From IMG/VR virus record IMGVR_UViG_3300028844_001770, positions 1 to 64,000 of that record: a DNA stretch of 64,000 bases; one strand, given 5' to 3'. Positions 1 through 64,000 of the stretch are shown in pieces. The notes below the pieces were generated by a model. That model made no database searches. It was not told the origin of the DNA and worked only from the letters and a program-made list of their open reading frames with translations. This DNA is from a virus. The position numbers and the translations under genes are program-made. Each line of letters starts with the position of its first letter. Position 1 is the first letter of the stretch.

Positions 1-1
1 C

Positions 2-259
2 ATTAGAGTAAAAGTAACTACAACCGGCTGTTCAGGTTTCGCATACGGCATAGAGTTTGCAGACCAAATAGATGAAGGCGATAATGTATTCGAAGACAAA
101 GGAGTAACAATTATCGTTGACACAAAATCATTAATAATGATTGATGGCACACAGTTGGATTATAAACAAGAGGGTATAAACTCTGGCTTTCAATTTGAAA
201 ACCCACTAGCAGGTGACACTTGTGGATGTGGCGAATCATTCACTATGAAGAAGGACTAA
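2..259 (+). CDS. A-type Fe-S carrier (IscA/ErpA-like), 5' truncated by window edge
   Basis: The reading frame is open from the left edge and gives 85 residues with no start codon, so the N-terminus lies outside the window. It contains TTGCSGFAYG and ends with DTCGCGESF, the C-x(n)-C-x-C cysteine arrangement of IscA/ErpA/SufA carriers that hold or pass on iron-sulphur clusters. The family is about 105-110 residues, so roughly 20 are missing. It lies two bases before an SGNH-like gene. A second, complete IscA-type gene occurs on the other strand at 61378-61698. Family is clear; client proteins are unknown, but the radical SAM enzymes downstream all need 4Fe-4S clusters. Confidence 0.9.
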   Translation: MRVKVTTTGCSGFAYGIEFADQIDEGDNVFEDKGVTIIVDTKSLIMIDGTQLDYKQEGINSGFQFENPLAGDTCGCGESFTMKKD

Positions 260-261
260 AA

Positions 262-993
262 ATGTTATACGCAAATGGATGTAGTTTTACGTACGGCACA
301 GGTCTAGCACTTAAAGACACAGCATGGCCATTTAAACTAGCAGAGAAGTTAGGCATTAGTAAGGAAGGTGTTCAAACTGATGCAGAACGTGGAATAAGCA
401 ACCAATACATTGTTAGACAAACAATTACAAATGTTTCAGAGTTGATTGCAAATGGAAAGAAACCATTTGTAGCAATCGGATTAACTGCACCAAATCGCAG
501 AGAACACTTCATTGAAAAAGATAATGTTTTAATTCATAATATACCATCACATGAATATCATGGTAATATTAGACTGAATGAAGAAACAAATACTGACTTA
601 GATAAATTCAATCAATTGTATATGAAACATTTCTGGTCACCTGTTTATGACTTTCACAATTATCTTATTCAAGTATTAACATTACAAAACTTTTGTGTTG
701 CTAATGATTTAGAATATATTATATTCAATAGCCTTAACTTAACACCAAACTTACTTGAAGCAACAAACTTTACGCAGTTGTGTGAACAGGCAGATATGAA
801 AGATGTATTCTCACAATTAGATATGACACGCATCTATGAAGACCAAACATTCTTTACTTATATGTATGAGAAAGAATTATTCTTTCCGACTGAAGGCGAT
901 GAAAGATATATGCATCCAGACGAACAAGCACATACTGATTGGGCTGATATATTATTTAAGGACATAATAAGGACAAGAAAAGGAAATGGATAA
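262..993 (+). CDS. SGNH-hydrolase-like protein (GCSFTYG type)
   Basis: Start placed at 262, just after the iscA-like stop; an in-frame TTG/GTG start further upstream would overlap that gene heavily. The 243-residue protein begins MLYANGCSFTYG, with GCSFT standing where SGNH/GDSL hydrolases have GDS. A late segment, MHPDEQAHTDWA, could be the D-x-x-H block. SGNH enzymes are esterases or acetyl transferases on sugars and lipids. This group, with Cys before the Ser, is often annotated only as hypothetical in marine phages. It overlaps the next SGNH-like gene by 8 bases, so the two are translationally coupled. Catalytic activity is inference. Confidence 0.6.
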   Translation: MLYANGCSFTYGTGLALKDTAWPFKLAEKLGISKEGVQTDAERGISNQYIVRQTITNVSELIANGKKPFVAIGLTAPNRREHFIEKDNVLIHNIPSHEYHGNIRLNEETNTDLDKFNQLYMKHFWSPVYDFHNYLIQVLTLQNFCVANDLEYIIFNSLNLTPNLLEATNFTQLCEQADMKDVFSQLDMTRIYEDQTFFTYMYEKELFFPTEGDERYMHPDEQAHTDWADILFKDIIRTRKGNG

Positions 994-1966
994 GGGCATT
1001 TTAAAACTGACGCCAGGATATAATACAACTTATCCAGTTAAAAATGGTATTCCTTTTGACTTAACTGCTGAATATCCACATAATATGTTATATGCATCTG
1101 AGCATTCTTCACCGAGGGACCCTGTGCTTGGCTCAGTAAATCCAAAATTATCTAAGAACAGAAGTGATAGTTATCAATGGCATTCATCTGATAATGAAGA
1201 GAATTATTTCAGAACTAAAAAAGAGAGAAGAAAAAATAAGCAACACGACCACACATACAAACCATATGATTTTTATTATGATGTAAACAAGAATGGATTT
1301 AGATGTGATGATTTTGAAACTATGGACTTTAGTAAGAAATCAATAATATATTTAGGATGTAGTCATACCTTCGGTGTTGGTCTTCCTGAAGAAGAGACAT
1401 GGGCGTATAAAGTTCATAAAATGACAGAAGAATGGCAAAGAACAACATACAATTACATAAATTTAGGTTCTTCTGGAGTTGGTCCAGATTTTTATCTTCA
1501 TTTAACTCCATATTTTAAAAAATTAAATCCTGCTTACGTTTTTTCTTATACTCCAGATATTCACAGAATTATGCTTGTCAATGATGATGGATGGATATTT
1601 AGATGCTTACCAGGAATGGTAGAAGATGCTTCTTTAATTGAATCTTTTCAAAGTGAATATAATATGCAGGCTTACAAAAATTTACTCATGTCGGGTGATA
1701 ACTTTTTTGAGTATAAAAAACAAATATCATTAGGAAATATTAATAGTCTTTCTGAAATTTTAAACTTTAAATTTACTGAGATTCCAACAGGTGGATTTGT
1801 ATCTGAATACATGAAAGAGTATGATTGGGTAGAAGAATTTAACAAAACTAGATATGATGAAGATGGTAATGAAAAAGAAAATGCAAGAGATGATTGTCAT
1901 TATCCAGCAAAATATCATACAATGATATCAAAGATAATAATGTCTAAACTTAAAGAGAATAAATAA
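986..1966 (+). CDS. SGNH-hydrolase-like protein (GCSHTFG type)
   Basis: A 326-residue protein. After about 110 residues of unrecognised N-terminal sequence comes IIYLGCSHTFGVG (about 120-132), matching SGNH block I with Ser as candidate nucleophile. NLGSSGVGPDF follows (G/N-containing blocks), and near the C-terminus DDCHYPAKYH supplies an Asp-x-His pair in the block V position. This is better evidence of a complete triad than in the preceding gene. Probably a serine esterase or O-acetyl-group enzyme. It is coupled to the upstream gene by an 8-base overlap. Neighbouring carbamoyltransferase and glycosyltransferase-like genes suggest a surface-glycan or small-molecule decoration role, but no substrate can be named. 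Confidence 0.65.
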   Translation: MDKGILKLTPGYNTTYPVKNGIPFDLTAEYPHNMLYASEHSSPRDPVLGSVNPKLSKNRSDSYQWHSSDNEENYFRTKKERRKNKQHDHTYKPYDFYYDVNKNGFRCDDFETMDFSKKSIIYLGCSHTFGVGLPEEETWAYKVHKMTEEWQRTTYNYINLGSSGVGPDFYLHLTPYFKKLNPAYVFSYTPDIHRIMLVNDDGWIFRCLPGMVEDASLIESFQSEYNMQAYKNLLMSGDNFFEYKKQISLGNINSLSEILNFKFTEIPTGGFVSEYMKEYDWVEEFNKTRYDEDGNEKENARDDCHYPAKYHTMISKIIMSKLKENK

Positions 1967-1970
1967 CCTT

Positions 1971-2096
1971 ATGAAAAAGATACTTAAAAGAATATGGGAA
2001 CTAATGACTTATCCATGGACATGGTATAAAGAGCAACGTGCAATGAAGAAACGTTTAGCGGAATTGAAAAAACGTGACCCATTCATATACAAATAA
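1971..2096 (+). CDS. Small basic/aromatic protein, 41 aa
   Basis: Starts ATGAAAAAG four bases after the previous stop. It encodes 41 residues rich in Lys, Arg, Trp and Tyr (MKKILKRIWELMTYPWTWYK at the start, ending DPFIYK). Its 3' end overlaps the GTG start region of the carbamoyltransferase gene by 23 bases. The amphipathic, tryptophan-rich N-terminal half suggests membrane-surface association. No family recognised. Position, start codon quality and overlap with the neighbour support a real gene, but the evidence is modest. Confidence 0.55.
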   Translation: MKKILKRIWELMTYPWTWYKEQRAMKKRLAELKKRDPFIYK

Positions 2097-3630
2097 CCAC
2101 AAGACAGTTCTAGGAATAGGTGGTGCGTTAAACCATGACGCTTCAGTCAGTCTGATTAAGGGTAGTGAAATCTTATTTGCGGCCCATTCAGAACGTTATT
2201 CTAAAATTAAGAATGACCCTCTTCTTAACTCAGAAATACTTGAAGATGCATTTAAATATGGTACACCAGATGTTATTGCTTGGTATGAAAATCCATTTCT
2301 AAAGAAAGCAAGACAACTCTGGGCGGGTCAATACTCTACTGCATTTGACATGAGTGAACTCCCATCAAAATACTTGAAACAGTTTCCAGAGTTAAAAGGC
2401 ATTCCAATAGAATATCAAGACCATCACTATACACATGCCTCTAGTGGATACCATACAAGTGGATTTGTAAATGCCGCGGTAGTAGTAATCGACAGTATTG
2501 GAGAATGGGAAACATTAACAATCTGGCAAGGTTCTGGCGGTCAATTATCTAGGGTTTACTCACAGGGATATCCACATAGTTTTGGATTATTCTATAGTGC
2601 GATGACACAGAGACTAGGACTTAAAGCACAAGAAGATGAATACATTCTTATGGGAATGGCAGCCTATGGAGGTGCTGATAGAAAGTATCGAAGTTCAACG
2701 CTAACGACTGAACTTATGAAAGAGTTGCGTATAACAACCCACAATCACAAATTACATACATTTGGCATCAACTTACACCGAGGGTGTGATTGGATTTTTC
2801 CAGACTTAACTACTGAACAAGATATGTTTGACTTGGCAGCCGCAACACAAGAAGTCTATGAGATTATGTTAGACAGAGTAATTAAACTTGCACATGAAAA
2901 GGTTTCATTCACTTCTAACCTTGTTATGATGGGCGGATGTGCTTTAAATTGTAAAGCAAATAGTATGATAACTTCAAACTATGGATTTGATAATGTATGG
3001 ATTATGCCTAATCCTGGTGATGCTGGTAGTTCAATAGGAGTTGCACAAAAATATAATAGAGAAGATTGGAATCTTAACTGGAAAACACCATATCTTGGTC
3101 ATAATATAGAGGGCGAATATCCTGTAGAGAAATCTCTGAAAGCATTACTTGATGGAGAGATTATTGGTATTGCTAATGGTCGTGCTGAGTTTGGTCCTAG
3201 AGCGTTAGGTAATCGCACACTCACAGCAGACCCAAGAGGTCCGTTAATTAAAGATAAGATGAATGAGATTAAACGCAGACAGAAGTTTAGACCATTCGCT
3301 CCAATGATTTTAGAAGAAGATGTACATGAATACTTTGAAATGCCTGAGAATGTAACACAGTCTCCATACATGCAATTTGTCGCAAAATGTAAGTTCCCAT
3401 CAGAGTTTCCAGCAATTGTCCACGTAGATGGCACTAGTAGAGTGCAAACAGTCAATCAACTACAACATCCAGATTTATATGTGTTATTGTCCAGTTTCAA
3501 AGAAGAGACTGGCTGCCCAATGCTAGTTAACACCTCACTAAATATAAAAGGGAAACCAATAGTAAATGACGAGAAGGATGCTATTGAATTTTCTCAATAT
3601 TATGGTGTAAAAGTCTTTACATCTGACTAA
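2074..3630 (+). CDS. NodU/CmcH/TobZ-family carbamoyltransferase
   Basis: 518 residues from a GTG start inside the preceding small gene. The N-terminal half is Kae1/YrdC-like with LGIGGALNHDAS near residues 13-24 and the metal-site segment DHHYTHASS (116-124). The C-terminal half has the hallmark GRAEFGPRALGNRTL (about 368-382) and LVNTSLNIKGKPIV. The family transfers a carbamoyl group from carbamoyl phosphate, through a carbamoyl-adenylate, to hydroxyls of sugars or antibiotics (NodU, TobZ, CmcH). Length is close to the usual 550-600. Here it sits between SGNH-like and glycosyltransferase-like genes, which suggests carbamoylation of a glycan or of a modified base. Substrate unknown; family assignment strong. 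Confidence 0.9.
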   Translation: MTHSYTNNHKTVLGIGGALNHDASVSLIKGSEILFAAHSERYSKIKNDPLLNSEILEDAFKYGTPDVIAWYENPFLKKARQLWAGQYSTAFDMSELPSKYLKQFPELKGIPIEYQDHHYTHASSGYHTSGFVNAAVVVIDSIGEWETLTIWQGSGGQLSRVYSQGYPHSFGLFYSAMTQRLGLKAQEDEYILMGMAAYGGADRKYRSSTLTTELMKELRITTHNHKLHTFGINLHRGCDWIFPDLTTEQDMFDLAAATQEVYEIMLDRVIKLAHEKVSFTSNLVMMGGCALNCKANSMITSNYGFDNVWIMPNPGDAGSSIGVAQKYNREDWNLNWKTPYLGHNIEGEYPVEKSLKALLDGEIIGIANGRAEFGPRALGNRTLTADPRGPLIKDKMNEIKRRQKFRPFAPMILEEDVHEYFEMPENVTQSPYMQFVAKCKFPSEFPAIVHVDGTSRVQTVNQLQHPDLYVLLSSFKEETGCPMLVNTSLNIKGKPIVNDEKDAIEFSQYYGVKVFTSD

Positions 3631-3644
3631 AAACATGCTATAAT
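3616..3644 (+). promoter_or_regulatory. Sigma70-type promoter before the GT-A repeat gene
   Basis: TTTACA (3616-3621), 17-base spacer and a perfect TATAAT (3639-3644), ending 39 bases before the ATG at 3684. It is one of few rightward promoters visible in this densely packed arm and overlaps the end of the carbamoyltransferase gene. Confidence 0.65.
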
Positions 3645-3683
3645 ATATACAATATTACTGCAAATTTAATAAGGCTGGCATAA

Positions 3684-6458
3684 ATGGCATATGATGGATA
3701 TTATCTAACCTATAAGTCTGATATAGAAACACAAGAACGATTTGAAAAAGTACAGGAAAAGTATCCTAGTTTTCGTATGGTTAAGATTAACCTCGAAGAC
3801 TGGAGTGACCCTAAGTTAGAACAAGCAATATCAAAAATTGCAACTATTTCTAATACGAAACATTTTTGGATTGTCGATGCTGATGTAAAAGTTCCAGATG
3901 ACTTTAACTTTGATTATGAAACTGATGACTTTGATGAAAATATCACTCACCTATGGAACTGTAAAGACCGAAATGTTTTTAGAAGTGTAGTTGGTGTTAA
4001 ACTGTTCAAAACAGCAGATGTAAAAAACAAAGAAAAGGGTTTTGTAAGTGATGCATATTATTTAACAGGCGAACACAAAATACATGAAGGTAAACTTCCT
4101 GTGTATGACCCAACAAAATCATACTATGAGATATTTTTGTGGAATAAGAGTTATGGTAAAAAAGAAGCAGAAAAACTAAAAGAAAAGTATGGTAAACGCA
4201 TTACTGAAGTAACAGGTGAAACAAGTGTAGAAGTACATGAAAAATGTAGAGAGATTACTAAAACTGATTACTACTATCTAGTAATGCCAAACACAACTAT
4301 CTACGAAGACTTCAAGTTTGATTATTCCCTTGCTATGAATTTACAATCTACAGCACAGAAAATTGTACTCTGGCAAAAAGAGAATCCCGAAACTAAACTA
4401 GGTAGAGAATATCATGGAGTAGGATTATTTCCTACTAAAGGAAAGTTGTTTTCTCAAAAAGAATATGACATATTTAATTTTAGAAAAAATGCAATCTATG
4501 AAAAAGAACCGGCTTCTTCAGATTTAGAATTTGAAGTAAAAGTAACAAACGATTTACATACATTCGACCATGAATGTGATTCTGATATGTATTGGTTAGT
4601 ACATGAGGATGTAGAAGACTTTACTACAAATGGATTCTATCCAATGAGTTATGACCGAGATTATATTCATAACTTTGATGTAAAACTTTCTAGTGGAAAA
4701 GTTATTAGAAATGGTGTAAGATTAGTACCAAGCAATAATGCTACAAAAGAAAAGATGAAAGATGTACATCAGGTTTGTGGTTCAATTCCAGAGATAGAAA
4801 AGATAAGTGCTAGAACAGTTGAAGAGGCAATTTCTAAGGCAAGTGGTAAAAACTTTTGGATGATTAATCCAGATTTAGAAGAGACCTCATCAATCACTAA
4901 AGATTTCTATCCAGATTTATATGAAACTGGACCTACACATATGTGGAAGTTTTCTGGACGTGATGGCGAAAAAGACTTAGGTTATGGTGGTGTAGTCTTA
5001 AGTAATTTAGATTATCATAAAGATAATATTATATTCCATGATGAATTTGTATCTCGTATACCCGAAAAGTCTAACATCAAAAAGTATTATACCCGAGACA
5101 CATATACTGCTTATAAAAGAGCAAGTAGAGAAACATTCTATTGGGCAATTGATACAGTGGTTCAACTTGTAGATACATTTGACTTTGATTTCTATCCAGA
5201 CATATTTTCAATTAATAATGTGTTCGCTTTCAAATCTGAAGGCGGAGAAGAATCTGGTGTATATCTAGTTAATCGTCCGCATCTTGCATCATTTAATCCA
5301 TCTGAAGAGGACTTCTCTTTCGATAGATTTAAGAATATTGTCAGAGTAGATGAAGTTGCATCTAGGGTAATCGCACATCCGGTATTCTATTTCGATGAAG
5401 GTATGTATGAGAGTAATACAAAAAAGTATATAAAAGATAAAACAGTAACGGTGTTATCGGGTTCATTAGAAGATACGTACCAAGAGGCCGCAAGGCTAAC
5501 AGATACTGGATATTTCTGGGCAATTGACAATGATGTAGATGTGTTAACAGACTTCGATAGGTCATTGTATATTGATAGACACCATAAGTCTCACTTTCAC
5601 GTATGGCCCAAGATAAATCCTGGCACTGGATTTATTCATCAGTATGGTGGATTAAAACTAATTCCAGCAGAAGCAATCAAGTCTATTAAACCAGACTCTG
5701 ACAAAATAAGAAAGATGAAGTTTAAGAATAAGAAACCAATCAAGTCAGAGACAATTAAAACACGAGACATTCCCTACGATGTTATTATGCTAAGTTATAG
5801 AGAACCAGAAGCAGATGCAAACTATGCCAAGTTGTTAGAGAAGGTTCCTAATGCTAAGAGAGTTCATGGTGTGAAAGGTATTTTCAATGCACATCAAAGA
5901 GCATCAGAGATAGCAGACACTAGAATGTTTTATGTAATTGATGCTGATGCAATTCTATTAGATGATTTTAAGTTTGAGTATTTTCCAACAGTCTGGGATG
6001 AAGACACAGTTCATGTGTGGAAATCTAAGAACCCTATCAATGGGTTAGTTTATGGTTTTGGTGGATTGAAATTATTTCCAACACAGTTATTGCGTGATGC
6101 TAAAGAATGGCGAGTTGACTTTACGACTTCAATCTCTGATAAGTTCAAGCCAATGCCTGCTACAGCGAACTACACAGCATTTAATACTAACCCATATGAT
6201 ACTTGGAAGTCAGCGTTTAGAGAGTGTACAAAGTTGTCTTCAAGTGTTATTCATAGGTCTAAACAAGGTGAAACTGATGAGCGTTTAGAAATATGGTGTA
6301 CTGTAAATAATGATGCAGAGTTCGGAGAATACGCAATAGCGGGTGCTAATGCAGGAAGAGAATATGGAACAAAACACGCCGGCGATGATGATGCATTAAG
6401 TAAGATTAATGATTACGATTGGTTAAAAGCCATGTTTGAGGAGAATACAAATGGATAA
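3684..6458 (+). CDS. Giant repeat protein of glycosyltransferase-A-like units
   Basis: 924 residues, with no signal peptide or membrane segment. About seven diverged copies of one unit can be picked out by an aromatic-rich core. They include HFWIVDADVKVPDDF (60-74), DYYYLVMPNTTIYEDF (195-210), YWLVHEDVEDF (303-313), NFWMINPDLEE (390-400), FYWAIDTVVQLVDTF (485-499), YFWAIDNDVDVLTDF (610-624) and MFYVIDADAILLDDF (748-762). Later copies are followed by HVWK..NP..G..YG.GGLKL. The D-x-D/DAD core plus downstream GG resembles GT-A nucleotide-sugar binding. DAD is intact only in the first and last copies and is degraded in the middle ones. Function may be glycan transfer or binding; this is inference. 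It follows its own sigma70 promoter. Confidence 0.65.
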   Translation: MAYDGYYLTYKSDIETQERFEKVQEKYPSFRMVKINLEDWSDPKLEQAISKIATISNTKHFWIVDADVKVPDDFNFDYETDDFDENITHLWNCKDRNVFRSVVGVKLFKTADVKNKEKGFVSDAYYLTGEHKIHEGKLPVYDPTKSYYEIFLWNKSYGKKEAEKLKEKYGKRITEVTGETSVEVHEKCREITKTDYYYLVMPNTTIYEDFKFDYSLAMNLQSTAQKIVLWQKENPETKLGREYHGVGLFPTKGKLFSQKEYDIFNFRKNAIYEKEPASSDLEFEVKVTNDLHTFDHECDSDMYWLVHEDVEDFTTNGFYPMSYDRDYIHNFDVKLSSGKVIRNGVRLVPSNNATKEKMKDVHQVCGSIPEIEKISARTVEEAISKASGKNFWMINPDLEETSSITKDFYPDLYETGPTHMWKFSGRDGEKDLGYGGVVLSNLDYHKDNIIFHDEFVSRIPEKSNIKKYYTRDTYTAYKRASRETFYWAIDTVVQLVDTFDFDFYPDIFSINNVFAFKSEGGEESGVYLVNRPHLASFNPSEEDFSFDRFKNIVRVDEVASRVIAHPVFYFDEGMYESNTKKYIKDKTVTVLSGSLEDTYQEAARLTDTGYFWAIDNDVDVLTDFDRSLYIDRHHKSHFHVWPKINPGTGFIHQYGGLKLIPAEAIKSIKPDSDKIRKMKFKNKKPIKSETIKTRDIPYDVIMLSYREPEADANYAKLLEKVPNAKRVHGVKGIFNAHQRASEIADTRMFYVIDADAILLDDFKFEYFPTVWDEDTVHVWKSKNPINGLVYGFGGLKLFPTQLLRDAKEWRVDFTTSISDKFKPMPATANYTAFNTNPYDTWKSAFRECTKLSSSVIHRSKQGETDERLEIWCTVNNDAEFGEYAIAGANAGREYGTKHAGDDDALSKINDYDWLKAMFEENTNG

Positions 6459-6639
6459 AAGTAAACTGAAAGACATAGATATAGAGATATCTGAAGCAAA
6501 AGTAAAAGAACTACACTCTTCAGATGCCAAGTTAATGGAAGTTCTAGGAGCCATAGATTGGAAGTTATGGGAAATACTTCAGATTATGCAGTCTTGGGAT
6601 AAAGAACAAGAGTTAGATGAGGACTTAGATGGCAAGTAA
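6451..6639 (+). CDS. Small acidic helical protein, 62 aa
   Basis: Start chosen at ATG 6451, preceded by GAGGAG at good spacing; a TTG at 6436 is less likely. It overlaps the end of the GT-A repeat gene by 8 bases and the start of the next gene by 11. The protein (MDKSKLKDIDIEISEAKVK...) is mostly charged helix ending in an acidic stretch, DEDLDGK. No family recognised. The tight overlaps on both sides suggest a co-translated accessory subunit for one of its neighbours. Confidence 0.6.
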   Translation: MDKSKLKDIDIEISEAKVKELHSSDAKLMEVLGAIDWKLWEILQIMQSWDKEQELDEDLDGK

Positions 6640-7582
6640 GCAGAGATTGTCTATAAGAGATAAAAGAAGACAACGGCAATCTAAAGGTCCAATAACTTCT
6701 AATGATGAGTTATACGAAACAATGGGTGGCGCAATCTTTAAAGAAAAGGCATCACCAAAGAAAGTATTAGACACAAAGATAGAATACGTTAAGAGAAAAC
6801 GAGGCAAAGCAATAGTCCAGTCAGACTACGACTATATGATAATGGCAGATAGATTTTCAGAAACTAACGTAGCACAGCAACTTGGAAATTATAGACAAGG
6901 AATGGAATTTCTTGCTCACTGTACTTTGGCATCTGCTGAACACGACAGAATAATAGACAGATTAAAAGATTTAATTTACAGTTATCCTAATACAGATATG
7001 AGTTCTTTCGTTAATAAGCACCATGCAATGCTTTATTCTTGGATGATTCAAAATATAATTCGTGTTTATGGACAGAAGTATCTAGGCACAGTATACGTAC
7101 TAGGTGGTGGTATTGGTTTATTGCCTGCAATGTTATTAGATACTCCACTAAGAATAGAAAATATAAGAAATATAGATATCAATGGCACATGTAAGTTTCT
7201 TGCTGATGAAATGATGAAAAAAGAAGTCCTAGATAATTGGAAGTTCAAGGCTTCATCGCAAGATTTGTTTAAGATAAACTATGAGTTAAATAGATTAGAG
7301 ATATTATTACCAGACAATTCTATTTCAGAAGGATTTAATGAAGTTCCTGGTCTATTAATAAATACTAATCTAAGTCACTTAGAGAATATGGAAACTGATT
7401 GGTATAAAAAGATGATACCCACGCAAAGAAAGTTAATTCTCGTAGGAGAAACAGGTGATGTAGCCCATCCTTATAAAACTCAAAAAGAATTCAATGCGGC
7501 ATATCCAATGTCATATGAACTATACAACGGAGTATTAAAAGTCGAAGACAAACAATATTTTATGAAGATAGGAATGAAATAG
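6629..7582 (+). CDS. Class I SAM-methyltransferase-like protein
   Basis: 317 residues with a basic N-terminus (KQRLSIRDKRRQRQS). The segment VYVLGGGIGLLPAMLLD (about 151-167) looks like methyltransferase motif I (the SAM-binding glycine loop). NIRNIDINGT follows as motif II with an acidic residue, and LLINTNLSHLENMETDW lies at the motif IV/V position. The next gene has the same architecture (VYVCAGWYGVLPSIL, CVINTSCEHIEN), so the two are diverged paralogues. Substrate is not evident: no NPPY or DNA-target motif is present. Overlaps the preceding small gene. Confidence 0.65.
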   Translation: MASKQRLSIRDKRRQRQSKGPITSNDELYETMGGAIFKEKASPKKVLDTKIEYVKRKRGKAIVQSDYDYMIMADRFSETNVAQQLGNYRQGMEFLAHCTLASAEHDRIIDRLKDLIYSYPNTDMSSFVNKHHAMLYSWMIQNIIRVYGQKYLGTVYVLGGGIGLLPAMLLDTPLRIENIRNIDINGTCKFLADEMMKKEVLDNWKFKASSQDLFKINYELNRLEILLPDNSISEGFNEVPGLLINTNLSHLENMETDWYKKMIPTQRKLILVGETGDVAHPYKTQKEFNAAYPMSYELYNGVLKVEDKQYFMKIGMK

Positions 7583-7583
7583 A

Positions 7584-8786
7584 ATGCAATCGCATGAGAT
7601 AGTAGATAGATTAACAATATTATATGGTAACAAATATCCAGTTATCAATAGCCTTGAACGTGTGGCAAACACTGAAGTTCTAAGCGATATATTTGTTTTA
7701 TCATCATATCTCTTGGGTAAAAAACATAGAGAAACAGTTAGTGCTTTAAAAAATCTGATATATGAACGCAAACCTGAAGACAATATATTTGTGTTGTTTA
7801 AAGTTATTGAACCTATTGCAGACGACAACGAGGCATTACATGCATTACGAAATGTAGTTAGTGGCTCTAATTTTGTAAATCTACAAACAGAACTATTATT
7901 CAAGTTAATAACTAATTTAGATAATAGAAATGAAGAAATTATAAGTGCTATAAAGAATTTGGTATCAAGCAGTTTAGAACCAGATATGTTTCTACTGTTC
8001 AAAGTGTTACAAGCAATAGATACTGAAAACGAATGGATTAGAACACTAAAGAGTGTGACAATATATAAAACTAATATACTGAAGTTAGCACACAAATTGA
8101 CTGAAGAAAAGTATACTCTTCCAATAAATATGGGAAAGATGATAAAGAGATTCGAAGGTCAAGCACTTACTGATGCATTTAGTAGAGGACAACTTAGAAG
8201 TAAACTATGGGTAAGTGATACAGTTAATGACCTAGGTATTGATTTGGGTGATATGGTTTATGTATGTGCTGGATGGTATGGAGTACTACCATCGATACTG
8301 TTTGAGAGAAATAAAGTAGAAAATATATTAAGTTTTGATTCAGATGATACAACTGACAATCCTGCTGATACATTAAACAAAGAAAAGACAATTGATGGAT
8401 TAAAATTTAAGGCAGTAGTTAAAGATATCCACGAATTGAAATATAAAACTGAATCATTCAATGTGAACCACTATCAATACTCAGATGTGACTGAATTTAA
8501 CATAACAAAACAATCAATGCCTGTTAAGATGAATGCTACTTGTGTAATCAATACAAGTTGTGAACACATAGAAAACTTTGATAAATGGTGGGCTGGTATT
8601 CCAGATGGCATGCTAGTAATAATGCAGAACAACGATTTTGATGATGACGAAGCACACCAACACGCAGAAGATACTGTAACAAGTTTAGAAGAATTCTCTA
8701 ATAGATTAAATTTGTCTGAAAACTATTATGAAGGTACACTAGCACTAGAAGAATATAATCGTTATATGGTGATAGGTAGAAAATAA
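7584..8786 (+). CDS. Methyltransferase-like protein with helical N-terminal extension
   Basis: 400 residues. The first about 175 form repeated helical segments (for example SALKNLIYE, HALRNVVSGS, SAIKNLVSSS, about 35 residues apart), suggesting a HEAT-like or other solenoid scaffold. The C-terminal part has MVYVCAGWYGVLPSILFER, a SAM-binding-loop equivalent, then ILSFDSDD (motif II acidic) and VINTSCEHIENFDKWW. It is a paralogue of the gene just upstream, one base away. Its TAA overlaps the ATG of the first radical SAM gene, so all three are probably co-translated. Substrate unknown. Confidence 0.6.
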   Translation: MQSHEIVDRLTILYGNKYPVINSLERVANTEVLSDIFVLSSYLLGKKHRETVSALKNLIYERKPEDNIFVLFKVIEPIADDNEALHALRNVVSGSNFVNLQTELLFKLITNLDNRNEEIISAIKNLVSSSLEPDMFLLFKVLQAIDTENEWIRTLKSVTIYKTNILKLAHKLTEEKYTLPINMGKMIKRFEGQALTDAFSRGQLRSKLWVSDTVNDLGIDLGDMVYVCAGWYGVLPSILFERNKVENILSFDSDDTTDNPADTLNKEKTIDGLKFKAVVKDIHELKYKTESFNVNHYQYSDVTEFNITKQSMPVKMNATCVINTSCEHIENFDKWWAGIPDGMLVIMQNNDFDDDEAHQHAEDTVTSLEEFSNRLNLSENYYEGTLALEEYNRYMVIGRK

Positions 8787-9877
8787 TGAATCTATACAAC
8801 TATGAAGATATTAAAGCAGTACACTTAGAGATTACAGAGAAGTGCCAAGCAAGATGTCCTATGTGTGATAGGAATCAAAACGGTGGTGCAGATAATCCTA
8901 ATCTTGGTCTACATGAGTTGACAGTATCAGATGTTCAAAAGATATTACCACCAGAGTTTGTCAAGCAACTTGATAGACTTTATATGTGTGGCAACTTTGG
9001 CGACCCAATCATTGCGAGTGATACACTAGAGGTATTTCAGTATTTAAGAGAACAAAATAGCACAATGACACTTGGTATGAATACAAATGCAGGTGCTAAA
9101 AAGCCAGATTGGTGGCGTGAACTTGCAACCTCTCTAGGCAAAAATCACTATGTTAAGTTTTCATTTGATGGACTAGGAGATACAAATCATATGTATCGAC
9201 AAGGTGTTAACTGGGATATTGCATGGGAAAATGCAATGGCATTCATTGAAGCAGGTGGTAGAGCCCATTGGGATTATCTAATATTTGCACACAATGAACA
9301 TCAAGTAGAAGAAGCAGAAGCACTATCAAAAGAAATGGGCTTTGAAAAGTTCATAGCAAAGAAAACTGGTAGATTTTTCTCTACAATGAAACAACAAACT
9401 AAAGAAGAACATCAAGCAGTTGACCACAAAGGCGCACAAAAACAATTATTACAAAAGCCAAAAGAAGTTAAGTATCAAAATAATGCAATAAAAGATATTA
9501 TCAAGTTAGAAGAAAAGCATGGCTCATTAGAAAAGTATTATGATAATGTAAAGATAAAATGTAAAGTGGCAGCCGAGAAGAGTATGTATCTCAGTGCAGA
9601 GGGATTGATACTTCCTTGTTGTTGGGTTGCTGGAAGCATGTATAAGTTTTGGCAAAAACCCGGTGAGAATCAGGTATGGGAACTATTACAAGAATCAGGC
9701 GGCAAGGATGTTTTTGATGCTAAGAAGCACGGAATAAAATCAGTTTTGGGTAATGAATATTTTTCTGGTAGATTAGTAGATGGTTGGAATAAACCAAATA
9801 CTCATTTAGGAAAACCAATCGTATGTGCCCAAAAGTGTGGCGAAGAATTTGACGCCTTCAAGGCACAATTTAAATAA
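8786..9877 (+). CDS. Radical SAM protein with SPASM-like C-terminus (type A, copy 1)
   Basis: 363 residues. The CxxxCxxC motif is Cys20-x3-Cys24-x2-Cys27 (EKCQARCPMCDR), near the N-terminus as in compact radical SAM enzymes. MCGNFGDPI and FSFDGLGDTNHMYR are barrel strands. Late cysteines in LILPCCWVAG and VCAQKCGEEF suggest a C-terminal auxiliary cluster of SPASM/twitch type. The closest paralogues in the window are at 15621 and 19089, sharing PDWW, GLxDTNHxYR and HWDYLIF. Enzymes of this type cleave SAM to a 5'-deoxyadenosyl radical and commonly modify peptides. Target unknown. Start overlaps the stop of the methyltransferase-like gene (TAATG). Confidence 0.9.
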   Translation: MNLYNYEDIKAVHLEITEKCQARCPMCDRNQNGGADNPNLGLHELTVSDVQKILPPEFVKQLDRLYMCGNFGDPIIASDTLEVFQYLREQNSTMTLGMNTNAGAKKPDWWRELATSLGKNHYVKFSFDGLGDTNHMYRQGVNWDIAWENAMAFIEAGGRAHWDYLIFAHNEHQVEEAEALSKEMGFEKFIAKKTGRFFSTMKQQTKEEHQAVDHKGAQKQLLQKPKEVKYQNNAIKDIIKLEEKHGSLEKYYDNVKIKCKVAAEKSMYLSAEGLILPCCWVAGSMYKFWQKPGENQVWELLQESGGKDVFDAKKHGIKSVLGNEYFSGRLVDGWNKPNTHLGKPIVCAQKCGEEFDAFKAQFK

Positions 9878-9884
9878 TAAATAC
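9876..9884 (+). promoter_or_regulatory. Late-promoter-like AATAAATAC
   Basis: AATAAATAC overlaps the end of the first radical SAM gene, 33 bases before the DUF1127 gene. It differs in one base from the GATAAATAC repeated before late genes on the other strand. This is the only such site noticed on the rightward arm, so it could be chance in AT-rich sequence. Confidence 0.4.
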
Positions 9885-9917
9885 AGTAGTAAATAAAGTT
9901 AGGAACTAAAACGACAA

Positions 9918-10118
9918 ATGACACTATTCAAAAAAATCTATACACTTCCGTATAGATTCTGGAAATACTTAATGACATGGCAAATGCATAGAGATACAAT
10001 CAAACACCTCAACAGACTTTCAAACAGAGACCTAAGAGATATCGGGCTAACACGAGGCGATATTAACAATTTAGTCTGGATGAAGGAAGACTTTGAAGAA
10101 CAAGGCAAAGATGACTAA
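9918..10118 (+). CDS. DUF1127-family small protein
   Basis: 66 residues. HLNRLSNRDLRDIGLTRGDINNLV (residues 31-54) is the DUF1127 (YjiS-like) signature of L-S-D/N-R-x-L-x-D-I-G-L-x-R-x-x-I. In alphaproteobacteria, DUF1127 proteins are small, usually about 45-75 residues; some act as RNA-binding regulators, for example CcaF1 of Rhodobacter. It follows a late-promoter-like site and overlaps the next radical SAM gene by 8 bases. A phage copy suggests manipulation of host RNA or regulation and hints at an alphaproteobacterial host. Family match strong; function inferred. Confidence 0.8.
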   Translation: MTLFKKIYTLPYRFWKYLMTWQMHRDTIKHLNRLSNRDLRDIGLTRGDINNLVWMKEDFEEQGKDD

Positions 10119-11655
10119 TAAAAACACTGAAGAATGGCGCAAAAGAACCAAAGCACCAACAGACACATTTTGTCTGTTGCCATGGATACATTTGAGTACA
10201 CGTCCAAATGGACATATGCGAGTATGTTGTACTGCTAACGCATCAAGCGTGGGAGCAACAAACGATAAAGAGCATGGTGGCGAGGTAGGAGTTCTTAAAC
10301 AAGCAGATGGCAAACCAGCCAATCTAAATGTTACTGACCTAATGAGTAGTTGGAATAACGACTATATGAAGAATGTCAGAAAGCAAATGCTGAATGGTGA
10401 AAAACCAGCGTCATGTCTGAAATGTTATGCAGAAGAAGATGCAGGTCATATGTCTAAACGATACTGGGAAACAGAATATTGGGCAAGACGTGTAGACTTA
10501 ACAGAAATACTTGAAGAAACATCAGTAGATGGTGAGATACCACCAAAGATTCGCTACTTAGATTTACGTCTAGGTAGTAAGTGCAATCTGAAATGTATTA
10601 TGTGTTCACCACATGATAGTTCGTTGTGGGTTCCTGATTGGATTAAATTACATCCAACTATTGAGAATGAATCCCTTAAAGAAACTATGCAATGGGGCAA
10701 CAAAGGGCAGATTGATGGTGCTAGTTATAACTGGCATAAAAAGAATACTGCTTTCTGGGAACAGTTATACGAACAAATTCCACATATGAAACAGTTATAC
10801 TTTGCTGGTGGTGAAGCAACAATCATCGAAGAACATTATACTTTACTTGAAGAAGTTGTCAAAGCAGGATATGCCAAGAACATTGAATTAAGATACAACT
10901 CAAATGGTGTTGAAATGCCACAGAGATTATTTGATTTGTGGGATGAGTTTAAGAATGTGCGTTTTCATTACAGCGTAGATAGTATCGGTGAGATGAACGA
11001 TTACATTCGTTTCCCAAGTAAATGGGACCACACAGTTAAGATGTTTCATCTACTAGACAACACTGGACCTAATGTAGAAGTCACTGTTGCTTGTGCTGTT
11101 CAAGCCCTCAACATATACTACTTACCAGATTTTGTCAAGTGGAAATTAGAACAGAAGTTTAAGAAGATTAACTTATGGCCGTTGGGTGCAGGTATGATTA
11201 ACTATCACTTTGTTTATCATCCACCACATCTGAATGTTAAAGTTCTTCCTAACTGGTTTAAAGAGATGACACACGCTAAGTTTGATAAGTTCATTGAATG
11301 GCTAGAGGCAAACTGGGAACTATGTACAATAGGAGAAAGAGGCGAAGGCGTGACATATGATGAGTGGAGAGAAGCCGCATATGGTGTGAAAAGATTACGA
11401 GGTATGCTATCATTCTCAGAGAGTGGAGATTGGTCACGAGAGCGTATGCCAGAGTTTATAGAATACATTAACAAGATGGATGGAATAAGAGATACGAACT
11501 TCAGAGATGTATTTCCAGAGATGGCACCATTACTAGATTGGACACCAGATGACGGTGATGACTGGGATGGTGAATTTGATGACAGACTATTAAGAGAATT
11601 AGAAGACGATGGATTTCACGTTAACGCAGATGAATTAAATAGAGATGGAGAATAA
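10111..11655 (+). CDS. Twitch-domain radical SAM protein (type B, copy 1)
   Basis: Start at ATG 10111 (AAGG upstream; overlaps the DUF1127 stop), giving 514 residues. The N-terminal twitch-like part has FCLLPWIHLSTRPNGHMRVCC (Cys21, Cys39, Cys40) and SCLKC (Cys102, Cys105). The radical SAM motif SKCNLKCIMC follows (Cys158, Cys162, Cys165), then FAGGEATIIEEHY and FHYSVDSIGEMNDYIRFP. This N-terminal arrangement of cysteines before the barrel is seen in proteins annotated as twitch domain-containing radical SAM protein. Acidic tail (DDGDDWDGEFDDR). Four more relatives follow in the window. Substrate unknown; likely a protein, peptide or saccharide. Confidence 0.88.
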   Translation: MTNKNTEEWRKRTKAPTDTFCLLPWIHLSTRPNGHMRVCCTANASSVGATNDKEHGGEVGVLKQADGKPANLNVTDLMSSWNNDYMKNVRKQMLNGEKPASCLKCYAEEDAGHMSKRYWETEYWARRVDLTEILEETSVDGEIPPKIRYLDLRLGSKCNLKCIMCSPHDSSLWVPDWIKLHPTIENESLKETMQWGNKGQIDGASYNWHKKNTAFWEQLYEQIPHMKQLYFAGGEATIIEEHYTLLEEVVKAGYAKNIELRYNSNGVEMPQRLFDLWDEFKNVRFHYSVDSIGEMNDYIRFPSKWDHTVKMFHLLDNTGPNVEVTVACAVQALNIYYLPDFVKWKLEQKFKKINLWPLGAGMINYHFVYHPPHLNVKVLPNWFKEMTHAKFDKFIEWLEANWELCTIGERGEGVTYDEWREAAYGVKRLRGMLSFSESGDWSRERMPEFIEYINKMDGIRDTNFRDVFPEMAPLLDWTPDDGDDWDGEFDDRLLRELEDDGFHVNADELNRDGE

Positions 11656-11661
11656 TAAGAT

Positions 11662-12363
11662 ATGCCAGAAGTAAAACTAATATCATACAGCAAAGCAGTC
11701 GAAACACTAGAAGGTGATTTAAACGATGTACAGGAATTAATAGCATACTGTGCCAAAGTAAGCAATCCATCTAATCAGATTAATAAAGATACAAGTGCAA
11801 AATTAATTAGATACTTGATTAATCATCAACATTGGAGTCCACTTGAAATGGTTAGTGCTTGTTTAGAAATTGAAACAACCCGAGACATTGCACACCAAAT
11901 GGTTAGACATCGTAGTTTCTCATTTCAGGAATTCAGTCAGCGATATGCAGAACCATCAGAAATGGGCGAGCAATTTGTCACACGTGAATGTCGTTTACAA
12001 GACACAAAGAATAGACAGAACTCTATTGAAATAGAAAATGACCCAGCAACAGAATCGTCTCAATCACATATAGATTTGATTACTAATTGGCAGAGAAAAC
12101 AACATGGAATAATAAACCAAGCAAGAGACGTTTATAACTGGGCTATAGAAAATGGTATTGCTAAAGAACAAGCCCGTGTAGTATTGCCAGAAGGATTGAC
12201 CAAAACAAGATTATACATGAATGGTACAATTCGTAGTTGGGTACACTATATTGAATTACGTGGTGCCAACGGTACACAAAAAGAACATATGCAAATAGCA
12301 CATGCTTGTGCTAAAGTTATTGCAGAGATATTTCCGTTGATTGGAGAAATAAGTGGCAATTAG
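11662..12363 (+). CDS. thyX: Flavin-dependent thymidylate synthase ThyX
   Basis: 233 residues with the ThyX signature RHRSFSFQEFS (R-H-R-x7-S) plus QRYAEP, and the C-terminal LPEGLTKTRLYMNGTIRSWVHYIELR region that binds flavin and dUMP. ThyX methylates dUMP to dTMP using methylene-THF, NADPH and FAD, supplying thymidylate for phage replication. Length is typical of the family (about 220-250). It lies between radical SAM genes, 6 bases after one and overlapping the following PP-loop gene by 11. A DHFR gene also occurs at 26129, although ThyX regenerates THF itself and does not strictly need one. Confidence 0.95.
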   Translation: MPEVKLISYSKAVETLEGDLNDVQELIAYCAKVSNPSNQINKDTSAKLIRYLINHQHWSPLEMVSACLEIETTRDIAHQMVRHRSFSFQEFSQRYAEPSEMGEQFVTRECRLQDTKNRQNSIEIENDPATESSQSHIDLITNWQRKQHGIINQARDVYNWAIENGIAKEQARVVLPEGLTKTRLYMNGTIRSWVHYIELRGANGTQKEHMQIAHACAKVIAEIFPLIGEISGN

Positions 12364-13009
12364 TAAGACAATATCTTGTGCTGGAACTGACTTGCATATC
12401 TTTGATGACGACATAGGAGTGTGTGTTAGTGGTGGATTAGATAGTGCAATACTATTGTATTATCTAATGAAACATACTAAGTCTACTATTCATATATATT
12501 CTCAAGGATTCAATGCCAAGCGTAGAAGAAATACCATAATTGCACCACAAGTGGTAGAGAAATGTATACAACTAACTGACAATATAAATATAGTACAGCA
12601 TATAGACTACAAAGATGTGGGAACTTGGAGTTCAATTGCTGAAGCGCCAATTATGGCATTAGAACAAAATTTGATAAAAAGATTAGTAATTGGAGTAACA
12701 ATGAATCCACCTGACGATGTGGCAAATTCTTTTACTCCAGAACTAGACTTTGATTCAAGAAGAAAGACAACAGGAGATAACGATTTGTTTGTTAATTCTG
12801 GTACAATATATTATCCTTGGGCAAATATAGATAAAAGAGATATTGCAAAGATGTATAAAGAAGAAGATTTGATGACCAGTTTATTCCCTGTTACAAGAAG
12901 TTGTGAATATGACCCTACTTGTGATTACTTTGACGATATAGAAGACCCTAACTTGGGTCATTGTGGAGAGTGTTGGTGGTGTAAAGAACGAGAATGGGGA
13001 TTTAAGTAA
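12353..13009 (+). CDS. PP-loop ATP pyrophosphatase, QueC/ExsB-like (copy 1)
   Basis: 218 residues from a GTG start with a GGAG ribosome site, overlapping thyX. The PP-loop is CVSGGLDSAILLYY near residue 24. The C-terminus has TRSCEYDP and HCGECWWCKEREWGF, the zinc-binding C-x(n)-C-G-x-C-x2-C arrangement of QueC (7-cyano-7-deazaguanine synthase). QueC converts carboxy-deazaguanine to preQ0 with ATP and ammonia. No QueD, QueE or FolE partner is visible here, so the substrate may be a different carboxylate. A second relative is at 20221. PP-loop assignment firm; preQ0 function uncertain. Confidence 0.75.
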   Translation: MAISKTISCAGTDLHIFDDDIGVCVSGGLDSAILLYYLMKHTKSTIHIYSQGFNAKRRRNTIIAPQVVEKCIQLTDNINIVQHIDYKDVGTWSSIAEAPIMALEQNLIKRLVIGVTMNPPDDVANSFTPELDFDSRRKTTGDNDLFVNSGTIYYPWANIDKRDIAKMYKEEDLMTSLFPVTRSCEYDPTCDYFDDIEDPNLGHCGECWWCKEREWGFK

Positions 13010-13019
13010 AGGATATAAT

Positions 13020-14381
13020 ATGAGTAAAGACTTTGAGAACGTACCAAAATCAAAAGGAAATACACTTTGTCCAATGCCTTGGAACTCAATCAATCTTAGA
13101 AATAATGGAGATTTGAGAATATGCTGTAATACGAATTCGTATTCACCTCAACGTGGCATAATGAAGAAAGAAGATGGTACTCCTTATAACGCTGGACGTG
13201 ATGATTTTAATGAAGCCAGAAATGCGATTATATTGAAAGATGTTCGTAAGACTATGATGAAAGGCGAATGGCATCCAGAATGTGAACGTTGCAGACAAGA
13301 AGAAGTCAACGGTATTAGGTCGAGAAGAGAATATGAAACTGAAGATTGGGGACTTACTGAAGAGAGAATCCATGAGGTTACACAGGAAGATGGTACACTA
13401 GATGTTGAAGAACAGAACATCGATTTCTTTGATATCCGTTATGGAAATTTCTGCAATCTAAAATGTAGAATGTGTGGGCCAACAGATTCGCATATGTGGT
13501 ATGATGATTTCGTAAAAGTACACGGAAGAACACACTATAAAGATACACACGACAAAATTCAGTTAGTACAGAATAACAAAGGCAAGTGGGCTACTGACCA
13601 ATATGATTGGTTTAAGAATGCTGACCATTATTGGGAACAGTTTGACAAGTATTGTACTAGTGCTAAGAAATTGTATATAGTTGGTGGTGAACCATTAATC
13701 ATTGCAGAACACCAAGAGAGTTTAGAGAAACTCGTTGCGAGTGGTAATGCACATAAGATACAATTAGAATATAACACTAACCTAACAATGGTACCAGATA
13801 GATTAGTATATCTTTGGGAACAGTTTAAGCAGATACGTATTGGTGTTAGTATTGATGGATGTAATGATGTGTTCGATTATCAAAGAACACCAGCAAAGTT
13901 TCCAGCAGTGTACAAACATATGAAGACACTAAATGATAATGAACAAATAAACTTAAAAGCATGGTTTGCCTTTACAGTTACTCCAATGAATGTATATCAT
14001 ATGCCAGAGTTTATGAAATGGAAGTTAGAAGAGTCTGGATTAGATAAGTTTAATCCTCATCATAGTCCACGACCAACCATAACACAACATATGTGTCACT
14101 CTCCAAAATACTATAACATTAAAGTGTTACCAGAAAAGAACAAGCAAGAAGTAGTTGCATTGTATGAAGAATATAAAGAATGGGTAATGGCAAGTGACCA
14201 TCCAAATAAAACCAAGAAGCATTTCTGTACGGTATTAGACTCAACTGTTAGATTTATGTTGAGTGAGGACTATTCTAAAGAATGGCTAGGTGAATTTGTA
14301 AAAATGACTAGCAAACTAGATGAAGTAAGAGGACAAAATATATTAGATATTGTTCCGCAGTATAAAGATTTATTTGGATAA
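13020..14381 (+). CDS. Twitch-domain radical SAM protein (type B, copy 2)
   Basis: ATG 13020 chosen because AAAGGA precedes it; the longer frame would run into the PP-loop gene. 453 residues: twitch cysteines in LCPMPWNSINLRNNGDLRICC pattern (Cys17, Cys35, Cys36) and CERC (Cys88, Cys91). The radical SAM motif is GNFCNLKCRMC (Cys145, Cys149, Cys152), followed by VGGEPLIIAEH and GVSIDGCNDVFDYQRTP. It closely parallels the protein at 10111, including length and domain order, so it is probably a duplicate with a changed substrate. Substrate unknown. Confidence 0.88.
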   Translation: MSKDFENVPKSKGNTLCPMPWNSINLRNNGDLRICCNTNSYSPQRGIMKKEDGTPYNAGRDDFNEARNAIILKDVRKTMMKGEWHPECERCRQEEVNGIRSRREYETEDWGLTEERIHEVTQEDGTLDVEEQNIDFFDIRYGNFCNLKCRMCGPTDSHMWYDDFVKVHGRTHYKDTHDKIQLVQNNKGKWATDQYDWFKNADHYWEQFDKYCTSAKKLYIVGGEPLIIAEHQESLEKLVASGNAHKIQLEYNTNLTMVPDRLVYLWEQFKQIRIGVSIDGCNDVFDYQRTPAKFPAVYKHMKTLNDNEQINLKAWFAFTVTPMNVYHMPEFMKWKLEESGLDKFNPHHSPRPTITQHMCHSPKYYNIKVLPEKNKQEVVALYEEYKEWVMASDHPNKTKKHFCTVLDSTVRFMLSEDYSKEWLGEFVKMTSKLDEVRGQNILDIVPQYKDLFG

Positions 14382-14388
14382 AATTGAT

Positions 14389-15624
14389 ATGAGAGATACT
14401 CCTTATTGTAATGCACCTTGGTTAGGTTTGTTTTTTGAAGGAACAAGAGGTTGTGCTCCGTGTTGTGAATGGAAAGGCTCTGTTTTTCCTGGTACAATCA
14501 CAGAATATCAAAAATCAGATTATCTAAAGAACTTTAAAAAGAAAATGTATTCTGATAAAATGCATGCCAATTGTATTGAGTGCGAAACAAATGAGAAAAA
14601 CAATGCAAAAATTGGATCCACTAGAAAATATTATGAACAATACGATTTGGAATCACATTGTGCTGGAGAAGAAGTTTGTTCTGATACTAATTGTAATTCA
14701 TCCAATGGAATAACTAAAATCATAAAATTGGATTTTAGAGCAGGCAATAAATGTAATATGATGTGTAGAATGTGTAGTCCAGAATCTTCATCATTACTTG
14801 AAGAAGAAGCACTAAAACACGGACCTGCAAGTCAGATTTCAACAATCGATGGTATACCTACACTAAATTATGTGAAAAATATAGATTCGTCAGATGTTTA
14901 TGACTTAGACTTAAGTGACTGCAAAGAGATTTCCATTCTTGGTGGTGAACCCTCAATTGATTTAAATGTAAGAAAGTTTATTGATTACGTTGCTGAAAAA
15001 TATACAGACGTAGCAGTAATGGTTACAACAAATGCCACAAATGCATCAGATTCATGGTTCAACACTTTAAAAAGGTTTTGTATGGGAAAAAAATTGCAGA
15101 TAGTATTGTCAGTTGACGCTGTTGGACCAACACAAGAGTATCAAAGAAAAAGCAAAATTCCCTGGAGTAAAATTAGAAATAACATATTAAAGTATAAAGA
15201 AGCATCAGCCGGCCATGATAATTGTCATCTTAATATTCAATGCACCTTAACTTCTATTAATTTAGTAACTATAGATAAGTGGTGGGATGAAATGATGGAT
15301 TTTAATATAGATGTACAGGTAAATCCCGTACATCATCCATTCCCTCTATCAGTTTCAGCAATACCGCCAGAATTAAAAAACAAGTCTGTAGAATGGTTGA
15401 AGAATTGGTTGTTACAGTTTTCAGTAAAAAAAGAATCGACTGATATAACTGTTCGTAATAAAATTTTGACAACAAACAATGTAATAAAAGTATTAAAAAA
15501 TACAGAATTTAATGTCGAAAATCTTCATAAATTTCAAGCGGCAACTAGAAAATTAGATAAGATAAGAGGCGAAGATATAATAAAATTAGATGATAGATTC
15601 ACTAGTATGATGGATAAAAAATGA
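14389..15624 (+). CDS. Twitch-domain radical SAM protein (type B, copy 3)
   Basis: Start at ATG 14389, 7 bases after the previous stop; the ribosome site is weak, so coupling is likely. 411 residues: YCNAPW (Cys7), CAPCC (Cys22, Cys25, Cys26), CIEC (Cys62, Cys65), an extra Cys-rich stretch (CAGEEVCSDTNC, about 91-102) and AGNKCNMMCRMC (Cys122, Cys126, Cys129). ILGGEPSID and LSVDAVGPTQEYQR follow. The additional cysteines before the barrel are not found in its paralogues and might bind zinc or another cluster. Its end overlaps the next gene by 4 bases (ATGA). Confidence 0.87.
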   Translation: MRDTPYCNAPWLGLFFEGTRGCAPCCEWKGSVFPGTITEYQKSDYLKNFKKKMYSDKMHANCIECETNEKNNAKIGSTRKYYEQYDLESHCAGEEVCSDTNCNSSNGITKIIKLDFRAGNKCNMMCRMCSPESSSLLEEEALKHGPASQISTIDGIPTLNYVKNIDSSDVYDLDLSDCKEISILGGEPSIDLNVRKFIDYVAEKYTDVAVMVTTNATNASDSWFNTLKRFCMGKKLQIVLSVDAVGPTQEYQRKSKIPWSKIRNNILKYKEASAGHDNCHLNIQCTLTSINLVTIDKWWDEMMDFNIDVQVNPVHHPFPLSVSAIPPELKNKSVEWLKNWLLQFSVKKESTDITVRNKILTTNNVIKVLKNTEFNVENLHKFQAATRKLDKIRGEDIIKLDDRFTSMMDKK

Positions 15625-16694
15625 GTTATTTAAATGTAGACGAAATAACAGGCATACATATTGAACATACAAGTAAATGTAATCTTCTTTGTCCTCAATG
15701 TGCTAGGGTTGGCAGTGATGGTAAAAAGAATCCTATACTACCAATAGGTGAACTGACAATTGAAGATTATAAAAGTTTACTAACACCAGCCTTTGCTAGT
15801 CATATAGATAGAGTATTCTGGTGTGGAAATTACGGAGATAGTATTGCTTCAAATAACTTTTTAGAGTGTTTAGAATTTGTAAGACATTCTGGAGTTAAAG
15901 GACTGACAGTAGTGACAAATGGCAGTGCCCAAAAGCCAGACTGGTGGATTAAAATGGCAAAGATACTAGATAGAGATACAGATAAAGTAGAGTTTAGTAT
16001 TGACGGACTAGAAGACACAAACCACATATATAGAATTAATAGTAACTGGCAAAAATTGAAAGAGAACGTAGAGGCTTTTATTGGTGCTGGTGGTAACGCA
16101 CATTGGGACTATTTGATATTTGACCACAACAGACATCAACTAGCAGAAGTAAAAGATGTGGCTGATGAGATGGGTTTTAAACATATTAACTTTAAGAATA
16201 CAAGTAGGTTTATAAACTTAAATGACTTTAATCAAATTTTAGAACTAGAGACAAAGAATTATAATATCATATCAAGTTGGGAAAATAAAAACACAGACAA
16301 GTATGAACAAATCATAGATAAATTTGGCAACTTCAATGCATATGTTGACCAGACTCCTATAACATGCAAATATAAAAGAGATAAGTTTGTTTATATTGAT
16401 TTTCAAATGAAATTATGGCCATGTTGTTGGGTAGGCGCACCAACATACTTTTATAATGAAGATAATATACAGTCATCACAACTGAAATCCTTAGAGAATA
16501 AATACGGTAAAGAGTTTAATTCATTAAGAACAAATACATTGGAAGAAGTATTAAAAAAAGATTTCTATGCTACTGATTTAGTAAGCAGTTGGAATAATAA
16601 CATAGAAGATAAAAATCCAAAGTTGTTTACATGTGGAAGAACATGTGGTGATGATTTTGAGTTCAGTAGTCGAGGAAGAGGACTAAATGAATAA
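15621..16694 (+). CDS. Radical SAM protein with SPASM-like C-terminus (type A, copy 2)
   Basis: 357 residues with HTSKCNLLCPQCARVG (Cys20, Cys24, Cys27), at the same positions as the protein at 8786. Shared segments include WCGNYGDSI, SIDGLEDTNHIYR and AHWDYLIFDHNRHQ. Late cysteines occur in LWPCCWVGAPTYF and TCGRTCGDDFEF, suggesting an auxiliary cluster. Coupled by an ATGA overlap to the type B gene upstream, as if a type A and a type B enzyme are made together. Substrate unknown. Confidence 0.9.
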   Translation: MSYLNVDEITGIHIEHTSKCNLLCPQCARVGSDGKKNPILPIGELTIEDYKSLLTPAFASHIDRVFWCGNYGDSIASNNFLECLEFVRHSGVKGLTVVTNGSAQKPDWWIKMAKILDRDTDKVEFSIDGLEDTNHIYRINSNWQKLKENVEAFIGAGGNAHWDYLIFDHNRHQLAEVKDVADEMGFKHINFKNTSRFINLNDFNQILELETKNYNIISSWENKNTDKYEQIIDKFGNFNAYVDQTPITCKYKRDKFVYIDFQMKLWPCCWVGAPTYFYNEDNIQSSQLKSLENKYGKEFNSLRTNTLEEVLKKDFYATDLVSSWNNNIEDKNPKLFTCGRTCGDDFEFSSRGRGLNE

Positions 16695-16715
16695 TATATT
16701 GGAGAAAAGTTAGAT

Positions 16716-17939
16716 ATGAAAGATAATGGTGCTATATGTATGTTGCCTTGGACCCATATGGCAGTTTCCATGAAGAACACTACACGACCTTGTTGTAGAT
16801 TTATAGTGGGAAACGATGAAGTTGAATTAGAAGAAGATGCTATGAAGCCGTATGATGACAAGTACAAATGGCTACGAAGAGATATGCTCGAAGGCAAGAA
16901 AGCCAAAGAATGCTCACTATGTTACAGTGAAGGCAAGCATTCAATGAGATGGGCAGCCAACAATGTACTATTCAAACTAGAAGAAGTAAATCTTACTGAA
17001 GAATTTGATAAGTTGCGTTCAATTGAATTAAGTTTAGATAACCTTTGCAATTTACAATGTAAAATGTGTGACTCTTTATTCTCAAGTAAACTGTATTACC
17101 GAGATGATTTCTTAATGAATAAACTAGGCCTTCGTGGTCGCAAACCTACAAAGATACCAAAACAAAGAATTGAATATTTGAAGTCTCTAAATGTAGACTG
17201 GGAAAACTTAGAAAAAGTTAAGATATTAGGTGGCGAACCATTCTTCTCACCAAACTTTCCAAAGTTAATAGATTGGCTAATAGAAAAATGTGATGTAGAA
17301 AATATGCTATTAGAAATAATCACAAACACAACACAGAGACTAGATAATGTGATGATTGAGAAACTTAATCGTTTCAGAAAAATCATATTGACTGGGTCAA
17401 TAGATGGGTGTAATGATTATAATCAATATCAACGTTGGGGTTCACCTGGCTGGCAAGAATCAATAGAAATATATGAAGAATACCTATCGCAGTTAAAGAA
17501 CATAGAAAAGGGACACATACACTCCACGTATAGTACGTTAAATCTAAATGGCTTTGCGGATGATATGGACTATTTTTCTGAGAATCATCCTGACTGGTCC
17601 GTATCTTTTAAGATAGTAGAGTCGGGCGAACTTAGTCCATATTATGCACCAGATTGGTTTCAACAATGGATATTAGATAAATGGGATGTTAACGAGCATT
17701 CAGAGATAGCACAAAATAAGATTGATAGAGCAAAGAGTATACTAAAAACAAATAATAAAAAAACTGAAGATAAAGAATATACGTGGTATTTATTTCTGAG
17801 AAAGACAAAAGAACTAGATGGTTATTATGATTCTAATATAGAAGATTATAATCCTGAATTAGTAAATATAATGAGAGAAAAAGATACTCTTTATAACTTA
17901 GAAGAGTTTAAAAAGGCGGATAAATCAGATGAAGTGTAA
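16716..17939 (+). CDS. Twitch-domain radical SAM protein (type B, copy 4)
   Basis: 407 residues, preceded by GGAGAAAAG. The N-terminus is ICMLPWTHMAVSMKNTTRPCC pattern (Cys8, Cys26, Cys27), then CSLC (Cys66, Cys69) and DNLCNLQCKMCDS (Cys111, Cys115, Cys118). ILGGEPFFSPNFP and TGSIDGCNDYNQYQRW are barrel segments resembling those of the other type B proteins. The spacing between twitch and radical SAM motifs is about 40 residues shorter than in the first two copies. It overlaps the next gene by 11 bases. Substrate unknown. Confidence 0.88.
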   Translation: MKDNGAICMLPWTHMAVSMKNTTRPCCRFIVGNDEVELEEDAMKPYDDKYKWLRRDMLEGKKAKECSLCYSEGKHSMRWAANNVLFKLEEVNLTEEFDKLRSIELSLDNLCNLQCKMCDSLFSSKLYYRDDFLMNKLGLRGRKPTKIPKQRIEYLKSLNVDWENLEKVKILGGEPFFSPNFPKLIDWLIEKCDVENMLLEIITNTTQRLDNVMIEKLNRFRKIILTGSIDGCNDYNQYQRWGSPGWQESIEIYEEYLSQLKNIEKGHIHSTYSTLNLNGFADDMDYFSENHPDWSVSFKIVESGELSPYYAPDWFQQWILDKWDVNEHSEIAQNKIDRAKSILKTNNKKTEDKEYTWYLFLRKTKELDGYYDSNIEDYNPELVNIMREKDTLYNLEEFKKADKSDEV

Positions 17940-19098
17940 GTACGCATGGTCGCATTTAGACTTAAAGTCTGGTGGATTTGCACCGTGCTTTAGATTTAAA
18001 AGAAATGATTTTGTAGAATCTGATATAGATAAACTACCATCACAGGTTATCAACAATGCCGACTTTGTTAAAGTTAGACAGCAGTTGCGTAATGATGAAT
18101 GGCCTGCTGGATGTATTGACTGCCAGATACAAGAAGAGTCTGGTCTATCTTCATACAGAACTAGGTCGTTAGAGAATACAATACATACTGAACCAGATTA
18201 TGATTCCGATATTATTCATATAAAAGATTTACAATTAAAGATGACACGAGCATGTAACTACAAGTGTAGACATTGTGATACGTCATCGAATTCTAGGTTC
18301 GAACAGACTGGTAAAGATAATCCAACAATAGAATTAAAGTTGAAGAAAGATTTTAACTTCAGTCACATATCTCCACCTACAAATAAAATAGATATTCCAG
18401 ATGATAGAGTTATGGATGATTTGTTTGAAAATGTATTACCAACTGTGGAGAACATTGAATTCTCTGGCGGTGAACCATTCTATACGAGAGATATGTATAA
18501 GACATTGCAACGAATGATTGATGACCCGAGAATTGATACAAAAAAGATATCTCTTGTTTACAATAGTAACATGAGTATACTTGAGTATAAAGGATGGACA
18601 GTTAAAACATTATGGCCACACTTCAAAAGAGTTAGCGTAACGGTATCATTAGACGGCACCGGAGACTTATTTAACTACTTTAGGACAGATGGTGACTATC
18701 AGACTGTGCTAAATAATATCGTTGAGATTGCACCTTTAGTTAACAATTTCTTATTTGTATGTACTACATCGGCGTATCATGCATTCTATATGAATGAAAT
18801 ATATAATGATTTTTTAGATATTAAAAAGTTAATACCAACTAAGCCAGTAAATATAAGAACTACATTTGTTCACTGGCCACAGGCGTTAGATATTGTGAAC
18901 TTAGAAGAAGAAACGAAAGACAAAATACTAGAGGACCTGGTTATAAATGATTTTACTGCCGAGTTTGCTCAAAGATTGAAAGGTAAAAGAACATTGAATA
19001 AATGTCAATTCAGAGAACTAGTTAAACTACAAGATGAACTTTATGATGTATCGTGCGAAACAATGGCACCTAAAGTATGGGATTACGTATGGAAATAA
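17929..19098 (+). CDS. Twitch-domain radical SAM protein (type B, copy 5, reduced N-terminus)
   Basis: 389 residues. The N-terminus CKYAWSHLDLKSGGFAPCF keeps the pattern, but the usual CC pair is a single Cys20 followed by Phe. CIDC (Cys62, Cys65) and TRACNYKCRHCDTSS (Cys109, Cys113, Cys116) follow, then EFSGGEPFYTRDMY and SVSLDGTGDLFNYFR-like barrel strands. The missing cysteine may alter cluster ligation in the twitch part. It overlaps the previous gene by 11 bases and the following type A gene by 10. Substrate unknown. Confidence 0.87.
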   Translation: MKCKYAWSHLDLKSGGFAPCFRFKRNDFVESDIDKLPSQVINNADFVKVRQQLRNDEWPAGCIDCQIQEESGLSSYRTRSLENTIHTEPDYDSDIIHIKDLQLKMTRACNYKCRHCDTSSNSRFEQTGKDNPTIELKLKKDFNFSHISPPTNKIDIPDDRVMDDLFENVLPTVENIEFSGGEPFYTRDMYKTLQRMIDDPRIDTKKISLVYNSNMSILEYKGWTVKTLWPHFKRVSVTVSLDGTGDLFNYFRTDGDYQTVLNNIVEIAPLVNNFLFVCTTSAYHAFYMNEIYNDFLDIKKLIPTKPVNIRTTFVHWPQALDIVNLEEETKDKILEDLVINDFTAEFAQRLKGKRTLNKCQFRELVKLQDELYDVSCETMAPKVWDYVWK

Positions 19099-20219
19099 CA
19101 ATAGAAGTAACATCTAATTGTCAAGCAGGGTGTCCTGGGTGTATAAGACATAAAGTATTTAATCCAGATACTGATTTAGTTTCTAATCCACCAAAGAACT
19201 TAAATCTTCCAGTAGATGTTCATAACCAATTAATTGATGAAGTTTATGACAAAGTAACCCACTTGACTTATGATGGTAGTTTTGGTGATAGTCCATTCCA
19301 TCCTGACTTCTTAGAACTTATAGAGTATTCAGCATCAAAGTGTACAAAGTTACAAGACCTTTCTATTTCTACAAATGGTTCATATAAACCACCTGCATTC
19401 TGGAAAGAACTTGGAGAGATATTACATAAGTATCTACCAAAAAACCATCATGTGATGTTTGACCTTGATGGTGTTGATAATGAAACACAAATTATGTACA
19501 GAGTTGATACAAACTATGATAAGATAATACAGAATGCCGAAGCATTTAGTAGTGGTGGTGGTAATGCTGTTTGGAAAATGATTCCATTTGATTTCAACGA
19601 AGACCTTGTAGATAAGGCGAAAGAGTTAGCAGAGAAGCATAACTTCTATGGCTTTCAAAGAAATAGAATTCAACGGGTTGAACAAAAAGCAGTTAAGATT
19701 GCTTTGAGTGAAAAGTTGAATGAACTTGATAAGATGAAAGAAGAAGATGAAGATTTGATGAATATCAGCGATGATTTAGTTGAAAAGAATTTAAAGAAGG
19801 CTAAAAATCTTATCAAAGATATACCAGTTGATACTAACCTTAATGCTGAAGCAAATCTGGAGAAAATCAGAGAAAACACAGGCATAACTTGTAAATGGGG
19901 AACTGCTAACAGATATCAGATATCACACGATGGTTCTGTCTGGAGATGTTGTTGGATGAATTCAAATTATCAATATAAAACACAATTCGATGCTGGTGGA
20001 AGAGAAAACTGGCAAAGATTCACTAAAAGATACAATGAAGGTTGGAATAACTTGCATTCTAATTCATTTAGTGATATAATAAGACATGATTTCTTTACAA
20101 AAGATTTAGAAGAAAGTTTTTCAAATAAGTTTGACGATGAAGTCAATCCTAAATTAAAAGTATGCACAACGAGGTGCTCCAATCTATCAATAAAACTAAC
20201 AAAACGAGGAATATACTAA
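19089..20219 (+). CDS. Radical SAM protein with SPASM-like C-terminus (type A, copy 3)
   Basis: Start taken at ATG 19089 (MEITIEVTSNCQAG); an alternative ATG at 19077 adds four residues. 376 residues with Cys11, Cys15 and Cys18 in SNCQAGCPGCIR. TYDGSFGDSPFH, FDLDGVDNETQIMYR and VWRCCWMNSNYQYK align in order with the other type A proteins. A lysine/glutamate-rich coiled stretch (about 205-265) is specific to this copy. Late CTTRCSN may complete an auxiliary cluster. One base separates it from the second QueC-like gene. Substrate unknown. Confidence 0.88.
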   Translation: MEITIEVTSNCQAGCPGCIRHKVFNPDTDLVSNPPKNLNLPVDVHNQLIDEVYDKVTHLTYDGSFGDSPFHPDFLELIEYSASKCTKLQDLSISTNGSYKPPAFWKELGEILHKYLPKNHHVMFDLDGVDNETQIMYRVDTNYDKIIQNAEAFSSGGGNAVWKMIPFDFNEDLVDKAKELAEKHNFYGFQRNRIQRVEQKAVKIALSEKLNELDKMKEEDEDLMNISDDLVEKNLKKAKNLIKDIPVDTNLNAEANLEKIRENTGITCKWGTANRYQISHDGSVWRCCWMNSNYQYKTQFDAGGRENWQRFTKRYNEGWNNLHSNSFSDIIRHDFFTKDLEESFSNKFDDEVNPKLKVCTTRCSNLSIKLTKRGIY

Positions 20220-20220
20220 A

Positions 20221-21018
20221 ATGATTATAGAAGACAACGTGGTTGTACACCGTAGAGGCAATGATGCAGACCAAGAGCATCCTGAAGAATACAAAATTAA
20301 ACTTAATCTTGGACACGAAAACATAGGACTAGGAATGTCTGGTGGTTTAGACTCGTCTATATTGTTGTGGCTATTAGCACATCATATTAATGAGAACAAA
20401 CTAGACACTACCATACACATTTGGTCTTGTATTCACCAAGAAAAGCCTTGGCAACATATCCATGCCAAAAAAGTAATTGCATTTGTAAAAGAAGAGTTTC
20501 CAAATGTGAAGTTTGGAAAACATAGAATTACAAGAACATCTGCTAAAGATTACATTGACAACGGAAGAAAGAATTCTTGGGCACTAGTAGAAGAGGAAAA
20601 GGTTACTGCATTATTTAATGGCGTAACTGTTAATCCACCTGAAGAAATTGGCGCACCAATTTGGAAGAAGAGATGGAACCGTAGAGCAGAGACTAGAGAT
20701 TGGAACAAAAAAGAGTTTTGGGTTGCTGAAAGAAGCGAAGCGTATGTTATGGCAACAGAACCACATCATACAGAATATCTTCCTTTCGTTCATACAGATA
20801 AGAGAATTGTTCTGGCTCTTTATAAAAAATATGGTTTACTTGCTGACCTTGGTGCATTGACTAGGTCATGTGAGGGCTGGATTGAAGAAACTGAAAACTT
20901 TACAAAAGAATGTAAAGGTTGTTGGTGGTGTGTTGAGAAAGAATGGGCAATAGCAGAAATATTTAACTATGATGTGAACCATAATCTTTCAACTTGGAAA
21001 GAGTTAGACATAGAATAA
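20221..21018 (+). CDS. PP-loop ATP pyrophosphatase, QueC/ExsB-like (copy 2)
   Basis: 265 residues. The PP-loop GMSGGLDSSILLWLL is near residue 38, and the C-terminal zinc-type cysteines are TRSCEGW and ECKGCWWCVEKEW, parallel to the gene at 12353. It is about 45 residues longer, with an insert rich in Trp, Lys and Arg (IWKKRWNRRAETRDWNKKE). Two QueC-like proteins inside one radical SAM block suggest ATP-dependent amidation, thiolation or nitrile formation on the same unknown product. The zinc cysteines appear intact in both copies. Confidence 0.72.
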   Translation: MIIEDNVVVHRRGNDADQEHPEEYKIKLNLGHENIGLGMSGGLDSSILLWLLAHHINENKLDTTIHIWSCIHQEKPWQHIHAKKVIAFVKEEFPNVKFGKHRITRTSAKDYIDNGRKNSWALVEEEKVTALFNGVTVNPPEEIGAPIWKKRWNRRAETRDWNKKEFWVAERSEAYVMATEPHHTEYLPFVHTDKRIVLALYKKYGLLADLGALTRSCEGWIEETENFTKECKGCWWCVEKEWAIAEIFNYDVNHNLSTWKELDIE

Positions 21019-21021
21019 ACG

Positions 21022-21342
21022 ATGAGCCTAGAATTACAATTAGAATCAAAATGCACTATATGTGGCAATGAGTATGATGAGACATGTGGTGGAGTACAAG
21101 GACATTTCGGTATAACACCAGTTACGTTTTGTGAATGGTGCTATTCAAGTGTTTATGATATGGTTGAGCAAGATATAAGGGATGGTATTAGAGAAGAATT
21201 AAACGAAGATGAATCCGAAGATATCAAAACTATCCTTGATACTGTTGGTATAGATTATGAAACAGTTATAAACAAGTATAATAAAAAACAAAGATTCTTC
21301 AACTTTAAATTTGATGAGCCGTGTGGAATGAGTCATAAATGA
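21022..21342 (+). CDS. Small zinc-ribbon-like protein, 106 aa
   Basis: Two CxxC pairs (CTIC at 11-14 and CEWC at 37-40) frame a glycine-rich loop with CGGVQGHFG, a treble-clef or zinc-ribbon layout. An acidic helical tail (REELNEDESED) follows. It starts four bases after the QueC-like gene and overlaps the next radical SAM gene by four (ATGA). It could be a carrier or chaperone for a modification substrate, or itself a target. No named family recognised. Confidence 0.6.
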   Translation: MSLELQLESKCTICGNEYDETCGGVQGHFGITPVTFCEWCYSSVYDMVEQDIRDGIREELNEDESEDIKTILDTVGIDYETVINKYNKKQRFFNFKFDEPCGMSHK

Positions 21343-22520
21343 ATGATAAAGAAAACGAATTATATTGGTCACAGTACGACTTCACAGAGATACCATTTGA
21401 TGATATCGTTAGTGTAGGACAACGAACTCTTTTATACAGAGATTTGTTTTCAGTGAGTTGGTTACTGGGAAGATTCTGTAATTATAAGTGTTCTTATTGT
21501 TGGCCTTATGCTAGAAGTGACCGCAAAGACCACAGACCAACTGAACTATGTCTAGCAACGATAGACGAAATAAAAAGGCAAGCAAGACAAAATGGATTTA
21601 ACTCTTTTCACTTTTCTTTATCTGGTGGTGAACCTACTTTTCATCCTGGCTATTTGGACATCCTCAATCACCTCGCTGGAGATGTGGATAATACTAATTA
21701 TACTTCTACTCATATGACAACTAATATGTCACGCAATATGAAGTGGCATAAAACATACTGTGAGACCGTCTCCAAGATGCACAGAGCGAGTATCACAGCA
21801 TCATTCCACAGTGAGTATGCAAAGCAAGAAGAATTTGCAGATAAGTTATTATTCTGTATGGAATATGATATTCAAGTGACAATCAATATGGTTCTTGTTC
21901 CTGAGTGGTTTGACCGAGACTGGGAAAGAGCATTATACTTTCACAACCGTGGTATAAATGTTACACTAAAACCTCAAAGTGACCCAACTGCATCTTTTGT
22001 AGTACATGGTTATACAGATGACCAACTAAAAACTATGCGTAATGGCATGCCTCAGCGTGACTACACAACAACTCTACAAGAAGAAACTGGTATAAAAGTA
22101 GTAAGACCAAAACCTAAATCAGGCAGTATGTGGAGAATGGATGCACAGAATGGTGATGACAAATCAGTGCCACCAATTATGCAAGTAGAGTTCCAAGATA
22201 GTAAGGGTAAGAAATGGTATATGGACCAAGCAGAACGTTTCAATGCTTTCAACTTTAATAAGTTCAAAGGATGGGAATGCACAAGTGGGTTTAAAGGTAT
22301 CATTATCAGAGAACCAGATGGGTCTATTAAGCGGTCATACAGTTGTGCTGATGAACCATTAGGATATGTAGAGAGTGGCTTTAAACTATTTGACAAACCA
22401 AAAGTTTGTATTAGTGAGAGTTGTGTAAGTAGTGCAGATAGTAAGATACCTAAACGTAAACCAGGTGCAATGATACCGATATATCCAGGTGATACATCCT
22501 TCAATACGGAGAAAGAATAA
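21339..22520 (+). CDS. Radical SAM protein (type C, no N-terminal twitch)
   Basis: 393 residues. The radical SAM motif is GRFCNYKCSYCWPYAR (Cys47, Cys51, Cys54), followed by the classical SGGEPTFHPGYLDIL and THMTTNMSRN. Cysteines in EPLGYV-adjacent SYSCADE and the C-terminal VCISESCVSS suggest a further cluster. It lacks the PW...CC N-terminal block of type B and the CCW motif of type A, so it is a third lineage. Its TAA overlaps the ATG of the 2OG oxygenase gene. Substrate unknown. Confidence 0.88.
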   Translation: MNDKENELYWSQYDFTEIPFDDIVSVGQRTLLYRDLFSVSWLLGRFCNYKCSYCWPYARSDRKDHRPTELCLATIDEIKRQARQNGFNSFHFSLSGGEPTFHPGYLDILNHLAGDVDNTNYTSTHMTTNMSRNMKWHKTYCETVSKMHRASITASFHSEYAKQEEFADKLLFCMEYDIQVTINMVLVPEWFDRDWERALYFHNRGINVTLKPQSDPTASFVVHGYTDDQLKTMRNGMPQRDYTTTLQEETGIKVVRPKPKSGSMWRMDAQNGDDKSVPPIMQVEFQDSKGKKWYMDQAERFNAFNFNKFKGWECTSGFKGIIIREPDGSIKRSYSCADEPLGYVESGFKLFDKPKVCISESCVSSADSKIPKRKPGAMIPIYPGDTSFNTEKE

Positions 22521-23143
22521 TGTTTGAAGACAGAATCTACGAAATGACTGAAATAACTTATGACCGAAAACGATTGGAAGACTTCTATGAAAAAGTTAAA
22601 CATTTGGCAGTAGATTATGCATCAATCAGAAGTAGAGCAACAAAAGGTTTATTCAGTTCTATAAAGTTAGACGGAGATGAGTTTGAAGGTAAAGAATTCC
22701 TTGATTATCCAGAAATATCAGAATTAGTAGAACTATTTAATCCAGTGAAAAAACAAATAGGAAATGGAAATATAGCAATAACAGTTTATTCACCTTATTT
22801 TAATTTTCACCCTCATACAGATTTTTCCAGAAAGGCTGTGATAATGTTTCCTATACTACCAGAAGATGGTGGTAAAGGATTAGATTTCTATGCTGATGAG
22901 ATACTAGGAGAAGATGCACATTTGATACACTCAGATGACCAAGCAATGGCTCCGGGACATGATGAAGAGTTCTACCTAGGAACATGCCAATATTCAACTA
23001 TACATCCTACTTTAATGGACACAGAAAGAGTTCATGGAGTAAGAAATGATGACAAAACCAGAGTGTATCTTCAAATAAGTCTCTATGATATGTTTGAAGA
23101 CACCGTAAAGCGTATAAAATCTGGTGATTTTTTAAATCTATAA
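22520..23143 (+). CDS. 2OG-Fe(II) oxygenase-like protein
   Basis: 207 residues. The double-stranded beta-helix signature is visible as FHPHTDFSRKAVIMFPI (His99-x-Asp101), VHGVRND (His172) and TRVYLQISL (Arg181, the usual 2-oxoglutarate-binding Arg), in the expected order and spacing. Such enzymes hydroxylate or demethylate proteins, small molecules or nucleic acids. Translationally coupled to the last radical SAM gene, which makes it a likely late step of the same pathway. A different oxygenase of the Asp/Asn hydroxylase type lies at 25388. Substrate unknown. Confidence 0.75.
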   Translation: MFEDRIYEMTEITYDRKRLEDFYEKVKHLAVDYASIRSRATKGLFSSIKLDGDEFEGKEFLDYPEISELVELFNPVKKQIGNGNIAITVYSPYFNFHPHTDFSRKAVIMFPILPEDGGKGLDFYADEILGEDAHLIHSDDQAMAPGHDEEFYLGTCQYSTIHPTLMDTERVHGVRNDDKTRVYLQISLYDMFEDTVKRIKSGDFLNL

Positions 23144-23155
23144 CGGAGAAATAAA

Positions 23156-23386
23156 ATGTGGAAACCAATAAGTGAGTGGCCAACATTAACAGAACTATTC
23201 TTTGGAAAAGGAGTAGACCCGGCAACATACGCACCATCGTATTTGTCTGGCAAAGGAAAGAAAAAAATAAATAAGAGTACAGAAAAAGCAATCACGGCTG
23301 AGAAGCCAGTTAAAAAGAAGCCTATTAAGGAGGTGCAAACCAAGGCTCCTAAGATTGCAAAGAAAAAATTGACAACTAAAAAATAG
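23156..23386 (+). CDS. Lysine-rich basic protein, 76 aa
   Basis: Preceded by GGAGAAATAAA. The N-terminal 35 residues are ordinary (MWKPISEWPTLTELFFGKG), while the rest is about one third lysine with repeated KKK, KPVKKK and AKKKLTTKK. Such tails bind DNA or RNA or condense nucleic acid, as in small histone-like or internal phage proteins. No family recognised. It follows the modification block and starts a run of small genes. Confidence 0.6.
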   Translation: MWKPISEWPTLTELFFGKGVDPATYAPSYLSGKGKKKINKSTEKAITAEKPVKKKPIKEVQTKAPKIAKKKLTTKK

Positions 23387-23389
23387 TAT

Positions 23390-23509
23390 ATGGCTAATGA
23401 ATTAGAGAAGACAGTTAAAGAACTGTTAGAGGAAATTAAAAAATTAAATAAACGAATAGAAGCGTTAGAAAAGATGGTTAAATTCCACGATGCTATTCGT
23501 AGAAGATAA
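23390..23509 (+). CDS. Coiled-coil peptide, 39 aa
   Basis: ATG 23390 to TAA 23509 encodes 39 residues, MANELEKTVKELLEEIKKLN to FHDAIRRR, with leucine/isoleucine heptad spacing typical of a parallel coiled coil. The last 16 residues recur almost unchanged as a remnant at 24606-24656, which supports it as a true protein. Probably an oligomerising or anchoring peptide; function unknown. Confidence 0.6.
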   Translation: MANELEKTVKELLEEIKKLNKRIEALEKMVKFHDAIRRR

Positions 23510-23548
23510 GCGAGGGTATAATGGAAAATACTCAAAAGGAGAAGTAAC

Positions 23549-24382
23549 ATGGATACAGATATAAAAGCAGATGCCGGAGCAGGTACTGATAATACAGATA
23601 CTAGTTTAAACGGCGAGGCTCGTGCAGGCGCTGGTATCTATGTAAATGCTAAAGGTGAATGGACAGACCCTAACGGTGGTGTGTTGACTGGTGAAGCCCT
23701 TATGAAAGCAGAAGCAAATGCTAGTGCAAAGTATGGCGTTGGATACAGAGATGGTAACCTATACATTGAAGCAGTAGCAGAAGCAAAACTTCGTGCAGAA
23801 GTGGCACTTAAAGCAGAATACCAAAATGGTGACCATGCAGTTGGCACTGAACTATATGCATATGCAGAAGTATACGCATGGGCAGGTGGCACAGCAAATG
23901 TCGGAACTGACGGTGCTTGGTTTGAAGGTGGCGCTATCGCAGGTGCGAAAGCAGGAGTAGGTAACAAGACTTACTACACAAATGAATCACTCGGACTAGC
24001 AGTCACTAATGATACCTCGGTAAGTGTAGGTACACAAGTAGGCGCAAAGATTGGTGGTGGTTATCAAGTTCCTGATTGGAACAAAGATAGCAAACCAATT
24101 ACTATAGGTGCTGATGTTAATTTAGCACTACTTGTTGGTGTTAAAACAGGCGGCACAGTAACAGTTGATGTTGACCCTGTATATGATGTTGGAGAGACTG
24201 TAGTAGACAATGCAGTAGCACCAGTTGTAGACAATGTAGTAACTCCAATTGTAGACAATGTAGTAACTCCAATTGTAGACAATGTAGTAGCACCAGTTGT
24301 AGACAATGTAGTAGCACCAATTGAGAAGTTAATTCCACCAATTAAACCACCGAAGATTAAGAAGCCGAAGTGGATGCCATAG
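23549..24382 (+). CDS. Ala/Gly-rich beta-type protein with C-terminal octapeptide repeats
   Basis: 277 residues, preceded by AAGGAGAAG. The body is rich in Ala, Gly, Thr and Val with alternating polar/apolar residues (SVSVGTQVGAKIGGGY, ITIGADVNLALLVGV), suggesting an extended beta structure. Residues about 219-258 are five tandem octapeptides of the form VDNVVTPI or VDNVVAPV, followed by a proline/lysine tail (PPIKPPKIKKPKWMP). No signal peptide is visible. It may be a structural or decoration protein; no family recognised. Confidence 0.65.
   Translation: MDTDIKADAGAGTDNTDTSLNGEARAGAGIYVNAKGEWTDPNGGVLTGEALMKAEANASAKYGVGYRDGNLYIEAVAEAKLRAEVALKAEYQNGDHAVGTELYAYAEVYAWAGGTANVGTDGAWFEGGAIAGAKAGVGNKTYYTNESLGLAVTNDTSVSVGTQVGAKIGGGYQVPDWNKDSKPITIGADVNLALLVGVKTGGTVTVDVDPVYDVGETVVDNAVAPVVDNVVTPIVDNVVTPIVDNVVAPVVDNVVAPIEKLIPPIKPPKIKKPKWMP
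24203..24322 (+). repeat. Five tandem 24-bp coding repeats
   Basis: Five adjacent 24-base units of the form GTAGACAATGTAGTAACTCC plus four bases, differing by a few substitutions, inside the Ala/Gly-rich gene. They encode VDNVV[AT]P[IV]. The copies are in frame with no spacers, so this is a protein repeat that can expand or contract, not a CRISPR. Confidence 0.9.
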
Positions 24383-24396
24383 GAGATGAAAAAGAA

Positions 24397-24606
24397 ATGA
24401 AAGATTTAAAAGGAACATTGTCAGCAGTTATTGTGTTAGTTTTTGCAATAGGCTTAATGGCTATATTGGGACTTATTGTAGTAGATGAGTTTATGATGGC
24501 AAACGAACACGGTGGCAAACTAGACAGTAACATTATCGAACTATTACAAATGAGTATCACAGGTATCATTGGCTTAGTTGCTGGTTATGTCGGTGGTAAA
24601 AACTAA
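24397..24606 (+). CDS. Small two-TM protein, holin-like
   Basis: ATG 24397 is chosen for its AGGAGA ten bases upstream. 69 residues: a first membrane helix (LSAVIVLVFAIGLMAILGLIVV), a polar loop (DEFMMANEHGGKLDSN) and a second hydrophobic segment with glycines (ITGIIGLVAGYVGG). Short proteins with two such segments include holins and pinholins, but they are also common as unassigned phage membrane proteins. Its stop codon lies at the edge of the remnant coiled-coil fragment. Function uncertain. Confidence 0.6.
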   Translation: MKDLKGTLSAVIVLVFAIGLMAILGLIVVDEFMMANEHGGKLDSNIIELLQMSITGIIGLVAGYVGGKN

Positions 24607-24656
24607 AAGCATTGGAAAAGTTAGTTAATTTCCATGAGGCAATTCGCAGAAGATAA
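24606..24656 (+). pseudogene. Truncated duplicate of the coiled-coil peptide gene
   Basis: In the frame ending at TAA 24656 the sequence reads KALEKLVNFHEAIRRR. This nearly matches EALEKMVKFHDAIRRR at the C-terminus of the 39-residue peptide at 23390-23509. There is no start codon: the frame is closed by a stop at 24597 inside the preceding gene. It is best explained as the 3' remnant of a duplicated gene whose 5' part was lost or replaced. Confidence 0.65.
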
Positions 24657-24782
24657 GTGGGATATATACGGCATTTATCTCCTGAAGAACTCAAGCAGTT
24701 AAAAAAAGACCGTATAAAAGAAAAGAGAGAAAGAAAGAAAAATGTTCGATTGGAAAAAACCAACAATACAATTGTTGGGTAG
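24657..24782 (+). CDS. Possible small charged protein, 41 aa
   Basis: GTG at 24657 directly follows the stop of the remnant. The frame encodes a very charged helix (RHLSPEELKQLKKDRIKEKR...) and overlaps the next gene by 41 bases. The composition looks protein-like, but there is no clear ribosome site and the tail lies in the overlapping frame of a firm gene. Low confidence. Confidence 0.35.
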   Translation: MGYIRHLSPEELKQLKKDRIKEKRERKKNVRLEKTNNTIVG

Positions 24783-25116
24783 ATGGCAACCTTGGCATGA
24801 CGGACACACAGAGTTGTTTAAAAAAGCATACAGAAAGACAAGACAAGTATGTATTATGATACGTGATGTAAGTGGTATAGATGATAATCCATTTGATATT
24901 GAAAGTGTCAAAAGTAATATTGTCAGTCGCTTACATGAGCAGGGATTTAAAAATAATTACGATTATGTAGTTGTAGAGGTACCAAACATCGTAGACATTA
25001 GTTATGGCAGAGGTGTAGGATATACGTTTACAGAACACAATCTAGGCGAAAAGATACACAATATCAGTGCAACTAATATTCGCTCAGAACTACGTGAAAG
25101 TGGAAAATTGAAATAG
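24742..25116 (+). CDS. Cytidylyltransferase-like nucleotidyltransferase
   Basis: 124 residues. GRWQPWHDGHTELF near the N-terminus contains the HxGH nucleotide-binding motif (HDGH), and ISATNIRSEL near the C-terminus matches the ISxTxxR motif. Together they define the HIGH-type nucleotidyltransferase fold (NMN, phosphopantetheine or glycerol-3-phosphate type). It is a minimal version with no extra domain. A related domain forms the N-terminus of the large protein at 52277-55561. Substrate cannot be told from sequence; an NAD- or nucleotide-sugar-related role is possible. Confidence 0.8.
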   Translation: MFDWKKPTIQLLGRWQPWHDGHTELFKKAYRKTRQVCIMIRDVSGIDDNPFDIESVKSNIVSRLHEQGFKNNYDYVVVEVPNIVDISYGRGVGYTFTEHNLGEKIHNISATNIRSELRESGKLK

Positions 25117-25125
25117 AAGGAAATT

Positions 25126-25281
25126 ATGCGAGAAAAAATAAGAATGCAATCAACAGAGTCAGCACATTTTTATACAAGACATAAAAATAAAAGACTGCAT
25201 CCAGAAAAGATGACGTTAAATATGTATGACCCATACATACGCAAACATTGTAAATATACAGAACAAAAGATTAAGAAGTGA
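25126..25281 (+). CDS. rpmG: Ribosomal protein bL33
   Basis: 51 residues, [20 protein letters not shown] then [20 protein letters not shown]. This follows the bacterial bL33 pattern REKIxLxS..GHFYTTxKNKRxxPEKLxLxKYDPxxRxHxxYxExKIK almost end to end. It starts from ATG 25126 with AAGGA upstream. Length (51 against about 55) is that of a complete protein. It lacks the four-cysteine zinc site of some bL33 forms. bL33 sits in the large subunit near the E site. A phage copy could replace the host protein in ribosomes during infection. Identification by sequence is strong. Confidence 0.92.
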
Positions 25282-25379
25282 CTATTAAGTTGTTCATTAT
25301 GATGTACACTCTTTGTGGGTTTGCAGTAGGATTATCAGTGGGCATACTTATAACTACTATACTTATGAAAGGCAAGTAA
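25278..25379 (+). CDS. Single-TM peptide, 33 aa
   Basis: GTG 25278 overlaps the bL33 stop codon by 3 bases (GTGA). 33 residues are dominated by one hydrophobic helix ([20 protein letters not shown]) with a short basic tail, MKGK. It is plausible as a co-translated small membrane protein and is the last gene of the rightward arm. No family recognised. Confidence 0.5.
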
Positions 25380-25387
25380 TTACCATT

Positions 25388-26086
25388 CTATCTTATCGAT
25401 AGATTATCTTGTACCCATCTTATAGTTTCTTCATTTAATGTAACATTACATATTACAAAAATACTATCTAAACTAGGCGAAGAATTGAACAAAGTATGTA
25501 CCTTTGTTGTGTCTATTATATGACCTTTACCCATTTCAAAATTAAGTATTCGGTCTTCAAGTAGAAATATATTTGTTGGTGGATTACCATTTTCTATAGG
25601 ATATATTAATCTAAAACTGTCTTGGTTTCCATAGATATGGTCTCTGTGTGGTGGAAAATACCCACCTGGTGGTAATCTTAGTAGATGAGTACGAACACAG
25701 TGTTTAATTATAGGTCCTAAAACTCTCTGCAATTCACTACTACTTTTATAAAGTTCAGTAGGTACGTTAAAGTCTGGTTCTCGCCAATGAGTTTTATGTT
25801 CCTTGTTCCATTCACCTAAACTATCTAATGCAGGTCCTGGACCACATTCGCCTCGTTCATTGAGAATACACAAGCCGTCACGTTTAATCCAATCTTTGCG
25901 TGGATTATACTTTGCCCATTTATTTTTAAATGGTTCTAGTTCTTTAAATAGTTTATCAATATCAAATTTTGATTCTACTAGAAAACAATCTCCAAATTGA
26001 GTAATACTTCTAATATCAACGTTAGTTGGTCGGTCTTCATCATATCCTAACTTTGGTCTTGGCGGTATTATATTGTTGTTTTCCAT
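25388..26086 (-). CDS. Asp/Asn beta-hydroxylase-type 2OG oxygenase
   Basis: 232 residues with a good ribosome site (AGGAGA). LRLPPGGYFPPHRDH gives His147-x-Asp149, the iron ligands. SFRLIYPIENG follows, and KVHTLFNSS has His197 as the third ligand. This is the layout of aspartyl/asparaginyl beta-hydroxylases. The arginine that usually follows the NSS segment is replaced by SLDSIF, so 2OG binding may differ. It is the last gene of the leftward arm, 8 bases from the convergent small membrane gene. A six-base-pair inverted repeat (25387-25403) spans the junction, but no convincing terminator is seen. Substrate unknown. Confidence 0.72.
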   Translation of the reverse strand: MENNNIIPPRPKLGYDEDRPTNVDIRSITQFGDCFLVESKFDIDKLFKELEPFKNKWAKYNPRKDWIKRDGLCILNERGECGPGPALDSLGEWNKEHKTHWREPDFNVPTELYKSSSELQRVLGPIIKHCVRTHLLRLPPGGYFPPHRDHIYGNQDSFRLIYPIENGNPPTNIFLLEDRILNFEMGKGHIIDTTKVHTLFNSSPSLDSIFVICNVTLNEETIRWVQDNLSIR

Positions 26087-26128
26087 TTAGGAATCTCCTA
26101 TTTACAATTATATTTAGGTTTTATGAAA

Positions 26129-26698
26129 CTAGAATGGAATATCATCATCAAAGTCGAATAGGTCCGGTTGGACTTCGTTCTCTGCTCTTAGATAGGTTTC
26201 GAAAGTTATATCTGGAGAATGTTGGTTACCTTGAGAATACATTTGATTAAGTAATACAAAATCTCTTGTATATTCTTCTATGTTTACTTTAGTATCTGAT
26301 ATATATGTATCATGGACTCGTGTAACAAACATTGCATCACAAAACTGATACGCTTCATCATAGAGAGTTTTGCCACCAATAACAAATATATCTTGTTCTG
26401 GATATGAAAAATCAAGTGCGGTTAAAATAACTTCAATAGTGTCGATTGATGGATTACGAACTGCAAAGCATCCAGGAAAGTCGTCTTTTTTATGATTTGA
26501 ACTAATCACATAATTGTGACGATGCTTTAGTGGTGCATGAATACCTAGACTTTTCCAAGTAGTAGCACCCATAACTATAACATTTTCTTCTGTTAACTGC
26601 TTGAACCAGTTTAAGTCTTCTGTTATCTTAGGCCAAGGAAGACCGTTTTTAAACCCTATGCCGCCAGTTTCATCGACAGCGAGAATCATATTAATCAT
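26129..26698 (-). CDS. folA: Dihydrofolate reductase with SSB-like acidic C-terminal tip
   Basis: 189 residues. MINMILAVDETGGIGFKNGL begins the DHFR fold; LPWPKITEDLNWFKQLT holds the catalytic acidic residue, VIVMGATTWKSLG the NADPH-binding segment, and IFVIGGKTLYDEA the second glycine motif. It reduces dihydrofolate to THF for one-carbon metabolism. The last residues are DLFDFDDDIPF, and the final eight (DFDDDIPF) equal the C-terminal tip of E. coli SSB that docks replication and repair proteins. The core family ends about 20-25 residues earlier. The start overlaps the preceding gene by 8 bases. Confidence 0.93.
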   Translation of the reverse strand: MINMILAVDETGGIGFKNGLPWPKITEDLNWFKQLTEENVIVMGATTWKSLGIHAPLKHRHNYVISSNHKKDDFPGCFAVRNPSIDTIEVILTALDFSYPEQDIFVIGGKTLYDEAYQFCDAMFVTRVHDTYISDTKVNIEEYTRDFVLLNQMYSQGNQHSPDITFETYLRAENEVQPDLFDFDDDIPF

Positions 26699-27050
26699 TT
26701 CCTGTCAACGTGTCCTTATTTTCGTCTTCTATTTCGCCATCAATAGTTCCACTATCAATATCATCTTCAAAATGGGCGTTTAGAATTGTTTTTACATTTA
26801 CAGCAACATCATCTTTAATTTTGGCAACGTCAATCTTTACTTGAACATCAGCAATTTTATCAAATCGATGTACGAGACTTTCCCAGTTTAAGTCATCAGC
26901 AAGTGGTAGAGGATGTAAAAGTTCATCACCTGACATTTCAATCACTTGTCCACTTGCTAATGTTACTAAAATACTTTCTACGTATTCAGTGGGAATACTC
27001 ATCGGAAATATTTCATCCATTAACTTATCAAAGTCTGGGTCTTCCATCAT
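26691..27050 (-). CDS. Acidic conserved phage-type protein, 119 aa
   Basis: Starts MMEDPDFDKLMDEIFPMSIP and ends in an acidic, disordered-looking tail (DIDSGTIDGEIEDENK). The middle contains short beta/alpha segments (YVESILVTLASGQVIEM, VQVKIDVAKIKDDV). No domain recognised. It overlaps the DHFR start by 8 bases and is 32 bases from the AT-hook gene, so it belongs to the same transcription unit. Function unknown. Confidence 0.6.
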   Translation of the reverse strand: MMEDPDFDKLMDEIFPMSIPTEYVESILVTLASGQVIEMSGDELLHPLPLADDLNWESLVHRFDKIADVQVKIDVAKIKDDVAVNVKTILNAHFEDDIDSGTIDGEIEDENKDTLTGND

Positions 27051-27082
27051 TTCAGTAACCTCTTAAAGTTAATGTTATAAAA

Positions 27083-27733
27083 TTATTCCGTTGGTGCCGC
27101 CGCTTTGGCTCTCGCCGCCATTGCTTTAGCAGTAGTACCGGCTGGTCTACCTCTGCCTTTTTTAGCAGGTTTTTCAGCCTTCTCGGTAAGAGACGGGTCA
27201 TATTTTACTGCTTCGGCACGTTTTCTTTCTGCTTCTTCTTCCAACATCACTGCTTGGACTAACAAGTTTTGGGCAATTTGTTTCTTATCGCCTTCGGCTG
27301 TCATATCTATTTGTTCAGTAATATTTTCTGACAAAGATTGTGGTGGCTTAACAGGAGTATTCCCTGCTTCACCTCCAGTAATCTCTTCCATCTGCTTTAA
27401 TAAATCAGTCAATGGAATTGAAGTAGCGGAATTTGGTGTCATGGTGATTGAATCTGTTGGCAACTTCTTCAGCATGCCCTCTTTATGTAAAGAGTCTAAC
27501 ATAACATTTCCATTCCAAAATACTTTGCGAGAAAGGACTTCATATAATTCTTTTGCGGCTTGTCCTTCTTTAGATTCGACAGCAGACATAAAATCATCGT
27601 GGTATTTGTCTGGAAGCGAATCACTGTATACTACTAATGCATGTTTTTTATCATCAGGCAATTGCATAAAAACAACACACAACCGTGTATTAGTTCCTGT
27701 CTGAACACCTGTATGTTTGATAAATGAAGGCAT
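27083..27733 (-). CDS. AT-hook-tailed protein, 216 aa
   Basis: The N-terminal about 90 residues form a compact domain (FIKHTGVQTGTNTRLCVVFM, KHALVVYSDSLPDKYHDDF). The middle is helical and acidic. The tail, EKPAKKGRGRPAGTTAKAMA, carries GRGRP, the core of an AT-hook minor-groove binding motif, in an Ala/Lys-rich context like histone-like tails. An AT-hook suits AT-rich phage or host DNA. The gene overlaps the start region of the following 86-residue protein by a single base and is probably its partner. Function otherwise unknown. Confidence 0.65.
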   Translation of the reverse strand: MPSFIKHTGVQTGTNTRLCVVFMQLPDDKKHALVVYSDSLPDKYHDDFMSAVESKEGQAAKELYEVLSRKVFWNGNVMLDSLHKEGMLKKLPTDSITMTPNSATSIPLTDLLKQMEEITGGEAGNTPVKPPQSLSENITEQIDMTAEGDKKQIAQNLLVQAVMLEEEAERKRAEAVKYDPSLTEKAEKPAKKGRGRPAGTTAKAMAARAKAAAPTE

Positions 27734-27993
27734 TATGCTTCACCACCTTCAGTCACGTCTGCATTTTCTCCACCTTCTGCTTCGGCTGCCGCTTGTTGCG
27801 CCGCTTGAACATGGTCTACAAATTCTTTGACTTTGTTTGCTACTGCACCTACAGACGAAAGTTCATTCGCTTGAAAGGCACCTCGCTTAGATGCTAAGTC
27901 AATAATGTTATAGATATTGACCAAATCGTTCACTGTGACACTAGGTGCCGCCGCTGGTGCTTCTGGTGCCGCTGTTGTTTCTTTTTCTGACAT
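27733..27993 (-). CDS. Ala/Glu-rich small protein, 86 aa
   Basis: An Ala/Pro-rich, presumably unstructured N-terminus (ETTAAPEAPAAAPS) leads to one helical segment (VNDLVNIYNIIDLASKRGAF) and an acidic Gly/Glu tail. A ribosome site (AGGAG) precedes the ATG. It is first in a unit that continues with the AT-hook protein, the 119-residue protein and DHFR, behind the promoter at 28070-28098. The layout resembles short T4-like phage proteins of unknown function. No family name can be given. Confidence 0.6.
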   Translation of the reverse strand: MSEKETTAAPEAPAAAPSVTVNDLVNIYNIIDLASKRGAFQANELSSVGAVANKVKEFVDHVQAAQQAAAEAEGGENADVTEGGEA

Positions 27994-28069
27994 AAAATTT
28001 CTCCTTTGTCATTTGTTATTAAATTAATATTATATATAATATGAACTAAATTATTCAATTCACTAGTCT

Positions 28070-28098
28070 ATTCTACATCATCTAGCCATCAAAGTCAA
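28070..28098 (-). promoter_or_regulatory. Sigma70-type promoter for the 27.9-26.1 kb unit
   Basis: On the minus strand, TTGACT (28093-28098), 17-base spacer, TAGAAT (28070-28075). It lies in the 121-base gap upstream of the 86-residue gene. That gap otherwise holds only AT-rich sequence. Confidence 0.6.
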
Positions 28099-28114
28099 GT
28101 ATTTTGTTCAAATA

Positions 28115-28642
28115 TTATGCTATTTTCTCTGTTTTTTTGTTAATATATTTAAACCAAATCTCGTGGTCAATGTGAGATGTATTAACTCCACTAACTAATT
28201 GTAAGAAATCTGGTTGTTTGGGTACTCTATAAGGTTTTATGTGAGTATGATTGCCTTTTTGGTTATTACACTTCTTACAAGCAGTTACCGTATTTTCCCA
28301 AGTCAACTTGCCACCTTTAGATTTAGGAACAACGTGGTCAAGTGTTAATTCTTTATAACTAAACATCTGTTTACAATACTGACAAATATAGTTATCTCTT
28401 AGATAAACATTACTTCTACTGAATGAAGTGTTAACTCGTTGCTTAACAAATTCTCTGGACATTATAACACTCGGCACAGTCATTGTTATATTAGGACTAT
28501 GTACCTGCCAATCCTGATGCCATTCTAGGACATTAATACGGTCGAGCCAGACGAGTTTAATGCTCTCTTGCCAAGTGAGTGTTGAAAGAGGTGCGACACT
28601 TAAAGGATTGCCGTCTGCATTAAGGAGGAGGGTATCTCTCAT
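28115..28642 (-). CDS. HNH endonuclease
   Basis: 175 residues. A zinc CxxC (CQYC) and LTLDHVVPKSKGG with the following WENTVTACKKCNNQKGN form the HNH nuclease core with its second CxxC pair. The N-terminal about 85 residues resemble the extension seen in free-standing bacterial and cyanophage HNH proteins. It may cut DNA during replication or packaging or act as a homing enzyme; no intron is visible nearby. A late-promoter motif ends 6 bases before the ATG. Confidence 0.9.
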   Translation of the reverse strand: MRDTLLLNADGNPLSVAPLSTLTWQESIKLVWLDRINVLEWHQDWQVHSPNITMTVPSVIMSREFVKQRVNTSFSRSNVYLRDNYICQYCKQMFSYKELTLDHVVPKSKGGKLTWENTVTACKKCNNQKGNHTHIKPYRVPKQPDFLQLVSGVNTSHIDHEIWFKYINKKTEKIA

Positions 28643-28648
28643 AATAAA

Positions 28649-28656
28649 TATTTATC
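28649..28656 (-). promoter_or_regulatory. Late-promoter-like GATAAATA directly before the HNH start
   Basis: GATAAATA on the minus strand, with the predicted +1 (six bases beyond) at 28643, one base before the ATG at 28642. If used, the transcript would be leaderless. It could also be chance in AT-rich sequence. Confidence 0.4.
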
Positions 28657-28680
28657 AAAAAGAGAAACCCTCAGTTTTAT

Positions 28681-29637
28681 TTACAAACCTGCTGGAACGA
28701 TTACATAATGAATCATTAATACGACTCCTAATGATGCGGCTAAGCCAACCATCATTTTCAAAAAGTCTTTTCCGATAAGAGGAAAAACAGATTTTACTTT
28801 TTTACCTGTGAATGATGCGATTGCAAGTTCACGTCCACAAAGTAGTCCAACAAATACCCAAGTTGTTGACATTGGAATATCATTTAGTTCTTTAAAGAAG
28901 AATAAGATTAACCAATAAACACCATCAATAATTGTAGCACTTCTTACATACTTTGTGTTATGCTTTTCAACAACAATCTGTTGAATTTTACCACCGCCTT
29001 CACGGAACATAAACCCAAGACCGCCAACAAATACTACACTGATTAGTATCATTATATCCCAAGGTATAACTCTGGGTAAGAATACGGCAATGTTTGCCAT
29101 ATCGTGTGACAACCAAGTCCACCACAAGAATCCTGTAGTCGCCCATTGTCCAACACGCCACCACTTCTTATGTGATTCTTTAACAGGTGATGCTTCGTCT
29201 AATAATCTACTTACAACCATCCAGATACCATATGCGGCTACGGCCGCTACTGCATATCCCATCATACTTTTCATAAGCATCTTTTCTAGTACGAAGGTTG
29301 AAGCGAATGCTGATAATACCAAGAATGATGTACTCACTGGAACACCAACTCTTGTTAATAGTAATAGTAATCCTGGAGCCATTGCGTGATACCATTGTAC
29401 TTCTACAAATGGAATCCGATTTAGTCTTCCGTAACTAATATCACCACCATACATATACCAGCCATACCATAATGCCCACAATAACACGGCACTGGCCGCG
29501 AACCACATAGTAGTCCACTTAAATTTCTCATTGTTTGATGCAATCCACGTTCCGAGTGTTTGTACGGAGTCATTTGCAATAACAGAATAGGCGGCAAATA
29601 AAAAACCAATTGCCATCCATAAGGTCATTTCCATCAT
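28681..29637 (-). CDS. PiT-family phosphate-transporter-like membrane protein
   Basis: 318 residues with about eight to nine hydrophobic segments. The PiT inverted-repeat signatures are recognisable. The first half has SVIANDSVQTLGT (18-30) and VGVPVSTSF (97-105); the second has WLSHDMANIAVF (175-186) and NDIPMSTTWVFVG (252-264). PiT proteins import phosphate with H+ or Na+. Phage carriage would support nucleotide synthesis in phosphate-poor seawater. The repeat motifs are diverged (HD in place of ND in the second half), so transport specificity is inferred. It has its own sigma70 promoter upstream. Confidence 0.75.
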   Translation of the reverse strand: MMEMTLWMAIGFLFAAYSVIANDSVQTLGTWIASNNEKFKWTTMWFAASAVLLWALWYGWYMYGGDISYGRLNRIPFVEVQWYHAMAPGLLLLLTRVGVPVSTSFLVLSAFASTFVLEKMLMKSMMGYAVAAVAAYGIWMVVSRLLDEASPVKESHKKWWRVGQWATTGFLWWTWLSHDMANIAVFLPRVIPWDIMILISVVFVGGLGFMFREGGGKIQQIVVEKHNTKYVRSATIIDGVYWLILFFFKELNDIPMSTTWVFVGLLCGRELAIASFTGKKVKSVFPLIGKDFLKMMVGLAASLGVVLMIHYVIVPAGL

Positions 29638-29688
29638 AATCTTCCTCTTATAGTTAATAAAAAAGATTGCTTAATTGCACTCTTTATT

Positions 29689-29717
29689 ATAATAACATAT
29701 TTGAACTATCTGGTCAA
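29689..29717 (-). promoter_or_regulatory. Sigma70-type promoter for the PiT-like gene
   Basis: Minus-strand TTGACC (29712-29717), 17-base spacer, TATTAT (29689-29694), about 45 bases before the predicted start. Confidence 0.5.
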
Positions 29718-29733
29718 TAGTTTTTTGTATTTT

Positions 29734-31041
29734 TTATGATTGACTATAATAGGCGTGTTCGCCAAATGGTGGGACAATACTTTCAGAACCGTGAATGATA
29801 AACAAACTATCACAATAACTTTCGTCACCCCAACTATCCCAAGGTAAACCATCAGTAAACATGATAAACTTATCAGGCTCAATATCATTGTCTTTCATAA
29901 ACTGGTAGTTGATATCAAAGTCAGTACCACCGCCACCGATAATCTCATAATTTTTGAGTTCATCAGCATTGTATGGGTCAAACTCTTTATAACCCTCACC
30001 GTTTACTTCGGTATCAAAAGTCCAAACACGAATTTTGAAGTCTTGGAACTGTTGCATAATGCCAGACATTTCACCAAGGAACTCTTCAATCATAGAAGAT
30101 GAAATAGAACCAGAAACATCAAGTGCGATTGCAACATCAATCTTTTCTTCATTCTTTGAACCAGGAAGATAAACACCCATTGATTGTGATTTACGAGATT
30201 GTCTCATAAATGTGAAATCACTTTTCAAAAGACTTTGGATTGAAATGTTAAGAAGTTCACGCCAATCCATCTTAGGATTAGTCATGCCATTTATAATTCT
30301 TTTAACATCACCAGGAAGAGTACCAGCATCAGTTGATTGTGCCGCTTGTATTACAGCCTGTTTCATCTGGTCTTTAATCGCTTGGGCTTCTTGCTTAGAA
30401 ACTTTGATAGGAGCACCACGACCAGTTGGGTCATTCTTACCGTCACCGTTACCGTCACCAAACATGTGAATGTCTAATGTTTCTTTATCATCAGCCTCAC
30501 CAGTTTCTTTAAGGTGTTCATAAATCTCTTCGGTATAACTCCTGTAATACTTTCGGTCATGTAATGCCATCTTTGGCATAACACCAACACGTGATTCAAC
30601 CAAGGCTTGATTAACTTTATAGTCAGCCGCAATATTCCAAAGTTTCATATCACGTGAATTTTCTTCCATGTCCATCAAACGACCATACTCACCACAATGC
30701 TCATACACACAGTGAAGAACTTCGTGACCAACAACAAAATCAATTTCTTCTGGTGTCATAGTTCGGAAGAAATCACAGTTGTAATAAAAATGTCTGCCGT
30801 CAGTTGCGGCTGTAGGACACCATTCTGCCTCGACTAATTTCAATCGAGTAGCAAGTGTACCAAAAAATGGATGACGGATAAGAAGTCTAACACGACTACT
30901 CACAATCATTTCTTTAACTTCTAAATCAGTATAATCAAATACTACCGGCTCTGGCAGAGTATCATCTACTTCAATACCATTAGCGGCTAGAACATCGTCT
31001 AACGCACTGTCTAATTCTTGTTCATTTGAAACTGTTGGCAT
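29734..31041 (-). CDS. VWA protein with N-terminal metallopeptidase-like domain
   Basis: 435 residues. The N-terminal part has DFVVGHEVLHCVYEH (about 101-115), an HExxH zinc-peptidase motif as in DUF2201-type proteins. The C-terminal von Willebrand A domain has IDVAIALDVSGSIS (301-314, MIDAS DxSxS), then GGGGTDFD and FTDGLPWD. VWA proteins of this kind work with MoxR-type AAA+ ATPases to remodel or insert metals into client proteins. A MoxR-type gene lies about 4 kb upstream at 35166. Own sigma70 promoter at 31075. Client unknown. Confidence 0.82.
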   Translation of the reverse strand: MPTVSNEQELDSALDDVLAANGIEVDDTLPEPVVFDYTDLEVKEMIVSSRVRLLIRHPFFGTLATRLKLVEAEWCPTAATDGRHFYYNCDFFRTMTPEEIDFVVGHEVLHCVYEHCGEYGRLMDMEENSRDMKLWNIAADYKVNQALVESRVGVMPKMALHDRKYYRSYTEEIYEHLKETGEADDKETLDIHMFGDGNGDGKNDPTGRGAPIKVSKQEAQAIKDQMKQAVIQAAQSTDAGTLPGDVKRIINGMTNPKMDWRELLNISIQSLLKSDFTFMRQSRKSQSMGVYLPGSKNEEKIDVAIALDVSGSISSSMIEEFLGEMSGIMQQFQDFKIRVWTFDTEVNGEGYKEFDPYNADELKNYEIIGGGGTDFDINYQFMKDNDIEPDKFIMFTDGLPWDSWGDESYCDSLFIIHGSESIVPPFGEHAYYSQS

Positions 31042-31074
31042 ATTATTTCCTCTTTATTCTTTAATTATACTTAT

Positions 31075-31102
31075 AGTATAGCACAAAACCGATATCTGTC
31101 AA
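31075..31102 (-). promoter_or_regulatory. Early promoter cassette (VWA gene)
   Basis: AAAACTTGACA context, 16-base spacer, TATACT (31075-31080); -35 at 31097-31102. The TGA stop of the upstream HD gene is inside the -35 box. Leader to the ATG is about 27 bases with a GAGG site. Confidence 0.8.
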
Positions 31103-31593
31103 GTTTTAAGCACCTTTTGTGCCTCAATCCATAAAGAACTGCCTACAACTTTGTCCATATCATCGACTAATTGTTTCATTTCTGCTTTAAATACTGATGC
31201 AAAACCACTGTCAAATCGAAATATTGTCTCTGAATTATCTATCATATCAGCCAACTTTATGAATTGTGCCTCTGCTGGTGCTTGTGCCAATCTGGCTCTA
31301 TCTATACCTTTTCGTACAGCCCTATTTCCGTCTTCAGGCTTTGAGGTATCAGTTAACCATTGAACTAAAGTTGCAACATCGTGTCCAAATAAGGCGTTAA
31401 TATCAGCCAAAGTGTACTGTGTATCTTCTACAACATCGTGTAACAACGCACCAGCCTGCTGGATTTCGCTACCACCGTGTCTTTGAACCATATCTGCTAC
31501 TGATATAGGGTGAACAATGTAGTCTTCACCAGTGTATTTCCGCTTCTGACCTTCGTGGGCCTTAGTCGCAAATTGTAATACATCTGATAACAT
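31099..31593 (-). CDS. MESH1/SpoT-like HD hydrolase
   Basis: Start placed at ATG 31593, after AGAGAGG, giving 164 residues; a longer frame would read through the promoter. The HD motifs are in order: ATKAHEGQKRKYTGEDYIVH (His13, His28), ALLHDVVEDT (His52-Asp53) and FIKLADMIDN (Asp116). This is the catalytic pattern of (p)ppGpp hydrolases (SpoT hydrolase domain and stand-alone MESH1) and fits their usual size. It would degrade the stringent alarmone and keep host transcription and translation active, or hydrolyse a related nucleotide. Residues for Mn-dependent hydrolysis look intact. Confidence 0.88.
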   Translation of the reverse strand: MLSDVLQFATKAHEGQKRKYTGEDYIVHPISVADMVQRHGGSEIQQAGALLHDVVEDTQYTLADINALFGHDVATLVQWLTDTSKPEDGNRAVRKGIDRARLAQAPAEAQFIKLADMIDNSETIFRFDSGFASVFKAEMKQLVDDMDKVVGSSLWIEAQKVLKT

Positions 31594-31623
31594 TATTAAT
31601 ACCTCTCTATTGAATATACTTGT

Positions 31624-31651
31624 ATTATACCACAATAATCATACCTGTCAA
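31624..31651 (-). promoter_or_regulatory. Early promoter cassette (HD gene)
   Basis: AAAACTTGACA with -35 TTGACA at 31646-31651, 16-base spacer and perfect TATAAT at 31624-31629. The preceding gene's TAA touches the AAAAC element. Predicted leader about 24 bases. Confidence 0.85.
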
Positions 31652-31654
31652 GTT

Positions 31655-32455
31655 TTAAGAAAATTTAACGTAATTAACTTTAGTTTCATTTACTGTATCA
31701 TCTTTCCAGACAGTTCCTAATCCTTTTACCTTACAGGAAATCTTAATATTATTCTTACTATTTGCAATATCTTCATTAGTGGTAAAGAAACTTAGTCTGT
31801 GATTGTCGTTTGTGATTGCGTTTACCATATAACCAGACCCACCATATTGTGTGGTCGCTATATATTTTGATGTTAGTATCTCAATCTCAGTGTTAATTTT
31901 GTCACCAATTTGACCTAGATGTCCAGATTGATTACTACGGTCTTTCAGTTCATCATCTTTTGTATTTGTTTTATAATAAGTAGGAATATATGCGGCAATT
32001 CCCATTACATGACTGCTAAGTGAACTATCTTCTGCCAGGAATTTAGCAATTCCATTCTCAAATTCTGTTAGATTATCAGCAAGAATTTTAAATGTAAATT
32101 TAGATTCGAGATAACTCATTATCTCTTTTGCTTCTTGGTAAATTTTGTCTGTAATTAGATGGCGATAATTAGTAAGAATACCTATAAGTATTTCTTTATT
32201 ACTGAAACCAACCTTTTTAAACTCACCTTCATGGATATCAAATGAACCCGAAGTCTTAACATATTTGTCATTGAATTTATTTGCAACGATTGATGCACTT
32301 AGTATCTCAGTTTTAGTAAAAGAATATATGGAATCTGCATCCTGCATATCCTGTAGTGTTTTTTCAGAATCAGTAAAGTTGTACTTTCCATAGTAAAGTA
32401 TTACTTTTGATTCATTAAAATCTATATATTTGTGTGGCTTTGAAGTGTCTATCAT
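31655..32455 (-). CDS. Unrecognised protein with probable OB-like C-terminus, 266 aa
   Basis: The N-terminal about 165 residues are mostly helical (FSNKEILIGILTNYRHLITD). The C-terminal about 85 alternate hydrophobic and polar residues in beta strands (IGDKINTEIEILTSKYIATT, RLSFFTTNEDI, IKISCKVKGLGTVW) and end NETKVNYVKFS. That rhythm is common in OB folds of nucleic-acid-binding phage proteins. No catalytic motif is seen. It has its own cassette promoter and stands alone between promoter elements, so it is probably an early gene. Function unknown. Confidence 0.55.
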   Translation of the reverse strand: MIDTSKPHKYIDFNESKVILYYGKYNFTDSEKTLQDMQDADSIYSFTKTEILSASIVANKFNDKYVKTSGSFDIHEGEFKKVGFSNKEILIGILTNYRHLITDKIYQEAKEIMSYLESKFTFKILADNLTEFENGIAKFLAEDSSLSSHVMGIAAYIPTYYKTNTKDDELKDRSNQSGHLGQIGDKINTEIEILTSKYIATTQYGGSGYMVNAITNDNHRLSFFTTNEDIANSKNNIKISCKVKGLGTVWKDDTVNETKVNYVKFS

Positions 32456-32485
32456 ATTCGTTACTCTTTAATTGATTATGATATA

Positions 32486-32513
32486 ATTATAGCACAAAAC
32501 CGATTCCTGTCAA
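32486..32513 (-). promoter_or_regulatory. Early promoter cassette (OB-like gene)
   Basis: AAAAACTTGACA (-35 at 32508-32513), 16-base spacer, perfect TATAAT (32486-32491). The TGA stop of the upstream AMP-ligase-like gene is embedded in the -35 box (ACT TGA). Confidence 0.85.
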
Positions 32514-33193
32514 GTTTTTCGACCTATATAGTAGAGAATACCATTCTGTCGTTTAACTAGGTCACCAGTCGCAAACCAACCGTCATACACGCATATATCT
32601 CCACGGACGTGTAGTTCACTGTCTATTATCTTGGTTTCGCACCATTCCAGTGTTCCTACGATTGTTTGTTCGTCTTTTACTGATTCTATGTCTTCAATAG
32701 TTCTGAATACACGATTGATTGCACACGGACCTATCTCACTCATACCCCAATTTGCCATAAATGTAGCACCACGATTAACAAAGGCTTCAATGATATTCCA
32801 TTCAACTGGGTCAGAACCACAAGTAACCCAAATCCCAGTCAAATCTAAATCTTTAAATCCTTTAGTTCTCATAATAAGTTGTGCGTGTCCAGGAGTAATA
32901 TGAGTATGTGTGTATTTTTTAATCTCTCTACAAAAAGAAAAAGCATTAAAGGTTTCGATTGACACTTCTGCACCAATACGAAATGCTGGCAATGTTTGAG
33001 CCAGTAATCCACCTGCGTGAGTTGTTTTACAGATAGTATATACTTTACTCTTAGATGTTAGTCGTTGGGAAGCGATAGCAACTTCATCTGCCGCTTTTAA
33101 CTTCTCAGGAGTTTGTATTATATCTTTTGGCGTTCCAGTTGTCCCACTGGTTTTTATTACACAACCCTCGTTAATTATTTTTCTTAAGTTCAT
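32510..33193 (-). CDS. Truncated AMP-forming ligase (ANL superfamily core)
   Basis: 227 residues. Core adenylation motifs are intact: IKTSGTTGTPKD (13-24, motif A3), NWGMSEIGP (148-156, motif A5) and DGWFATGDLVKR (204-215, motif A7), ending GILYYIGRKT at the hinge. The usual family is about 450-550 residues. Here the first about 150 residues and the C-terminal lid with the catalytic Lys are absent. It could form an acyl or aminoacyl adenylate only with a partner. A second degenerate ANL-like protein lies three genes upstream (33993), so the two may complement each other. Substrate unknown. Confidence 0.82.
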   Translation of the reverse strand: MNLRKIINEGCVIKTSGTTGTPKDIIQTPEKLKAADEVAIASQRLTSKSKVYTICKTTHAGGLLAQTLPAFRIGAEVSIETFNAFSFCREIKKYTHTHITPGHAQLIMRTKGFKDLDLTGIWVTCGSDPVEWNIIEAFVNRGATFMANWGMSEIGPCAINRVFRTIEDIESVKDEQTIVGTLEWCETKIIDSELHVRGDICVYDGWFATGDLVKRQNGILYYIGRKT

Positions 33194-33452
33194 CTTTTAG
33201 TCTTTTCCAAGATGGATGGTCTGGCAAATATTTGTGTAGTGAAATAGTTTGGTCAATCACAACATCAAGTAGTTTGAAGTCAAATAGCGGTGGAAATATT
33301 GCGTGTATTACACTAGCAATTGCCATAAACAATTGTTTTCCAGCCTCTCTAAATCCAACATACATATGTTTGAAGTATAATTTTATACCGTTTTGGCGTT
33401 TTCTTTTAGCAAGTTCTTCTGTATTTCTAAGATGATTCCAATTAAACCACAT
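33171..33452 (-). CDS. DUF6356-like small protein, 93 aa
   Basis: FNWNHLRNTEEL, YFKHMYVGFREAGKQLFMAI and IHAIFPPLF follow the pattern of DUF6356 proteins, which have a short basic N-terminus and a hydrophobic stretch ending H-A-x-F-P-x-L-F. One membrane-associated helix is likely. The gene overlaps both neighbours (ligase start, acetyltransferase end) by 11-23 bases, implying one translational unit with the AMP-ligase-like and GNAT genes. Function of the family is not known to me. Confidence 0.55.
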   Translation of the reverse strand: MWFNWNHLRNTEELAKRKRQNGIKLYFKHMYVGFREAGKQLFMAIASVIHAIFPPLFDFKLLDVVIDQTISLHKYLPDHPSWKRLKDELKKNN

Positions 33453-33996
33453 TTTGTTTATCTCCTGTTAACATCGCTCTACGATGGTTGTACTCGTCTA
33501 TATTTAGTTTCCACACAGATTGGTCTGTGTAGTATAATTCCATATCCTTATAATGTTCTACCATACCCACTTTAGCAAGACCCTTAAAAAGTCTGTGAGT
33601 TCTATTCATCTTTCCAGACGCATCATGTTCAATGTTGGTTGTAATATACAATTCATTAGTATTGCAGAATTCTATTTGGGCGGGCATTATTTCTCGCCAA
33701 GTTATAGCACTCATATGATATTTGTTTAATCCAAATGATTTATTATATCCTGGCAATTGGGCACCACGAAACATTACTCGCCATGCTTTATCATTCACTT
33801 CTGGTAATGGATGACATCCTGCGACTGATACTATTTTATCGTCTTCTATTGCACAAAAGTATTCACCATAATCTTTACACCATTCATACTTCATTGTTTT
33901 TAAACTAGAGTTATTATTATATCCAAGGGATTCCGCTTCATCACAGAATATTTCTAACTTGGGCAATAACTCATTTGTAATTGGCACTACTTTCAT
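33442..33996 (-). CDS. GNAT-like acetyltransferase
   Basis: 184 residues with an alpha/beta layout of N-acyltransferases: MKVVPITNELLPKLEIFCDE at the start, then YFCAIEDDKIVSVAGCHPL, a turn-and-return like the GNAT beta2-beta4 sheet, and later ELYITTNIEHD and KVGMVEHYKDMELYY. The canonical R/Q-x-x-G-x-G/A acetyl-CoA loop is weak (KMNRTHRLFKGLAKVG). It overlaps the second ANL gene by 4 bases. In this context it may transfer an acyl group activated by the ligase-like proteins. Confidence 0.55.
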   Translation of the reverse strand: MKVVPITNELLPKLEIFCDEAESLGYNNNSSLKTMKYEWCKDYGEYFCAIEDDKIVSVAGCHPLPEVNDKAWRVMFRGAQLPGYNKSFGLNKYHMSAITWREIMPAQIEFCNTNELYITTNIEHDASGKMNRTHRLFKGLAKVGMVEHYKDMELYYTDQSVWKLNIDEYNHRRAMLTGDKQNVV

Positions 33997-35021
33997 TTCG
34001 GCACCTTATAAAATAACTTATTGTGACGGTGTTCAAATACATCATCAGAACACCAATAACCTTCTTTGTCTAATCCCATGTCCATATTAATGTATTTAGA
34101 CATCATCAGTGGAGTTTTTATCCACAACTTACTATATCTATCCAATTTATATTCATACTGTTCATTACATTCGAGTTGTAATTTATGTTCAGTCTCTGGT
34201 TTTATTAAAAAAGTAAATGATGGAGTATGGGTTTCTGGATGTCCATATAAATTTCGTATAAGAGGCACACCCTTTTCAAATAACTTTTCAACAAGTTCGT
34301 CAGATATGATGTTACTGTTTATACCCAATTCTCTCCAACATGACATATCTTTTATATTATCAATATCGGATATAATATCAGAAGAAATCATACCTATTGT
34401 TGGTTGGTATTCTGAGCATATAAAAGAGAAATTTGTAGATTCCATTATAATTGTAGAACCCTTAATCAATCCTGGAAAAGAATATAGATACAAATCACTA
34501 ATAGTGGATTGTGATAAAATAACGTCTTTTTCTGTTATATTATGTAATATTATACTATTAAGACAGGTAAGTAAGCAGGAACCACCCGTATGAGCGATGG
34601 CCTTCGGTTCTGGAGTACTTCTGTTTGTAAATAACAAAGTGTATGTCTTATCTATATCAGTTGAATAAACTAAGGCTTTATTGTGTGGTGATAGTTCAGA
34701 TGCATCCTCTTCACTCAATATAATGTGTTCGGGTGATACTTCTTCTATAATTGCCTCTACCTCTTCATCTGATAAGTCTGAAGGTATCGGTGCAAAAACT
34801 ATTCCTAGTATATCACAGGCAAGTGCCATTCTTATATAATGATATTCTTTTTCACTTGCAAACAAAATTGTTTCATCTGGTTGTATAGCAGTTGATAAGA
34901 TGGCAGCCAGTTTTTCTACACTTTTTATAAGTTCAGAATAGGTATACTTCTTGTCTTTGCAGATAATAGCAGTCTTAGACCCATTATCTTTGGCCTGTAT
35001 TTTAATTGGTTCGAATATCAT
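33993..35021 (-). CDS. Degenerate ANL-superfamily AMP-ligase-like protein
   Basis: 342 residues. The N-terminal part reads like an acyl-adenylating enzyme (KTAIICKDKKYTYSELIKSV, IRMALACDILGIVFAPIP). The A3-like loop is TLLFTNRSTPEPKAIAHTGG, with Thr-Ser-Gly replaced; the A5 region is NLYGHPETHTP, and the A7 region GYWCSDDVFEHRHNKLFY has SDD in place of TGD. Key ATP-binding residues are changed, so activity may be lost or altered. It supplies the N-terminal subdomain that the 32510 protein lacks. Promoter at 35028-35056 would give a leaderless transcript. Confidence 0.7.
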   Translation of the reverse strand: MIFEPIKIQAKDNGSKTAIICKDKKYTYSELIKSVEKLAAILSTAIQPDETILFASEKEYHYIRMALACDILGIVFAPIPSDLSDEEVEAIIEEVSPEHIILSEEDASELSPHNKALVYSTDIDKTYTLLFTNRSTPEPKAIAHTGGSCLLTCLNSIILHNITEKDVILSQSTISDLYLYSFPGLIKGSTIIMESTNFSFICSEYQPTIGMISSDIISDIDNIKDMSCWRELGINSNIISDELVEKLFEKGVPLIRNLYGHPETHTPSFTFLIKPETEHKLQLECNEQYEYKLDRYSKLWIKTPLMMSKYINMDMGLDKEGYWCSDDVFEHRHNKLFYKVPK

Positions 35022-35027
35022 ATTACC

Positions 35028-35056
35028 ATTCTACTACAAAAACAGAAGAAAGTCAA
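35028..35056 (-). promoter_or_regulatory. Sigma70-type promoter giving a leaderless start
   Basis: Minus-strand TTGACT (35051-35056), 17-base spacer, TAGAAT (35028-35033). The expected +1, seven bases beyond, coincides with the A of the ATG at 35021. It lies immediately after the terminator at 35069-35098. Confidence 0.6.
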
Positions 35057-35068
35057 TAGTGGATATAG

Positions 35069-35098
35069 AAAAGGAGACTAACATTTCTGTTAGCCTCC
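35069..35098 (-). terminator. Rho-independent terminator with GAAA tetraloop
   Basis: The minus-strand RNA reads GGAGGCUAACA, GAAA, UGUUAGUCUCC: an 11-pair stem with one G-U closed by a GNRA tetraloop and followed by UUUU. It ends transcripts coming from the MoxR-type gene. Confidence 0.85.
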
Positions 35099-35165
35099 CG
35101 TCTCCTGTAGTCTAGGATTACCTGATACCCTACGTATCCCGGCAGCCCCCTAGTGGGCTATTCTT
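35099..35165 (-). ncRNA. Structured GC-richer RNA segment 3' of the MoxR gene
   Basis: Between the MoxR stop and the terminator, 67 bases are noticeably richer in G+C than their surroundings. They contain two perfect five-pair hairpins on the minus strand: AGCCC...GGGCU (plus coordinates 35144-35159) and GAUAC-GUAGG-GUAUC (35124-35138). The upstream GGAGAC (35100-35105) can also pair with GTCTCC of the terminator arm, giving alternative folds. No tRNA T-loop and no known riboswitch consensus were recognised. It may be a processed small RNA or 3' UTR element. Confidence 0.5.
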
Positions 35166-36293
35166 TTAGGCGTTGTGGGCCTCGATGATAAGTTTACCAT
35201 GCTTTTTGAAGAAGTCTTCAATACAAGGTACTTTACGAGGCTCTAATGGAAGTTTGTAAACTTTAAGAGCAGTTCGACCACCCAATACTGTCATTTCAGT
35301 ATCAAAGTTATCCATCATAAACTTGAAGAAGTTGTTAGCCATAGCATATAACTCATCCATCTTATCTTTACCGTTACGGTCTACAAAGTCTTTCAACTCA
35401 TAACATAGTGAAGTTGTTAACGAGAACATCGCTGAAATCTCACGTGCTTCTGATGAAAGCGTTGTAACTGTACCATCTAAGATATCAGAAGGAACAGGTA
35501 ACTTACTTGACAAGGCTCTGTGAGCCATAAACTTAGTAGCAACACCATCGCCAACTGTACCAGCAATCAAATCATGTAAACGACTTTGTGAAATTTCTTC
35601 ACCTTCTTGTGGTAACATTTCAGAAACGAAAGTCCATGAACGAGGAGTAGCAAAGGCTCGGCTCGCCTGACGTGGGTCAAAGTTGAATAAGTCCATCTTG
35701 TTAGACGTTAAGAAACCGACAACATCAGCATTGATTTTATTCTCTAATGCCCAAGTCTGCCAATCTTCGAAGTCAACGCCCATTTCTAAGTGAACAAATC
35801 TGTTAGCAAGTGGTGAAGGCATTCTATAAGCAACACCTCGGTCACTTTCACGGTTACCAGCCGCAACGATTAATACGTTATCTGGTAGCACATAAGAACC
35901 TAAACGACGGTTTAGAATTAACTGATAAGCCGCGGCTTGAACTGATTGTGGTGCTTGGTTCATTTCATCTAAGAAAAGAACAACACTTTCGTATTGGTCA
36001 GCAAGTTCTTGGCTAGGCAAATCTGAAGGTGTGGCCCATTCCATAGTGCCATTCTTCTCGTTGAAGTATGGAATACCTCGTAAATCTGTTGGCTCCATAA
36101 GAGCAAGACGTAGGTCAATCATAAACCCAGAACGTTCTTGGGTAATACTATCTACAATCTCTGATTTACCAACACCAGGAGGTCCCCAAATAAACACAGG
36201 ACGCTTTCGGTTCATAGCATAGTTGATTTCAGCCCTAACATCACTAGGACGAACAACTCTCACATCTAAATCGTTTGTTGATATTTTATTCAT
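35166..36293 (-). CDS. MoxR-type AAA+ ATPase
   Basis: 375 residues. Walker A is IWGPPGVGKSEIV (GPPGVGKS 37-44), Walker B VVLFLDEMNQAP (DE 109-110), and sensor 1 lies near VAAGNRESD (143-151). RMPSPLANRFVH follows with the arginine finger region. MoxR ATPases act as hexameric chaperones with VWA partners; the VWA/metallopeptidase gene at 29734 is the natural partner although separated by about 4 kb. The C-terminal about 100 residues are helical. Cassette promoter upstream, terminator downstream. Confidence 0.9.
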   Translation of the reverse strand: MNKISTNDLDVRVVRPSDVRAEINYAMNRKRPVFIWGPPGVGKSEIVDSITQERSGFMIDLRLALMEPTDLRGIPYFNEKNGTMEWATPSDLPSQELADQYESVVLFLDEMNQAPQSVQAAAYQLILNRRLGSYVLPDNVLIVAAGNRESDRGVAYRMPSPLANRFVHLEMGVDFEDWQTWALENKINADVVGFLTSNKMDLFNFDPRQASRAFATPRSWTFVSEMLPQEGEEISQSRLHDLIAGTVGDGVATKFMAHRALSSKLPVPSDILDGTVTTLSSEAREISAMFSLTTSLCYELKDFVDRNGKDKMDELYAMANNFFKFMMDNFDTEMTVLGGRTALKVYKLPLEPRKVPCIEDFFKKHGKLIIEAHNA

Positions 36294-36322
36294 AACTTAA
36301 CCTCTCTATTTAATATACTATT

Positions 36323-36350
36323 ATTGTAACACTGATTCTGGATTTGTCAA
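36323..36350 (-). promoter_or_regulatory. Early promoter cassette (MoxR gene)
   Basis: AAAAACTTGACA (-35 at 36345-36350), 16-base spacer, TACAAT (36323-36328). Its leader shares AGTATATT.AATAGAGAGGT with that of the HD gene. Confidence 0.8.
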
Positions 36351-36359
36351 GTTTTTCAC

Positions 36360-36611
36360 TTATTGACCCAAATAATCACGTTTCAGAACTTCTAATTTCT
36401 CACCTGCATCATTCAGAAGGAAATCTTCTACTGTCTTATTAAAGACACTCATGTATTCATCGCCAAAAAGAACATCCCAACCAGAAAGACATAGGTCAGC
36501 ATCAACGAAACTCCAGTTAATTTGACCATCTGATAACTTATTATCAGTATCATCTACTGCTTTATTGAATGCTTCTATAAACTTAGGGAATTTTTTGAAT
36601 TTCACTGACAT
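36360..36611 (-). CDS. Small protein, 83 aa
   Basis: MSVKFKKFPKFIEAFNKAVD followed by an acidic, aromatic middle (INWSFVDADLCLSGWDVLFG) and a helical tail. No family recognised. It is a single-gene unit between two cassette promoters, preceded by GAGGA, which suggests an early host-takeover type of gene. Function unknown. Confidence 0.6.
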   Translation of the reverse strand: MSVKFKKFPKFIEAFNKAVDDTDNKLSDGQINWSFVDADLCLSGWDVLFGDEYMSVFNKTVEDFLLNDAGEKLEVLKRDYLGQ

Positions 36612-36643
36612 TTGTTATCCTCTTTTCGATTATCTATACTTAC

Positions 36644-36671
36644 AGTATACATCGATTCGCGGTTTTGTCAA
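36644..36671 (-). promoter_or_regulatory. Early promoter cassette (83-aa gene)
   Basis: AAAAACTTGACA (-35 at 36666-36671), 16-base spacer, TATACT (36644-36649). The upstream gene's TGA stop lies within the -35 box, giving that protein a C-terminal Lys-Thr. Confidence 0.8.
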
Positions 36672-37066
36672 GTTTTTGAGGTATTATAAAATGTTTTATT
36701 TTGAACCCAGAGTTCGATATCTCCGTCAATCATCAATAATTCTGCGGCAGCCACTTCTTCAAATAGAACTAGTACTGTTTTTCTTAGATAATATGGAGTT
36801 TTTAGATACTTATCAAGTGTGAGTATTTGATTGCCAGTTCCTATTGCATTTTTTCTATATTGATGCATAGTGCCTGAATTTAACTTCAGTTCTATCTTAT
36901 ATGTTTTAAAATGCTTTTTGAGAATGTCTCGACCAAGTGCTGATACTCTAAATCCTGTATCTGGTCTGGCACTGATGAAGATATCACTCATAGTGATTTC
37001 TTTTCTGCCTGCTGTTTTTCCAGTTGTGTGTTTGTTAATATAGTGTATTAACTTTACCTTGTCCAC
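36668..37066 (-). CDS. Unrecognised protein, 132 aa
   Basis: Begins MDKVKLIHYINKHTTGKTAG with an amphipathic helix, then ISARPDTGFRVSALGRDILKKHFKTYKIEL, which looks like a small alpha/beta fold, and a hydrophobic strand-rich end (TVLVLFEEVAAAELLMIDGD). Size, position and style match the conserved small genes of marine T4-like phages next to replication functions. It shares a late-type promoter at 37386 with the following 95-residue gene, two bases away. Function unknown. Confidence 0.6.
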   Translation of the reverse strand: MDKVKLIHYINKHTTGKTAGRKEITMSDIFISARPDTGFRVSALGRDILKKHFKTYKIELKLNSGTMHQYRKNAIGTGNQILTLDKYLKTPYYLRKTVLVLFEEVAAAELLMIDGDIELWVQNKTFYNTSKT

Positions 37067-37068
37067 GA

Positions 37069-37356
37069 TTACAACTCTAGTTTGTCGCCCTTTGTAAGAA
37101 CATACACTTCAAAATCATCACATCTAAACAACTTGTTTAATCTTTGTGCTAAGTTTATTGCATGTCCTGGATTACTGAATGACACTTTTTTATATTTTGG
37201 ACCAGGAAAATTAACCAATGAATTGAGACTACGTAGATTTATCGCTACCCCTTTGTAAAAAACGGAGTATACGGCTGTGGCTTTGAGTACTTGCTCACTT
37301 CTATATGTTTGATTATCTGTGTGTTCTAAGATTATCGTGGGTTTAGGTCTAGCCAT
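37069..37356 (-). CDS. Unrecognised small basic protein, 95 aa
   Basis: MARPKPTIILEHTDNQTYRS, then beta segments (ATAVYSVFYKGVAINLRSLN) and KKVSFSNPGHAINLAQRLNK, ending with an Asp-Asp-Phe-Glu-Val-Tyr-Val strand. It looks like a compact alpha/beta protein with a basic face (pI high by eye). It is the first gene of a two-gene unit behind a GATAAATA site. No family recognised. Confidence 0.6.
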   Translation of the reverse strand: MARPKPTIILEHTDNQTYRSEQVLKATAVYSVFYKGVAINLRSLNSLVNFPGPKYKKVSFSNPGHAINLAQRLNKLFRCDDFEVYVLTKGDKLEL

Positions 37357-37385
37357 AAGAGTATCCTCATTGTTGGTTATACTCT

Positions 37386-37393
37386 TATTTATC
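37386..37393 (-). promoter_or_regulatory. Late promoter GATAAATA
   Basis: T4-like late -10 element on the minus strand, 29 bases before the ATG at 37356, in a 72-base gap. Confidence 0.6.
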
Positions 37394-37428
37394 TAAATTT
37401 ATGTATTATATGCTGATTTAATGGGTGA

Positions 37429-38175
37429 TTATTCATAATTAAACGGCTGTTTTCTTAACACCAGACCAGCATCTTCTAAAGATTTTGGAGTGGTAAAATT
37501 TTTATTCGATTCTTTCTCAATAGCATTATTAATATCAAATCCATTTTCAAAATAATTCTTAATATGTTCTGCTAATTCTATATTTTGTTGTGAACTACAG
37601 TGGCATACTCTTCCAAGTTCACCAGATTCTAAATATGTATCACCCCAAAATTTACCTTTTGGTGATGTAAACCAAGGAGCCATAGGACTATTCAATCCTA
37701 AAGTGCCAATATTAGATAAGTGGTGGGCATCTAATATCAATGTATTTTTATGTGAATGTAAAACATCTTTGCCTATTGCTCTTTTCAGGAAATTCCATGT
37801 GTCAGGATATATCGCAGATATATATTCTTGGTATTCTAATACACGAATATCTTCTTTGTTTAGTTTTCTTCCAAGTAGATTATTATTCCAAATGGATTGC
37901 TTCTTACCACCTTGAAAATGTATTGATTTTTGTTCTGCGTTATTAATAAGAAGTTGTCTAGTTGGAAAGGTAATAATAAAGATAACCTTTGAATATTTAC
38001 TTAAATCTTGCTCACAGAATTTTTGATAACTATATGAAATAGATGTTGAGCATTGGCAAAAGTTTTCTATTTCTTCATCATACATCCTACCTAAAATAGA
38101 TGGCCAGCCTTCTAAATACCCACCGGCTGTAGTATTAACTTCTTCACCATAACTGTCACCAAATATGCCAATCAT
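37429..38175 (-). CDS. SGNH-hydrolase-like protein (GDSYG type)
   Basis: 248 residues beginning MIGIFGDSYGEEV, a canonical SGNH block I (GDSY). Later blocks are less clear; the best block V candidate is GRVCHCSSQQN, where a D-x-x-H is not obvious. Strands such as KVIFIITFPTRQLLIN fit the flavodoxin-like core. It is the third SGNH-like protein in the window, after those at 262 and 986, and differs in sequence from both. Activity uncertain; perhaps a deacetylase acting on envelope sugars. Confidence 0.6.
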   Translation of the reverse strand: MIGIFGDSYGEEVNTTAGGYLEGWPSILGRMYDEEIENFCQCSTSISYSYQKFCEQDLSKYSKVIFIITFPTRQLLINNAEQKSIHFQGGKKQSIWNNNLLGRKLNKEDIRVLEYQEYISAIYPDTWNFLKRAIGKDVLHSHKNTLILDAHHLSNIGTLGLNSPMAPWFTSPKGKFWGDTYLESGELGRVCHCSSQQNIELAEHIKNYFENGFDINNAIEKESNKNFTTPKSLEDAGLVLRKQPFNYE

Positions 38176-38360
38176 TTTTTAAATGTTCCACCATCTATAA
38201 TTGTAGGACCATTATTATCTTTTTTTAATTCTAACAACAATAAAGTAATTTCATGTTGAATAGCCTGTGCTTCTTTTATTGGCAATGAAACTCTATGGTC
38301 GCCTTTTATGTTAGCACGATTAATTGTTGCAATTAAGTTTTTTAAGTTTTTATAGTCCAT
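38172..38360 (-). CDS. Small helical protein, 62 aa
   Basis: MDYKNLKNLIATINRANIKG followed by a Leu-rich helix (HEITLLLLELKK) and a short Gly-rich end. Overlaps the SGNH-like gene by 4 bases and the next gene by 11. The pattern is that of a small T4-type accessory protein. No family recognised. Confidence 0.55.
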   Translation of the reverse strand: MDYKNLKNLIATINRANIKGDHRVSLPIKEAQAIQHEITLLLLELKKDNNGPTIIDGGTFKK

Positions 38361-38889
38361 CTCGTTTATTCGCCAATAGTGTTTCGGATTGCATTTCTGA
38401 TTTAGTTTTATATGGTCCTATAAAATCACAATCTTTTAATGTATCTAGTTTACCACCATAAAACCATCGCCAGTCACTTGGAAATCTTACTCCATAATAT
38501 CCAGCAACATATCTTACTTTACTTGTTTCAGTTTTAGTATATGTTGGAATTTGTTTTCCTTTTAAGTCTATTGTTTCTACATTATGTACTATGTGTTTGG
38601 AAGCATAACCATCGATTTCAGTCATAGAAGTATTCCATCCACCTCGAGGTCCAACTTTGTTTTCTTCAACAACTTCAGGACTTTCTTTTGCTTCTAGTAT
38701 CTTCTCACCAAAACATTGTGTGAGTTCTGAACGTGTAACGTGTTCGTTATTGATTCCAGAAGATATATCTGTATCTTTTACATTAACTACAAAATCATCA
38801 GATGAACAGAAACGTATTGTTCCTATTTTAATACCTGAGTTTTCTAAAATCCAAAACTTATCTTTGACTATTTCTTTCGTATATATCAT
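38350..38889 (-). CDS. Unrecognised protein, 179 aa
   Basis: MIYTKEIVKDKFWILENSGI starts a strand-rich N-terminus. A central conserved-looking stretch, GPRGGWNTSMTEIDGY, and a Trp-rich end, RFPSDWRWFYGG, stand out. No catalytic motif is seen. It is sandwiched by short overlaps between the 62-residue gene and the phosphomannomutase-like gene. The composition resembles conserved hypothetical proteins of marine T4-like phages. Function unknown. Confidence 0.6.
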   Translation of the reverse strand: MIYTKEIVKDKFWILENSGIKIGTIRFCSSDDFVVNVKDTDISSGINNEHVTRSELTQCFGEKILEAKESPEVVEENKVGPRGGWNTSMTEIDGYASKHIVHNVETIDLKGKQIPTYTKTETSKVRYVAGYYGVRFPSDWRWFYGGKLDTLKDCDFIGPYKTKSEMQSETLLANKRDGL

Positions 38890-39605
38890 TTAAATCTTTT
38901 TAGTATCTTCCAAGTTTCTTTCCAATTCTTTACATTGTGACATTCGGTATATTCGTACGGACCATATTCGATTACTTGTGCGATACCATAGTCATTGCCA
39001 CCTGGTTGTATATTATCACCAAAGAATATCAAACTATCTTGGAATGTAAAATCTTTTAATATCTGTGCTTTATCTTTGCCTACTTCAATGATGTCTAATC
39101 CTGTTTCGCCTGCAACTTGTGATACTAATCCAAACTTCTTAGTAAACTTCTTATTAAATTCATCAGAAATAAGTTGTCTTTCATTAGTTAAATTATCAAA
39201 CTTAACATACTTCTTTCGTTGTGCTTTATTGGCATTTCTGCCAACAATACTAAAGTTTAATAATCCAGGTCTTGCATCAAAATGAAATCCTGTAGCAATA
39301 TCAAAATCACTACTAATTGATTTCTTTAGTAAGAATGCGTGTACATCACGTGGTAGTTCTAAGTTCTTTGAATTCATCACACATATACCATTTTTGTACT
39401 TTGTGTTGCCAGATGAATTGTATACACATTCTACCTTTTCAAATACTTCTTTCCCTACTTGTTCTTCTGTTTTACTTCTATCACTTCCTGTAACCAAATA
39501 AACATTGTTCCATTTAACAAAATCTAGGAACCAAAGCCTAAAGTCTTCGTCTATTCTATCTCTACTTGGAGTGAGAGTACCGTCTACGTCAAATATATAA
39601 TGCAT
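38886..39605 (-). CDS. HAD phosphatase, phosphomannomutase-like
   Basis: 239 residues. MHYIFDVDGTLTPSRDRID carries the HAD nucleophile pair Asp6-x-Asp8. VYLVTGSDRSKTEEQ contributes the motif II Ser/Thr region, and SLIFFGDNIQPGGNDYGIA the motif IV acidic pair, in the form seen in eukaryote-type phosphomannomutases (GGNDYE). Such enzymes interconvert mannose-6-P and mannose-1-P for GDP-sugar synthesis. With the glycosyltransferase-like and carbamoyltransferase genes it could supply a nucleotide sugar. Could also be a plain phosphatase. Ends overlap the flap nuclease gene by one base. Confidence 0.78.
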   Translation of the reverse strand: MHYIFDVDGTLTPSRDRIDEDFRLWFLDFVKWNNVYLVTGSDRSKTEEQVGKEVFEKVECVYNSSGNTKYKNGICVMNSKNLELPRDVHAFLLKKSISSDFDIATGFHFDARPGLLNFSIVGRNANKAQRKKYVKFDNLTNERQLISDEFNKKFTKKFGLVSQVAGETGLDIIEVGKDKAQILKDFTFQDSLIFFGDNIQPGGNDYGIAQVIEYGPYEYTECHNVKNWKETWKILKRFK

Positions 39606-40603
39606 TATGTAGGATACGGATTGTTAAGTATTTTAGCAAGTTCGTCAGGTGACTTAGCAAGATTTTGTAAATCGTGTATGCCACAGAACTTTAAGAAGTT
39701 CATACCGACACCAGCATTAGTCTTAGGAATACTATTCTCTGCAATAGTTTCAATAAACTTTACTTTAAGTTCGTGTGGTTGGGCAGTTAAGTCTACTAGT
39801 TTAACATTGCGTTCATAATCATCACGCACAGTATGTTCTTCACCATTGTGGTCAGTCCAACGTTGTAACATAAAGTTATTCCAATTGAAACCACCGGCAT
39901 CTTTATCTGCAAATGCTTCCATCATACCAATTTTATTCTTGGTACCTTTCTTACGACAACCAGGATATGCACTAAAGATATTATCTGATGTATCACCACG
40001 AATACATTTCTCAAACAATGCCCACTCTGGGTCTACTTTCTCTTTGATTTCACCAGTCTTCTTCTCTTTGATAGGGGTCATATTCTTATCATCTTTAAAG
40101 AAACCATCTTTAGTAATGATACGATTTTGTACACCATCATACATAGTTACATTGTCAGTAATAAGTTGAAAGTAATCACTATCGCTTGATACGATAATAT
40201 GATTATCATTTGGATGTGCTTCAATAAACAAAGCAATCATATCGTCTGCTTCTGCTTCTGGATTTTGTAACATAGTTACATTAGTTTTTGTATCTAAAAA
40301 CTCTACCATGTCTGCATAGGCATCGAACATGATTTGGTCTTCTTCTTGTTCTCTAACACTCTTAGCCATTTGAGCAACTTTTCTATTCTTCTTATATGGC
40401 TCATAGAAGTCTTTACGCCAACTGCGACCTTCTAGGCAGAACACGGCATGGTCTGCATTGAATTTGTTATAACATAGTTTCACACTACTAAGCATAATAT
40501 GATATGCCATACCGATTTTCATATCAATATTAGCACCACGCATCGCTACGTGTTTTGCTCTATGATACATATTAAATGAATCAACTAAGATGTATGTACT
40601 CAT
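39605..40603 (-). CDS. rnh: T4-type RNase H / 5'-3' flap exonuclease
   Basis: 332 residues with FEN-family features: ILVDSFNMYHRAKH at the start (first acidic metal ligand), AEADDMIALFIEAHPNDNHI and IIVSSDSDYFQLITDN for the metal sites, and CIRGDTSDNIFSAYPGC as the helix-hairpin-helix-like segment. The size equals T4 RNase H (about 305). It removes RNA primers and flaps on the lagging strand. It is in a unit with PMM-like and hypothetical genes, driven by the promoter at 40636-40664, and is part of the replication set with clamp and polymerase. Confidence 0.85.
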   Translation of the reverse strand: MSTYILVDSFNMYHRAKHVAMRGANIDMKIGMAYHIMLSSVKLCYNKFNADHAVFCLEGRSWRKDFYEPYKKNRKVAQMAKSVREQEEDQIMFDAYADMVEFLDTKTNVTMLQNPEAEADDMIALFIEAHPNDNHIIVSSDSDYFQLITDNVTMYDGVQNRIITKDGFFKDDKNMTPIKEKKTGEIKEKVDPEWALFEKCIRGDTSDNIFSAYPGCRKKGTKNKIGMMEAFADKDAGGFNWNNFMLQRWTDHNGEEHTVRDDYERNVKLVDLTAQPHELKVKFIETIAENSIPKTNAGVGMNFLKFCGIHDLQNLAKSPDELAKILNNPYPT

Positions 40604-40635
40604 GTATTCCTCACTACTGTATTTAAGTTAATACT

Positions 40636-40664
40636 ATTATAACATGAAAATGTTGTTGGGTCAA
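40636..40664 (-). promoter_or_regulatory. Early promoter cassette (flap nuclease gene)
   Basis: AAAACTTGACC (-35 at 40659-40664), 17-base spacer, TATAAT (40636-40641). It directly follows the TAA of the upstream gene. Confidence 0.75.
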
Positions 40665-40667
40665 GTT

Positions 40668-41135
40668 TTAAGAATACTCTGAGGTATCTTTATCAGTTTT
40701 GACTTTGCTGATGATTAGACCCTCTTTGCTATCTGTTTGAAAACTTCTTCTAATACCTTCTTCGTCTTCTAAATCATTCAGTACAATGTTCTTACACAAG
40801 TCACTGAACCAATTATCTACGATTTGGTCTGGCTCTAGCCCATCATATCCAGCCTTCGCTAAGTATTCTACAAAGTTTTCATTAAAATCTAACTCAAAGA
40901 AACCTTGTCCTGGTTTGTTTTCATCTAATTCCATACCAACAACTCGAACATATTCTTCACCCTTATGTGTAGCCATGTTCTTATCATAGGTATGTTGGTC
41001 TGTGTGTCCATACTTAAAATTGATTTTTTCAAGTGCAATTGCTTGTTCTTTTTCGTCAACAATTCGTCTAGCAATCGCTCTTTCTTTTTCTTCTGGTGTG
41101 CCAAACCAAGTAGCCGGATTAAGTGTTTTACTCAT
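40668..41135 (-). CDS. Unrecognised protein, 155 aa
   Basis: MSKTLNPATWFGTPEEKERA begins a charged helical N-terminus (ERAIARRIVDEKEQAIALEK). A second part, FFELDFNENFVEYLAKAGYD followed by DNWFSDLCKNIVLND, looks like a small folded domain. The tail is polar. It sits between metK and the flap nuclease gene in a replication/metabolism block. No family recognised. Confidence 0.6.
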   Translation of the reverse strand: MSKTLNPATWFGTPEEKERAIARRIVDEKEQAIALEKINFKYGHTDQHTYDKNMATHKGEEYVRVVGMELDENKPGQGFFELDFNENFVEYLAKAGYDGLEPDQIVDNWFSDLCKNIVLNDLEDEEGIRRSFQTDSKEGLIISKVKTDKDTSEYS

Positions 41136-41154
41136 AAGTTCTCCTTTTCAATTG

Positions 41155-42237
41155 TTACCATCCTATTTTCTCCCATGGAACATCTTTATTACCAAAGTGT
41201 CCATATGTACAGTTTTCACTATACTTATAAAAATCAAATAAACCAAATCTATCAATGATTCCTTTTGGTGTTAGGTCAATGTTTTCTTCGATATACTTTT
41301 GGATAGTTCTATTGTGTCCATTACTATCTACATAGATACTCGTTGGTTCTTTTACACCGATAGCATATGACAATTGAATTTGACACCAATCAGCCATATT
41401 ATCTGCTACAACATTCTTTGCTAACCATCGTGCCATGTAGGCGCCACTTCGGTCGACTTTTGTGGGGTCTTTTCCACTAAAAGCACCACCACCATGGGGA
41501 GCATAGCCACCATAAGTATCAACGATAATCTTACGCCCGGTAAGTCCTGTGTCGCCATCAGGACCACCAATGACAAAATTGCCTGTAGGATTGATATGCC
41601 AAGTAGTTTCATCGTCTATTAAATCTCCCATTACACTATTTACTGCTTCTCTAACAGGTGCTACACAACTATGTACAAATCCTTGTTTGTGCTGATGTGA
41701 TACTACTACTTGGTCAGCACGTACAGGCTTTCCACCTGTATACTGAATACTTACTTGTGATTTTGCATCTGGTAGTAAAAATTCATATCCATCTAATCGA
41801 AGTTCTTTTAGTTTCTTTAGAATTTCGTGTGAATAATATATCGGTGCTGGTAGCATTGCATCGTTTTCATTAGTTGCATAACCAAACATAATGCCTTGGT
41901 CACCTGCACCAAAATCATCTGTGCCTAATCCAATATCACCTGATTGTGAGTGTATCTCATTGTAGATATTTAAATTATCCCAGTGAAATCCTTCTTGTTC
42001 ATAGCCAATTTCTTTAACTTTATCTCGTATGATATCTTTTACATTATCTACATTAAAGTTCTTTACTTCACCCGCTACCGTTACGTGGTTAGTGGTCACA
42101 AGTGTTTCGATTGCTACCCTTGTAGTTTCATCGCCATTCTTTAGTCCTGCATCAACTAATGCATCACTAATTTGGTCAGAAACTTTATCTGGGTGACCAT
42201 CACTTACACTTTCGCTTGTAAAAATATAGTTGTTCAT
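41155..42237 (-). CDS. metK: S-adenosylmethionine synthetase MetK
   Basis: 360 residues with MetK signatures in order: FTSESVSDGHPDKVSDQISD (N-terminal ATP/Mg site), GAGDQGIMFGYATNE and GGGAFSGKDPTKVDRSGAYM (P-loop-like GGGAFSGKD). It makes SAM from methionine and ATP, releasing PPi and Pi. It is slightly shorter than the usual 380-390 residues but includes all motifs I know. Gene order is metK upstream of the 155-residue gene and downstream of apt, all close-spaced. Phage-made SAM would feed the nine radical SAM and several methyltransferase enzymes. Confidence 0.95.
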   Translation of the reverse strand: MNNYIFTSESVSDGHPDKVSDQISDALVDAGLKNGDETTRVAIETLVTTNHVTVAGEVKNFNVDNVKDIIRDKVKEIGYEQEGFHWDNLNIYNEIHSQSGDIGLGTDDFGAGDQGIMFGYATNENDAMLPAPIYYSHEILKKLKELRLDGYEFLLPDAKSQVSIQYTGGKPVRADQVVVSHQHKQGFVHSCVAPVREAVNSVMGDLIDDETTWHINPTGNFVIGGPDGDTGLTGRKIIVDTYGGYAPHGGGAFSGKDPTKVDRSGAYMARWLAKNVVADNMADWCQIQLSYAIGVKEPTSIYVDSNGHNRTIQKYIEENIDLTPKGIIDRFGLFDFYKYSENCTYGHFGNKDVPWEKIGW

Positions 42238-42255
42238 TTAAATCCTTTGATTTGT

Positions 42256-42807
42256 TTATTGTTCTTGGAGTATAGAATATACATCGTAGCCTTCGTTTCT
42301 CAACTTAGCACCACCACCTAAAAACTCTAATTCCATTATACTTAGTATACTGCTAATGTCTGCACCAAATCTATCAGTCAATGTAATTACAGCACCTAAT
42401 GTACCGCCAGTTGCGATAACATCATCTATAACAAGAACTTTGTCACCTTTTTGTATTGCACCTTTCTGTAAATGCAATTCATCAGTTCCGTATTCTAATT
42501 CATACTCAGTAAAGATAGTTTCTCCTGGCAGTTTGCCTTTCTTTCTAGCCATAGAAAATGGTATACCAGTTGCTGAACTTAATGCACCAGCCATAGGAAA
42601 TCCACGAGCATCTAGTCCAATGATTTTGTTAAACTGAATCTCGTTATCTTTGATATAATCACTAAACAAAGTCATTACGTGTTGAAGTCCTTGTGGTGCA
42701 TTAAATATACTTGCCATATCCTGATAGAGAACGCCGGGCCTAGGATGGTCTGGTATAACTCTAATCAGATTTTGAATAGTCTTTGGAGTTGGTTTTATGA
42801 TTGTCAC
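42256..42807 (-). CDS. apt: Adenine phosphoribosyltransferase
   Basis: 183 residues. DHPRPGVLYQDMASIF and IIGLDARGFPMAGALS, then VLVIDDVIATGGTLGAVI, are the APRT motifs (PRPP-binding DDVxATGGT). The enzyme makes AMP from adenine and PRPP. Next to metK it would recycle adenine released from 5'-deoxyadenosine, methylthioadenosine or SAH made by SAM enzymes, or from degraded host DNA. The length is standard for Apt. It overlaps the YdcH-like gene by one base. Confidence 0.93.
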   Translation of the reverse strand: MTIIKPTPKTIQNLIRVIPDHPRPGVLYQDMASIFNAPQGLQHVMTLFSDYIKDNEIQFNKIIGLDARGFPMAGALSSATGIPFSMARKKGKLPGETIFTEYELEYGTDELHLQKGAIQKGDKVLVIDDVIATGGTLGAVITLTDRFGADISSILSIMELEFLGGGAKLRNEGYDVYSILQEQ

Positions 42808-43010
42808 TAGTCTTGCAGTTCTTTTTCTAGTTTAACAATCTCTTCTTTCAAGTGCAACTTTTTAAGTTTTAGTTTACTAATAGTTTGGTCGTCGGTGTGC
42901 ATTTTAAATGCGGTAACGATGCCATTATCTAAATCTCTGTGTTTCTTTTTTAAATAGATGAGACGAGTACGTTTCTTTTCGTCTACTTGTGGTCTTACGG
43001 GTGTAGTCAT
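42807..43010 (-). CDS. YdcH/DUF465-family small protein
   Basis: 67 residues. IYLKKKHRDLDNGIVTAFKM then ISKLKLKKLHLKEEIVKLEK follows the DUF465 pattern (L..KH..LD..I ... L..LK..KL.LKDEI..L). YdcH-type proteins are small coiled-coil bacterial proteins. Its function is not established. The gene is preceded by an exact TATAAATAC late promoter and starts the apt-metK unit, so that unit may be expressed late. Confidence 0.75.
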   Translation of the reverse strand: MTTPVRPQVDEKKRTRLIYLKKKHRDLDNGIVTAFKMHTDDQTISKLKLKKLHLKEEIVKLEKELQD

Positions 43011-43041
43011 TTGCTTCTCCTATATTTGACCTCTCTAAAAG

Positions 43042-43049
43042 TATTTATA
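43042..43049 (-). promoter_or_regulatory. Late promoter TATAAATA
   Basis: Exact T4 late -10 element TATAAATA (followed by C) on the minus strand, 31 bases before the YdcH-like start, in the short gap after the clamp gene. Confidence 0.75.
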
Positions 43050-43051
43050 TA

Positions 43052-43807
43052 TTAGTTGCCTGCTTTTGCGGGTAAAATATATTCATATAAACCTAGTCCA
43101 CTATCAACTGCAATCATCATTGCACCTTGGTCTGAAATCTTCATATTCATTGTGCTAGTGTCACTTAGTTTAAGAATAGTTAAAACTGTTGAAAGTGGAA
43201 AACTCCAACCAGTCTTTAGTTCACCTTCTACATTATTTGCAAAAGGGAGTTCTACTTTATCGGTTGAACTATCACCAATATAAAATACCAAGTTACCATC
43301 AACTGTTCTTGCAGTAAGTAATGGGTCAAATGCACCAAGAATACCTGCAAAGTATTGTAGGTCTTTGATTGCTTTTTGTGTTGGCATAATCTCTACATTC
43401 CAAGCGGCACCACGAAAACTTGCAGTTTTGATTTGTGCGTCTACTAGTTCTGATACGATTACACGATACGAACTATCAAAGCCACCAGGCATTGAGAAGT
43501 TCAGTTCAGTAGTAACATCTTCACCGTTTCGTGTTTCTGTCCCTACTTTAACGTCTGCTACAACAGAGTTACCTTCTTTGTCTTCACCAGAATAACTAAG
43601 AAGTCCGTTTAGAACACCTAGTCTACCTAGACCAAACTTACCTTCGAATTCAGGAACTGGCGTGTGTAATTTACCACGCAATACAACAGTACGGTCATCG
43701 TCCATCGCATCGATTGTAGTTCCCTCATTATCTGTTGTCACTTTTGCCGCTTGAATAATTCCAAGTGAGTGAGTGTGTTTTACAATATCTTTTAAAATGT
43801 CACGCAT
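43052..43807 (-). CDS. 45: Sliding clamp, T4 gp45-like
   Basis: 251 residues. MRDILKDIVKHTHSLGIIQA at the start and KLHTPVPEFEGKFGLGRLGV with SGEDKEGNSVV in the first half resemble gp45 processivity clamps of T4-like phages. The rest is strand-rich (VVLRGKL, ISDQGAMMIAVDSGLGLYEYILPAKAGN), with a hydrophobic C-terminal LPAK region. It forms a trimeric ring tethering gp43 and in T4 also activates late transcription with gp33/gp55. Those partners are not in the window. A sigma70 promoter lies just upstream. Confidence 0.85.
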   Translation of the reverse strand: MRDILKDIVKHTHSLGIIQAAKVTTDNEGTTIDAMDDDRTVVLRGKLHTPVPEFEGKFGLGRLGVLNGLLSYSGEDKEGNSVVADVKVGTETRNGEDVTTELNFSMPGGFDSSYRVIVSELVDAQIKTASFRGAAWNVEIMPTQKAIKDLQYFAGILGAFDPLLTARTVDGNLVFYIGDSSTDKVELPFANNVEGELKTGWSFPLSTVLTILKLSDTSTMNMKISDQGAMMIAVDSGLGLYEYILPAKAGN

Positions 43808-43834
43808 TTTTGTTTCTCCTGATTAATTTCATTA

Positions 43835-43864
43835 ATTATAACATATTTTCATATCGGTTGTCAA
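43835..43864 (-). promoter_or_regulatory. Sigma70-type promoter for the clamp gene
   Basis: TTGACA (43859-43864), 18-base spacer, TATAAT (43835-43840) on the minus strand. It begins one base after the TAG of the methyltransferase gene. Confidence 0.7.
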
Positions 43865-43865
43865 C

Positions 43866-44405
43866 CTATATTTGACCAATTCTTTTCTTACTTTGTTTAG
43901 GATTATCTACCCAATATATCGTATTAGGAGGCAAAAACCCGTGAATAAACCAAGCATTACCGAATGTTGGATTACCTTTTCCTGTAAAATCAACACGATT
44001 GTTATACACAAGTGTAGACATACCGTGTTCTATAAACATTCTGCCTCGTTTTCCACCTTGAAAACTTGTTACTGGCAGTAGTAATGCAAATGGTTTACCA
44101 AGAGCATAACAATGTTCAATAAACTTATCTTTGATACTATATGGTGGATTAGTTATAATCCCATCGTATACATCATCTGGTTCACAATCGAAAAAGTCTT
44201 TACCTTTGCTTGGCACTATCTTATATCCATTGTTATTAAACCCATCTACGATTAGATTAGATGTTCCACTAGTTGCTTCATAGTAAGTTTTGTCTTTATC
44301 AATATATTCTAGTAGAGGTTGAACTTGGTCAGATGGAGTATAACATTCATCTGATTCCTTGTTTCTTGCTCGTCTCTGAATTAAGTCTGTGTAAGTATTG
44401 CTCAT
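43866..44405 (-). CDS. DNA adenine-methyltransferase-like protein
   Basis: 179 residues. ECYTPSDQVQPLLEYI and DKTYYEATSGTSNLIVDGF supply a motif I-like SAM site. IITNPPYSIKDKFIEHCYAL has the NPPY catalytic motif of N6-adenine methyltransferases, and ALLLPVTSF follows. It is smaller than T4 Dam (259), and no clear target-recognition domain is seen. Its start codon overlaps the polymerase stop (TAATG), so it is made with the replisome and may methylate newly replicated DNA or counter restriction. Target site unknown. Confidence 0.75.
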   Translation of the reverse strand: MSNTYTDLIQRRARNKESDECYTPSDQVQPLLEYIDKDKTYYEATSGTSNLIVDGFNNNGYKIVPSKGKDFFDCEPDDVYDGIITNPPYSIKDKFIEHCYALGKPFALLLPVTSFQGGKRGRMFIEHGMSTLVYNNRVDFTGKGNPTFGNAWFIHGFLPPNTIYWVDNPKQSKKRIGQI

Positions 44406-47212
44406 TATAAATCAAACAAATTATCAAAGGTTTCGGATGCATTTGCATCACTCATATCCCAATTCAAAACACCAATTAAGTTATCTAACTTCTTATCAAC
44501 AATAGTTTGTTCCATTAACTCGTGGTCAAATGGCAAATCTTGGAACCATTGAGGTATCTTTGTAGCATCAATTGGATATGCTACACTCTTTAACTTAAAT
44601 GTATTTGGTTTTAGTTTACAGATGATACACTTCATACCATCTACAATCTCTACTGCATACTTGTCTTGGTTGAGTTCACGCAACATATTCCAGTTTAGTG
44701 CGGCTGATACGTGTCCGGGAAGATGTACTTTGTCTTTCTTACTTTTATCACCACCGTTGTTCAAGTCTCTTGCTATTGCCTTCTTAGCGGCATTCACACG
44801 ATTCTTATACGAAGTCAAGTTGTTCACACGAGATTGAGAACCTTTTTCCCAACCTGGCTTTGCTCTAAACTCTTTCTTAAACTCTTTGACCATATCGATA
44901 ACATCTTCTCTGCTACCATCAGTCAACACTTTCAATAATACTTCACTGAGAAAGTTTTGCATATATCCAGGTGTATCAGAACGTTTAAGGTCAAGACCCA
45001 TCGCTTTAATCTTTCCTGGTTTGCCATCAACATCTCTGCGTTCACCATCATCGTCATAGATAAGCATAGCATAACGTTTCTTTTTAATAAAGATACCCTG
45101 TGTAGCACAGTTCTCACGACCAGCAACAATAATCTCACCTTCTTTTCTAGGAACATTAAAGAATGTTTTCATAAAGTCTGGAAAACTTTCGTTCACTTGG
45201 TTTGCAACTTCATCATACAACTGTAATACTTTATCTTTATTCCACTCAATAGAACCATCATCAATCTCTTGCTTATAAACAGGGTACATTGAATAGTAAA
45301 TGGAGTCTGTATCACCATAGATAACTGCTGGACCTTTATAGTCATAATGTCCTTCGATAACTTCATTTGTCTTAGCACCCATATGTCGAGTAATACAACG
45401 ACCTGTAAGTGTTGTACTTTGGCCGATACGCTTATCGTAAAAACGACAACCTTGGTTCAATAACGCACCATAGAGTGAGTTCAAGTTAATCTTTTTAACT
45501 AACTGTCGTTTATCCCAGTAAGCGATTTGTTCTTTATCGCCATCTGCAATAGCCTTCTTTTTGCTTTGTTGCATTACTTGTCGTTCAGCATACCATCTTT
45601 CTAGTAAACTAGGAACAATACCTTGAATGTCTTGTTTGAATATAGTGCCATTAGCAGTCACAGTCCAGTTCAATCCACTATTGAATATCAAGTCATATGC
45701 TTCTGCACCAGATACTGTTTGTGCTGTTTTCATGTCTTCGTATGGACTATCTTCTAAAACTAAAGTAACTCTACTTGCTTTGTCTTTCTCATTTAATACA
45801 CGAAATTCTTCTGAACTAAACGTTTCATCCCATGCTTGAGATGAACCATACGTCTTAGCACCAGTTTTTCTACCTTCTTTAATTCTGTCACTAATAAGTT
45901 TATCAGTTAAGTCTGGTCGAAGTTGTCCAGCAATAGTTTCTGGCGACATATTCATCGCACGAATAACTGATGGATAAAGTGAGTTGATATCGATACCTGC
46001 TACCCACTTCTGTAAACCTTTCTTGGGAACTGCCACAAAAGCACCGGCGGCTTTCTGCATTTCTAAATCATGTAGTTCTTCATCTGAATAGTCTACATCA
46101 TCATCTGACCACTCACGTCTCTTTCTGTCAGGAACAACCATACCTCGTCTATGTGCTTCGTTAATGATTGCTTGTTCTGTAACAGCAACCGCACCCATTG
46201 TTGTTTTTATGTTCACTGTATTATCGTGTGCAATTTCATTTGCTAGTTCGATAAATCTTAGTTTCTTATCAATCTTGTCAAGTAGTGCAACGTCTTGTCT
46301 GTTGTATGCCACGAACTTGTAGAAGTCGTTGTTGTACAACTGGTCTAATGTACCATCATATGCAACTTTTTGTTCACCTACTTCGTGTTCACCAATTGTA
46401 TCAAGTGCGTATGAATGCATTTCGTGGTAAGTATACTTACGATATAGTTCTAAGTAGTCTAAGTGAATTCTGCCAAACAAGTCAAATGTTTCTTGTTCTT
46501 TACCATACTTTACTATCTTACGTTTCTGAGGGATTAAATCCCATAAACACAACTTGCGTGTATGCGACTTACTTAATACCTCAGTTATTCTATTAACAGT
46601 ATAAGGAATATCATAACCTTCAGAGTTCCAACCAGTTAACACATCGGCATCTTCAATCACATCTAAGAAGTCATTGAGCATGTCTGCTTCACTTAGGTAT
46701 AGTTCTGTGTTTTCGAATTGCGAACAAATGCGTTGTGCTTCTTCTAAACCTTCACCCTCACGCATACTCTTTGGTGGGATTACGAGTGTGACAAGTAAGT
46801 CAAGCCATTGTAAATGAACTGTGATAGCCGTGATTGGCATGAATGGGTCACTAGGGTCTGCGAAGCCACGACTTGCATCGAAGTCAGTCTCAATATCGAA
46901 GAAAGCAGTATTGAGTGTTGGTGATTCTATACCATTATAGTTCTCACTCAAACACTTCACTTCAGGCTTCATATCACTTTCGTAAAATGTTTTGCCTACG
47001 TTTATCTTTCGTTCTTTATGGAGGTCTTTGAGACGTTTACATTTGATTTGTCGAACTTTGTCGCCATGAATACTTACATGTTCACCGCGTGGGTCTTTCA
47101 CATAGAAAGTACGCCACGCTGGATAATCATTGTAAACTCGTTTACCTTTAATTCGTTCTACAACTTGAACAATATCTTTGTCTTTGTTGTAGAATGCATC
47201 TACATAACTCAA
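44405..47212 (-). CDS. 43: DNA polymerase, family B, T4 gp43-like
   Basis: 935 residues (T4 gp43 is 898). Exonuclease motif I is FFDIETDFD (Asp106, Glu108), and later DVLTGWNSEGYDIPY and YNRQDVALL match Exo II/III. Polymerase motif A is GIDINSLYPSVIRAMNMSPE (around 405-425), motif B KKINLNSLYGALLNQGCRFY, and motif C VIYGDTDSIYYS (around 620). It ends NASETFDNLFDL, a plausible clamp-binding tail. Both exonuclease and polymerase sites look intact. It is preceded by the DsbA-like gene with a 4-base overlap. Confidence 0.96.
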   Translation of the reverse strand: MSYVDAFYNKDKDIVQVVERIKGKRVYNDYPAWRTFYVKDPRGEHVSIHGDKVRQIKCKRLKDLHKERKINVGKTFYESDMKPEVKCLSENYNGIESPTLNTAFFDIETDFDASRGFADPSDPFMPITAITVHLQWLDLLVTLVIPPKSMREGEGLEEAQRICSQFENTELYLSEADMLNDFLDVIEDADVLTGWNSEGYDIPYTVNRITEVLSKSHTRKLCLWDLIPQKRKIVKYGKEQETFDLFGRIHLDYLELYRKYTYHEMHSYALDTIGEHEVGEQKVAYDGTLDQLYNNDFYKFVAYNRQDVALLDKIDKKLRFIELANEIAHDNTVNIKTTMGAVAVTEQAIINEAHRRGMVVPDRKRREWSDDDVDYSDEELHDLEMQKAAGAFVAVPKKGLQKWVAGIDINSLYPSVIRAMNMSPETIAGQLRPDLTDKLISDRIKEGRKTGAKTYGSSQAWDETFSSEEFRVLNEKDKASRVTLVLEDSPYEDMKTAQTVSGAEAYDLIFNSGLNWTVTANGTIFKQDIQGIVPSLLERWYAERQVMQQSKKKAIADGDKEQIAYWDKRQLVKKINLNSLYGALLNQGCRFYDKRIGQSTTLTGRCITRHMGAKTNEVIEGHYDYKGPAVIYGDTDSIYYSMYPVYKQEIDDGSIEWNKDKVLQLYDEVANQVNESFPDFMKTFFNVPRKEGEIIVAGRENCATQGIFIKKKRYAMLIYDDDGERRDVDGKPGKIKAMGLDLKRSDTPGYMQNFLSEVLLKVLTDGSREDVIDMVKEFKKEFRAKPGWEKGSQSRVNNLTSYKNRVNAAKKAIARDLNNGGDKSKKDKVHLPGHVSAALNWNMLRELNQDKYAVEIVDGMKCIICKLKPNTFKLKSVAYPIDATKIPQWFQDLPFDHELMEQTIVDKKLDNLIGVLNWDMSDANASETFDNLFDL

Positions 47213-47469
47213 AGAGTGCGACCCACTGTTTCTAAGATAGTTTCCATATCTTCAAAGTCTTGGCGAGTTTCAGCAAGTTTTGCCTTGTGTGCCACAGAGA
47301 TTGCTTTGTTTAAAACCGCTGGTTTAACATCGATTTCTTCAGCAATTGCTCTTACAGTATCACGTAATCCACCTTTGAGGTCTTCACATTCTTGTAGAAC
47401 CAGGCAACCTTCATTCACCAGTTGAATGAGTTTTGCTTTTTCTTCTTCATTAATTGCGTCAATTGACAT
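47209..47469 (-). CDS. T4 DsbA-like dsDNA-binding protein
   Basis: 86 residues, wholly helical by eye: MSIDAINEEEKAKLIQLVNE and DLKGGLRDTVRAIAEEIDVK, then KAISVAHKAKLAETRQDFED. The layout matches the small dsDNA-binding/late-transcription protein DsbA of T4-like phages (89 residues in T4), found next to replication genes in marine relatives. It overlaps gp43 by 4 bases. Role (DNA binding at late promoters) is by family. Similarity judged by eye only. Confidence 0.65.
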   Translation of the reverse strand: MSIDAINEEEKAKLIQLVNEGCLVLQECEDLKGGLRDTVRAIAEEIDVKPAVLNKAISVAHKAKLAETRQDFEDMETILETVGRTL

Positions 47470-47490
47470 ATAAATCTCCTATAAGTTGGA

Positions 47491-47521
47491 CAATAAAAAA
47501 GAGTGCTTTTACACACTCTTT
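47491..47521 (-). terminator. Rho-independent terminator
   Basis: Stem AAAGAGTG/CACTCTTT (47498-47505 and 47514-47521) with an eight-base loop, followed on the minus strand by TTTTTTATTG. It ends the late unit coming from 55.6-47.5 kb. Confidence 0.8.
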
Positions 47522-47523
47522 AT

Positions 47524-47552
47524 ATATTAACATAAGTGACTTACAAAGTCAA
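47524..47552 (-). promoter_or_regulatory. Sigma70-type promoter for the dsbA-like/gp43 unit
   Basis: TTGACT (47547-47552), 17-base spacer, TAATAT (47524-47529). Its +1 would fall at the base of the terminator hairpin, so early and late units are insulated back to back. Confidence 0.5.
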
Positions 47553-47565
47553 TAGGTTTTTATGA

Positions 47566-49926
47566 TTATTTGTCTTTTGATAAAGCATCTTTCATGGCTT
47601 TTTCTACCATGTTATCTGCATGTTTCTTAGATGCTGTGATAGGATTACCGAATCCAGATTTCTGAGCAACATTTGCCAACCCACCGGCCGCTTTGCCCCA
47701 TGCTTTTTTAACACCACCTGCAACTTTTTTACCAATTACTGCCTGTTTTGCTTTGTTCATTGTTGATGAATTGCCTGCTTTTGCATCTCTAGCCGCTTGG
47801 GCTGTTGCAATAGTTTTACCTTGAGGACTGTTTACTGACCATTCTTTGCCTTTTTTATCTTTTATCATGCCTTTTGTTGTTCCGCCTACTGCGTTTTTAA
47901 CAGCACTACCTACACGAGCGACTACTGGAGCAACTGCAACTTCTTTAACTGCGTTTAACTTTTTGCCTTTAACTTTTGCTGAAGCCGTAACACCCATTTC
48001 ATCTGCTCCCTTATTAATAGCCGCACCTGCCGCTTTTGCGGTACCGATGGCGGCTTGTCCAGCCATTGCCTTTCCGAGAGATTTAGCACCTGCTTTTGCG
48101 GCTTTGCCAACTAACGCTCTGGCAACTCCACCTGCAACTGCACCTATACCCGCTAATGGTAAAATCTCATCAATACGTTTGCCTTCTGCAATACCCTCTT
48201 TAAGTTTGCTGAATGCAAAGTTTGACATTCTAAGCATGCCTTCTTTAGTTCTTAGCATATTATCGATTTTTTCTTTGTTATCATCGTTTACAGCATTGTA
48301 TACTGCCGCAACTGCTGATGCTGTGTATAAATCAACTTTCATCTTGCCATCGTCAAATTTGACTTGCATATTTTGTTTGTCTGCTACAATCTGTTTAATT
48401 GTATCAATTGCTTTATGGCTACTCTTTGGTTTCATATCCATAACTTTTAAGAATTCATCTCTAGCCGCGATTGCTTCTTCTGAATTTTCAAACATCGTAT
48501 CCAGTTCTTCAAGTTCTTCTCCCGCATCTACAAAAGCACGGCGTATGAACTCATTAAATTTAGCAATATTCTTCTCATCCCTTGCTAATAATTTATTAAA
48601 TATTTTAGCGATATCTTCTGGTACTGGTGTTCCTTCGTTGGTAAAGAAAATATCAATAGTTTTTTTAAAGTCTGCTAGGTCTTTAATACCGTCCAGGACA
48701 TCCCAATCATTATTCATCGCATATTTAAGGGCTTTAAGTGTTCCATCTGACATTGAGTTTGCCCAATCAAAACTTCCTTTTATTGACTTAATTGATTCTT
48801 CTTCTTTAAGTGGCTTGTCATAGAAAGGTTTTTGTTTCTTTTTTGCTTCACCTAAGTTCTTTTCAGCATATGCCTTTACATCTTCTGCACTTCCATGAAA
48901 TGAAACTTTATAACCACCATAAGGTGATTTGATTAGTTTACCATCTTCGCCTCTATGTATTTGTTTTCTCAAGTTAAATCTCTTATGTGCGTTAACATCG
49001 CCTTCAGGTTGGTAATCTGATATAGTAACTGTTTTTCCATCGTTACTATAACTTTCATAAAATTCTTCTTCAGTTTCACCGGCTGCCATTTCTTTACAAT
49101 CGCCACATCTACCAAAACCATCATTGTAGTCCATCATAGGAGCGCCACAGCAATTACTTACCATACCTTCTGAATCTGTATATTCATCACCTGGTGAATA
49201 TGATTCAACAAATACTTCTACCATGTCATCGCCATTACGCAATGCACCTTTTTTAACTTTTACGTTTTCTTTACCGTATTTTTCAATTGCTTCTTCTGGA
49301 GACATACTAGTTTGTTTCCAACGCTTTTCTGCTTCTTCTAGTGATTCTGCTTTTATTTCAGCACCATAAAAGTTTTTCATATCTGTAGCAAATTTATTAA
49401 GGTCTGCACCTTTACCATCTATTCTAAAACTTTTTCCATCACTCATTTTATCAATTCTAAAACCTGTGCCTTTGCCAAATCTTTTTATATCGTCCATTGC
49501 TTCTGCTCTTTTCATAGGGTCAGCAATAGTAACTACCATCTTTTTAAATTCTTTTAAATCTGATTCGTTTACAGATTCTTTAATACGAGCATCTAACTGA
49601 ATATCATCATAGCCTTGTGCTTTGTACTTATCGTATAATCTGACTGCTTCATCATATGACAAATAATTATCATTGACATCATTCTCATCCATTCTTACAG
49701 AATATTCCATATTTTGTCTGTTGGCATATTTTTCTTTTGCCTCTGCAACGTGTTCTACATCTGCTAACTTTGGTGTAACACCAGCAGTTGATTTTAATCC
49801 CCAATGTTTGGCCGCATTCTTTGCCGCATCATAAGATGATACTGCATGAGTTTCGTATTTGCCTTTTTTAGTGTGAAAGACCACGTAAGGACGTTCTTTT
49901 TGTTCTATAAGTTGTGTCAGTTTCAT
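47566..49926 (-). CDS. Large putative internal virion protein with zinc-ribbon insert, 786 aa
   Basis: It starts MKLTQLIEQK, sharing an L-x-E N-terminal peptide with its four neighbours. Residues about 255-285 contain SNCCGAPM...CGDCKE, a two-CxxC zinc-ribbon insert. Several short repeated charged domains follow (ESYSNDGKTVTISDYQPEG, NLGEAKKKQKPFYDKPLKEE). The last about 200 residues are Ala/Gly/Lys-rich (ARALVGKAAKAGAKSLGKAM), like membrane-active or DNA-binding tails. No enzyme motif is seen. Late unit, terminator downstream. Possibly packaged into the head and ejected; function inferred from position and N-terminus. Confidence 0.6.
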   Translation of the reverse strand: MKLTQLIEQKERPYVVFHTKKGKYETHAVSSYDAAKNAAKHWGLKSTAGVTPKLADVEHVAEAKEKYANRQNMEYSVRMDENDVNDNYLSYDEAVRLYDKYKAQGYDDIQLDARIKESVNESDLKEFKKMVVTIADPMKRAEAMDDIKRFGKGTGFRIDKMSDGKSFRIDGKGADLNKFATDMKNFYGAEIKAESLEEAEKRWKQTSMSPEEAIEKYGKENVKVKKGALRNGDDMVEVFVESYSPGDEYTDSEGMVSNCCGAPMMDYNDGFGRCGDCKEMAAGETEEEFYESYSNDGKTVTISDYQPEGDVNAHKRFNLRKQIHRGEDGKLIKSPYGGYKVSFHGSAEDVKAYAEKNLGEAKKKQKPFYDKPLKEEESIKSIKGSFDWANSMSDGTLKALKYAMNNDWDVLDGIKDLADFKKTIDIFFTNEGTPVPEDIAKIFNKLLARDEKNIAKFNEFIRRAFVDAGEELEELDTMFENSEEAIAARDEFLKVMDMKPKSSHKAIDTIKQIVADKQNMQVKFDDGKMKVDLYTASAVAAVYNAVNDDNKEKIDNMLRTKEGMLRMSNFAFSKLKEGIAEGKRIDEILPLAGIGAVAGGVARALVGKAAKAGAKSLGKAMAGQAAIGTAKAAGAAINKGADEMGVTASAKVKGKKLNAVKEVAVAPVVARVGSAVKNAVGGTTKGMIKDKKGKEWSVNSPQGKTIATAQAARDAKAGNSSTMNKAKQAVIGKKVAGGVKKAWGKAAGGLANVAQKSGFGNPITASKKHADNMVEKAMKDALSKDK

Positions 49927-49933
49927 AAGTCTT

Positions 49934-50140
49934 CTACCTTCTAATCATTGGTGATTTGACGGGGTGTTTGTATGATAAGTTGCCTACTTCGGCACTATAT
50001 CCCATCTTAGTTTTCTTTTTTTTCTTAGACTTTTTAGATGCATATATGCTTGCCTTTGGGTCACCGCCACCTAATGGTCCTGCCACTGTTGCGATTCCAC
50101 CTGCACTTGTCATTTCACCTAAAATCTCGTATATTTTCAT
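49934..50140 (-). CDS. Small basic Gly/Lys-rich protein, 68 aa
   Basis: MKIYEILGEMTSAGGIATVA begins with an I/L-x-x-x-L-G-E peptide like the neighbours. A glycine-rich turn (GPLGGGDPKAS) and a run of ten lysines in SKKSKKKKKTKMG follow. It is probably processed or DNA-associated. A late promoter lies directly before the ATG. Small proteins of this form recur in marine T4-like phages. Function unknown. Confidence 0.6.
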   Translation of the reverse strand: MKIYEILGEMTSAGGIATVAGPLGGGDPKASIYASKKSKKKKKTKMGYSAEVGNLSYKHPVKSPMIRR

Positions 50141-50145
50141 AATAG

Positions 50146-50153
50146 TATTTATC
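50146..50153 (-). promoter_or_regulatory. Late promoter GATAAATA giving a leaderless start
   Basis: GATAAATAC on the minus strand overlapping the TAG stop of the upstream gene. With the T4 spacing, the predicted +1 is exactly the A of ATG at 50140. Confidence 0.55.
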
Positions 50154-51406
50154 TACTTTCTTCTAAAAGTTTTCTTAGGCAATCCGTCTTTACTGACTTT
50201 ATTGCCAAACTTAGCCGCTTGTTTCTTAATCTCGTTAGGTCCAACATCAACAGTAGTGTTGATGCCTGGTACGATTTTGCCTACGCCTCCCGTTTCAGTT
50301 ACACTCTTTTTTACTGCTTCAAACTTTTCTTTTAGTTCGTCTTCTAGTGTAACACCAAGTATAGATTCTTTATTAATACCACGAGATTTTGGTCCACCTC
50401 TTTTACGAGTTGATTGTAATTCTGCTTTTGTATCAACGACTGATTTCATCATTAATTGTAAAACATCTCTATCTAATAGTCTCTGTATTTGTTCAAAGTC
50501 ACCTCGTTCTGCCATTTTAGTAAGTTCTTTAAGTTTGCCAACTATACTGTCTTCTATTTGATTAAGCATAAGTCTGCCATATCCTTGAATATACACTTCA
50601 GGATTATTGGGGTCTTCTTTGTTCCATTTCCAAATCTGAGATTCTTCATTAACTGTATTGTTATTCAATGTTTTTCTAAACATATTATTTGAGTGTGCTG
50701 GTCTAAGAGGTTTTTCACCTCGTAATGGAAGAGATATAGTTTTATGTGTTGACCTTTGAGTTGGAGTAGAACGTAATCCACTTGGACCGTTCATTCTATA
50801 TCCAGACTCTTCAATCCATGCTTTTACATCATCATTAACTCGACCCATAGCCCAATCTATAGTCTTTCCGCCATCGTGGTAATCTTCATCAGAAGTTAAT
50901 TCACTATACATAAAATCATGTAATTCATCTTCAGAAGTAAAATAATCTGTAATTTGAGAATTTGCTAAGTCGGCAAGTCTGTCAGCAACATCAGTTCTAT
51001 CTTCTCTATCTTCTTCTATTGATTCTACTGGGAATTCTTTGTTAGATGTTTTAAAGTCTTTCTTACGCATAACAGTTTTAACAATCAAATCTAATTCATT
51101 GTTATCTCTATCCCAACGTAACGCAAATGGCATATTAATATCAGTTACTAAATCTTTCATTACTGCTTCTTGGTCTGGACCCATCTGTGCGATTGGCTGA
51201 CCCCAACGTTTGTATTCTTGTTTGAATAAACGTGTAAGTTCACTTGCTGTGATTTGTTTGCCATTACGTTCATCATTTACTCTGTCGAGGAAGTGACGTG
51301 TAAATTCTACATCAATACCAACTTTGCCAAATATTCTATCAGCAAATGTTTCTAACGCTTCTAAGTCAGATTGTGTGATTTTCTTATCTAATTCGTCTAG
51401 TCTCAT
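50153..51406 (-). CDS. Conserved marine T4-like phage protein, 417 aa
   Basis: MRLDELDKKITQSDLEALET then GIDVEFTRHFLDRVNDERNG and QEAVMKDLVTDINMPFALRW: a pattern I associate with a conserved but uncharacterised protein of T4-like cyanophages and pelagiphages. The middle is helical; the C-terminal region (FEAVKKSVTETGGVGKIVPG) is Lys/Gly-rich and ends KKTFRRK. It shares the N-terminal L-x-E peptide. No catalytic motif is seen. In a late unit, so virion or head-internal protein is plausible. Confidence 0.65.
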   Translation of the reverse strand: MRLDELDKKITQSDLEALETFADRIFGKVGIDVEFTRHFLDRVNDERNGKQITASELTRLFKQEYKRWGQPIAQMGPDQEAVMKDLVTDINMPFALRWDRDNNELDLIVKTVMRKKDFKTSNKEFPVESIEEDREDRTDVADRLADLANSQITDYFTSEDELHDFMYSELTSDEDYHDGGKTIDWAMGRVNDDVKAWIEESGYRMNGPSGLRSTPTQRSTHKTISLPLRGEKPLRPAHSNNMFRKTLNNNTVNEESQIWKWNKEDPNNPEVYIQGYGRLMLNQIEDSIVGKLKELTKMAERGDFEQIQRLLDRDVLQLMMKSVVDTKAELQSTRKRGGPKSRGINKESILGVTLEDELKEKFEAVKKSVTETGGVGKIVPGINTTVDVGPNEIKKQAAKFGNKVSKDGLPKKTFRRK

Positions 51407-52272
51407 TATAGTTCACCCTTTGAATATTCTTGGATATCTGATGGGATTCCCATATCTTTTATCGTATTGTTATTAGTAAATGCTGTGAAGATTGCTTTCT
51501 GTTCTTCAGGAGATAGGTTCTTCTTAATCACTTTAACTAGTGTCTCGTAACTATATAGGTCTTCACCATTATCTAGTTTTAAATTCTTTGCAATTGAATC
51601 TGCTGTCTTCCATGGACCGCCAATAATTTTATTGTTGTTCTTTTTTGTATATCCATTACCACTTTTTGCTGGAACTGGTCTACGTAAAACTCTTACTAGT
51701 CCATCTCTTGGACTAAACATAAATCTTTTTGATTGTAATGGTCTACCGTCTTCGATTGTTTCTTCACTATTTTCTATATCTAAATTGCCAGCAATAGAGG
51801 CAATCATTAGATTACGATAAACACCTTTGTACTGACTATCTTTTTCATTTGGTGAATGATAATAAGTCTTTAACCAATCTGGGTCACCTGGCATGAAATC
51901 TACTTGAACATATCCAGTTCTTGGTCTACCATCTTCTTTAGTCTCATCAAAGTCCATGATTTTAACCTTAGTCATAATCACACTTGACTTTGCAATATCC
52001 ATTATTTGGCTACTTTTCTTAAGTCTTTCTACAAATTCTGGTATTTTATCAGTATCAATCTTTAACGCAACATCAATATCACCACTGAATTCTCTTTTAC
52101 CAACACTACCTAATGCATTGTTTCTTAAATCTATACCAAGTTCTTTCTCTAATGGAATAAGTGTTGGATTGATTTCATCAATATGAATTGCTCCAACTCC
52201 TGGCATAGAACCCCCCTCAGATATAACTTCTGATTGTGTAGATTTAGATTGTGTCAATTCAAATAAGTTCAT
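51406..52272 (-). CDS. Pol-beta-type nucleotidyltransferase-like protein, 288 aa
   Basis: N-terminal MNLFELTQSKSTQSEVISEG shares the L-x-E peptide. The NTase core reads LGSVGKREFSGDIDVALKI (GS then DxD) with a second acidic strand, GYVQVDFMPG, giving the three carboxylates of the pol-beta superfamily. Members add nucleotides to RNA, proteins or antibiotics. The C-terminal part is helical. Overlaps its upstream partner by one base and is 4 bases from the next gene. Target unknown; if packaged it would act at infection start. Confidence 0.72.
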   Translation of the reverse strand: MNLFELTQSKSTQSEVISEGGSMPGVGAIHIDEINPTLIPLEKELGIDLRNNALGSVGKREFSGDIDVALKIDTDKIPEFVERLKKSSQIMDIAKSSVIMTKVKIMDFDETKEDGRPRTGYVQVDFMPGDPDWLKTYYHSPNEKDSQYKGVYRNLMIASIAGNLDIENSEETIEDGRPLQSKRFMFSPRDGLVRVLRRPVPAKSGNGYTKKNNNKIIGGPWKTADSIAKNLKLDNGEDLYSYETLVKVIKKNLSPEEQKAIFTAFTNNNTIKDMGIPSDIQEYSKGEL

Positions 52273-52276
52273 TGTA

Positions 52277-55200
52277 TTAAATCTTTTGCTTGTCTATTAG
52301 TTTACTTAGTGCTTCTTTAACTTTATAAGTTTTGCCATCTACATCAAATGATTTCTTACCATCAATCTTTGCTTTTTCTAACTCACCTGAGAATTTATTT
52401 CCTTCTGTCTCTGTTTCTGGAAATAATTGCTTATAGTATTTCTTGTGTATGGCTTTGTACATCATCTCTGATTGCTCAGGTGTTGTGTAACCTTGTCGTT
52501 TGATTATCTTTAAAAGACCTTCAACTGCTTTAATTTCGCCTCTATCACCAAATGCTTGTGCTAACATAAGAATGTTTTCTGAATGATTGTTTCTGTCTTC
52601 ATTATACTTATATGTATCTTGCATCTTTTTCAAGTCACCGCCGTGGTCTTCAGGTGCAACATCTTTCTCATCATAATCATCTGGTCCGTAACCTGCTGGT
52701 GTAACATCTTTCCAGTTTTCATTTACTGTACCAATTTTCTTAATGATATTAAGAAGAATTTGATTACCATCTGATGCTGTTACTTTTCCATTTTCATCTT
52801 TGTTGCTATATGTACCAAACATACGTGAAAAACGTTTTTCAACAACGTCTTTGTTTTTCTTAACCCAAAGCATTAGAGTAGTTAATTTACCTTTATCTTT
52901 TAGAATATTGCCTTCATCCCACATTTCAGATGTTCCAAGATATCTTAATCCTGCTGGGTCTCTTTTAACACCATCATACATCATACTCAAGTCGTGTATA
53001 AAGTTTCTCTCTTGTCCACCAAAGCCTTGTTCTGGACTATGTCGTACCTGTTCATTAACGTTTTTGTCCCAGTTGAATTTGCCATTCTTAAATACACCGT
53101 ATTCATCGGGTTCATCACCGCCCGTTGATATAAGATTAAGTCCTTCTGGTTCTAAACCGGCTTTCTTAACAAGTTCTAAGAACTTATCTTTAATTGGATT
53201 GCCTTCTTCCATTGCACCGATATAATCATCATATTCTTCTACCTTTTTGCCATCTTTATATACATCAATCATATAAAAACCTTCACTATAATCGTAATAT
53301 ACATTAGCATAATCTTTACCTACTATATCTGCTTCATTAACTTCTTGTGAAGTATCACCTTCCATATAGTGTTTTACACTTGAAATATAATCAGCCGCTT
53401 TAGTAATCTTTGCTTGTACCCAGCCTTGTAATCCTTCTTCTTCAGAAACATTACTAAGCATTTGTTCTAATTCTGAAGAATACTTTGCTAGTCTCTGTAC
53501 ATCTTTTCTAGCCATACTTACTTCGTGGTCAGGTGCTTCGTTTACTGATTCATCTAAATCTACACGGCTTATAAAGTCCTGAATTACATCAGCATGTAAA
53601 CTTGTTAATAGTTCGTGCATTACTTTTTCATAACCATGCTTTTCAATCATATCATATACTGGTTGTGTATAATATCCACCCGCTTCGTTTACTGATTCAT
53701 CTAAATCTACACGGCTTATAAAGTCCTGAATTACATCAGCGTGTAATTTTGTTAGTAATTCATGCATTACTTTTTCATAACCATGCTTTTCAATCATATC
53801 ATATACTGGCTGTGTATAATATCCGCCTGCTTCAGTTACTTCTGACTCACTCATATTTGCTAAGTTCTTTTTTGATTGGTCAATTAATTTTTGAGTAAAC
53901 TCTGCACCCAAAGTATCATCAGATTTTTTCATTCTTTCTAATTGGTTCTTTAACCTTGCTAATCGTTTTTCTTCTGCTTGTTTTTCTGTAGGCATTTTCT
54001 GAAATTTCTTTCGACCTACTTCGTTGACTCTTTGGAAATATTCTACTTCATCTGGACTTCTGTGGTCAGAAAGAAATGATTTCATCTCTTCTTCTGAAAC
54101 ATCTTGTAATAATTCGTCAATAGCAGTATAGTCACCTTTCTGTGCGTCAGATGCCATTTGTCTTGCAACTGCTTTAAGTAATTTTATATCGTGGTCAGAT
54201 GATTCATTCACACTTTCTGATTTCGTAGAACCATCAGCATTGAAATGTTGCTCTCTAATATCTTCAACGTATGCTAGTGCTTGGTCTGCCATCTGTTGGT
54301 CAAAGTATCTGTCTTCGTCTACCGATGAACTTAATGCCATTGAAACATAAGATAATTTCTTTTTATCTTCATCGTCTCTAACTTTGATATCTTCAATGTA
54401 TTCTAGTGCTTGTTGTATCATCAACTCATCGTTATGACCATCTTCATCTGTTTCTTGGATTACGTGATGAATGTATTCTAGTTTCTCGTGTTGTTCGTTG
54501 TGGTATTCACCTTCGCCGAACATACCAGCGATTGCTTTCTTGTTGTCATAAGAATCTGGATATACTAAATCTAAAATTTTCCAGTAATCATCAAAATCAT
54601 ATACTTTGCCATTCACTTCTACATCCATAGGATATGCATCAAAGTGTTCTTTGTGGTCATCAACATAATCTTTTATGTCTGCCGCAACATTTTTTAATTT
54701 TGATTCTACGACTTGTTCGACTTTCGCATCAAATTCTTCATCAAAGGACTCGGCATGCATGGCTGCCATATGGGCTTTATACTTTTTAGTTCCCTTTTTG
54801 TGTGGGCTTTTGCCTTCTGTTAGTGTTTGTAGTATGCTGTCTTTCATAATATTGTCCTCGATAACGTTTTCTTTTAAGTATTCAGAAAACGAGTGTTCGT
54901 CCCAGTTTTCATTCATAGTTTCTTTATTGCCTACTTTACTTTTAAATAGGTCTATTATGTCTTGTGGTACATCTGTGATGTTGTATAAGTCTTGTAACAT
55001 TTGAGTTAGTTTAGTGTCATCACTTTTCGCAATCATATTTCGAATTTGTGACGCACTATTAATTTCTTGACCTAATACTTTAAATTTAAATGTAGGAGTT
55101 GTTGCAATATAACCTCGTGTTCCAAATGTTTCAGAATTTTCTAATCCATTCCACTTCTGTAAGTATGCAGGTTCACCATTCTTCTTTAACTTAAGACCAT

Positions 55201-55561
55201 TAGAGAAATCAAATCTCGGGTCTTCTGCCATATCTTTTTCTGATACTGCAAACACCACCACTGTCTTATCTTTGTCAAATCTTTCCATGATTTCGATAGA
55301 TTGATATGGTGATTTTGTTTGAACTATATCACTAGCAGAAACTCCAGCAAGTATCATCATCTTTCTCTTTTCTTCAAAAGTAAAAGGTGACCTGTCTCCA
55401 TCAACTTTACCAGATGTAGAAATGAATACTTTCGCATTACTATACTTCTGCTTTAAGTATTTGTATACTTTACCGTGTCCAATGTGGAACGGGTGAAAGC
55501 GACCAGGATATATAATAACCAAGTCCTTATTGCTATCTTCTAGTAAATCTGATAAGTTCAT
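52277..55561 (-). CDS. HIGH-type nucleotidyltransferase fused to a long repeat-containing tail, 1094 aa
   Basis: The N-terminal about 185 residues are a cytidylyltransferase-like domain: IIYPGRFHPFHIGH (HxGH) and GQEINSASQIRNMI (ISxxxxR-like). The remaining about 900 residues are acidic and helical with many SVNE/SESVNE junctions, and a 49-residue segment (EAGGYYTQPVYDMIEKHGYE...) occurs twice in tandem at about 579-676. The polyprotein-like chain may be processed. N-terminus MNLSDLLEDS carries the L-x-E peptide; late promoter at 55595. Probably virion-internal with an enzyme head. Substrate unknown. Confidence 0.7.
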   Translation of the reverse strand: MNLSDLLEDSNKDLVIIYPGRFHPFHIGHGKVYKYLKQKYSNAKVFISTSGKVDGDRSPFTFEEKRKMMILAGVSASDIVQTKSPYQSIEIMERFDKDKTVVVFAVSEKDMAEDPRFDFSNGLKLKKNGEPAYLQKWNGLENSETFGTRGYIATTPTFKFKVLGQEINSASQIRNMIAKSDDTKLTQMLQDLYNITDVPQDIIDLFKSKVGNKETMNENWDEHSFSEYLKENVIEDNIMKDSILQTLTEGKSPHKKGTKKYKAHMAAMHAESFDEEFDAKVEQVVESKLKNVAADIKDYVDDHKEHFDAYPMDVEVNGKVYDFDDYWKILDLVYPDSYDNKKAIAGMFGEGEYHNEQHEKLEYIHHVIQETDEDGHNDELMIQQALEYIEDIKVRDDEDKKKLSYVSMALSSSVDEDRYFDQQMADQALAYVEDIREQHFNADGSTKSESVNESSDHDIKLLKAVARQMASDAQKGDYTAIDELLQDVSEEEMKSFLSDHRSPDEVEYFQRVNEVGRKKFQKMPTEKQAEEKRLARLKNQLERMKKSDDTLGAEFTQKLIDQSKKNLANMSESEVTEAGGYYTQPVYDMIEKHGYEKVMHELLTKLHADVIQDFISRVDLDESVNEAGGYYTQPVYDMIEKHGYEKVMHELLTSLHADVIQDFISRVDLDESVNEAPDHEVSMARKDVQRLAKYSSELEQMLSNVSEEEGLQGWVQAKITKAADYISSVKHYMEGDTSQEVNEADIVGKDYANVYYDYSEGFYMIDVYKDGKKVEEYDDYIGAMEEGNPIKDKFLELVKKAGLEPEGLNLISTGGDEPDEYGVFKNGKFNWDKNVNEQVRHSPEQGFGGQERNFIHDLSMMYDGVKRDPAGLRYLGTSEMWDEGNILKDKGKLTTLMLWVKKNKDVVEKRFSRMFGTYSNKDENGKVTASDGNQILLNIIKKIGTVNENWKDVTPAGYGPDDYDEKDVAPEDHGGDLKKMQDTYKYNEDRNNHSENILMLAQAFGDRGEIKAVEGLLKIIKRQGYTTPEQSEMMYKAIHKKYYKQLFPETETEGNKFSGELEKAKIDGKKSFDVDGKTYKVKEALSKLIDKQKI
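53535..53828 (-). repeat. 147-bp tandem duplication inside the 1094-aa gene
   Basis: Copies 53535-53681 and 53682-53828 are adjacent, in frame and differ by few substitutions. They encode a 49-residue unit twice. The near-identity points to a recent duplication. Confidence 0.92.
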
Positions 55562-55594
55562 ACAATTATCTCTATATTAAATTTATTCTAATTG

Positions 55595-55602
55595 TATTTA
55601 TC
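55595..55602 (-). promoter_or_regulatory. Late promoter GATAAATA for the internal-protein unit
   Basis: GATAAATAC on the minus strand, 33 bases before the ATG at 55561. Confidence 0.7.
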
Positions 55603-55631
55603 ATTTTAAAGTATATACTTTTAAAAGTCAA
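55603..55631 (-). promoter_or_regulatory. Weak sigma70-type promoter abutting the late promoter
   Basis: TTGACT (55626-55631), 17-base spacer, TAAAAT (55603-55608), directly adjoining the late -10. It could give dual control; the match is modest. Confidence 0.35.
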
Positions 55632-55632
55632 C

Positions 55633-55662
55633 CAATAAAAATCCCAGCAATTTGCTGGGATT
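55633..55662 (-). terminator. Rho-independent terminator after the envelope operon
   Basis: AATCCCAGC/GCTGGGATT stem (55640-55648 and 55654-55662) with a five-base loop, then TTTTTATTGG on the minus strand. It separates the envelope operon from the internal-protein unit. Confidence 0.85.
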
Positions 55663-55687
55663 ATATAATAACTTTGTTTGTTGTTTG

Positions 55688-55836
55688 TTACCAAAAAATT
55701 CGCATCCACCAAGGACGATGTGCTTTTTTATACATCCCCATTGCTTTTTGCGCCTCTAGTAATTCTAACATTATATTTGAATTAAGAACGCCACGTTCTT
55801 TCTGTGATTGTCAACATCAACGTATAAGAATTTCAT
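55688..55836 (-). pseudogene. Small gene split by a -1 frameshift (or two tiny overlapping ORFs)
   Basis: From an ATG at 55836 with AGGAGAATAGG upstream, one frame gives MKFLYVDVDNHRKN and stops after 21 residues (55771). Shifting by -1 near the AGAAAG restores a longer frame, KERGVLNSNIMLELLEAQKA then MGMYKKAHRPWWMRIFW, ending at 55688. The second frame also has its own ATG overlapping the first stop. This could be a disrupted gene, a programmed frameshift, reinitiation or a sequencing error. The basic, Trp-rich tail suggests membrane contact. It lies in the 362-base gap between firm genes. Confidence 0.45.
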
Positions 55837-55886
55837 ACCTATTCTCCTAAAAACACTACTCTCTAGTATTATTTAAGAGAAATCCG

Positions 55887-55900
55887 CACTATATATAGTG
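55887..55900. repeat. Perfect 14-bp palindrome CACTATATATAGTG
   Basis: Self-complementary 14-mer, 24 bases beyond the holin-like stop. It could be an operator or weak hairpin. Nothing else is seen in this part of the gap. Confidence 0.5.
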
Positions 55901-55923
55901 TGTAGTTAAGTTTTATCAGTACT

Positions 55924-56229
55924 TTACTTCTTTTCGTCTTTATTGATGCCCATTGCAGTACCTGTTAGTAATGCACCAAATGCCAAGTGGAATATTCCAC
56001 CACCCATCAATGTGTATGGTGAGTGTGTACCAGTCATAATTTTCATCATATCTAATCTAACTAGTGGGTCGTCAGGCAATCTGTTAATGATATCGACAAA
56101 CACTTCTAGGTATGGAACTTGCATTGACATATAAACAGGAACGAGAACAAAGTCATACAGACAGATGGTCAAATACACAACCAGTGCTGACCATCTCCAG
56201 ATTATAACTGCTTTGTTACCCATCAACAT
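55924..56229 (-). CDS. Holin-like membrane protein, 101 aa
   Basis: Three hydrophobic parts: AVIIWRWSALVVYLTICLYDFVLVPVYMS (one or two helices) and LMGGGIFHLAFGALLTGTAMG. A short basic N-terminus and a charged tail, INKDEKK, complete it. The pattern W-R-W-x-A-L-V..Y...C-x-Y-D-F with a C-terminal GGG-I-F-H-L-A-F-G-A recalls three-TM phage holin-type families. Co-transcribed after the SbmA-like gene. It would form the timed membrane lesion for lysis. No endolysin is recognised in the window. Confidence 0.6.
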   Translation of the reverse strand: MLMGNKAVIIWRWSALVVYLTICLYDFVLVPVYMSMQVPYLEVFVDIINRLPDDPLVRLDMMKIMTGTHSPYTLMGGGIFHLAFGALLTGTAMGINKDEKK

Positions 56230-56253
56230 TGCTTTCTTTTCCTTGTGAACACA

Positions 56254-57300
56254 TTAGATTTTATTTCCATCATCGTCAAAAGTAACATTGTCTGCTTCGT
56301 CAAGTGCAGTATTAAATTCTCTCAAACGTCTAATGACTGATAAGAAGTCAACGATTGTTGTCCATCTATCGATGAAATAACCCATTGAACTTTCAACTCT
56401 ACCAAATGCGTTTAGAACTTGAAATAGTACACCAAGTGTAATTAACTGGTCAAAATATGCTGGTGCCAAAACAACTAGTGCTAAGTTACCTACACATAAT
56501 CCGAATGCTGTTTGCCATACACCAAATCCCATATACCAGTTGAATAGTCTATAATAGTTTCTACGAACTGAATAGAACATTGGAAATAATACTTCGGTTG
56601 AACGTGCTGAGAAATCATCTTCTGAGTGTACTAGTTGTTTTCTCATCTTGGCTTCTACTACCTGATTTCTATATTCAAGTCTAGGCAGTGGCCAACCAAG
56701 TAAAAGTGATATTAGAGTACCACCAATTGATACTGATAATGCTACCCATACTAGAAAACCAGGAATGATTTGACCATTCCAAACTGGTAAACTTTCTGAT
56801 AAGTTCCATAGAATTGGTAAGAATGCAAAAAGAATAAGTATCGCACTAAAGAATCCAGTGAATAGACCTTGTAATGTTTTACCAAAAATCATTAAGTCTT
56901 CTTGTATACGCTGTGAGCCACCTTCTATCTTTGCTGTTGAGCCTTCCCAACGTGTCATATAGTGTTTGGTGTTTGCTTCTCGCCATCGAAAACAGTATCT
57001 TTGTGTCTGCCACGTGGCATATACTGCGATTGGAGTGTATAAGACTATGATTTCGACAAAGGAGGGTTGTACTCCTTCGGTTAATGTAATGAAATTCAAA
57101 AATCTACCAGCGTCCCATCCGAGAAATAGTTCCCAGAATCTTTCTTCTTGTAGTGATTGAATTACATCGTATATTTCTTTGTTCCAAAGATTGTAGAAAA
57201 CTAATATTTCTACATTGTACCAAATCATACTTAAAAGAAACGCTAACATTAGCCATGCATATGCTCCGTATTCTTTTGTGAGAAAAAATGATTTTAACAT
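56254..57300 (-). CDS. sbmA: SbmA/BacA-family peptide transporter
   Basis: 348 residues with about seven membrane helices. CFRWREANTKHYMTRWEG and then AKIEGGSQRIQEDLMIFGKT (about 103-142) follow the SbmA signature FRWRxAMxxYYMxxWxxxRxIEGAxQRxQED. Later SVRRNYYRLFNWYMGF and DRWTTIVDFLSVIRRLREF match the SbmA C-terminal half. E. coli SbmA is 406 residues; here the first about 50-60 (first helix and loop) are absent. SbmA/BacA import peptides such as microcins and NCR peptides across the inner membrane, driven by proton gradient. It has its own late promoter. Confidence 0.9.
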   Translation of the reverse strand: MLKSFFLTKEYGAYAWLMLAFLLSMIWYNVEILVFYNLWNKEIYDVIQSLQEERFWELFLGWDAGRFLNFITLTEGVQPSFVEIIVLYTPIAVYATWQTQRYCFRWREANTKHYMTRWEGSTAKIEGGSQRIQEDLMIFGKTLQGLFTGFFSAILILFAFLPILWNLSESLPVWNGQIIPGFLVWVALSVSIGGTLISLLLGWPLPRLEYRNQVVEAKMRKQLVHSEDDFSARSTEVLFPMFYSVRRNYYRLFNWYMGFGVWQTAFGLCVGNLALVVLAPAYFDQLITLGVLFQVLNAFGRVESSMGYFIDRWTTIVDFLSVIRRLREFNTALDEADNVTFDDDGNKI

Positions 57301-57352
57301 ATGTCACCTCTAATTGATTAAATTTATATACGACTTTAATTTGTCGTAGTAG

Positions 57353-57360
57353 TATTTATC
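57353..57360 (-). promoter_or_regulatory. Late promoter GATAAATA (SbmA-like unit)
   Basis: GATAAATAC on the minus strand, 52 bases before the ATG at 57300, starting just after the ClpP-like stop. Confidence 0.7.
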
Positions 57361-57362
57361 AA

Positions 57363-58220
57363 TTAGTCGGTTCTTCTCATGCCACCTTCGAGGTCACTAC
57401 CTGTAGTTCCGAAGAAATCTTTATAGTTCGTTGCAATAGTAGCCAATGCAGGTCTAACCTGAAAATCTCTAGGATGTAGCCAATACATTGTAGCATTTGG
57501 AATTTGAATAAACAATAGTCTTAAATCTTCGTCTTCGACTCCTAATGACTTAAGAAGTTTCATTAACGATGATGCACTTCTATATGCAGAAGATTCAATA
57601 GCGCCAGGACTTGCACCGTTCATGCTTCCTGGAGGAGTACCTGGACCGTGAATGCCAAAGTAAACATCACCGATTAAGTAGCGTTTGTCACCACCTAAGA
57701 ATAATAAACCACACGCTGATGCACATATAGATTTGCCTTTCATATAGTCTGGCATTTCATTTTGTTCTGCATTATTTCCTGGAGAATAAATTGTTTCACC
57801 AAATTCATTTAATACATCATCGGCTCTAACAACAGTAACAACATTACGAAGTTTTATATGTGCCGCAAGACACGAACCTTCTGCTAAATTACCACCTGGA
57901 CTTTCTAAGATTAAAGTAAACGAATCTGGCATCTGAGGTGCTATCTTTTCACAATCACCTTCTTCTACAGTACCCATTAATGTGTATAGTTGGTCATCAA
58001 TTTTTGTAAAAGTTAAACCTTGTTTACTTTCTTCTTCTTCAATCTTGTTGTTTGCTTCTGTGTATAGTACCATATAATCATCGTACCATTGAACACCTTT
58101 ATCTTTACCTATAACTACAAGTAAAATTATTATAACAATTAAAAATGGATTATTTACCAGATAACGAACAGTTCTTCCTATGAATGATTGCTTTATAAAA
58201 TTTAGTATTTTTTTCATCAT
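57363..58220 (-). CDS. Membrane-anchored periplasmic ClpP/crotonase-fold protein
   Basis: 285 residues. One N-terminal membrane helix (about 24-38, NPFLIVIIILLVVIG) puts the rest in the periplasm. LILESPGGNLAEG (103-115) is the oxyanion-type loop, ICASACGLLFLGG (165-177) carries the nucleophile Ser168, and FGIHGPG (188-194) His191. This pattern belongs to COG3904-type ClpP-fold proteins near the envelope; activity as protease is inferred. Part of the late operon with TolQ/TolR-like genes. Confidence 0.75.
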   Translation of the reverse strand: MMKKILNFIKQSFIGRTVRYLVNNPFLIVIIILLVVIGKDKGVQWYDDYMVLYTEANNKIEEEESKQGLTFTKIDDQLYTLMGTVEEGDCEKIAPQMPDSFTLILESPGGNLAEGSCLAAHIKLRNVVTVVRADDVLNEFGETIYSPGNNAEQNEMPDYMKGKSICASACGLLFLGGDKRYLIGDVYFGIHGPGTPPGSMNGASPGAIESSAYRSASSLMKLLKSLGVEDEDLRLLFIQIPNATMYWLHPRDFQVRPALATIATNYKDFFGTTGSDLEGGMRRTD

Positions 58221-58227
58221 TGGATTC

Positions 58228-58500
58228 CTATTCTGTTTGTGGTTTACCGCCTGGTTGTTGCCCTGCTTGTCTTTGCATCATCTTATTAAATTCTTCTGCT
58301 GTAAAACATTGGCTTCTAGTTGTGTGACTCCATTCTAAATCTATTTTAATTGGTTCTTGTGGCATATAACTTTGATATTGCTGACATATTGCCATCGTTG
58401 TAAATGGCAATGAATATATAACTGGATTACCAAGTTGTACATTAAAAATTGACACAACAAAGTGTCCTACCATTAAAACTGCTCCTACTGTCATTTCCAT
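58228..58500 (-). CDS. Small exported protein with two cysteines, 90 aa
   Basis: The N-terminal hydrophobic stretch (VGAVLMVGHFVVSIFNVQLG) is a signal or anchor. The remaining 65 residues hold two cysteines (TMAICQQY and RSQCFTAEE) that could form a disulphide, and a Gln/Gly-rich tail. It sits between ClpP-like and 205-residue membrane genes with short spacers. No family recognised; likely an accessory of the envelope complex. Confidence 0.6.
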   Translation of the reverse strand: MEMTVGAVLMVGHFVVSIFNVQLGNPVIYSLPFTTMAICQQYQSYMPQEPIKIDLEWSHTTRSQCFTAEEFNKMMQRQAGQQPGGKPQTE

Positions 58501-58515
58501 ATTCTCTCTCCTCTA

Positions 58516-59133
58516 TTAGGGTCCTGCTTGTTCTTCTGTTAACGGACCATAAACTACTGGTCGCTGTACGGCTTCACCATTAACTACCGTTTCTAAACTA
58601 GGTCTGCTAGGATTTGGGTCGATACTTTGTGCGGGTGTATAATTTACACCTTCTCCACCACTGCCACCTCGTTTCTCTTCAGGTTCAGACAAGTCCATCA
58701 TAGGAGTGAACACATACGAATTTGATTCACCATTATTTGATTCTGTCTCTTCAAACTTTCCTTGAGCCAGAGATGAACCAACCATTTTTTGTAATTCTTT
58801 CATCTTCTTTTTATTCTCTTCAGTCCAGTCAATCTTGTGTAGAACTGGAACTCCATCTCTTTTCAGAACTACATATATCCAGGGCTTATTATCATTTACC
58901 CACATAACTTCTACTTCTTTTTCTGGTAATCCATAAACTGGCATACCTTGTAGAACTTTAATACCTTGCCAAGTCATACTTGCCATTATAAGTGCTAATG
59001 GAATAATGATGAACGTGTATAGTTTGTTTGCTTTACTTTGAATTAATGCATATAAACATACCAAAATTAGTGCAAATAATCCTAGTACATATAATAAAAT
59101 TAACGTATCAACAGTGAATTCAGTCCAAAACAT
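58516..59133 (-). CDS. Two-TM envelope protein with disordered periplasmic tail, 205 aa
   Basis: Two membrane helices (TLILLYVLGLFALILVCLYAL and LYTFIIIPLALIMASMTW). A short folded domain follows (EVEVMWVNDNKPWIYVVLKRDG...), then a Gly/Glu/Pro-rich tail. Periplasmic orientation is inferred. Co-transcribed with the TolQ/TolR-like pair. Not recognised. It might be a third subunit of the motor complex, replacing TolA/TonB-type components. Confidence 0.6.
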   Translation of the reverse strand: MFWTEFTVDTLILLYVLGLFALILVCLYALIQSKANKLYTFIIIPLALIMASMTWQGIKVLQGMPVYGLPEKEVEVMWVNDNKPWIYVVLKRDGVPVLHKIDWTEENKKKMKELQKMVGSSLAQGKFEETESNNGESNSYVFTPMMDLSEPEEKRGGSGGEGVNYTPAQSIDPNPSRPSLETVVNGEAVQRPVVYGPLTEEQAGP

Positions 59134-59144
59134 CCATAATCTCC

Positions 59145-59783
59145 TTAGTTGTTATTCTCGTGTAGTCCAGAAGCATCACTTATATGAGTTCTATTTTTAG
59201 CACCCACTACAATCTTGTCACTCATCCAGACATCAGTTACTACACCTTCTTCATCTAGTGTAAAACCTGGAAGTCTAACTATTTCACCTCGTTTATTCAA
59301 CTTGCCTTGCATAACATAAACTTCTCTATAAGGATTGACATCTAGTAGTGTTAATGTATATTTAGTTGGGCCAGTTTTAGTGTTCTTACTGTATACGTGT
59401 ATGTTGATGTAATAATCGCCTGGTGCTATGCCACGCATACTTACAACCTCACGATTCAACTTTATAATTATTCTTTCGCCATCAATCCACATATAATCTG
59501 ATGTTGCGCCTAAATCATCTCTATCTAGGTGCATAACTCCATTTGTTTTGTTTTGAAAAGATATTGGTACGCCCGTTGGACCTTGTACCCAGATATCTAT
59601 ATCATCACCTACTTCATCATCCCATTCTAATGTAATGAGAATCTCTGCTTTTGCTGGAATATCTGATTTCTTTGTAATTGGGTTGATTAGTAGAAGTGCT
59701 AATACGAATAAAACTACAAAACCTAAAAGTGCGTTAAACAATACATCATTGAACGATAGGTTAGAACCGTATCGATTAGACAT
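59145..59783 (-). CDS. TolR/ExbD/MotB-like protein with DUF2135-like periplasmic domain
   Basis: 212 residues. The N-terminal LSFNDVLFNALLGFVVLFVLALL (9-31) has the single helix with an embedded Asp (Asp13) seen in ExbD/TolR/MotB proton-channel partners. The periplasmic part, ITLEWDDEVGDDIDIWVQGP then MHLDRDD, resembles a DUF2135/YfaP-like beta domain instead of the usual TolR domain. It directly follows the TolQ-like gene, one base apart. It would couple proton flow to some envelope task. The fusion is unusual. Confidence 0.68.
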   Translation of the reverse strand: MSNRYGSNLSFNDVLFNALLGFVVLFVLALLLINPITKKSDIPAKAEILITLEWDDEVGDDIDIWVQGPTGVPISFQNKTNGVMHLDRDDLGATSDYMWIDGERIIIKLNREVVSMRGIAPGDYYINIHVYSKNTKTGPTKYTLTLLDVNPYREVYVMQGKLNKRGEIVRLPGFTLDEEGVVTDVWMSDKIVVGAKNRTHISDASGLHENNN

Positions 59784-60224
59784 TTATTCACCCTCTCCAA
59801 TCATTAATTGCGTTCTTAAAGAAACTGAAACAATTAATCCTGTTAGAGTTGTTAATAATGCAGTTGCCATACCTTTTGCTAATTGGCCGATTACGTTTTT
59901 CATACCTTCTACGTCAGTTGGGTCTATAGATTCGAGATTTGAACCACCTAGCATTAAGATGAAACCTAAAACTGTTCCCATCATACCAATTGCCATACAA
60001 GTTTCGGCAATGAACCAAAACTTTTCATTGTTAGAATTTATTTTTCTACCCATCTTATATCCAATTCTAGCACTCGTAAGTAACCAAATACCAAGTAAGA
60101 CAAAACTTATATATGTTTGGTCATTGTTTAGTATGTATGTGTGTAAGTCGTAGGTATATCCTGCGCCTAGAATTATTAATTGAAGGACGAAAAATAGCCA
60201 CCATTGTAGAAATGATTTAGTCAT
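59784..60224 (-). CDS. MotA/TolQ/ExbB-like proton-channel protein
   Basis: 146 residues with four membrane segments. FIAETCMAIGMMGTVLGFILML (about 70-91) and ATALLTTLTGLIVSVSLRTQL (about 119-139) match the two conserved core helices of ExbB/TolQ/MotA (G-x-x-G-T-V-x-G, and the A-L-x-T-T-x-x-G helix). It is compact, without the large cytoplasmic loop of TolQ. First gene of the late operon behind the GATAAATAC site at 60263. A proton channel with the next gene is likely. Confidence 0.8.
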   Translation of the reverse strand: MTKSFLQWWLFFVLQLIILGAGYTYDLHTYILNNDQTYISFVLLGIWLLTSARIGYKMGRKINSNNEKFWFIAETCMAIGMMGTVLGFILMLGGSNLESIDPTDVEGMKNVIGQLAKGMATALLTTLTGLIVSVSLRTQLMIGEGE

Positions 60225-60262
60225 GGTTTACTCTCCCATTGTTTTCGTATTTGTCTAACAAG

Positions 60263-60270
60263 TATTTATC
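60263..60270 (-). promoter_or_regulatory. Late promoter GATAAATA (envelope operon)
   Basis: GATAAATAC on the minus strand, 38 bases before the TolQ-like start. Confidence 0.75.
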
Positions 60271-60284
60271 TAATTAACGCCAAA

Positions 60285-60311
60285 CAAAAAAGCCCGTCAT
60301 TAAGACGGGCT
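60285..60311 (-). terminator. Rho-independent terminator of the porin-like gene
   Basis: AGCCCGTC/GACGGGCT perfect eight-pair stem (60291-60298 and 60304-60311), five-base loop, followed by TTTTTTG on the minus strand. The upstream flank is AAA-rich as well, so it may work in both directions. Confidence 0.92.
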
Positions 60312-60343
60312 TTAAAAGTAATATTACTGTAAATGAATAAACA

Positions 60344-61171
60344 TTAGAAAGTAAGTTTTACTCCAACTGAAACTTCGTCTGCACCGTTTTCAACCTTATC
60401 GTATGAATAGGTCATAATACCACGCTTCAATGCAACAGTATATGTATTAGTAGCATTTAGTTCAACTACTTTAGCAGAAAGGTCACCATAAGCAACTTTA
60501 AGTCCTCTAACATCTGTGCCGTTTGTAGCACCTGTCATTGTACCTAACAATGCATGTTTGTTATCTCCAGTTTTAGTAACACTTGCATCACCGACTGATG
60601 CATTTGCTACTGAAACAGTGATATCCATGATATCTAAACCTGCATCCATGATTTGGTTAGTTCCAGTTGCTGTCTTTTGGTATGAACCACCTAAGTCAAC
60701 ACCTGCAACATTCATACCAGCACTTAGAAGTCTATCAGAATCTAAGACATCTTCACCTGCTATGCTTAATGGTCCAACGTCAGTGCTTAAACCAATCTCT
60801 GTAGATTTGTTTGCACCAGAAGGACTATATGCTGAAACAGTAACGTTTGCAATTGTAGTTGACGCTTTCATTCCCATTTCACCATCTACTTTACCAAGTC
60901 TAAGGTCAATTGAAGAAATTGATGTGTCAAGGTACAAGTCACCAACAGTTCCAGTTTCATCAACTTTTGCTGTAATTTCACCAACCTCAGAAGCCATACC
61001 TACAACAAGTTCAACTTCTTGTGTATATGTACCTGAGTCAGTAATAGTGCCTTCGTATGTACCAGAAACTGATACGCCTGATTGCGTAACTGCTTCGGTA
61101 TCTGCAAATGCGGCGAATGGCGTTGCTAACAAAGCCGTACCCACAATTGCTGTTCTTAATAAAGTATTCAT
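60344..61171 (-). CDS. Secreted porin-like outer-membrane beta-barrel
   Basis: 275 residues. A signal peptide (MNTLLRTAIVGTALLATPFA, cleavage after AFA at 23) is followed by alternating polar/hydrophobic strands throughout, rich in Gly, Thr, Val, Ser, with few Cys. It ends EVSVGVKLTF; a C-terminal Phe is the Bam recognition signal of outer-membrane proteins. Lengths of alphaproteobacterial porins are similar or larger. It has its own promoter, hairpin leader and terminator. Role could be receptor masking, superinfection exclusion or nutrient entry. Inference. Confidence 0.75.
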   Translation of the reverse strand: MNTLLRTAIVGTALLATPFAAFADTEAVTQSGVSVSGTYEGTITDSGTYTQEVELVVGMASEVGEITAKVDETGTVGDLYLDTSISSIDLRLGKVDGEMGMKASTTIANVTVSAYSPSGANKSTEIGLSTDVGPLSIAGEDVLDSDRLLSAGMNVAGVDLGGSYQKTATGTNQIMDAGLDIMDITVSVANASVGDASVTKTGDNKHALLGTMTGATNGTDVRGLKVAYGDLSAKVVELNATNTYTVALKRGIMTYSYDKVENGADEVSVGVKLTF

Positions 61172-61251
61172 AATTCTCCTATAGTTGTTTGAAATACATT
61201 AAGTCGATTCTCTTTTTATATGTGAGCAGAATCTTTCTCGTTATATAAACC

Positions 61252-61281
61252 GAGGCCATCACGCCTTCGCATGATAACCTC
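61252..61281 (-). promoter_or_regulatory. Strong 5' UTR hairpin before the porin-like gene
   Basis: Minus-strand RNA GAGG-uu-AUCAUGC-gaag-GCGUGAU-gg-CCUC: seven plus four base pairs closed by a GAAG loop, some 5 bases from the predicted 5' end. It is likely an mRNA stabiliser (as for ompA) or a regulatory switch. Confidence 0.7.
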
Positions 61282-61292
61282 AATTATTATTA

Positions 61293-61322
61293 ATTATAAC
61301 ATGTTATTTATATAAGAGTCAA
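61293..61322 (-). promoter_or_regulatory. Sigma70-type promoter of the porin-like gene
   Basis: TTGACT (61317-61322), 18-base spacer, TATAAT (61293-61298). It leaves a leader of about 115 bases that contains the hairpin. Confidence 0.65.
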
Positions 61323-61377
61323 CCCTAAAGTTGTGTTTTTTTGATAAAAATGTACAATTTGTAACAAATTGTTACAT

Positions 61378-61698
61378 TTATGCTGAAAAACTTGAGCCAC
61401 AACCACAAGAGGTACTTGCAGATGGGTTATCTATTGTGAATCGTTCGCCTTCCAGACTGCGAACAAAGTCTATTGTTGCTTCGCTAAGATACATGATGCT
61501 CATGCTATCTACAACTAATTTAACTTCATTTGTTTCGATAACAGTATCATCACCTGCGATATCATTTTCAAAACCAAATCCGTAACTAAAACCGTGACAT
61601 CCGCCACCTTGAACAAACACTCTCAATGCTTGAGCATTTTGTTCATCTTCTGACATAATTTCTTTGACACGTTCTGCCGCATTCTCTGTAAAAATCAT
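61378..61698 (-). CDS. A-type Fe-S carrier (IscA/ErpA), complete
   Basis: 106 residues. MIFTENAAERVKEIMSEDEQ opens the fold; VQGGGCHGFSYGFGFE holds Cys34, and ASTSCGCGSSFS holds Cys98 and Cys100. This C-x63-C-x-C triad ligates Fe or a 2Fe-2S/4Fe-4S cluster. Length is typical for ErpA/IscA. It is 11 bases from the HscB-like gene, and both probably use the promoter at 62274. The family is certain; which apo-proteins it serves is not known, but the radical SAM enzymes of the other arm are candidates. Confidence 0.95.
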   Translation of the reverse strand: MIFTENAAERVKEIMSEDEQNAQALRVFVQGGGCHGFSYGFGFENDIAGDDTVIETNEVKLVVDSMSIMYLSEATIDFVRSLEGERFTIDNPSASTSCGCGSSFSA

Positions 61699-61709
61699 TT
61701 TATTCCTCT

Positions 61710-62249
61710 CTATTGGTCAAATACACCGTGATGTATTCCTTGTTCTACTTCGTGTTTTTTACTTGATGCCTCTTCATGTAGATGAGATATCTCATAAAAT
61801 CTATTGATTAATCCAATCGCAGTTTTGTAATTTTTATATGTATCAATACTCTCTTCAATTTGTTCTATAATAAAGTTAGTATGACCTTTTAATTCAAAAA
61901 TGAAATTCTCAAGTTCATATTGTGCGTTTGCTCTAGTAAGTTGAATTCTTAAATCAGATATAAAACTCAAATCTTCTGCTGTAGTGCCGTCTCTGAAATC
62001 CCATTCATGTCCGTTTGTTTCTAAAATATATCTTGCTCTTAGAATTGGGTCAACTAATGTGTTGAAGGCTCTGTGTGCAAATTCTTTATGGTCTCTGCCA
62101 ATAAACGAGTTATCATCTTTTAAGATATTTAGAATCTTTTTATAATGCGTAGAAAGACTTCGGACACTAGTTCCTTGTTTTTCTTCGACACCAAAGAATT
62201 TAAAATAATTCTTTTCATCTAAATTGTATAATCGTTTTGTTCCTGACAT
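61710..62249 (-). CDS. HscB-like J-domain co-chaperone lacking the HPD motif
   Basis: 179 residues. NYFKFFGVEEKQG, STHYKKILNIL and AHRAFNTLVDPILRARYILE follow HscB order (LFGL...; INQAWQTLRHPLMRAEYLL in E. coli). The C-terminal three-helix region (FISDLRIQLTRANAQYELEN...) fits the IscU-binding domain. The His-Pro-Asp motif that should follow the second J-domain helix (HPDK in E. coli) is replaced by LKDDNS. It therefore should not stimulate an Hsp70. It may bind IscU or another partner only. Family match fairly strong. Confidence 0.7.
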   Translation of the reverse strand: MSGTKRLYNLDEKNYFKFFGVEEKQGTSVRSLSTHYKKILNILKDDNSFIGRDHKEFAHRAFNTLVDPILRARYILETNGHEWDFRDGTTAEDLSFISDLRIQLTRANAQYELENFIFELKGHTNFIIEQIEESIDTYKNYKTAIGLINRFYEISHLHEEASSKKHEVEQGIHHGVFDQ

Positions 62250-62273
62250 AATTCTCTACCTACTTACTATAAT

Positions 62274-62302
62274 ATAGTACACTGTTCTATTGTATAAGTC
62301 AA
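62274..62302 (-). promoter_or_regulatory. Sigma70-type promoter of the Fe-S unit
   Basis: TTGACT (62297-62302), 17-base spacer, TACTAT (62274-62279). The leader to the ATG at 62249 is about 18 bases. Confidence 0.55.
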
Positions 62303-62307
62303 GTGCT

Positions 62308-62781
62308 TTATTGAATATTTTTCAATTTATCTGTTAATTGCTGATAAGGACGAAGTCTCGGGTCAGTTTTATCAGATTCGTTGAATTCCAGACCATATCT
62401 CCAGCCATTATCTACTTTTTCTGACATCCATCTGTTGTGTTTCATAACAGTTAAATCAACTTCTGTTTCATTTTCTGGTAAAAGATAATCTTCAGTAGTT
62501 GTTATTTCCATGATAAAATCTTCATCTGTCCAGTCTGTTATAAGACCTAAAATAACTTCTGCCTCTGGCTCAGTCACACCTCGATTTAATCTAAAATCAT
62601 AGATATGTTCATACATTGCTTCATCACCCATATGATAAATTACTGCTGTTCCGTCTTCTAAAGGTTGAAATATGTTTACAATCGCTTTTTTAAGAACGAC
62701 AATGATGCCACGGACGTCAGATTTATCTAACTCCTTAGTCATTTTTAGTCTGATATGGTATTTGAAATTACTTTTGTTCAT
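62308..62781 (-). CDS. RyR-domain protein, 157 aa
   Basis: The C-terminal about 45 residues, HNRWMSEKVDNGWRYGLEFN and then SDKTDPRLRPYQQLTDKLKN, match the RyR repeat signature (H..W...K...GW.YG...D...K.HP.L.PY..L). The N-terminal 110 form an unrecognised alpha/beta region (GIIVVLKKAIVNIFQPLEDG). RyR domains occur in bacterial and phage proteins; ligand is often unclear. It is one base from the next small membrane gene. Confidence 0.7.
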   Translation of the reverse strand: MNKSNFKYHIRLKMTKELDKSDVRGIIVVLKKAIVNIFQPLEDGTAVIYHMGDEAMYEHIYDFRLNRGVTEPEAEVILGLITDWTDEDFIMEITTTEDYLLPENETEVDLTVMKHNRWMSEKVDNGWRYGLEFNESDKTDPRLRPYQQLTDKLKNIQ

Positions 62782-62782
62782 T

Positions 62783-63079
62783 TTACTGTACTTGATTTTC
62801 TCGTTTATCGGATGCTTTCATAGTTGTGCTTGTAACTTGTAGTTCTTCATACTTAGTTGAACTTGAATTAACGTATAAACCGAACCATGCCGCACCAGAA
62901 CCTACTAGAACTGATACTAATCCTGCTTGTTGAGAGTTTGGCTCTGGTAATAGCATAAACCATTGAACTACATCATATAAAAGATAGATGTACATAGAGA
63001 TAAATGCTCTAGGAAAGAGTCTCCATCTGCTAAAATATTCTGGTGCTATGTGAAGCCAGTGTGCTGTTTTTGATTTCAT
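62783..63079 (-). CDS. Small two-TM membrane protein, 98 aa
   Basis: Basic N-terminus (KSKTAHWLHIAPEYFSRWRL), then FISMYIYLLYDVVQWFMLL and AGLVSVLVGSGAAWFGLYVN as two membrane helices, and a polar tail. It resembles small proteins found near tail-fibre genes of T4-like marine phages, some annotated as holin-like. No named family is certain. It follows a late promoter at 63108. Confidence 0.55.
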   Translation of the reverse strand: MKSKTAHWLHIAPEYFSRWRLFPRAFISMYIYLLYDVVQWFMLLPEPNSQQAGLVSVLVGSGAAWFGLYVNSSSTKYEELQVTSTTMKASDKRENQVQ

Positions 63080-63107
63080 GTCTAATACTCGGTTACTTTT
63101 CTATATG

Positions 63108-63115
63108 TATTTATC
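63108..63115 (-). promoter_or_regulatory. Late promoter GATAAATA
   Basis: GATAAATAC on the minus strand, 28 bases before the ATG at 63079, after the fibre-like gene. Confidence 0.7.
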
Positions 63116-63168
63116 TTTTAAAAATGCGAATATTCCGACTCGCACTAAGATAAATTGATAAAAGAGAG

Positions 63169-64000
63169 TTAGACGTAGGTTACTGTGACTTTGATATCGC
63201 CTGCAGTTGCACCGTAATGTGCGAATGAACATTTAATTTCTAGTTCAGTTGCTCCGGCATAATGATAGTCTGGATTAGTTACATATGAACCTGTTGTTTC
63301 AATGTCATTTTCGTAATCAGACATAAATCTATCTGTATCTGATTGAACACCCACTATTAATGATGGTGTGCCACCTGTATGGCCAGATACGGCAGTTGTA
63401 CATTCTATGAGAACGCTTAATACCCTTGAGTTGCTACTAATTCTGCCTAATGTAATTGTAGATGTGTTACCGAAACCACCAACTGGCGTAGTAAATGTGT
63501 GTGATAATGAGTTAGCATCTGTAGCCGCACTATCTTCATTAGCAAGTAATACCCAAGCACCACCAGAACGAAGATATAATGCCCATTCACTTTCGCCTGA
63601 GTCTAGTACGTGAACTTGGTCACCTGTAAGAGCCGAGGTGTTAAGAGCATCTCTTGCCGCAATATTGGCTACAACTGTAATACCACCGGCAGAACGAATA
63701 CCCTTTTCAACATTTAGACCTAGAGCATATGAACCAGAGTGACCTGACATAATACCAAAGTCTGTTGTAGGAGTGCCAACTTTATCAGTTAGAATAATTT
63801 CACCACCATCGTCTCGTGTTAATTTAAGAGTTGAACCTGTTGCCGCTGAATATGATGTTCCTAATGATGCGATTGAACTATTACCAGCAAAGTCATTACC
63901 ATTACTATCTGATGTTCCATTTACAATTGCAAATGCAGTACCCAGTGAATGTGTGATTACTAGATTACCAGATGAATGACTTGCTGTAATATTTGGAATA
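63169..64000 (-). CDS. Fibre-like structural protein, C-terminal part, cut by window edge
   Basis: The frame is open to the right edge (277 codons visible, no start), so this is the C-terminal part of a longer protein. Upstream residues (ITASHSSGNLVITHSLGTAF and GNDFAGNSSIASLGTSYSAA) and the rest are Gly/Ser/Thr-rich with repeated strands, typical of tail fibre or other trimeric surface proteins. It ends HYGATAGDIKVTVTYV. The ATG at 63750 is internal. Likely part of the virion surface; exact role is unknown. Confidence 0.75.
   Translation of the reverse strand, partial: IPNITASHSSGNLVITHSLGTAFAIVNGTSDSNGNDFAGNSSIASLGTSYSAATGSTLKLTRDDGGEIILTDKVGTPTTDFGIMSGHSGSYALGLNVEKGIRSAGGITVVANIAARDALNTSALTGDQVHVLDSGESEWALYLRSGGAWVLLANEDSAATDANSLSHTFTTPVGGFGNTSTITLGRISSNSRVLSVLIECTTAVSGHTGGTPSLIVGVQSDTDRFMSDYENDIETTGSYVTNPDYHYAGATELEIKCSFAHYGATAGDIKVTVTYV

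Follow-up and report, generated by a model that had tools for sequence, protein, structure and literature searches.

Some marine phages are already known to be rich in radical SAM (rSAM) genes. The T4-like marine phage TARA_ERS488813_N000010 carries many of them together with an Fe-S A-type carrier gene (PMC5332604), and pelagimyophages have rSAM cassettes within a host-recognition cluster, in the tail-fibre region (PMC7029224). In the portions available to us, these reports count genes, and they contain no description of the module of three rSAM proteins and a glycosyltransferase (A1-B1-C-GT) presented below or of its relationship to Bdellovibrionota; no published description of a conserved module with bacterial relatives was found.

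Other phages offer looser likenesses. Pelagibacter phage Mosig has rSAM genes with those for a carbamoyltransferase, an ArnB-like aminotransferase and an epimerase, between the tail fibres and VrlC, while Campylobacter phage CP220 has clustered rSAM genes with NDP-sugar transferases. The likeness lies in the clustering of rSAM genes with carbamoyl-, amidino- or sugar-transferase genes; the rSAM proteins themselves are of other subtypes and distant (about 20-30% identity), and B1 is not found in either phage. A cyanophage carbamoyltransferase gene adjoins tail fibres and genes for heptose and nucleotide sugars.

Nine radical SAM proteins in one phage operon

The window, the whole stretch of 64,000 nucleotides analysed here (IMG/VR record IMGVR_UViG_3300028844_001770), encodes nine intact rSAM proteins with auxiliary-cluster cysteines in a single operon (Table 1). 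A sequence-only reading had placed the block at 8786-22520. The unit is larger, spanning about 220-23143. It opens with the SGNH-like and carbamoyltransferase genes, continues with a giant glycosyltransferase-like protein (GTrep) and two methyltransferases, and then reaches the rSAM genes. The tight packing that had been described is confirmed: throughout, neighbouring genes overlap briefly or lie no more than 53 nt apart.

Table 1. Genes of the operon (positions in the window)
Feature	Position	Strand	Basis or remark
SGNH-hydrolase-like protein 1	220..993	+	ORF; named from motif only
Second SGNH-like protein	986..1966	+	ORF; motif only
Micro-ORF, 41 aa, ends KKRDPFIYK; carbamoyltransferase partner	1971..2096	+	Conserved in both phage groups
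Nol/NodU-type O-carbamoyltransferase	2074..3630	+	phrog_1601; Carbam_trans_N/C; PDB matches
GTrep, divergent GT-A-fold protein	3684..6458	+	AF2, Foldseek, repeats, bacterial orthologues
MT1, methyltransferase-like	6629..7582	+	28% identity to MT2; fold predicted from sequence
MT2, methyltransferase-like	7584..8786	+	Homologues adjoin B1 in bacteria
A1, rSAM, C-terminal twitch-like Cys, core	8786..9877	+	PF04055
DUF1127 protein, probable passenger	9918..10118	+	PF06568 E 2e-12
B1, N-terminal-twitch rSAM, core, most conserved	10111..11655	+	NF033640 432 bits; AF2 pLDDT 88.8
ThyX thymidylate synthase, probable passenger	11662..12363	+	PF02511 E 2e-43
Q1, QueC-like PP-loop ATPase, Zn-type Cys	12353..13009	+	PF06508 33.4 bits
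B2, N-twitch rSAM	13020..14381	+	NF033640 346 bits
B3, N-twitch rSAM, accessory	14389..15624	+	NF033640 219 bits
A2, rSAM, accessory	15621..16694	+	PF04055 27.4 bits, just below cut-off; related to A1
B4, N-twitch rSAM, accessory	16716..17939	+	NF033640 204 bits
B5, N-twitch rSAM, accessory	17929..19098	+	NF033640 213 bits
A3, rSAM, accessory	19089..20219	+	PF04055 30.6 bits
Q2, QueC-like PP-loop ATPase	20221..21018	+	28% to Q1; phrog_1550
Small CxxC protein	21022..21342	+	Cys pattern only; no family
C, rSAM, C-terminal four-Cys site, core	21339..22520	+	PF04055 E 8.5e-13
Possible 2OG-Fe(II) oxygenase	22520..23143	+	HxD...H-type motif only; no Pfam/PHROG match

The count of nine rSAM proteins stands: all match PF04055 (A1, B3 and A2 slightly below the Pfam cut-off), all keep CxxxCxxC, and a check for broken catalytic residues found them intact in every copy. 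Because a composition-shuffled protein of this kind contains CxxxCxxC with a probability of only about 0.006, nine motifs in nine proteins are not a product of chance. All-against-all BLAST recovers the three proposed lineages as A1-A2-A3, B1-B5, and C apart. All five B proteins score above 170 bits, the curated cut-off of NCBIfam model NF033640, which defines an N-terminal twitch-domain rSAM subfamily; A1, A2 and C stay under it at 50, 28 and 38 bits, and A3 has no match. A four-Cys, twitch-like auxiliary pattern is present in all nine, N-terminal in B and C-terminal in A and C. The seven-Cys SPASM motif (two auxiliary clusters) is absent from all nine, and their SPASM Pfam scores are below cut-off. 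In C, residues C314, C336, C357 and C362 are invariant in comparison with Bdellovibrionota orthologues of 55-65% identity. Identification of C as a prokaryotic viperin was rejected (NF038283 41.6 bits against a cut-off of 180; PADLOC pVip 40.8 bits), as was identification of the array as a defence system, for which PADLOC yields weak viperin matches only. For the oxygenase at 22520 and the zinc finger at 21022, named earlier, the motifs are present and Pfam lends them no support.

A conserved core and its relatives in Bdellovibrionota

Gene order is conserved across 17 viral contigs, and relatives carry 8-18 rSAM genes each. The relatives share the operon head, consisting of carbamoyltransferase, GT, MT1, MT2, A1 and B1, and keep SGNH-hydrolase-like protein 1, which starts the operon, 5' of the carbamoyltransferase. 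The conserved core is thus the carbamoyltransferase, the GT-A-fold protein, the two methyltransferase-like proteins, A1 and B1, with C. Genes B3, B4, B5, A2, A3, Q1, Q2 and ThyX vary between phage groups. The DUF1127 protein is found in only some relatives, and group-2 clusters lack ThyX, their records carrying ThyA instead; both proteins are probably passengers. Relatives add genes for Fe-S supply (A-type carrier, NifU/IscU domain), and one contig has a second array near a virion structural protein, observations that count in favour of the glycan or glycoconjugate reading given below. No phage isolate qualified as a close relative (B1 identity 23% at best; Q1 and GTrep without a match), and kinship with Mosig was rejected, since the only matches outside the operon are the polymerase (30%) and a single small ORF.

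The module made up of A1, B1, C and the GT-A domain is shared with some Bdellovibrionota, where it lies on the chromosome. B1 occurs in 10 of 192 Bdellovibrionota genomes, and those ten encode C (10/10), A1 (9/10) and GT (8/10), as against 1/182, 1/182 and 3/182 of the genomes without B1 (Fisher p = 7e-16, 1e-13 and 2e-10, nominal values because the genomes are related). At 17 B1-orthologue loci the neighbours include A1 (13), C (10), GT (9) and MT2 (8), whereas 54 loci of other twitch rSAM proteins have one GT neighbour and none of A1, C or MT2. In the B1 tree the phages are nested within Bdellovibrionota. The conserved order, the co-occurrence and this nesting together support the reading of a borrowed operon.

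The block had been described as looking like a complete biosynthetic pathway. A check for scattered genes shows the core unscattered, both in the order kept by the viral contigs and in the bacterial co-occurrence, which together with the intact catalytic residues supports a pathway. The nine enzymes do not, however, make up a single fixed pathway, because B3-B5, A2, A3, Q1, Q2 and ThyX come and go among phage groups. The same variability fits a hypervariable cassette locus without any single pathway, in which independent rSAM proteins act on several substrates and only the A1-B1-C-GT core is a unit, and PMC7029224 reports the gain of rSAM cassettes in a host-recognition cluster. We consider this quite unlikely, given the same-strand packing with overlaps and the clustering of A2/B2/Q2-type genes with one another in Bdellovibrionota as well (loci L045, L050 and L052).

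Candidate substrates

The sequence-only reading left the target open among a virion or host protein, a glycan and a nucleobase; the evidence now leans toward a glycan or glycoconjugate. That the phage-borne operon builds or tailors such a product, using a borrowed bacterial pathway that carries a variable accessory tail, has in our estimate about an even chance of being right. In GTrep about four repeats are degenerate, and a single domain, at the C-terminus (5748-6455), is complete; its bacterial orthologues are single-domain. The best 50 Foldseek matches to its AF2 model (pLDDT 88) are all nucleotide-sugar enzymes, nearly all of them GT-A glycosyltransferases, and the first Asp of a DxD-like motif is invariant in 18 homologues, so that GTrep, with both GT-A fold and DxD, is a predicted GT-A glycosyltransferase. 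The carbamoyltransferase (phrog_1601, E 8e-98) has both Carbam_trans_N and Carbam_trans_C domains and matches NovN (E 6e-58), GdmN and TobZ in the PDB, being closest to the sugar-modifying NovN. These two proteins support the glycan reading, as do the family-2 glycosyltransferases among bacterial neighbour proteins (8 of 81) and the analogous Mosig, CP220 and cyanophage clusters. It is weakened by the low TM-scores of the GT matches (0.31-0.46) and by the lack of any recognisable gene for nucleotide-sugar synthesis in the window's operon. MT1 has no Pfam match, and the MT2 profile finds nothing significant in the PDB (dimethyladenosine transferase, E 0.14).

The main rival is a peptide or protein target (a RiPP, a virion protein or a host protein), in which rSAM proteins would modify the backbone or side chains and the product would be completed by the GT, methyl and carbamoyl enzymes. 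Twitch/SPASM rSAM enzymes frequently act on peptides, and both the profile and the AF2 model of B1 are nearest to the peptide maturases SkfB and SuiB, which counts against a glycan. Foldseek with that model fails to discriminate between peptide-acting and sugar-acting enzymes. The nearest match to C, a weak one, is anaerobic sulfatase-maturating enzyme, and the peptide glycosyltransferase SunS is among the GT matches. The conserved micro-ORF, a point in favour of a peptide target, was considered as an rSAM precursor and rejected, since it tracks the carbamoyltransferase even in phages without nearby rSAM genes. In most other phages with its C-terminal pattern it directly precedes the carbamoyltransferase gene; the cyanophage and Mosig loci that were inspected lack it. 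As the earlier reading had remarked, no precursor linked to the rSAM genes is evident, nor is any other short ORF conserved between phages and Bdellovibrionota. Neither the phage records nor the surroundings of the core in the tested bacteria yielded a PqqD/RRE domain, the other hallmark of RiPP rSAM clusters, and we judge a peptide target unlikely.

Hypermodification of phage DNA, through QueC-like, ThyX, carbamoyl and oxygenase steps, is more improbable still. In its favour, a phage carbamoyltransferase makes 5-carbamoyloxymethylcytosine (PMC8670742), and in other phages the carbamoyltransferase and micro-ORF pair adjoins primase-helicase genes, which also weakens the glycan reading. Q1 and Q2 are QueC-like, Q1 with invariant SGGxDS and four Cys, but Q1 (19.6 bits) falls far short of the QueC equivalog TIGR00364 (cut-off 150.3) despite passing PF06508, and Q2 has no QueC Pfam match. 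A 7-deazaguanine modification, which requires one phage to encode both QueD and FolE, was rejected on the missing early genes: FolE is present in group-2 relatives, but window-type records lack both PTPS and FolE, and PTPS/QueD is missing in 10 of 11 records, all of these being fragments in which absence is not final. The optional ThyX, replaced by ThyA elsewhere, the GT-A fold and the core's presence on bacterial chromosomes also speak against DNA.

On the glycan reading, the GT-A protein would transfer a nucleotide sugar, and the rSAM proteins may carry out radical oxidation, epimerisation, deoxygenation or bond formation on the sugar or its carrier. The PP-loop proteins might adenylate a carboxylate and so turn it into an amide, with methyl and carbamoyl groups finishing the product, which would most likely sit on the virion, or else on the surface of the infected cell, possibly blocking competing phages. 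The core may have come to the phage lineage from a marine bacterium resembling Bdellovibrionota, possibly the host of these phages; duplicated and exchanged rSAM genes would then have joined it, as with O-antigen cassettes. A more far-reaching proposal, which we offer tentatively, is that A1-B1-C-GT represents a previously undescribed multi-radical pathway that marine Bdellovibrionota use and their phages have captured; its product would be a radical-modified sugar or glycoconjugate, made by new chemistry and displayed on virions or the host surface. Radical enzymology would then be tied to the chemistry of phage or host surfaces, and the uncultured phage group gains a candidate donor or host lineage. 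Three rSAM proteins and a GT share one distribution across bacteria and phages, and what was an unexplained gene count in marine phages thereby becomes a defined unit that can be tested. Since Bdellovibrionota include culturable predators, work on the pathway need not be confined to phages.

Comparison with described enzyme families

BtrN is a sugar-tailoring twitch rSAM enzyme. It has one auxiliary cluster, as here, and its twitch aligns with the N-terminal end of the B profile (E 0.0098); in contrast to BtrN, the B proteins have the twitch domain N-terminal. The window's carbamoyltransferase is homologous over most of its length to NovN, GdmN, TobZ and Nol, and differs from them in its phage context and micro-ORF partner. 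B1-B5 belong to the NF033640 family, whose library entry states no function; what distinguishes the locus from that family is five paralogues together with A- and C-type rSAM proteins and a GT in one operon.

Organization of the radical SAM operon

All nine radical SAM (rSAM) genes reported from the sequence-only reading are confirmed in the window, part of an IMG/VR virus record of 66.5 kb, with CxxxCxxC intact in 9 of 9. BLAST of the nine against each other upholds the three proposed lineages, since A1-A3 share 26-33% identity and B1-B5 share 20-33%, with C apart from both. B1-B5 all pass the curated cut-off of NF033640, a twitch-domain rSAM subfamily; the BtrN twitch region aligns at the N-terminus of the B profile, at an E-value of only 0.0098. 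Four auxiliary cysteines (N-terminal in B, C-terminal in A and C) are kept in relatives, and a canonical GGE occurs in B and C, with the variant G-x-x-GD in A.

The rSAM genes lie where first placed, but the operon begins upstream of 8786, at ~220, and every junction overlaps or has a gap of <=53 nt. The upstream part comprises a pair of SGNH-like genes, a micro-ORF of 41 aa, an O-carbamoyltransferase of the Nol type (closest solved structures NovN, GdmN and TobZ), the repeat protein GTrep, and MT1 and MT2, both methyltransferase-like. Several relatives have an A-type Fe-S carrier among the genes immediately upstream of these, and a NifU/IscU-like domain likewise occurs among flanking genes; both fit the load of Fe-S enzymes. 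Coding strand and GC skew flip together at ~25-26 kb, the operon forming the plus-strand arm and the replication genes lying on the minus strand.

Features of the operon and of the rest of the window
Feature	Position	Strand	Description
Operon	~220-23143	+	all genes on one strand
Micro-ORF	1971-2096		41 aa
Carbamoyltransferase	2074-3630		Nol-type
GTrep	3684-6458	+	924 aa
MT1	6629-7582		methyltransferase-like
MT2	7584-8786		methyltransferase-like
A1	8786-9877	+	core rSAM
B1	10111-11655	+	core rSAM
ThyX	11662-12363
Q1	12353-13009		QueC-like PP-loop
Q2	20221-21018		QueC-like PP-loop
ZnF	21022-21342		small CxxC protein
C	21339-22520	+	core rSAM
Ala/Val-rich protein	23549-24382		Cys-free; repeated VVDNVV(T/A)P(I/V) tail
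Small membrane-like protein	24370		follows Ala/Val-rich protein
1094-aa protein	52277-55561		N-terminus cytidylyltransferase-like (phrog_395)

Fixed core and variable accessory part

A search with A1 recovers 17 viral contigs. The conserved gene order sought in them is found for the operon head: carbamoyltransferase-GTrep-MT1-MT2-A1-B1 is common to all contigs of sufficient length (A1 of some records, masked by a longer overlapping ORF in the gene-order map, is present in the separate rSAM listing). Two phage groups are seen. Group 1, the window type, continues after B1 with Q1-B2-B3-B4-B5-A3-Q2-ZnF-C, with variations. In group 2, one or two additional rSAM genes interrupt the head series. After it come further rSAMs and, frequently, an Asp/Asn-hydroxylase-like gene, then an uncharacterized ~530-aa protein, A and B copies that have diverged, and C at 82-84% identity. 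The number of rSAM genes is between 8 and 18 in each record searched. Identity among phages is 74-95% for A1, B1 and C, and lower, 46-77%, for Q1, MT1 and MT2. Because of this unequal conservation and the group differences in gene content, the phage operon is described as a fixed core plus a variable accessory part; of the single complete pathway first suggested, a conserved core holds, but a fixed nine-enzyme set does not, the accessory rSAMs differing between groups. One group-2 record, G014, has a second array (L103:558-19099) of several rSAMs with a GTrep homologue, near a 2213-aa virion structural protein (phrog_10938).

A search with the B profile picks out B1 orthologues (53-67% identity) from MAGs, mainly of Bdellovibrionota; several of the contigs concerned are 140-490 kb long. 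Adjoining them are A1 (44-53%), C (56-66%), single-domain GTrep homologues (GT) and MT2. Under fixed thresholds, A1, C, GT and MT2 are present at 13, 10, 9 and 8 of 17 B1-orthologue loci, and at 0, 0, 1 and 0 of 54 other twitch-rSAM loci. Among 192 Bdellovibrionota genomes, B1 occurs in 10, C in 11, A1 in 10 and GT in 11; B1 is found together with C in 10, A1 in 9 and GT in 8 (Fisher p = 7e-16, 1e-13 and 2e-10, nominal because the genomes are related). In the B1 tree, its root drawn at the midpoint, the phages fall inside the Bdellovibrionota clade, beside a sequence from marine Halobacteriovoraceae (supports 98/92 and 100/99), and paralogues fall outside. Matches assigned to Chloroflexi, Gammaproteobacteria, Rickettsiales and Neisseriaceae group in a single separate clade; the 161-kb contig PAAV01000055.1 (L042), listed with a Chloroflexi MAG, encodes a terminase along with an rSAM array and is probably a mis-binned phage. 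Three Bdellovibrionota loci (L045, L050, L052) cluster A2-, B2- and Q2-like genes with a B12-binding rSAM, paralleling the phage accessory part.

Candidate substrates and precedents

GTrep finds no confident family in a Pfam search. Its C-terminal domain has a predicted fold (pLDDT 88) whose best 50 PDB matches are all nucleotide-sugar enzymes, almost all GT-A glycosyltransferases, among them WrtF, RmlT, the PBCV-1 capsid GT, SunS, TarS and GalNAc transferases (E 1e-4 to 1e-3, probability 0.92-1.00, TM 0.31-0.46); one match, HddC, is a nucleotidyltransferase. Phage and bacterial sequences alike keep the first Asp of a DxD-like motif, and many other residues, without exception. In phage versions the nucleotide-binding half is present 4-7 times, and their length (854 to 1522 aa) follows the number of degenerate GT-A half-domains (L009-L025).

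In the core, a probable sugar transferase is combined with methyl and carbamoyl transfer and with three distinct rSAMs of the auxiliary-cluster type. Some twitch rSAM enzymes work on sugars and others on peptides, so rSAM class alone cannot decide the substrate. A glycan is favoured by the predicted GT-A fold of GTrep, by a carbamoyltransferase of the sugar-modifying kind, by family-2 glycosyltransferases among the bacterial neighbours (8 of 81) and, by analogy, by isolates that pair carbamoyltransferase or clustered rSAMs with nucleotide-sugar genes and tail fibres. Against it count the closest structures to B1, SkfB and SuiB, both RiPP maturases, and the carbamoyltransferase adjoining primase-helicase genes in other phages. 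As for a peptide, the earlier remark that no precursor is obvious is borne out: no short ORF common to phages and Bdellovibrionota is found around the core, and no PqqD/RRE domain in the phages or on the core-bearing contig of the Halobacteriovoraceae genome. The micro-ORF ending RDPFIYK is in both phage groups and goes with the carbamoyltransferase; a pattern scan, which itself imposes this C-terminal motif, finds most copies immediately ahead of carbamoyltransferase genes, as a rule with no rSAM close by. Versions of 33-50 aa ending (K/R)KRDPFIYK, in the window and many viral contigs (L118-L193, marine phages), lie directly before Nol-type carbamoyltransferases with or without rSAM genes, and may be a small partner or substrate of that enzyme.

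The QueC-like Q1 and Q2, together with the carbamoyltransferase in the same operon, raise DNA modification as another reading, but QueD is absent from 10 of 11 records and FolE from group 1, and ThyX is confined to that group. ThyX is probably an ordinary nucleotide gene sitting in the operon, because group 2 has ThyA instead. This is a thymidylate synthase swap, with ThyA (PF00303) in all group-2 records tested (G005-G014) and in no group-1 record. FolE (GTP cyclohydrolase I) occurs in six group-2 records (G005, G006, G010, G011, G012, G014), only one of which, G012, has PTPS/QueD.

The rSAM array is real, non-random and conserved; a core can be identified in it, it has relatives in bacteria, and a glycan is its candidate substrate. 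A literature search of incomplete coverage gave no account of the A1-B1-C-GT module or of its occurrence in Bdellovibrionota. Marine T4-like genomes rich in rSAM genes and with an A-type carrier are on record, one genome having 12 rSAM genes (PMC5332604), and pelagimyophages have rSAM cassettes within a host-recognition cluster (PMC7029224).
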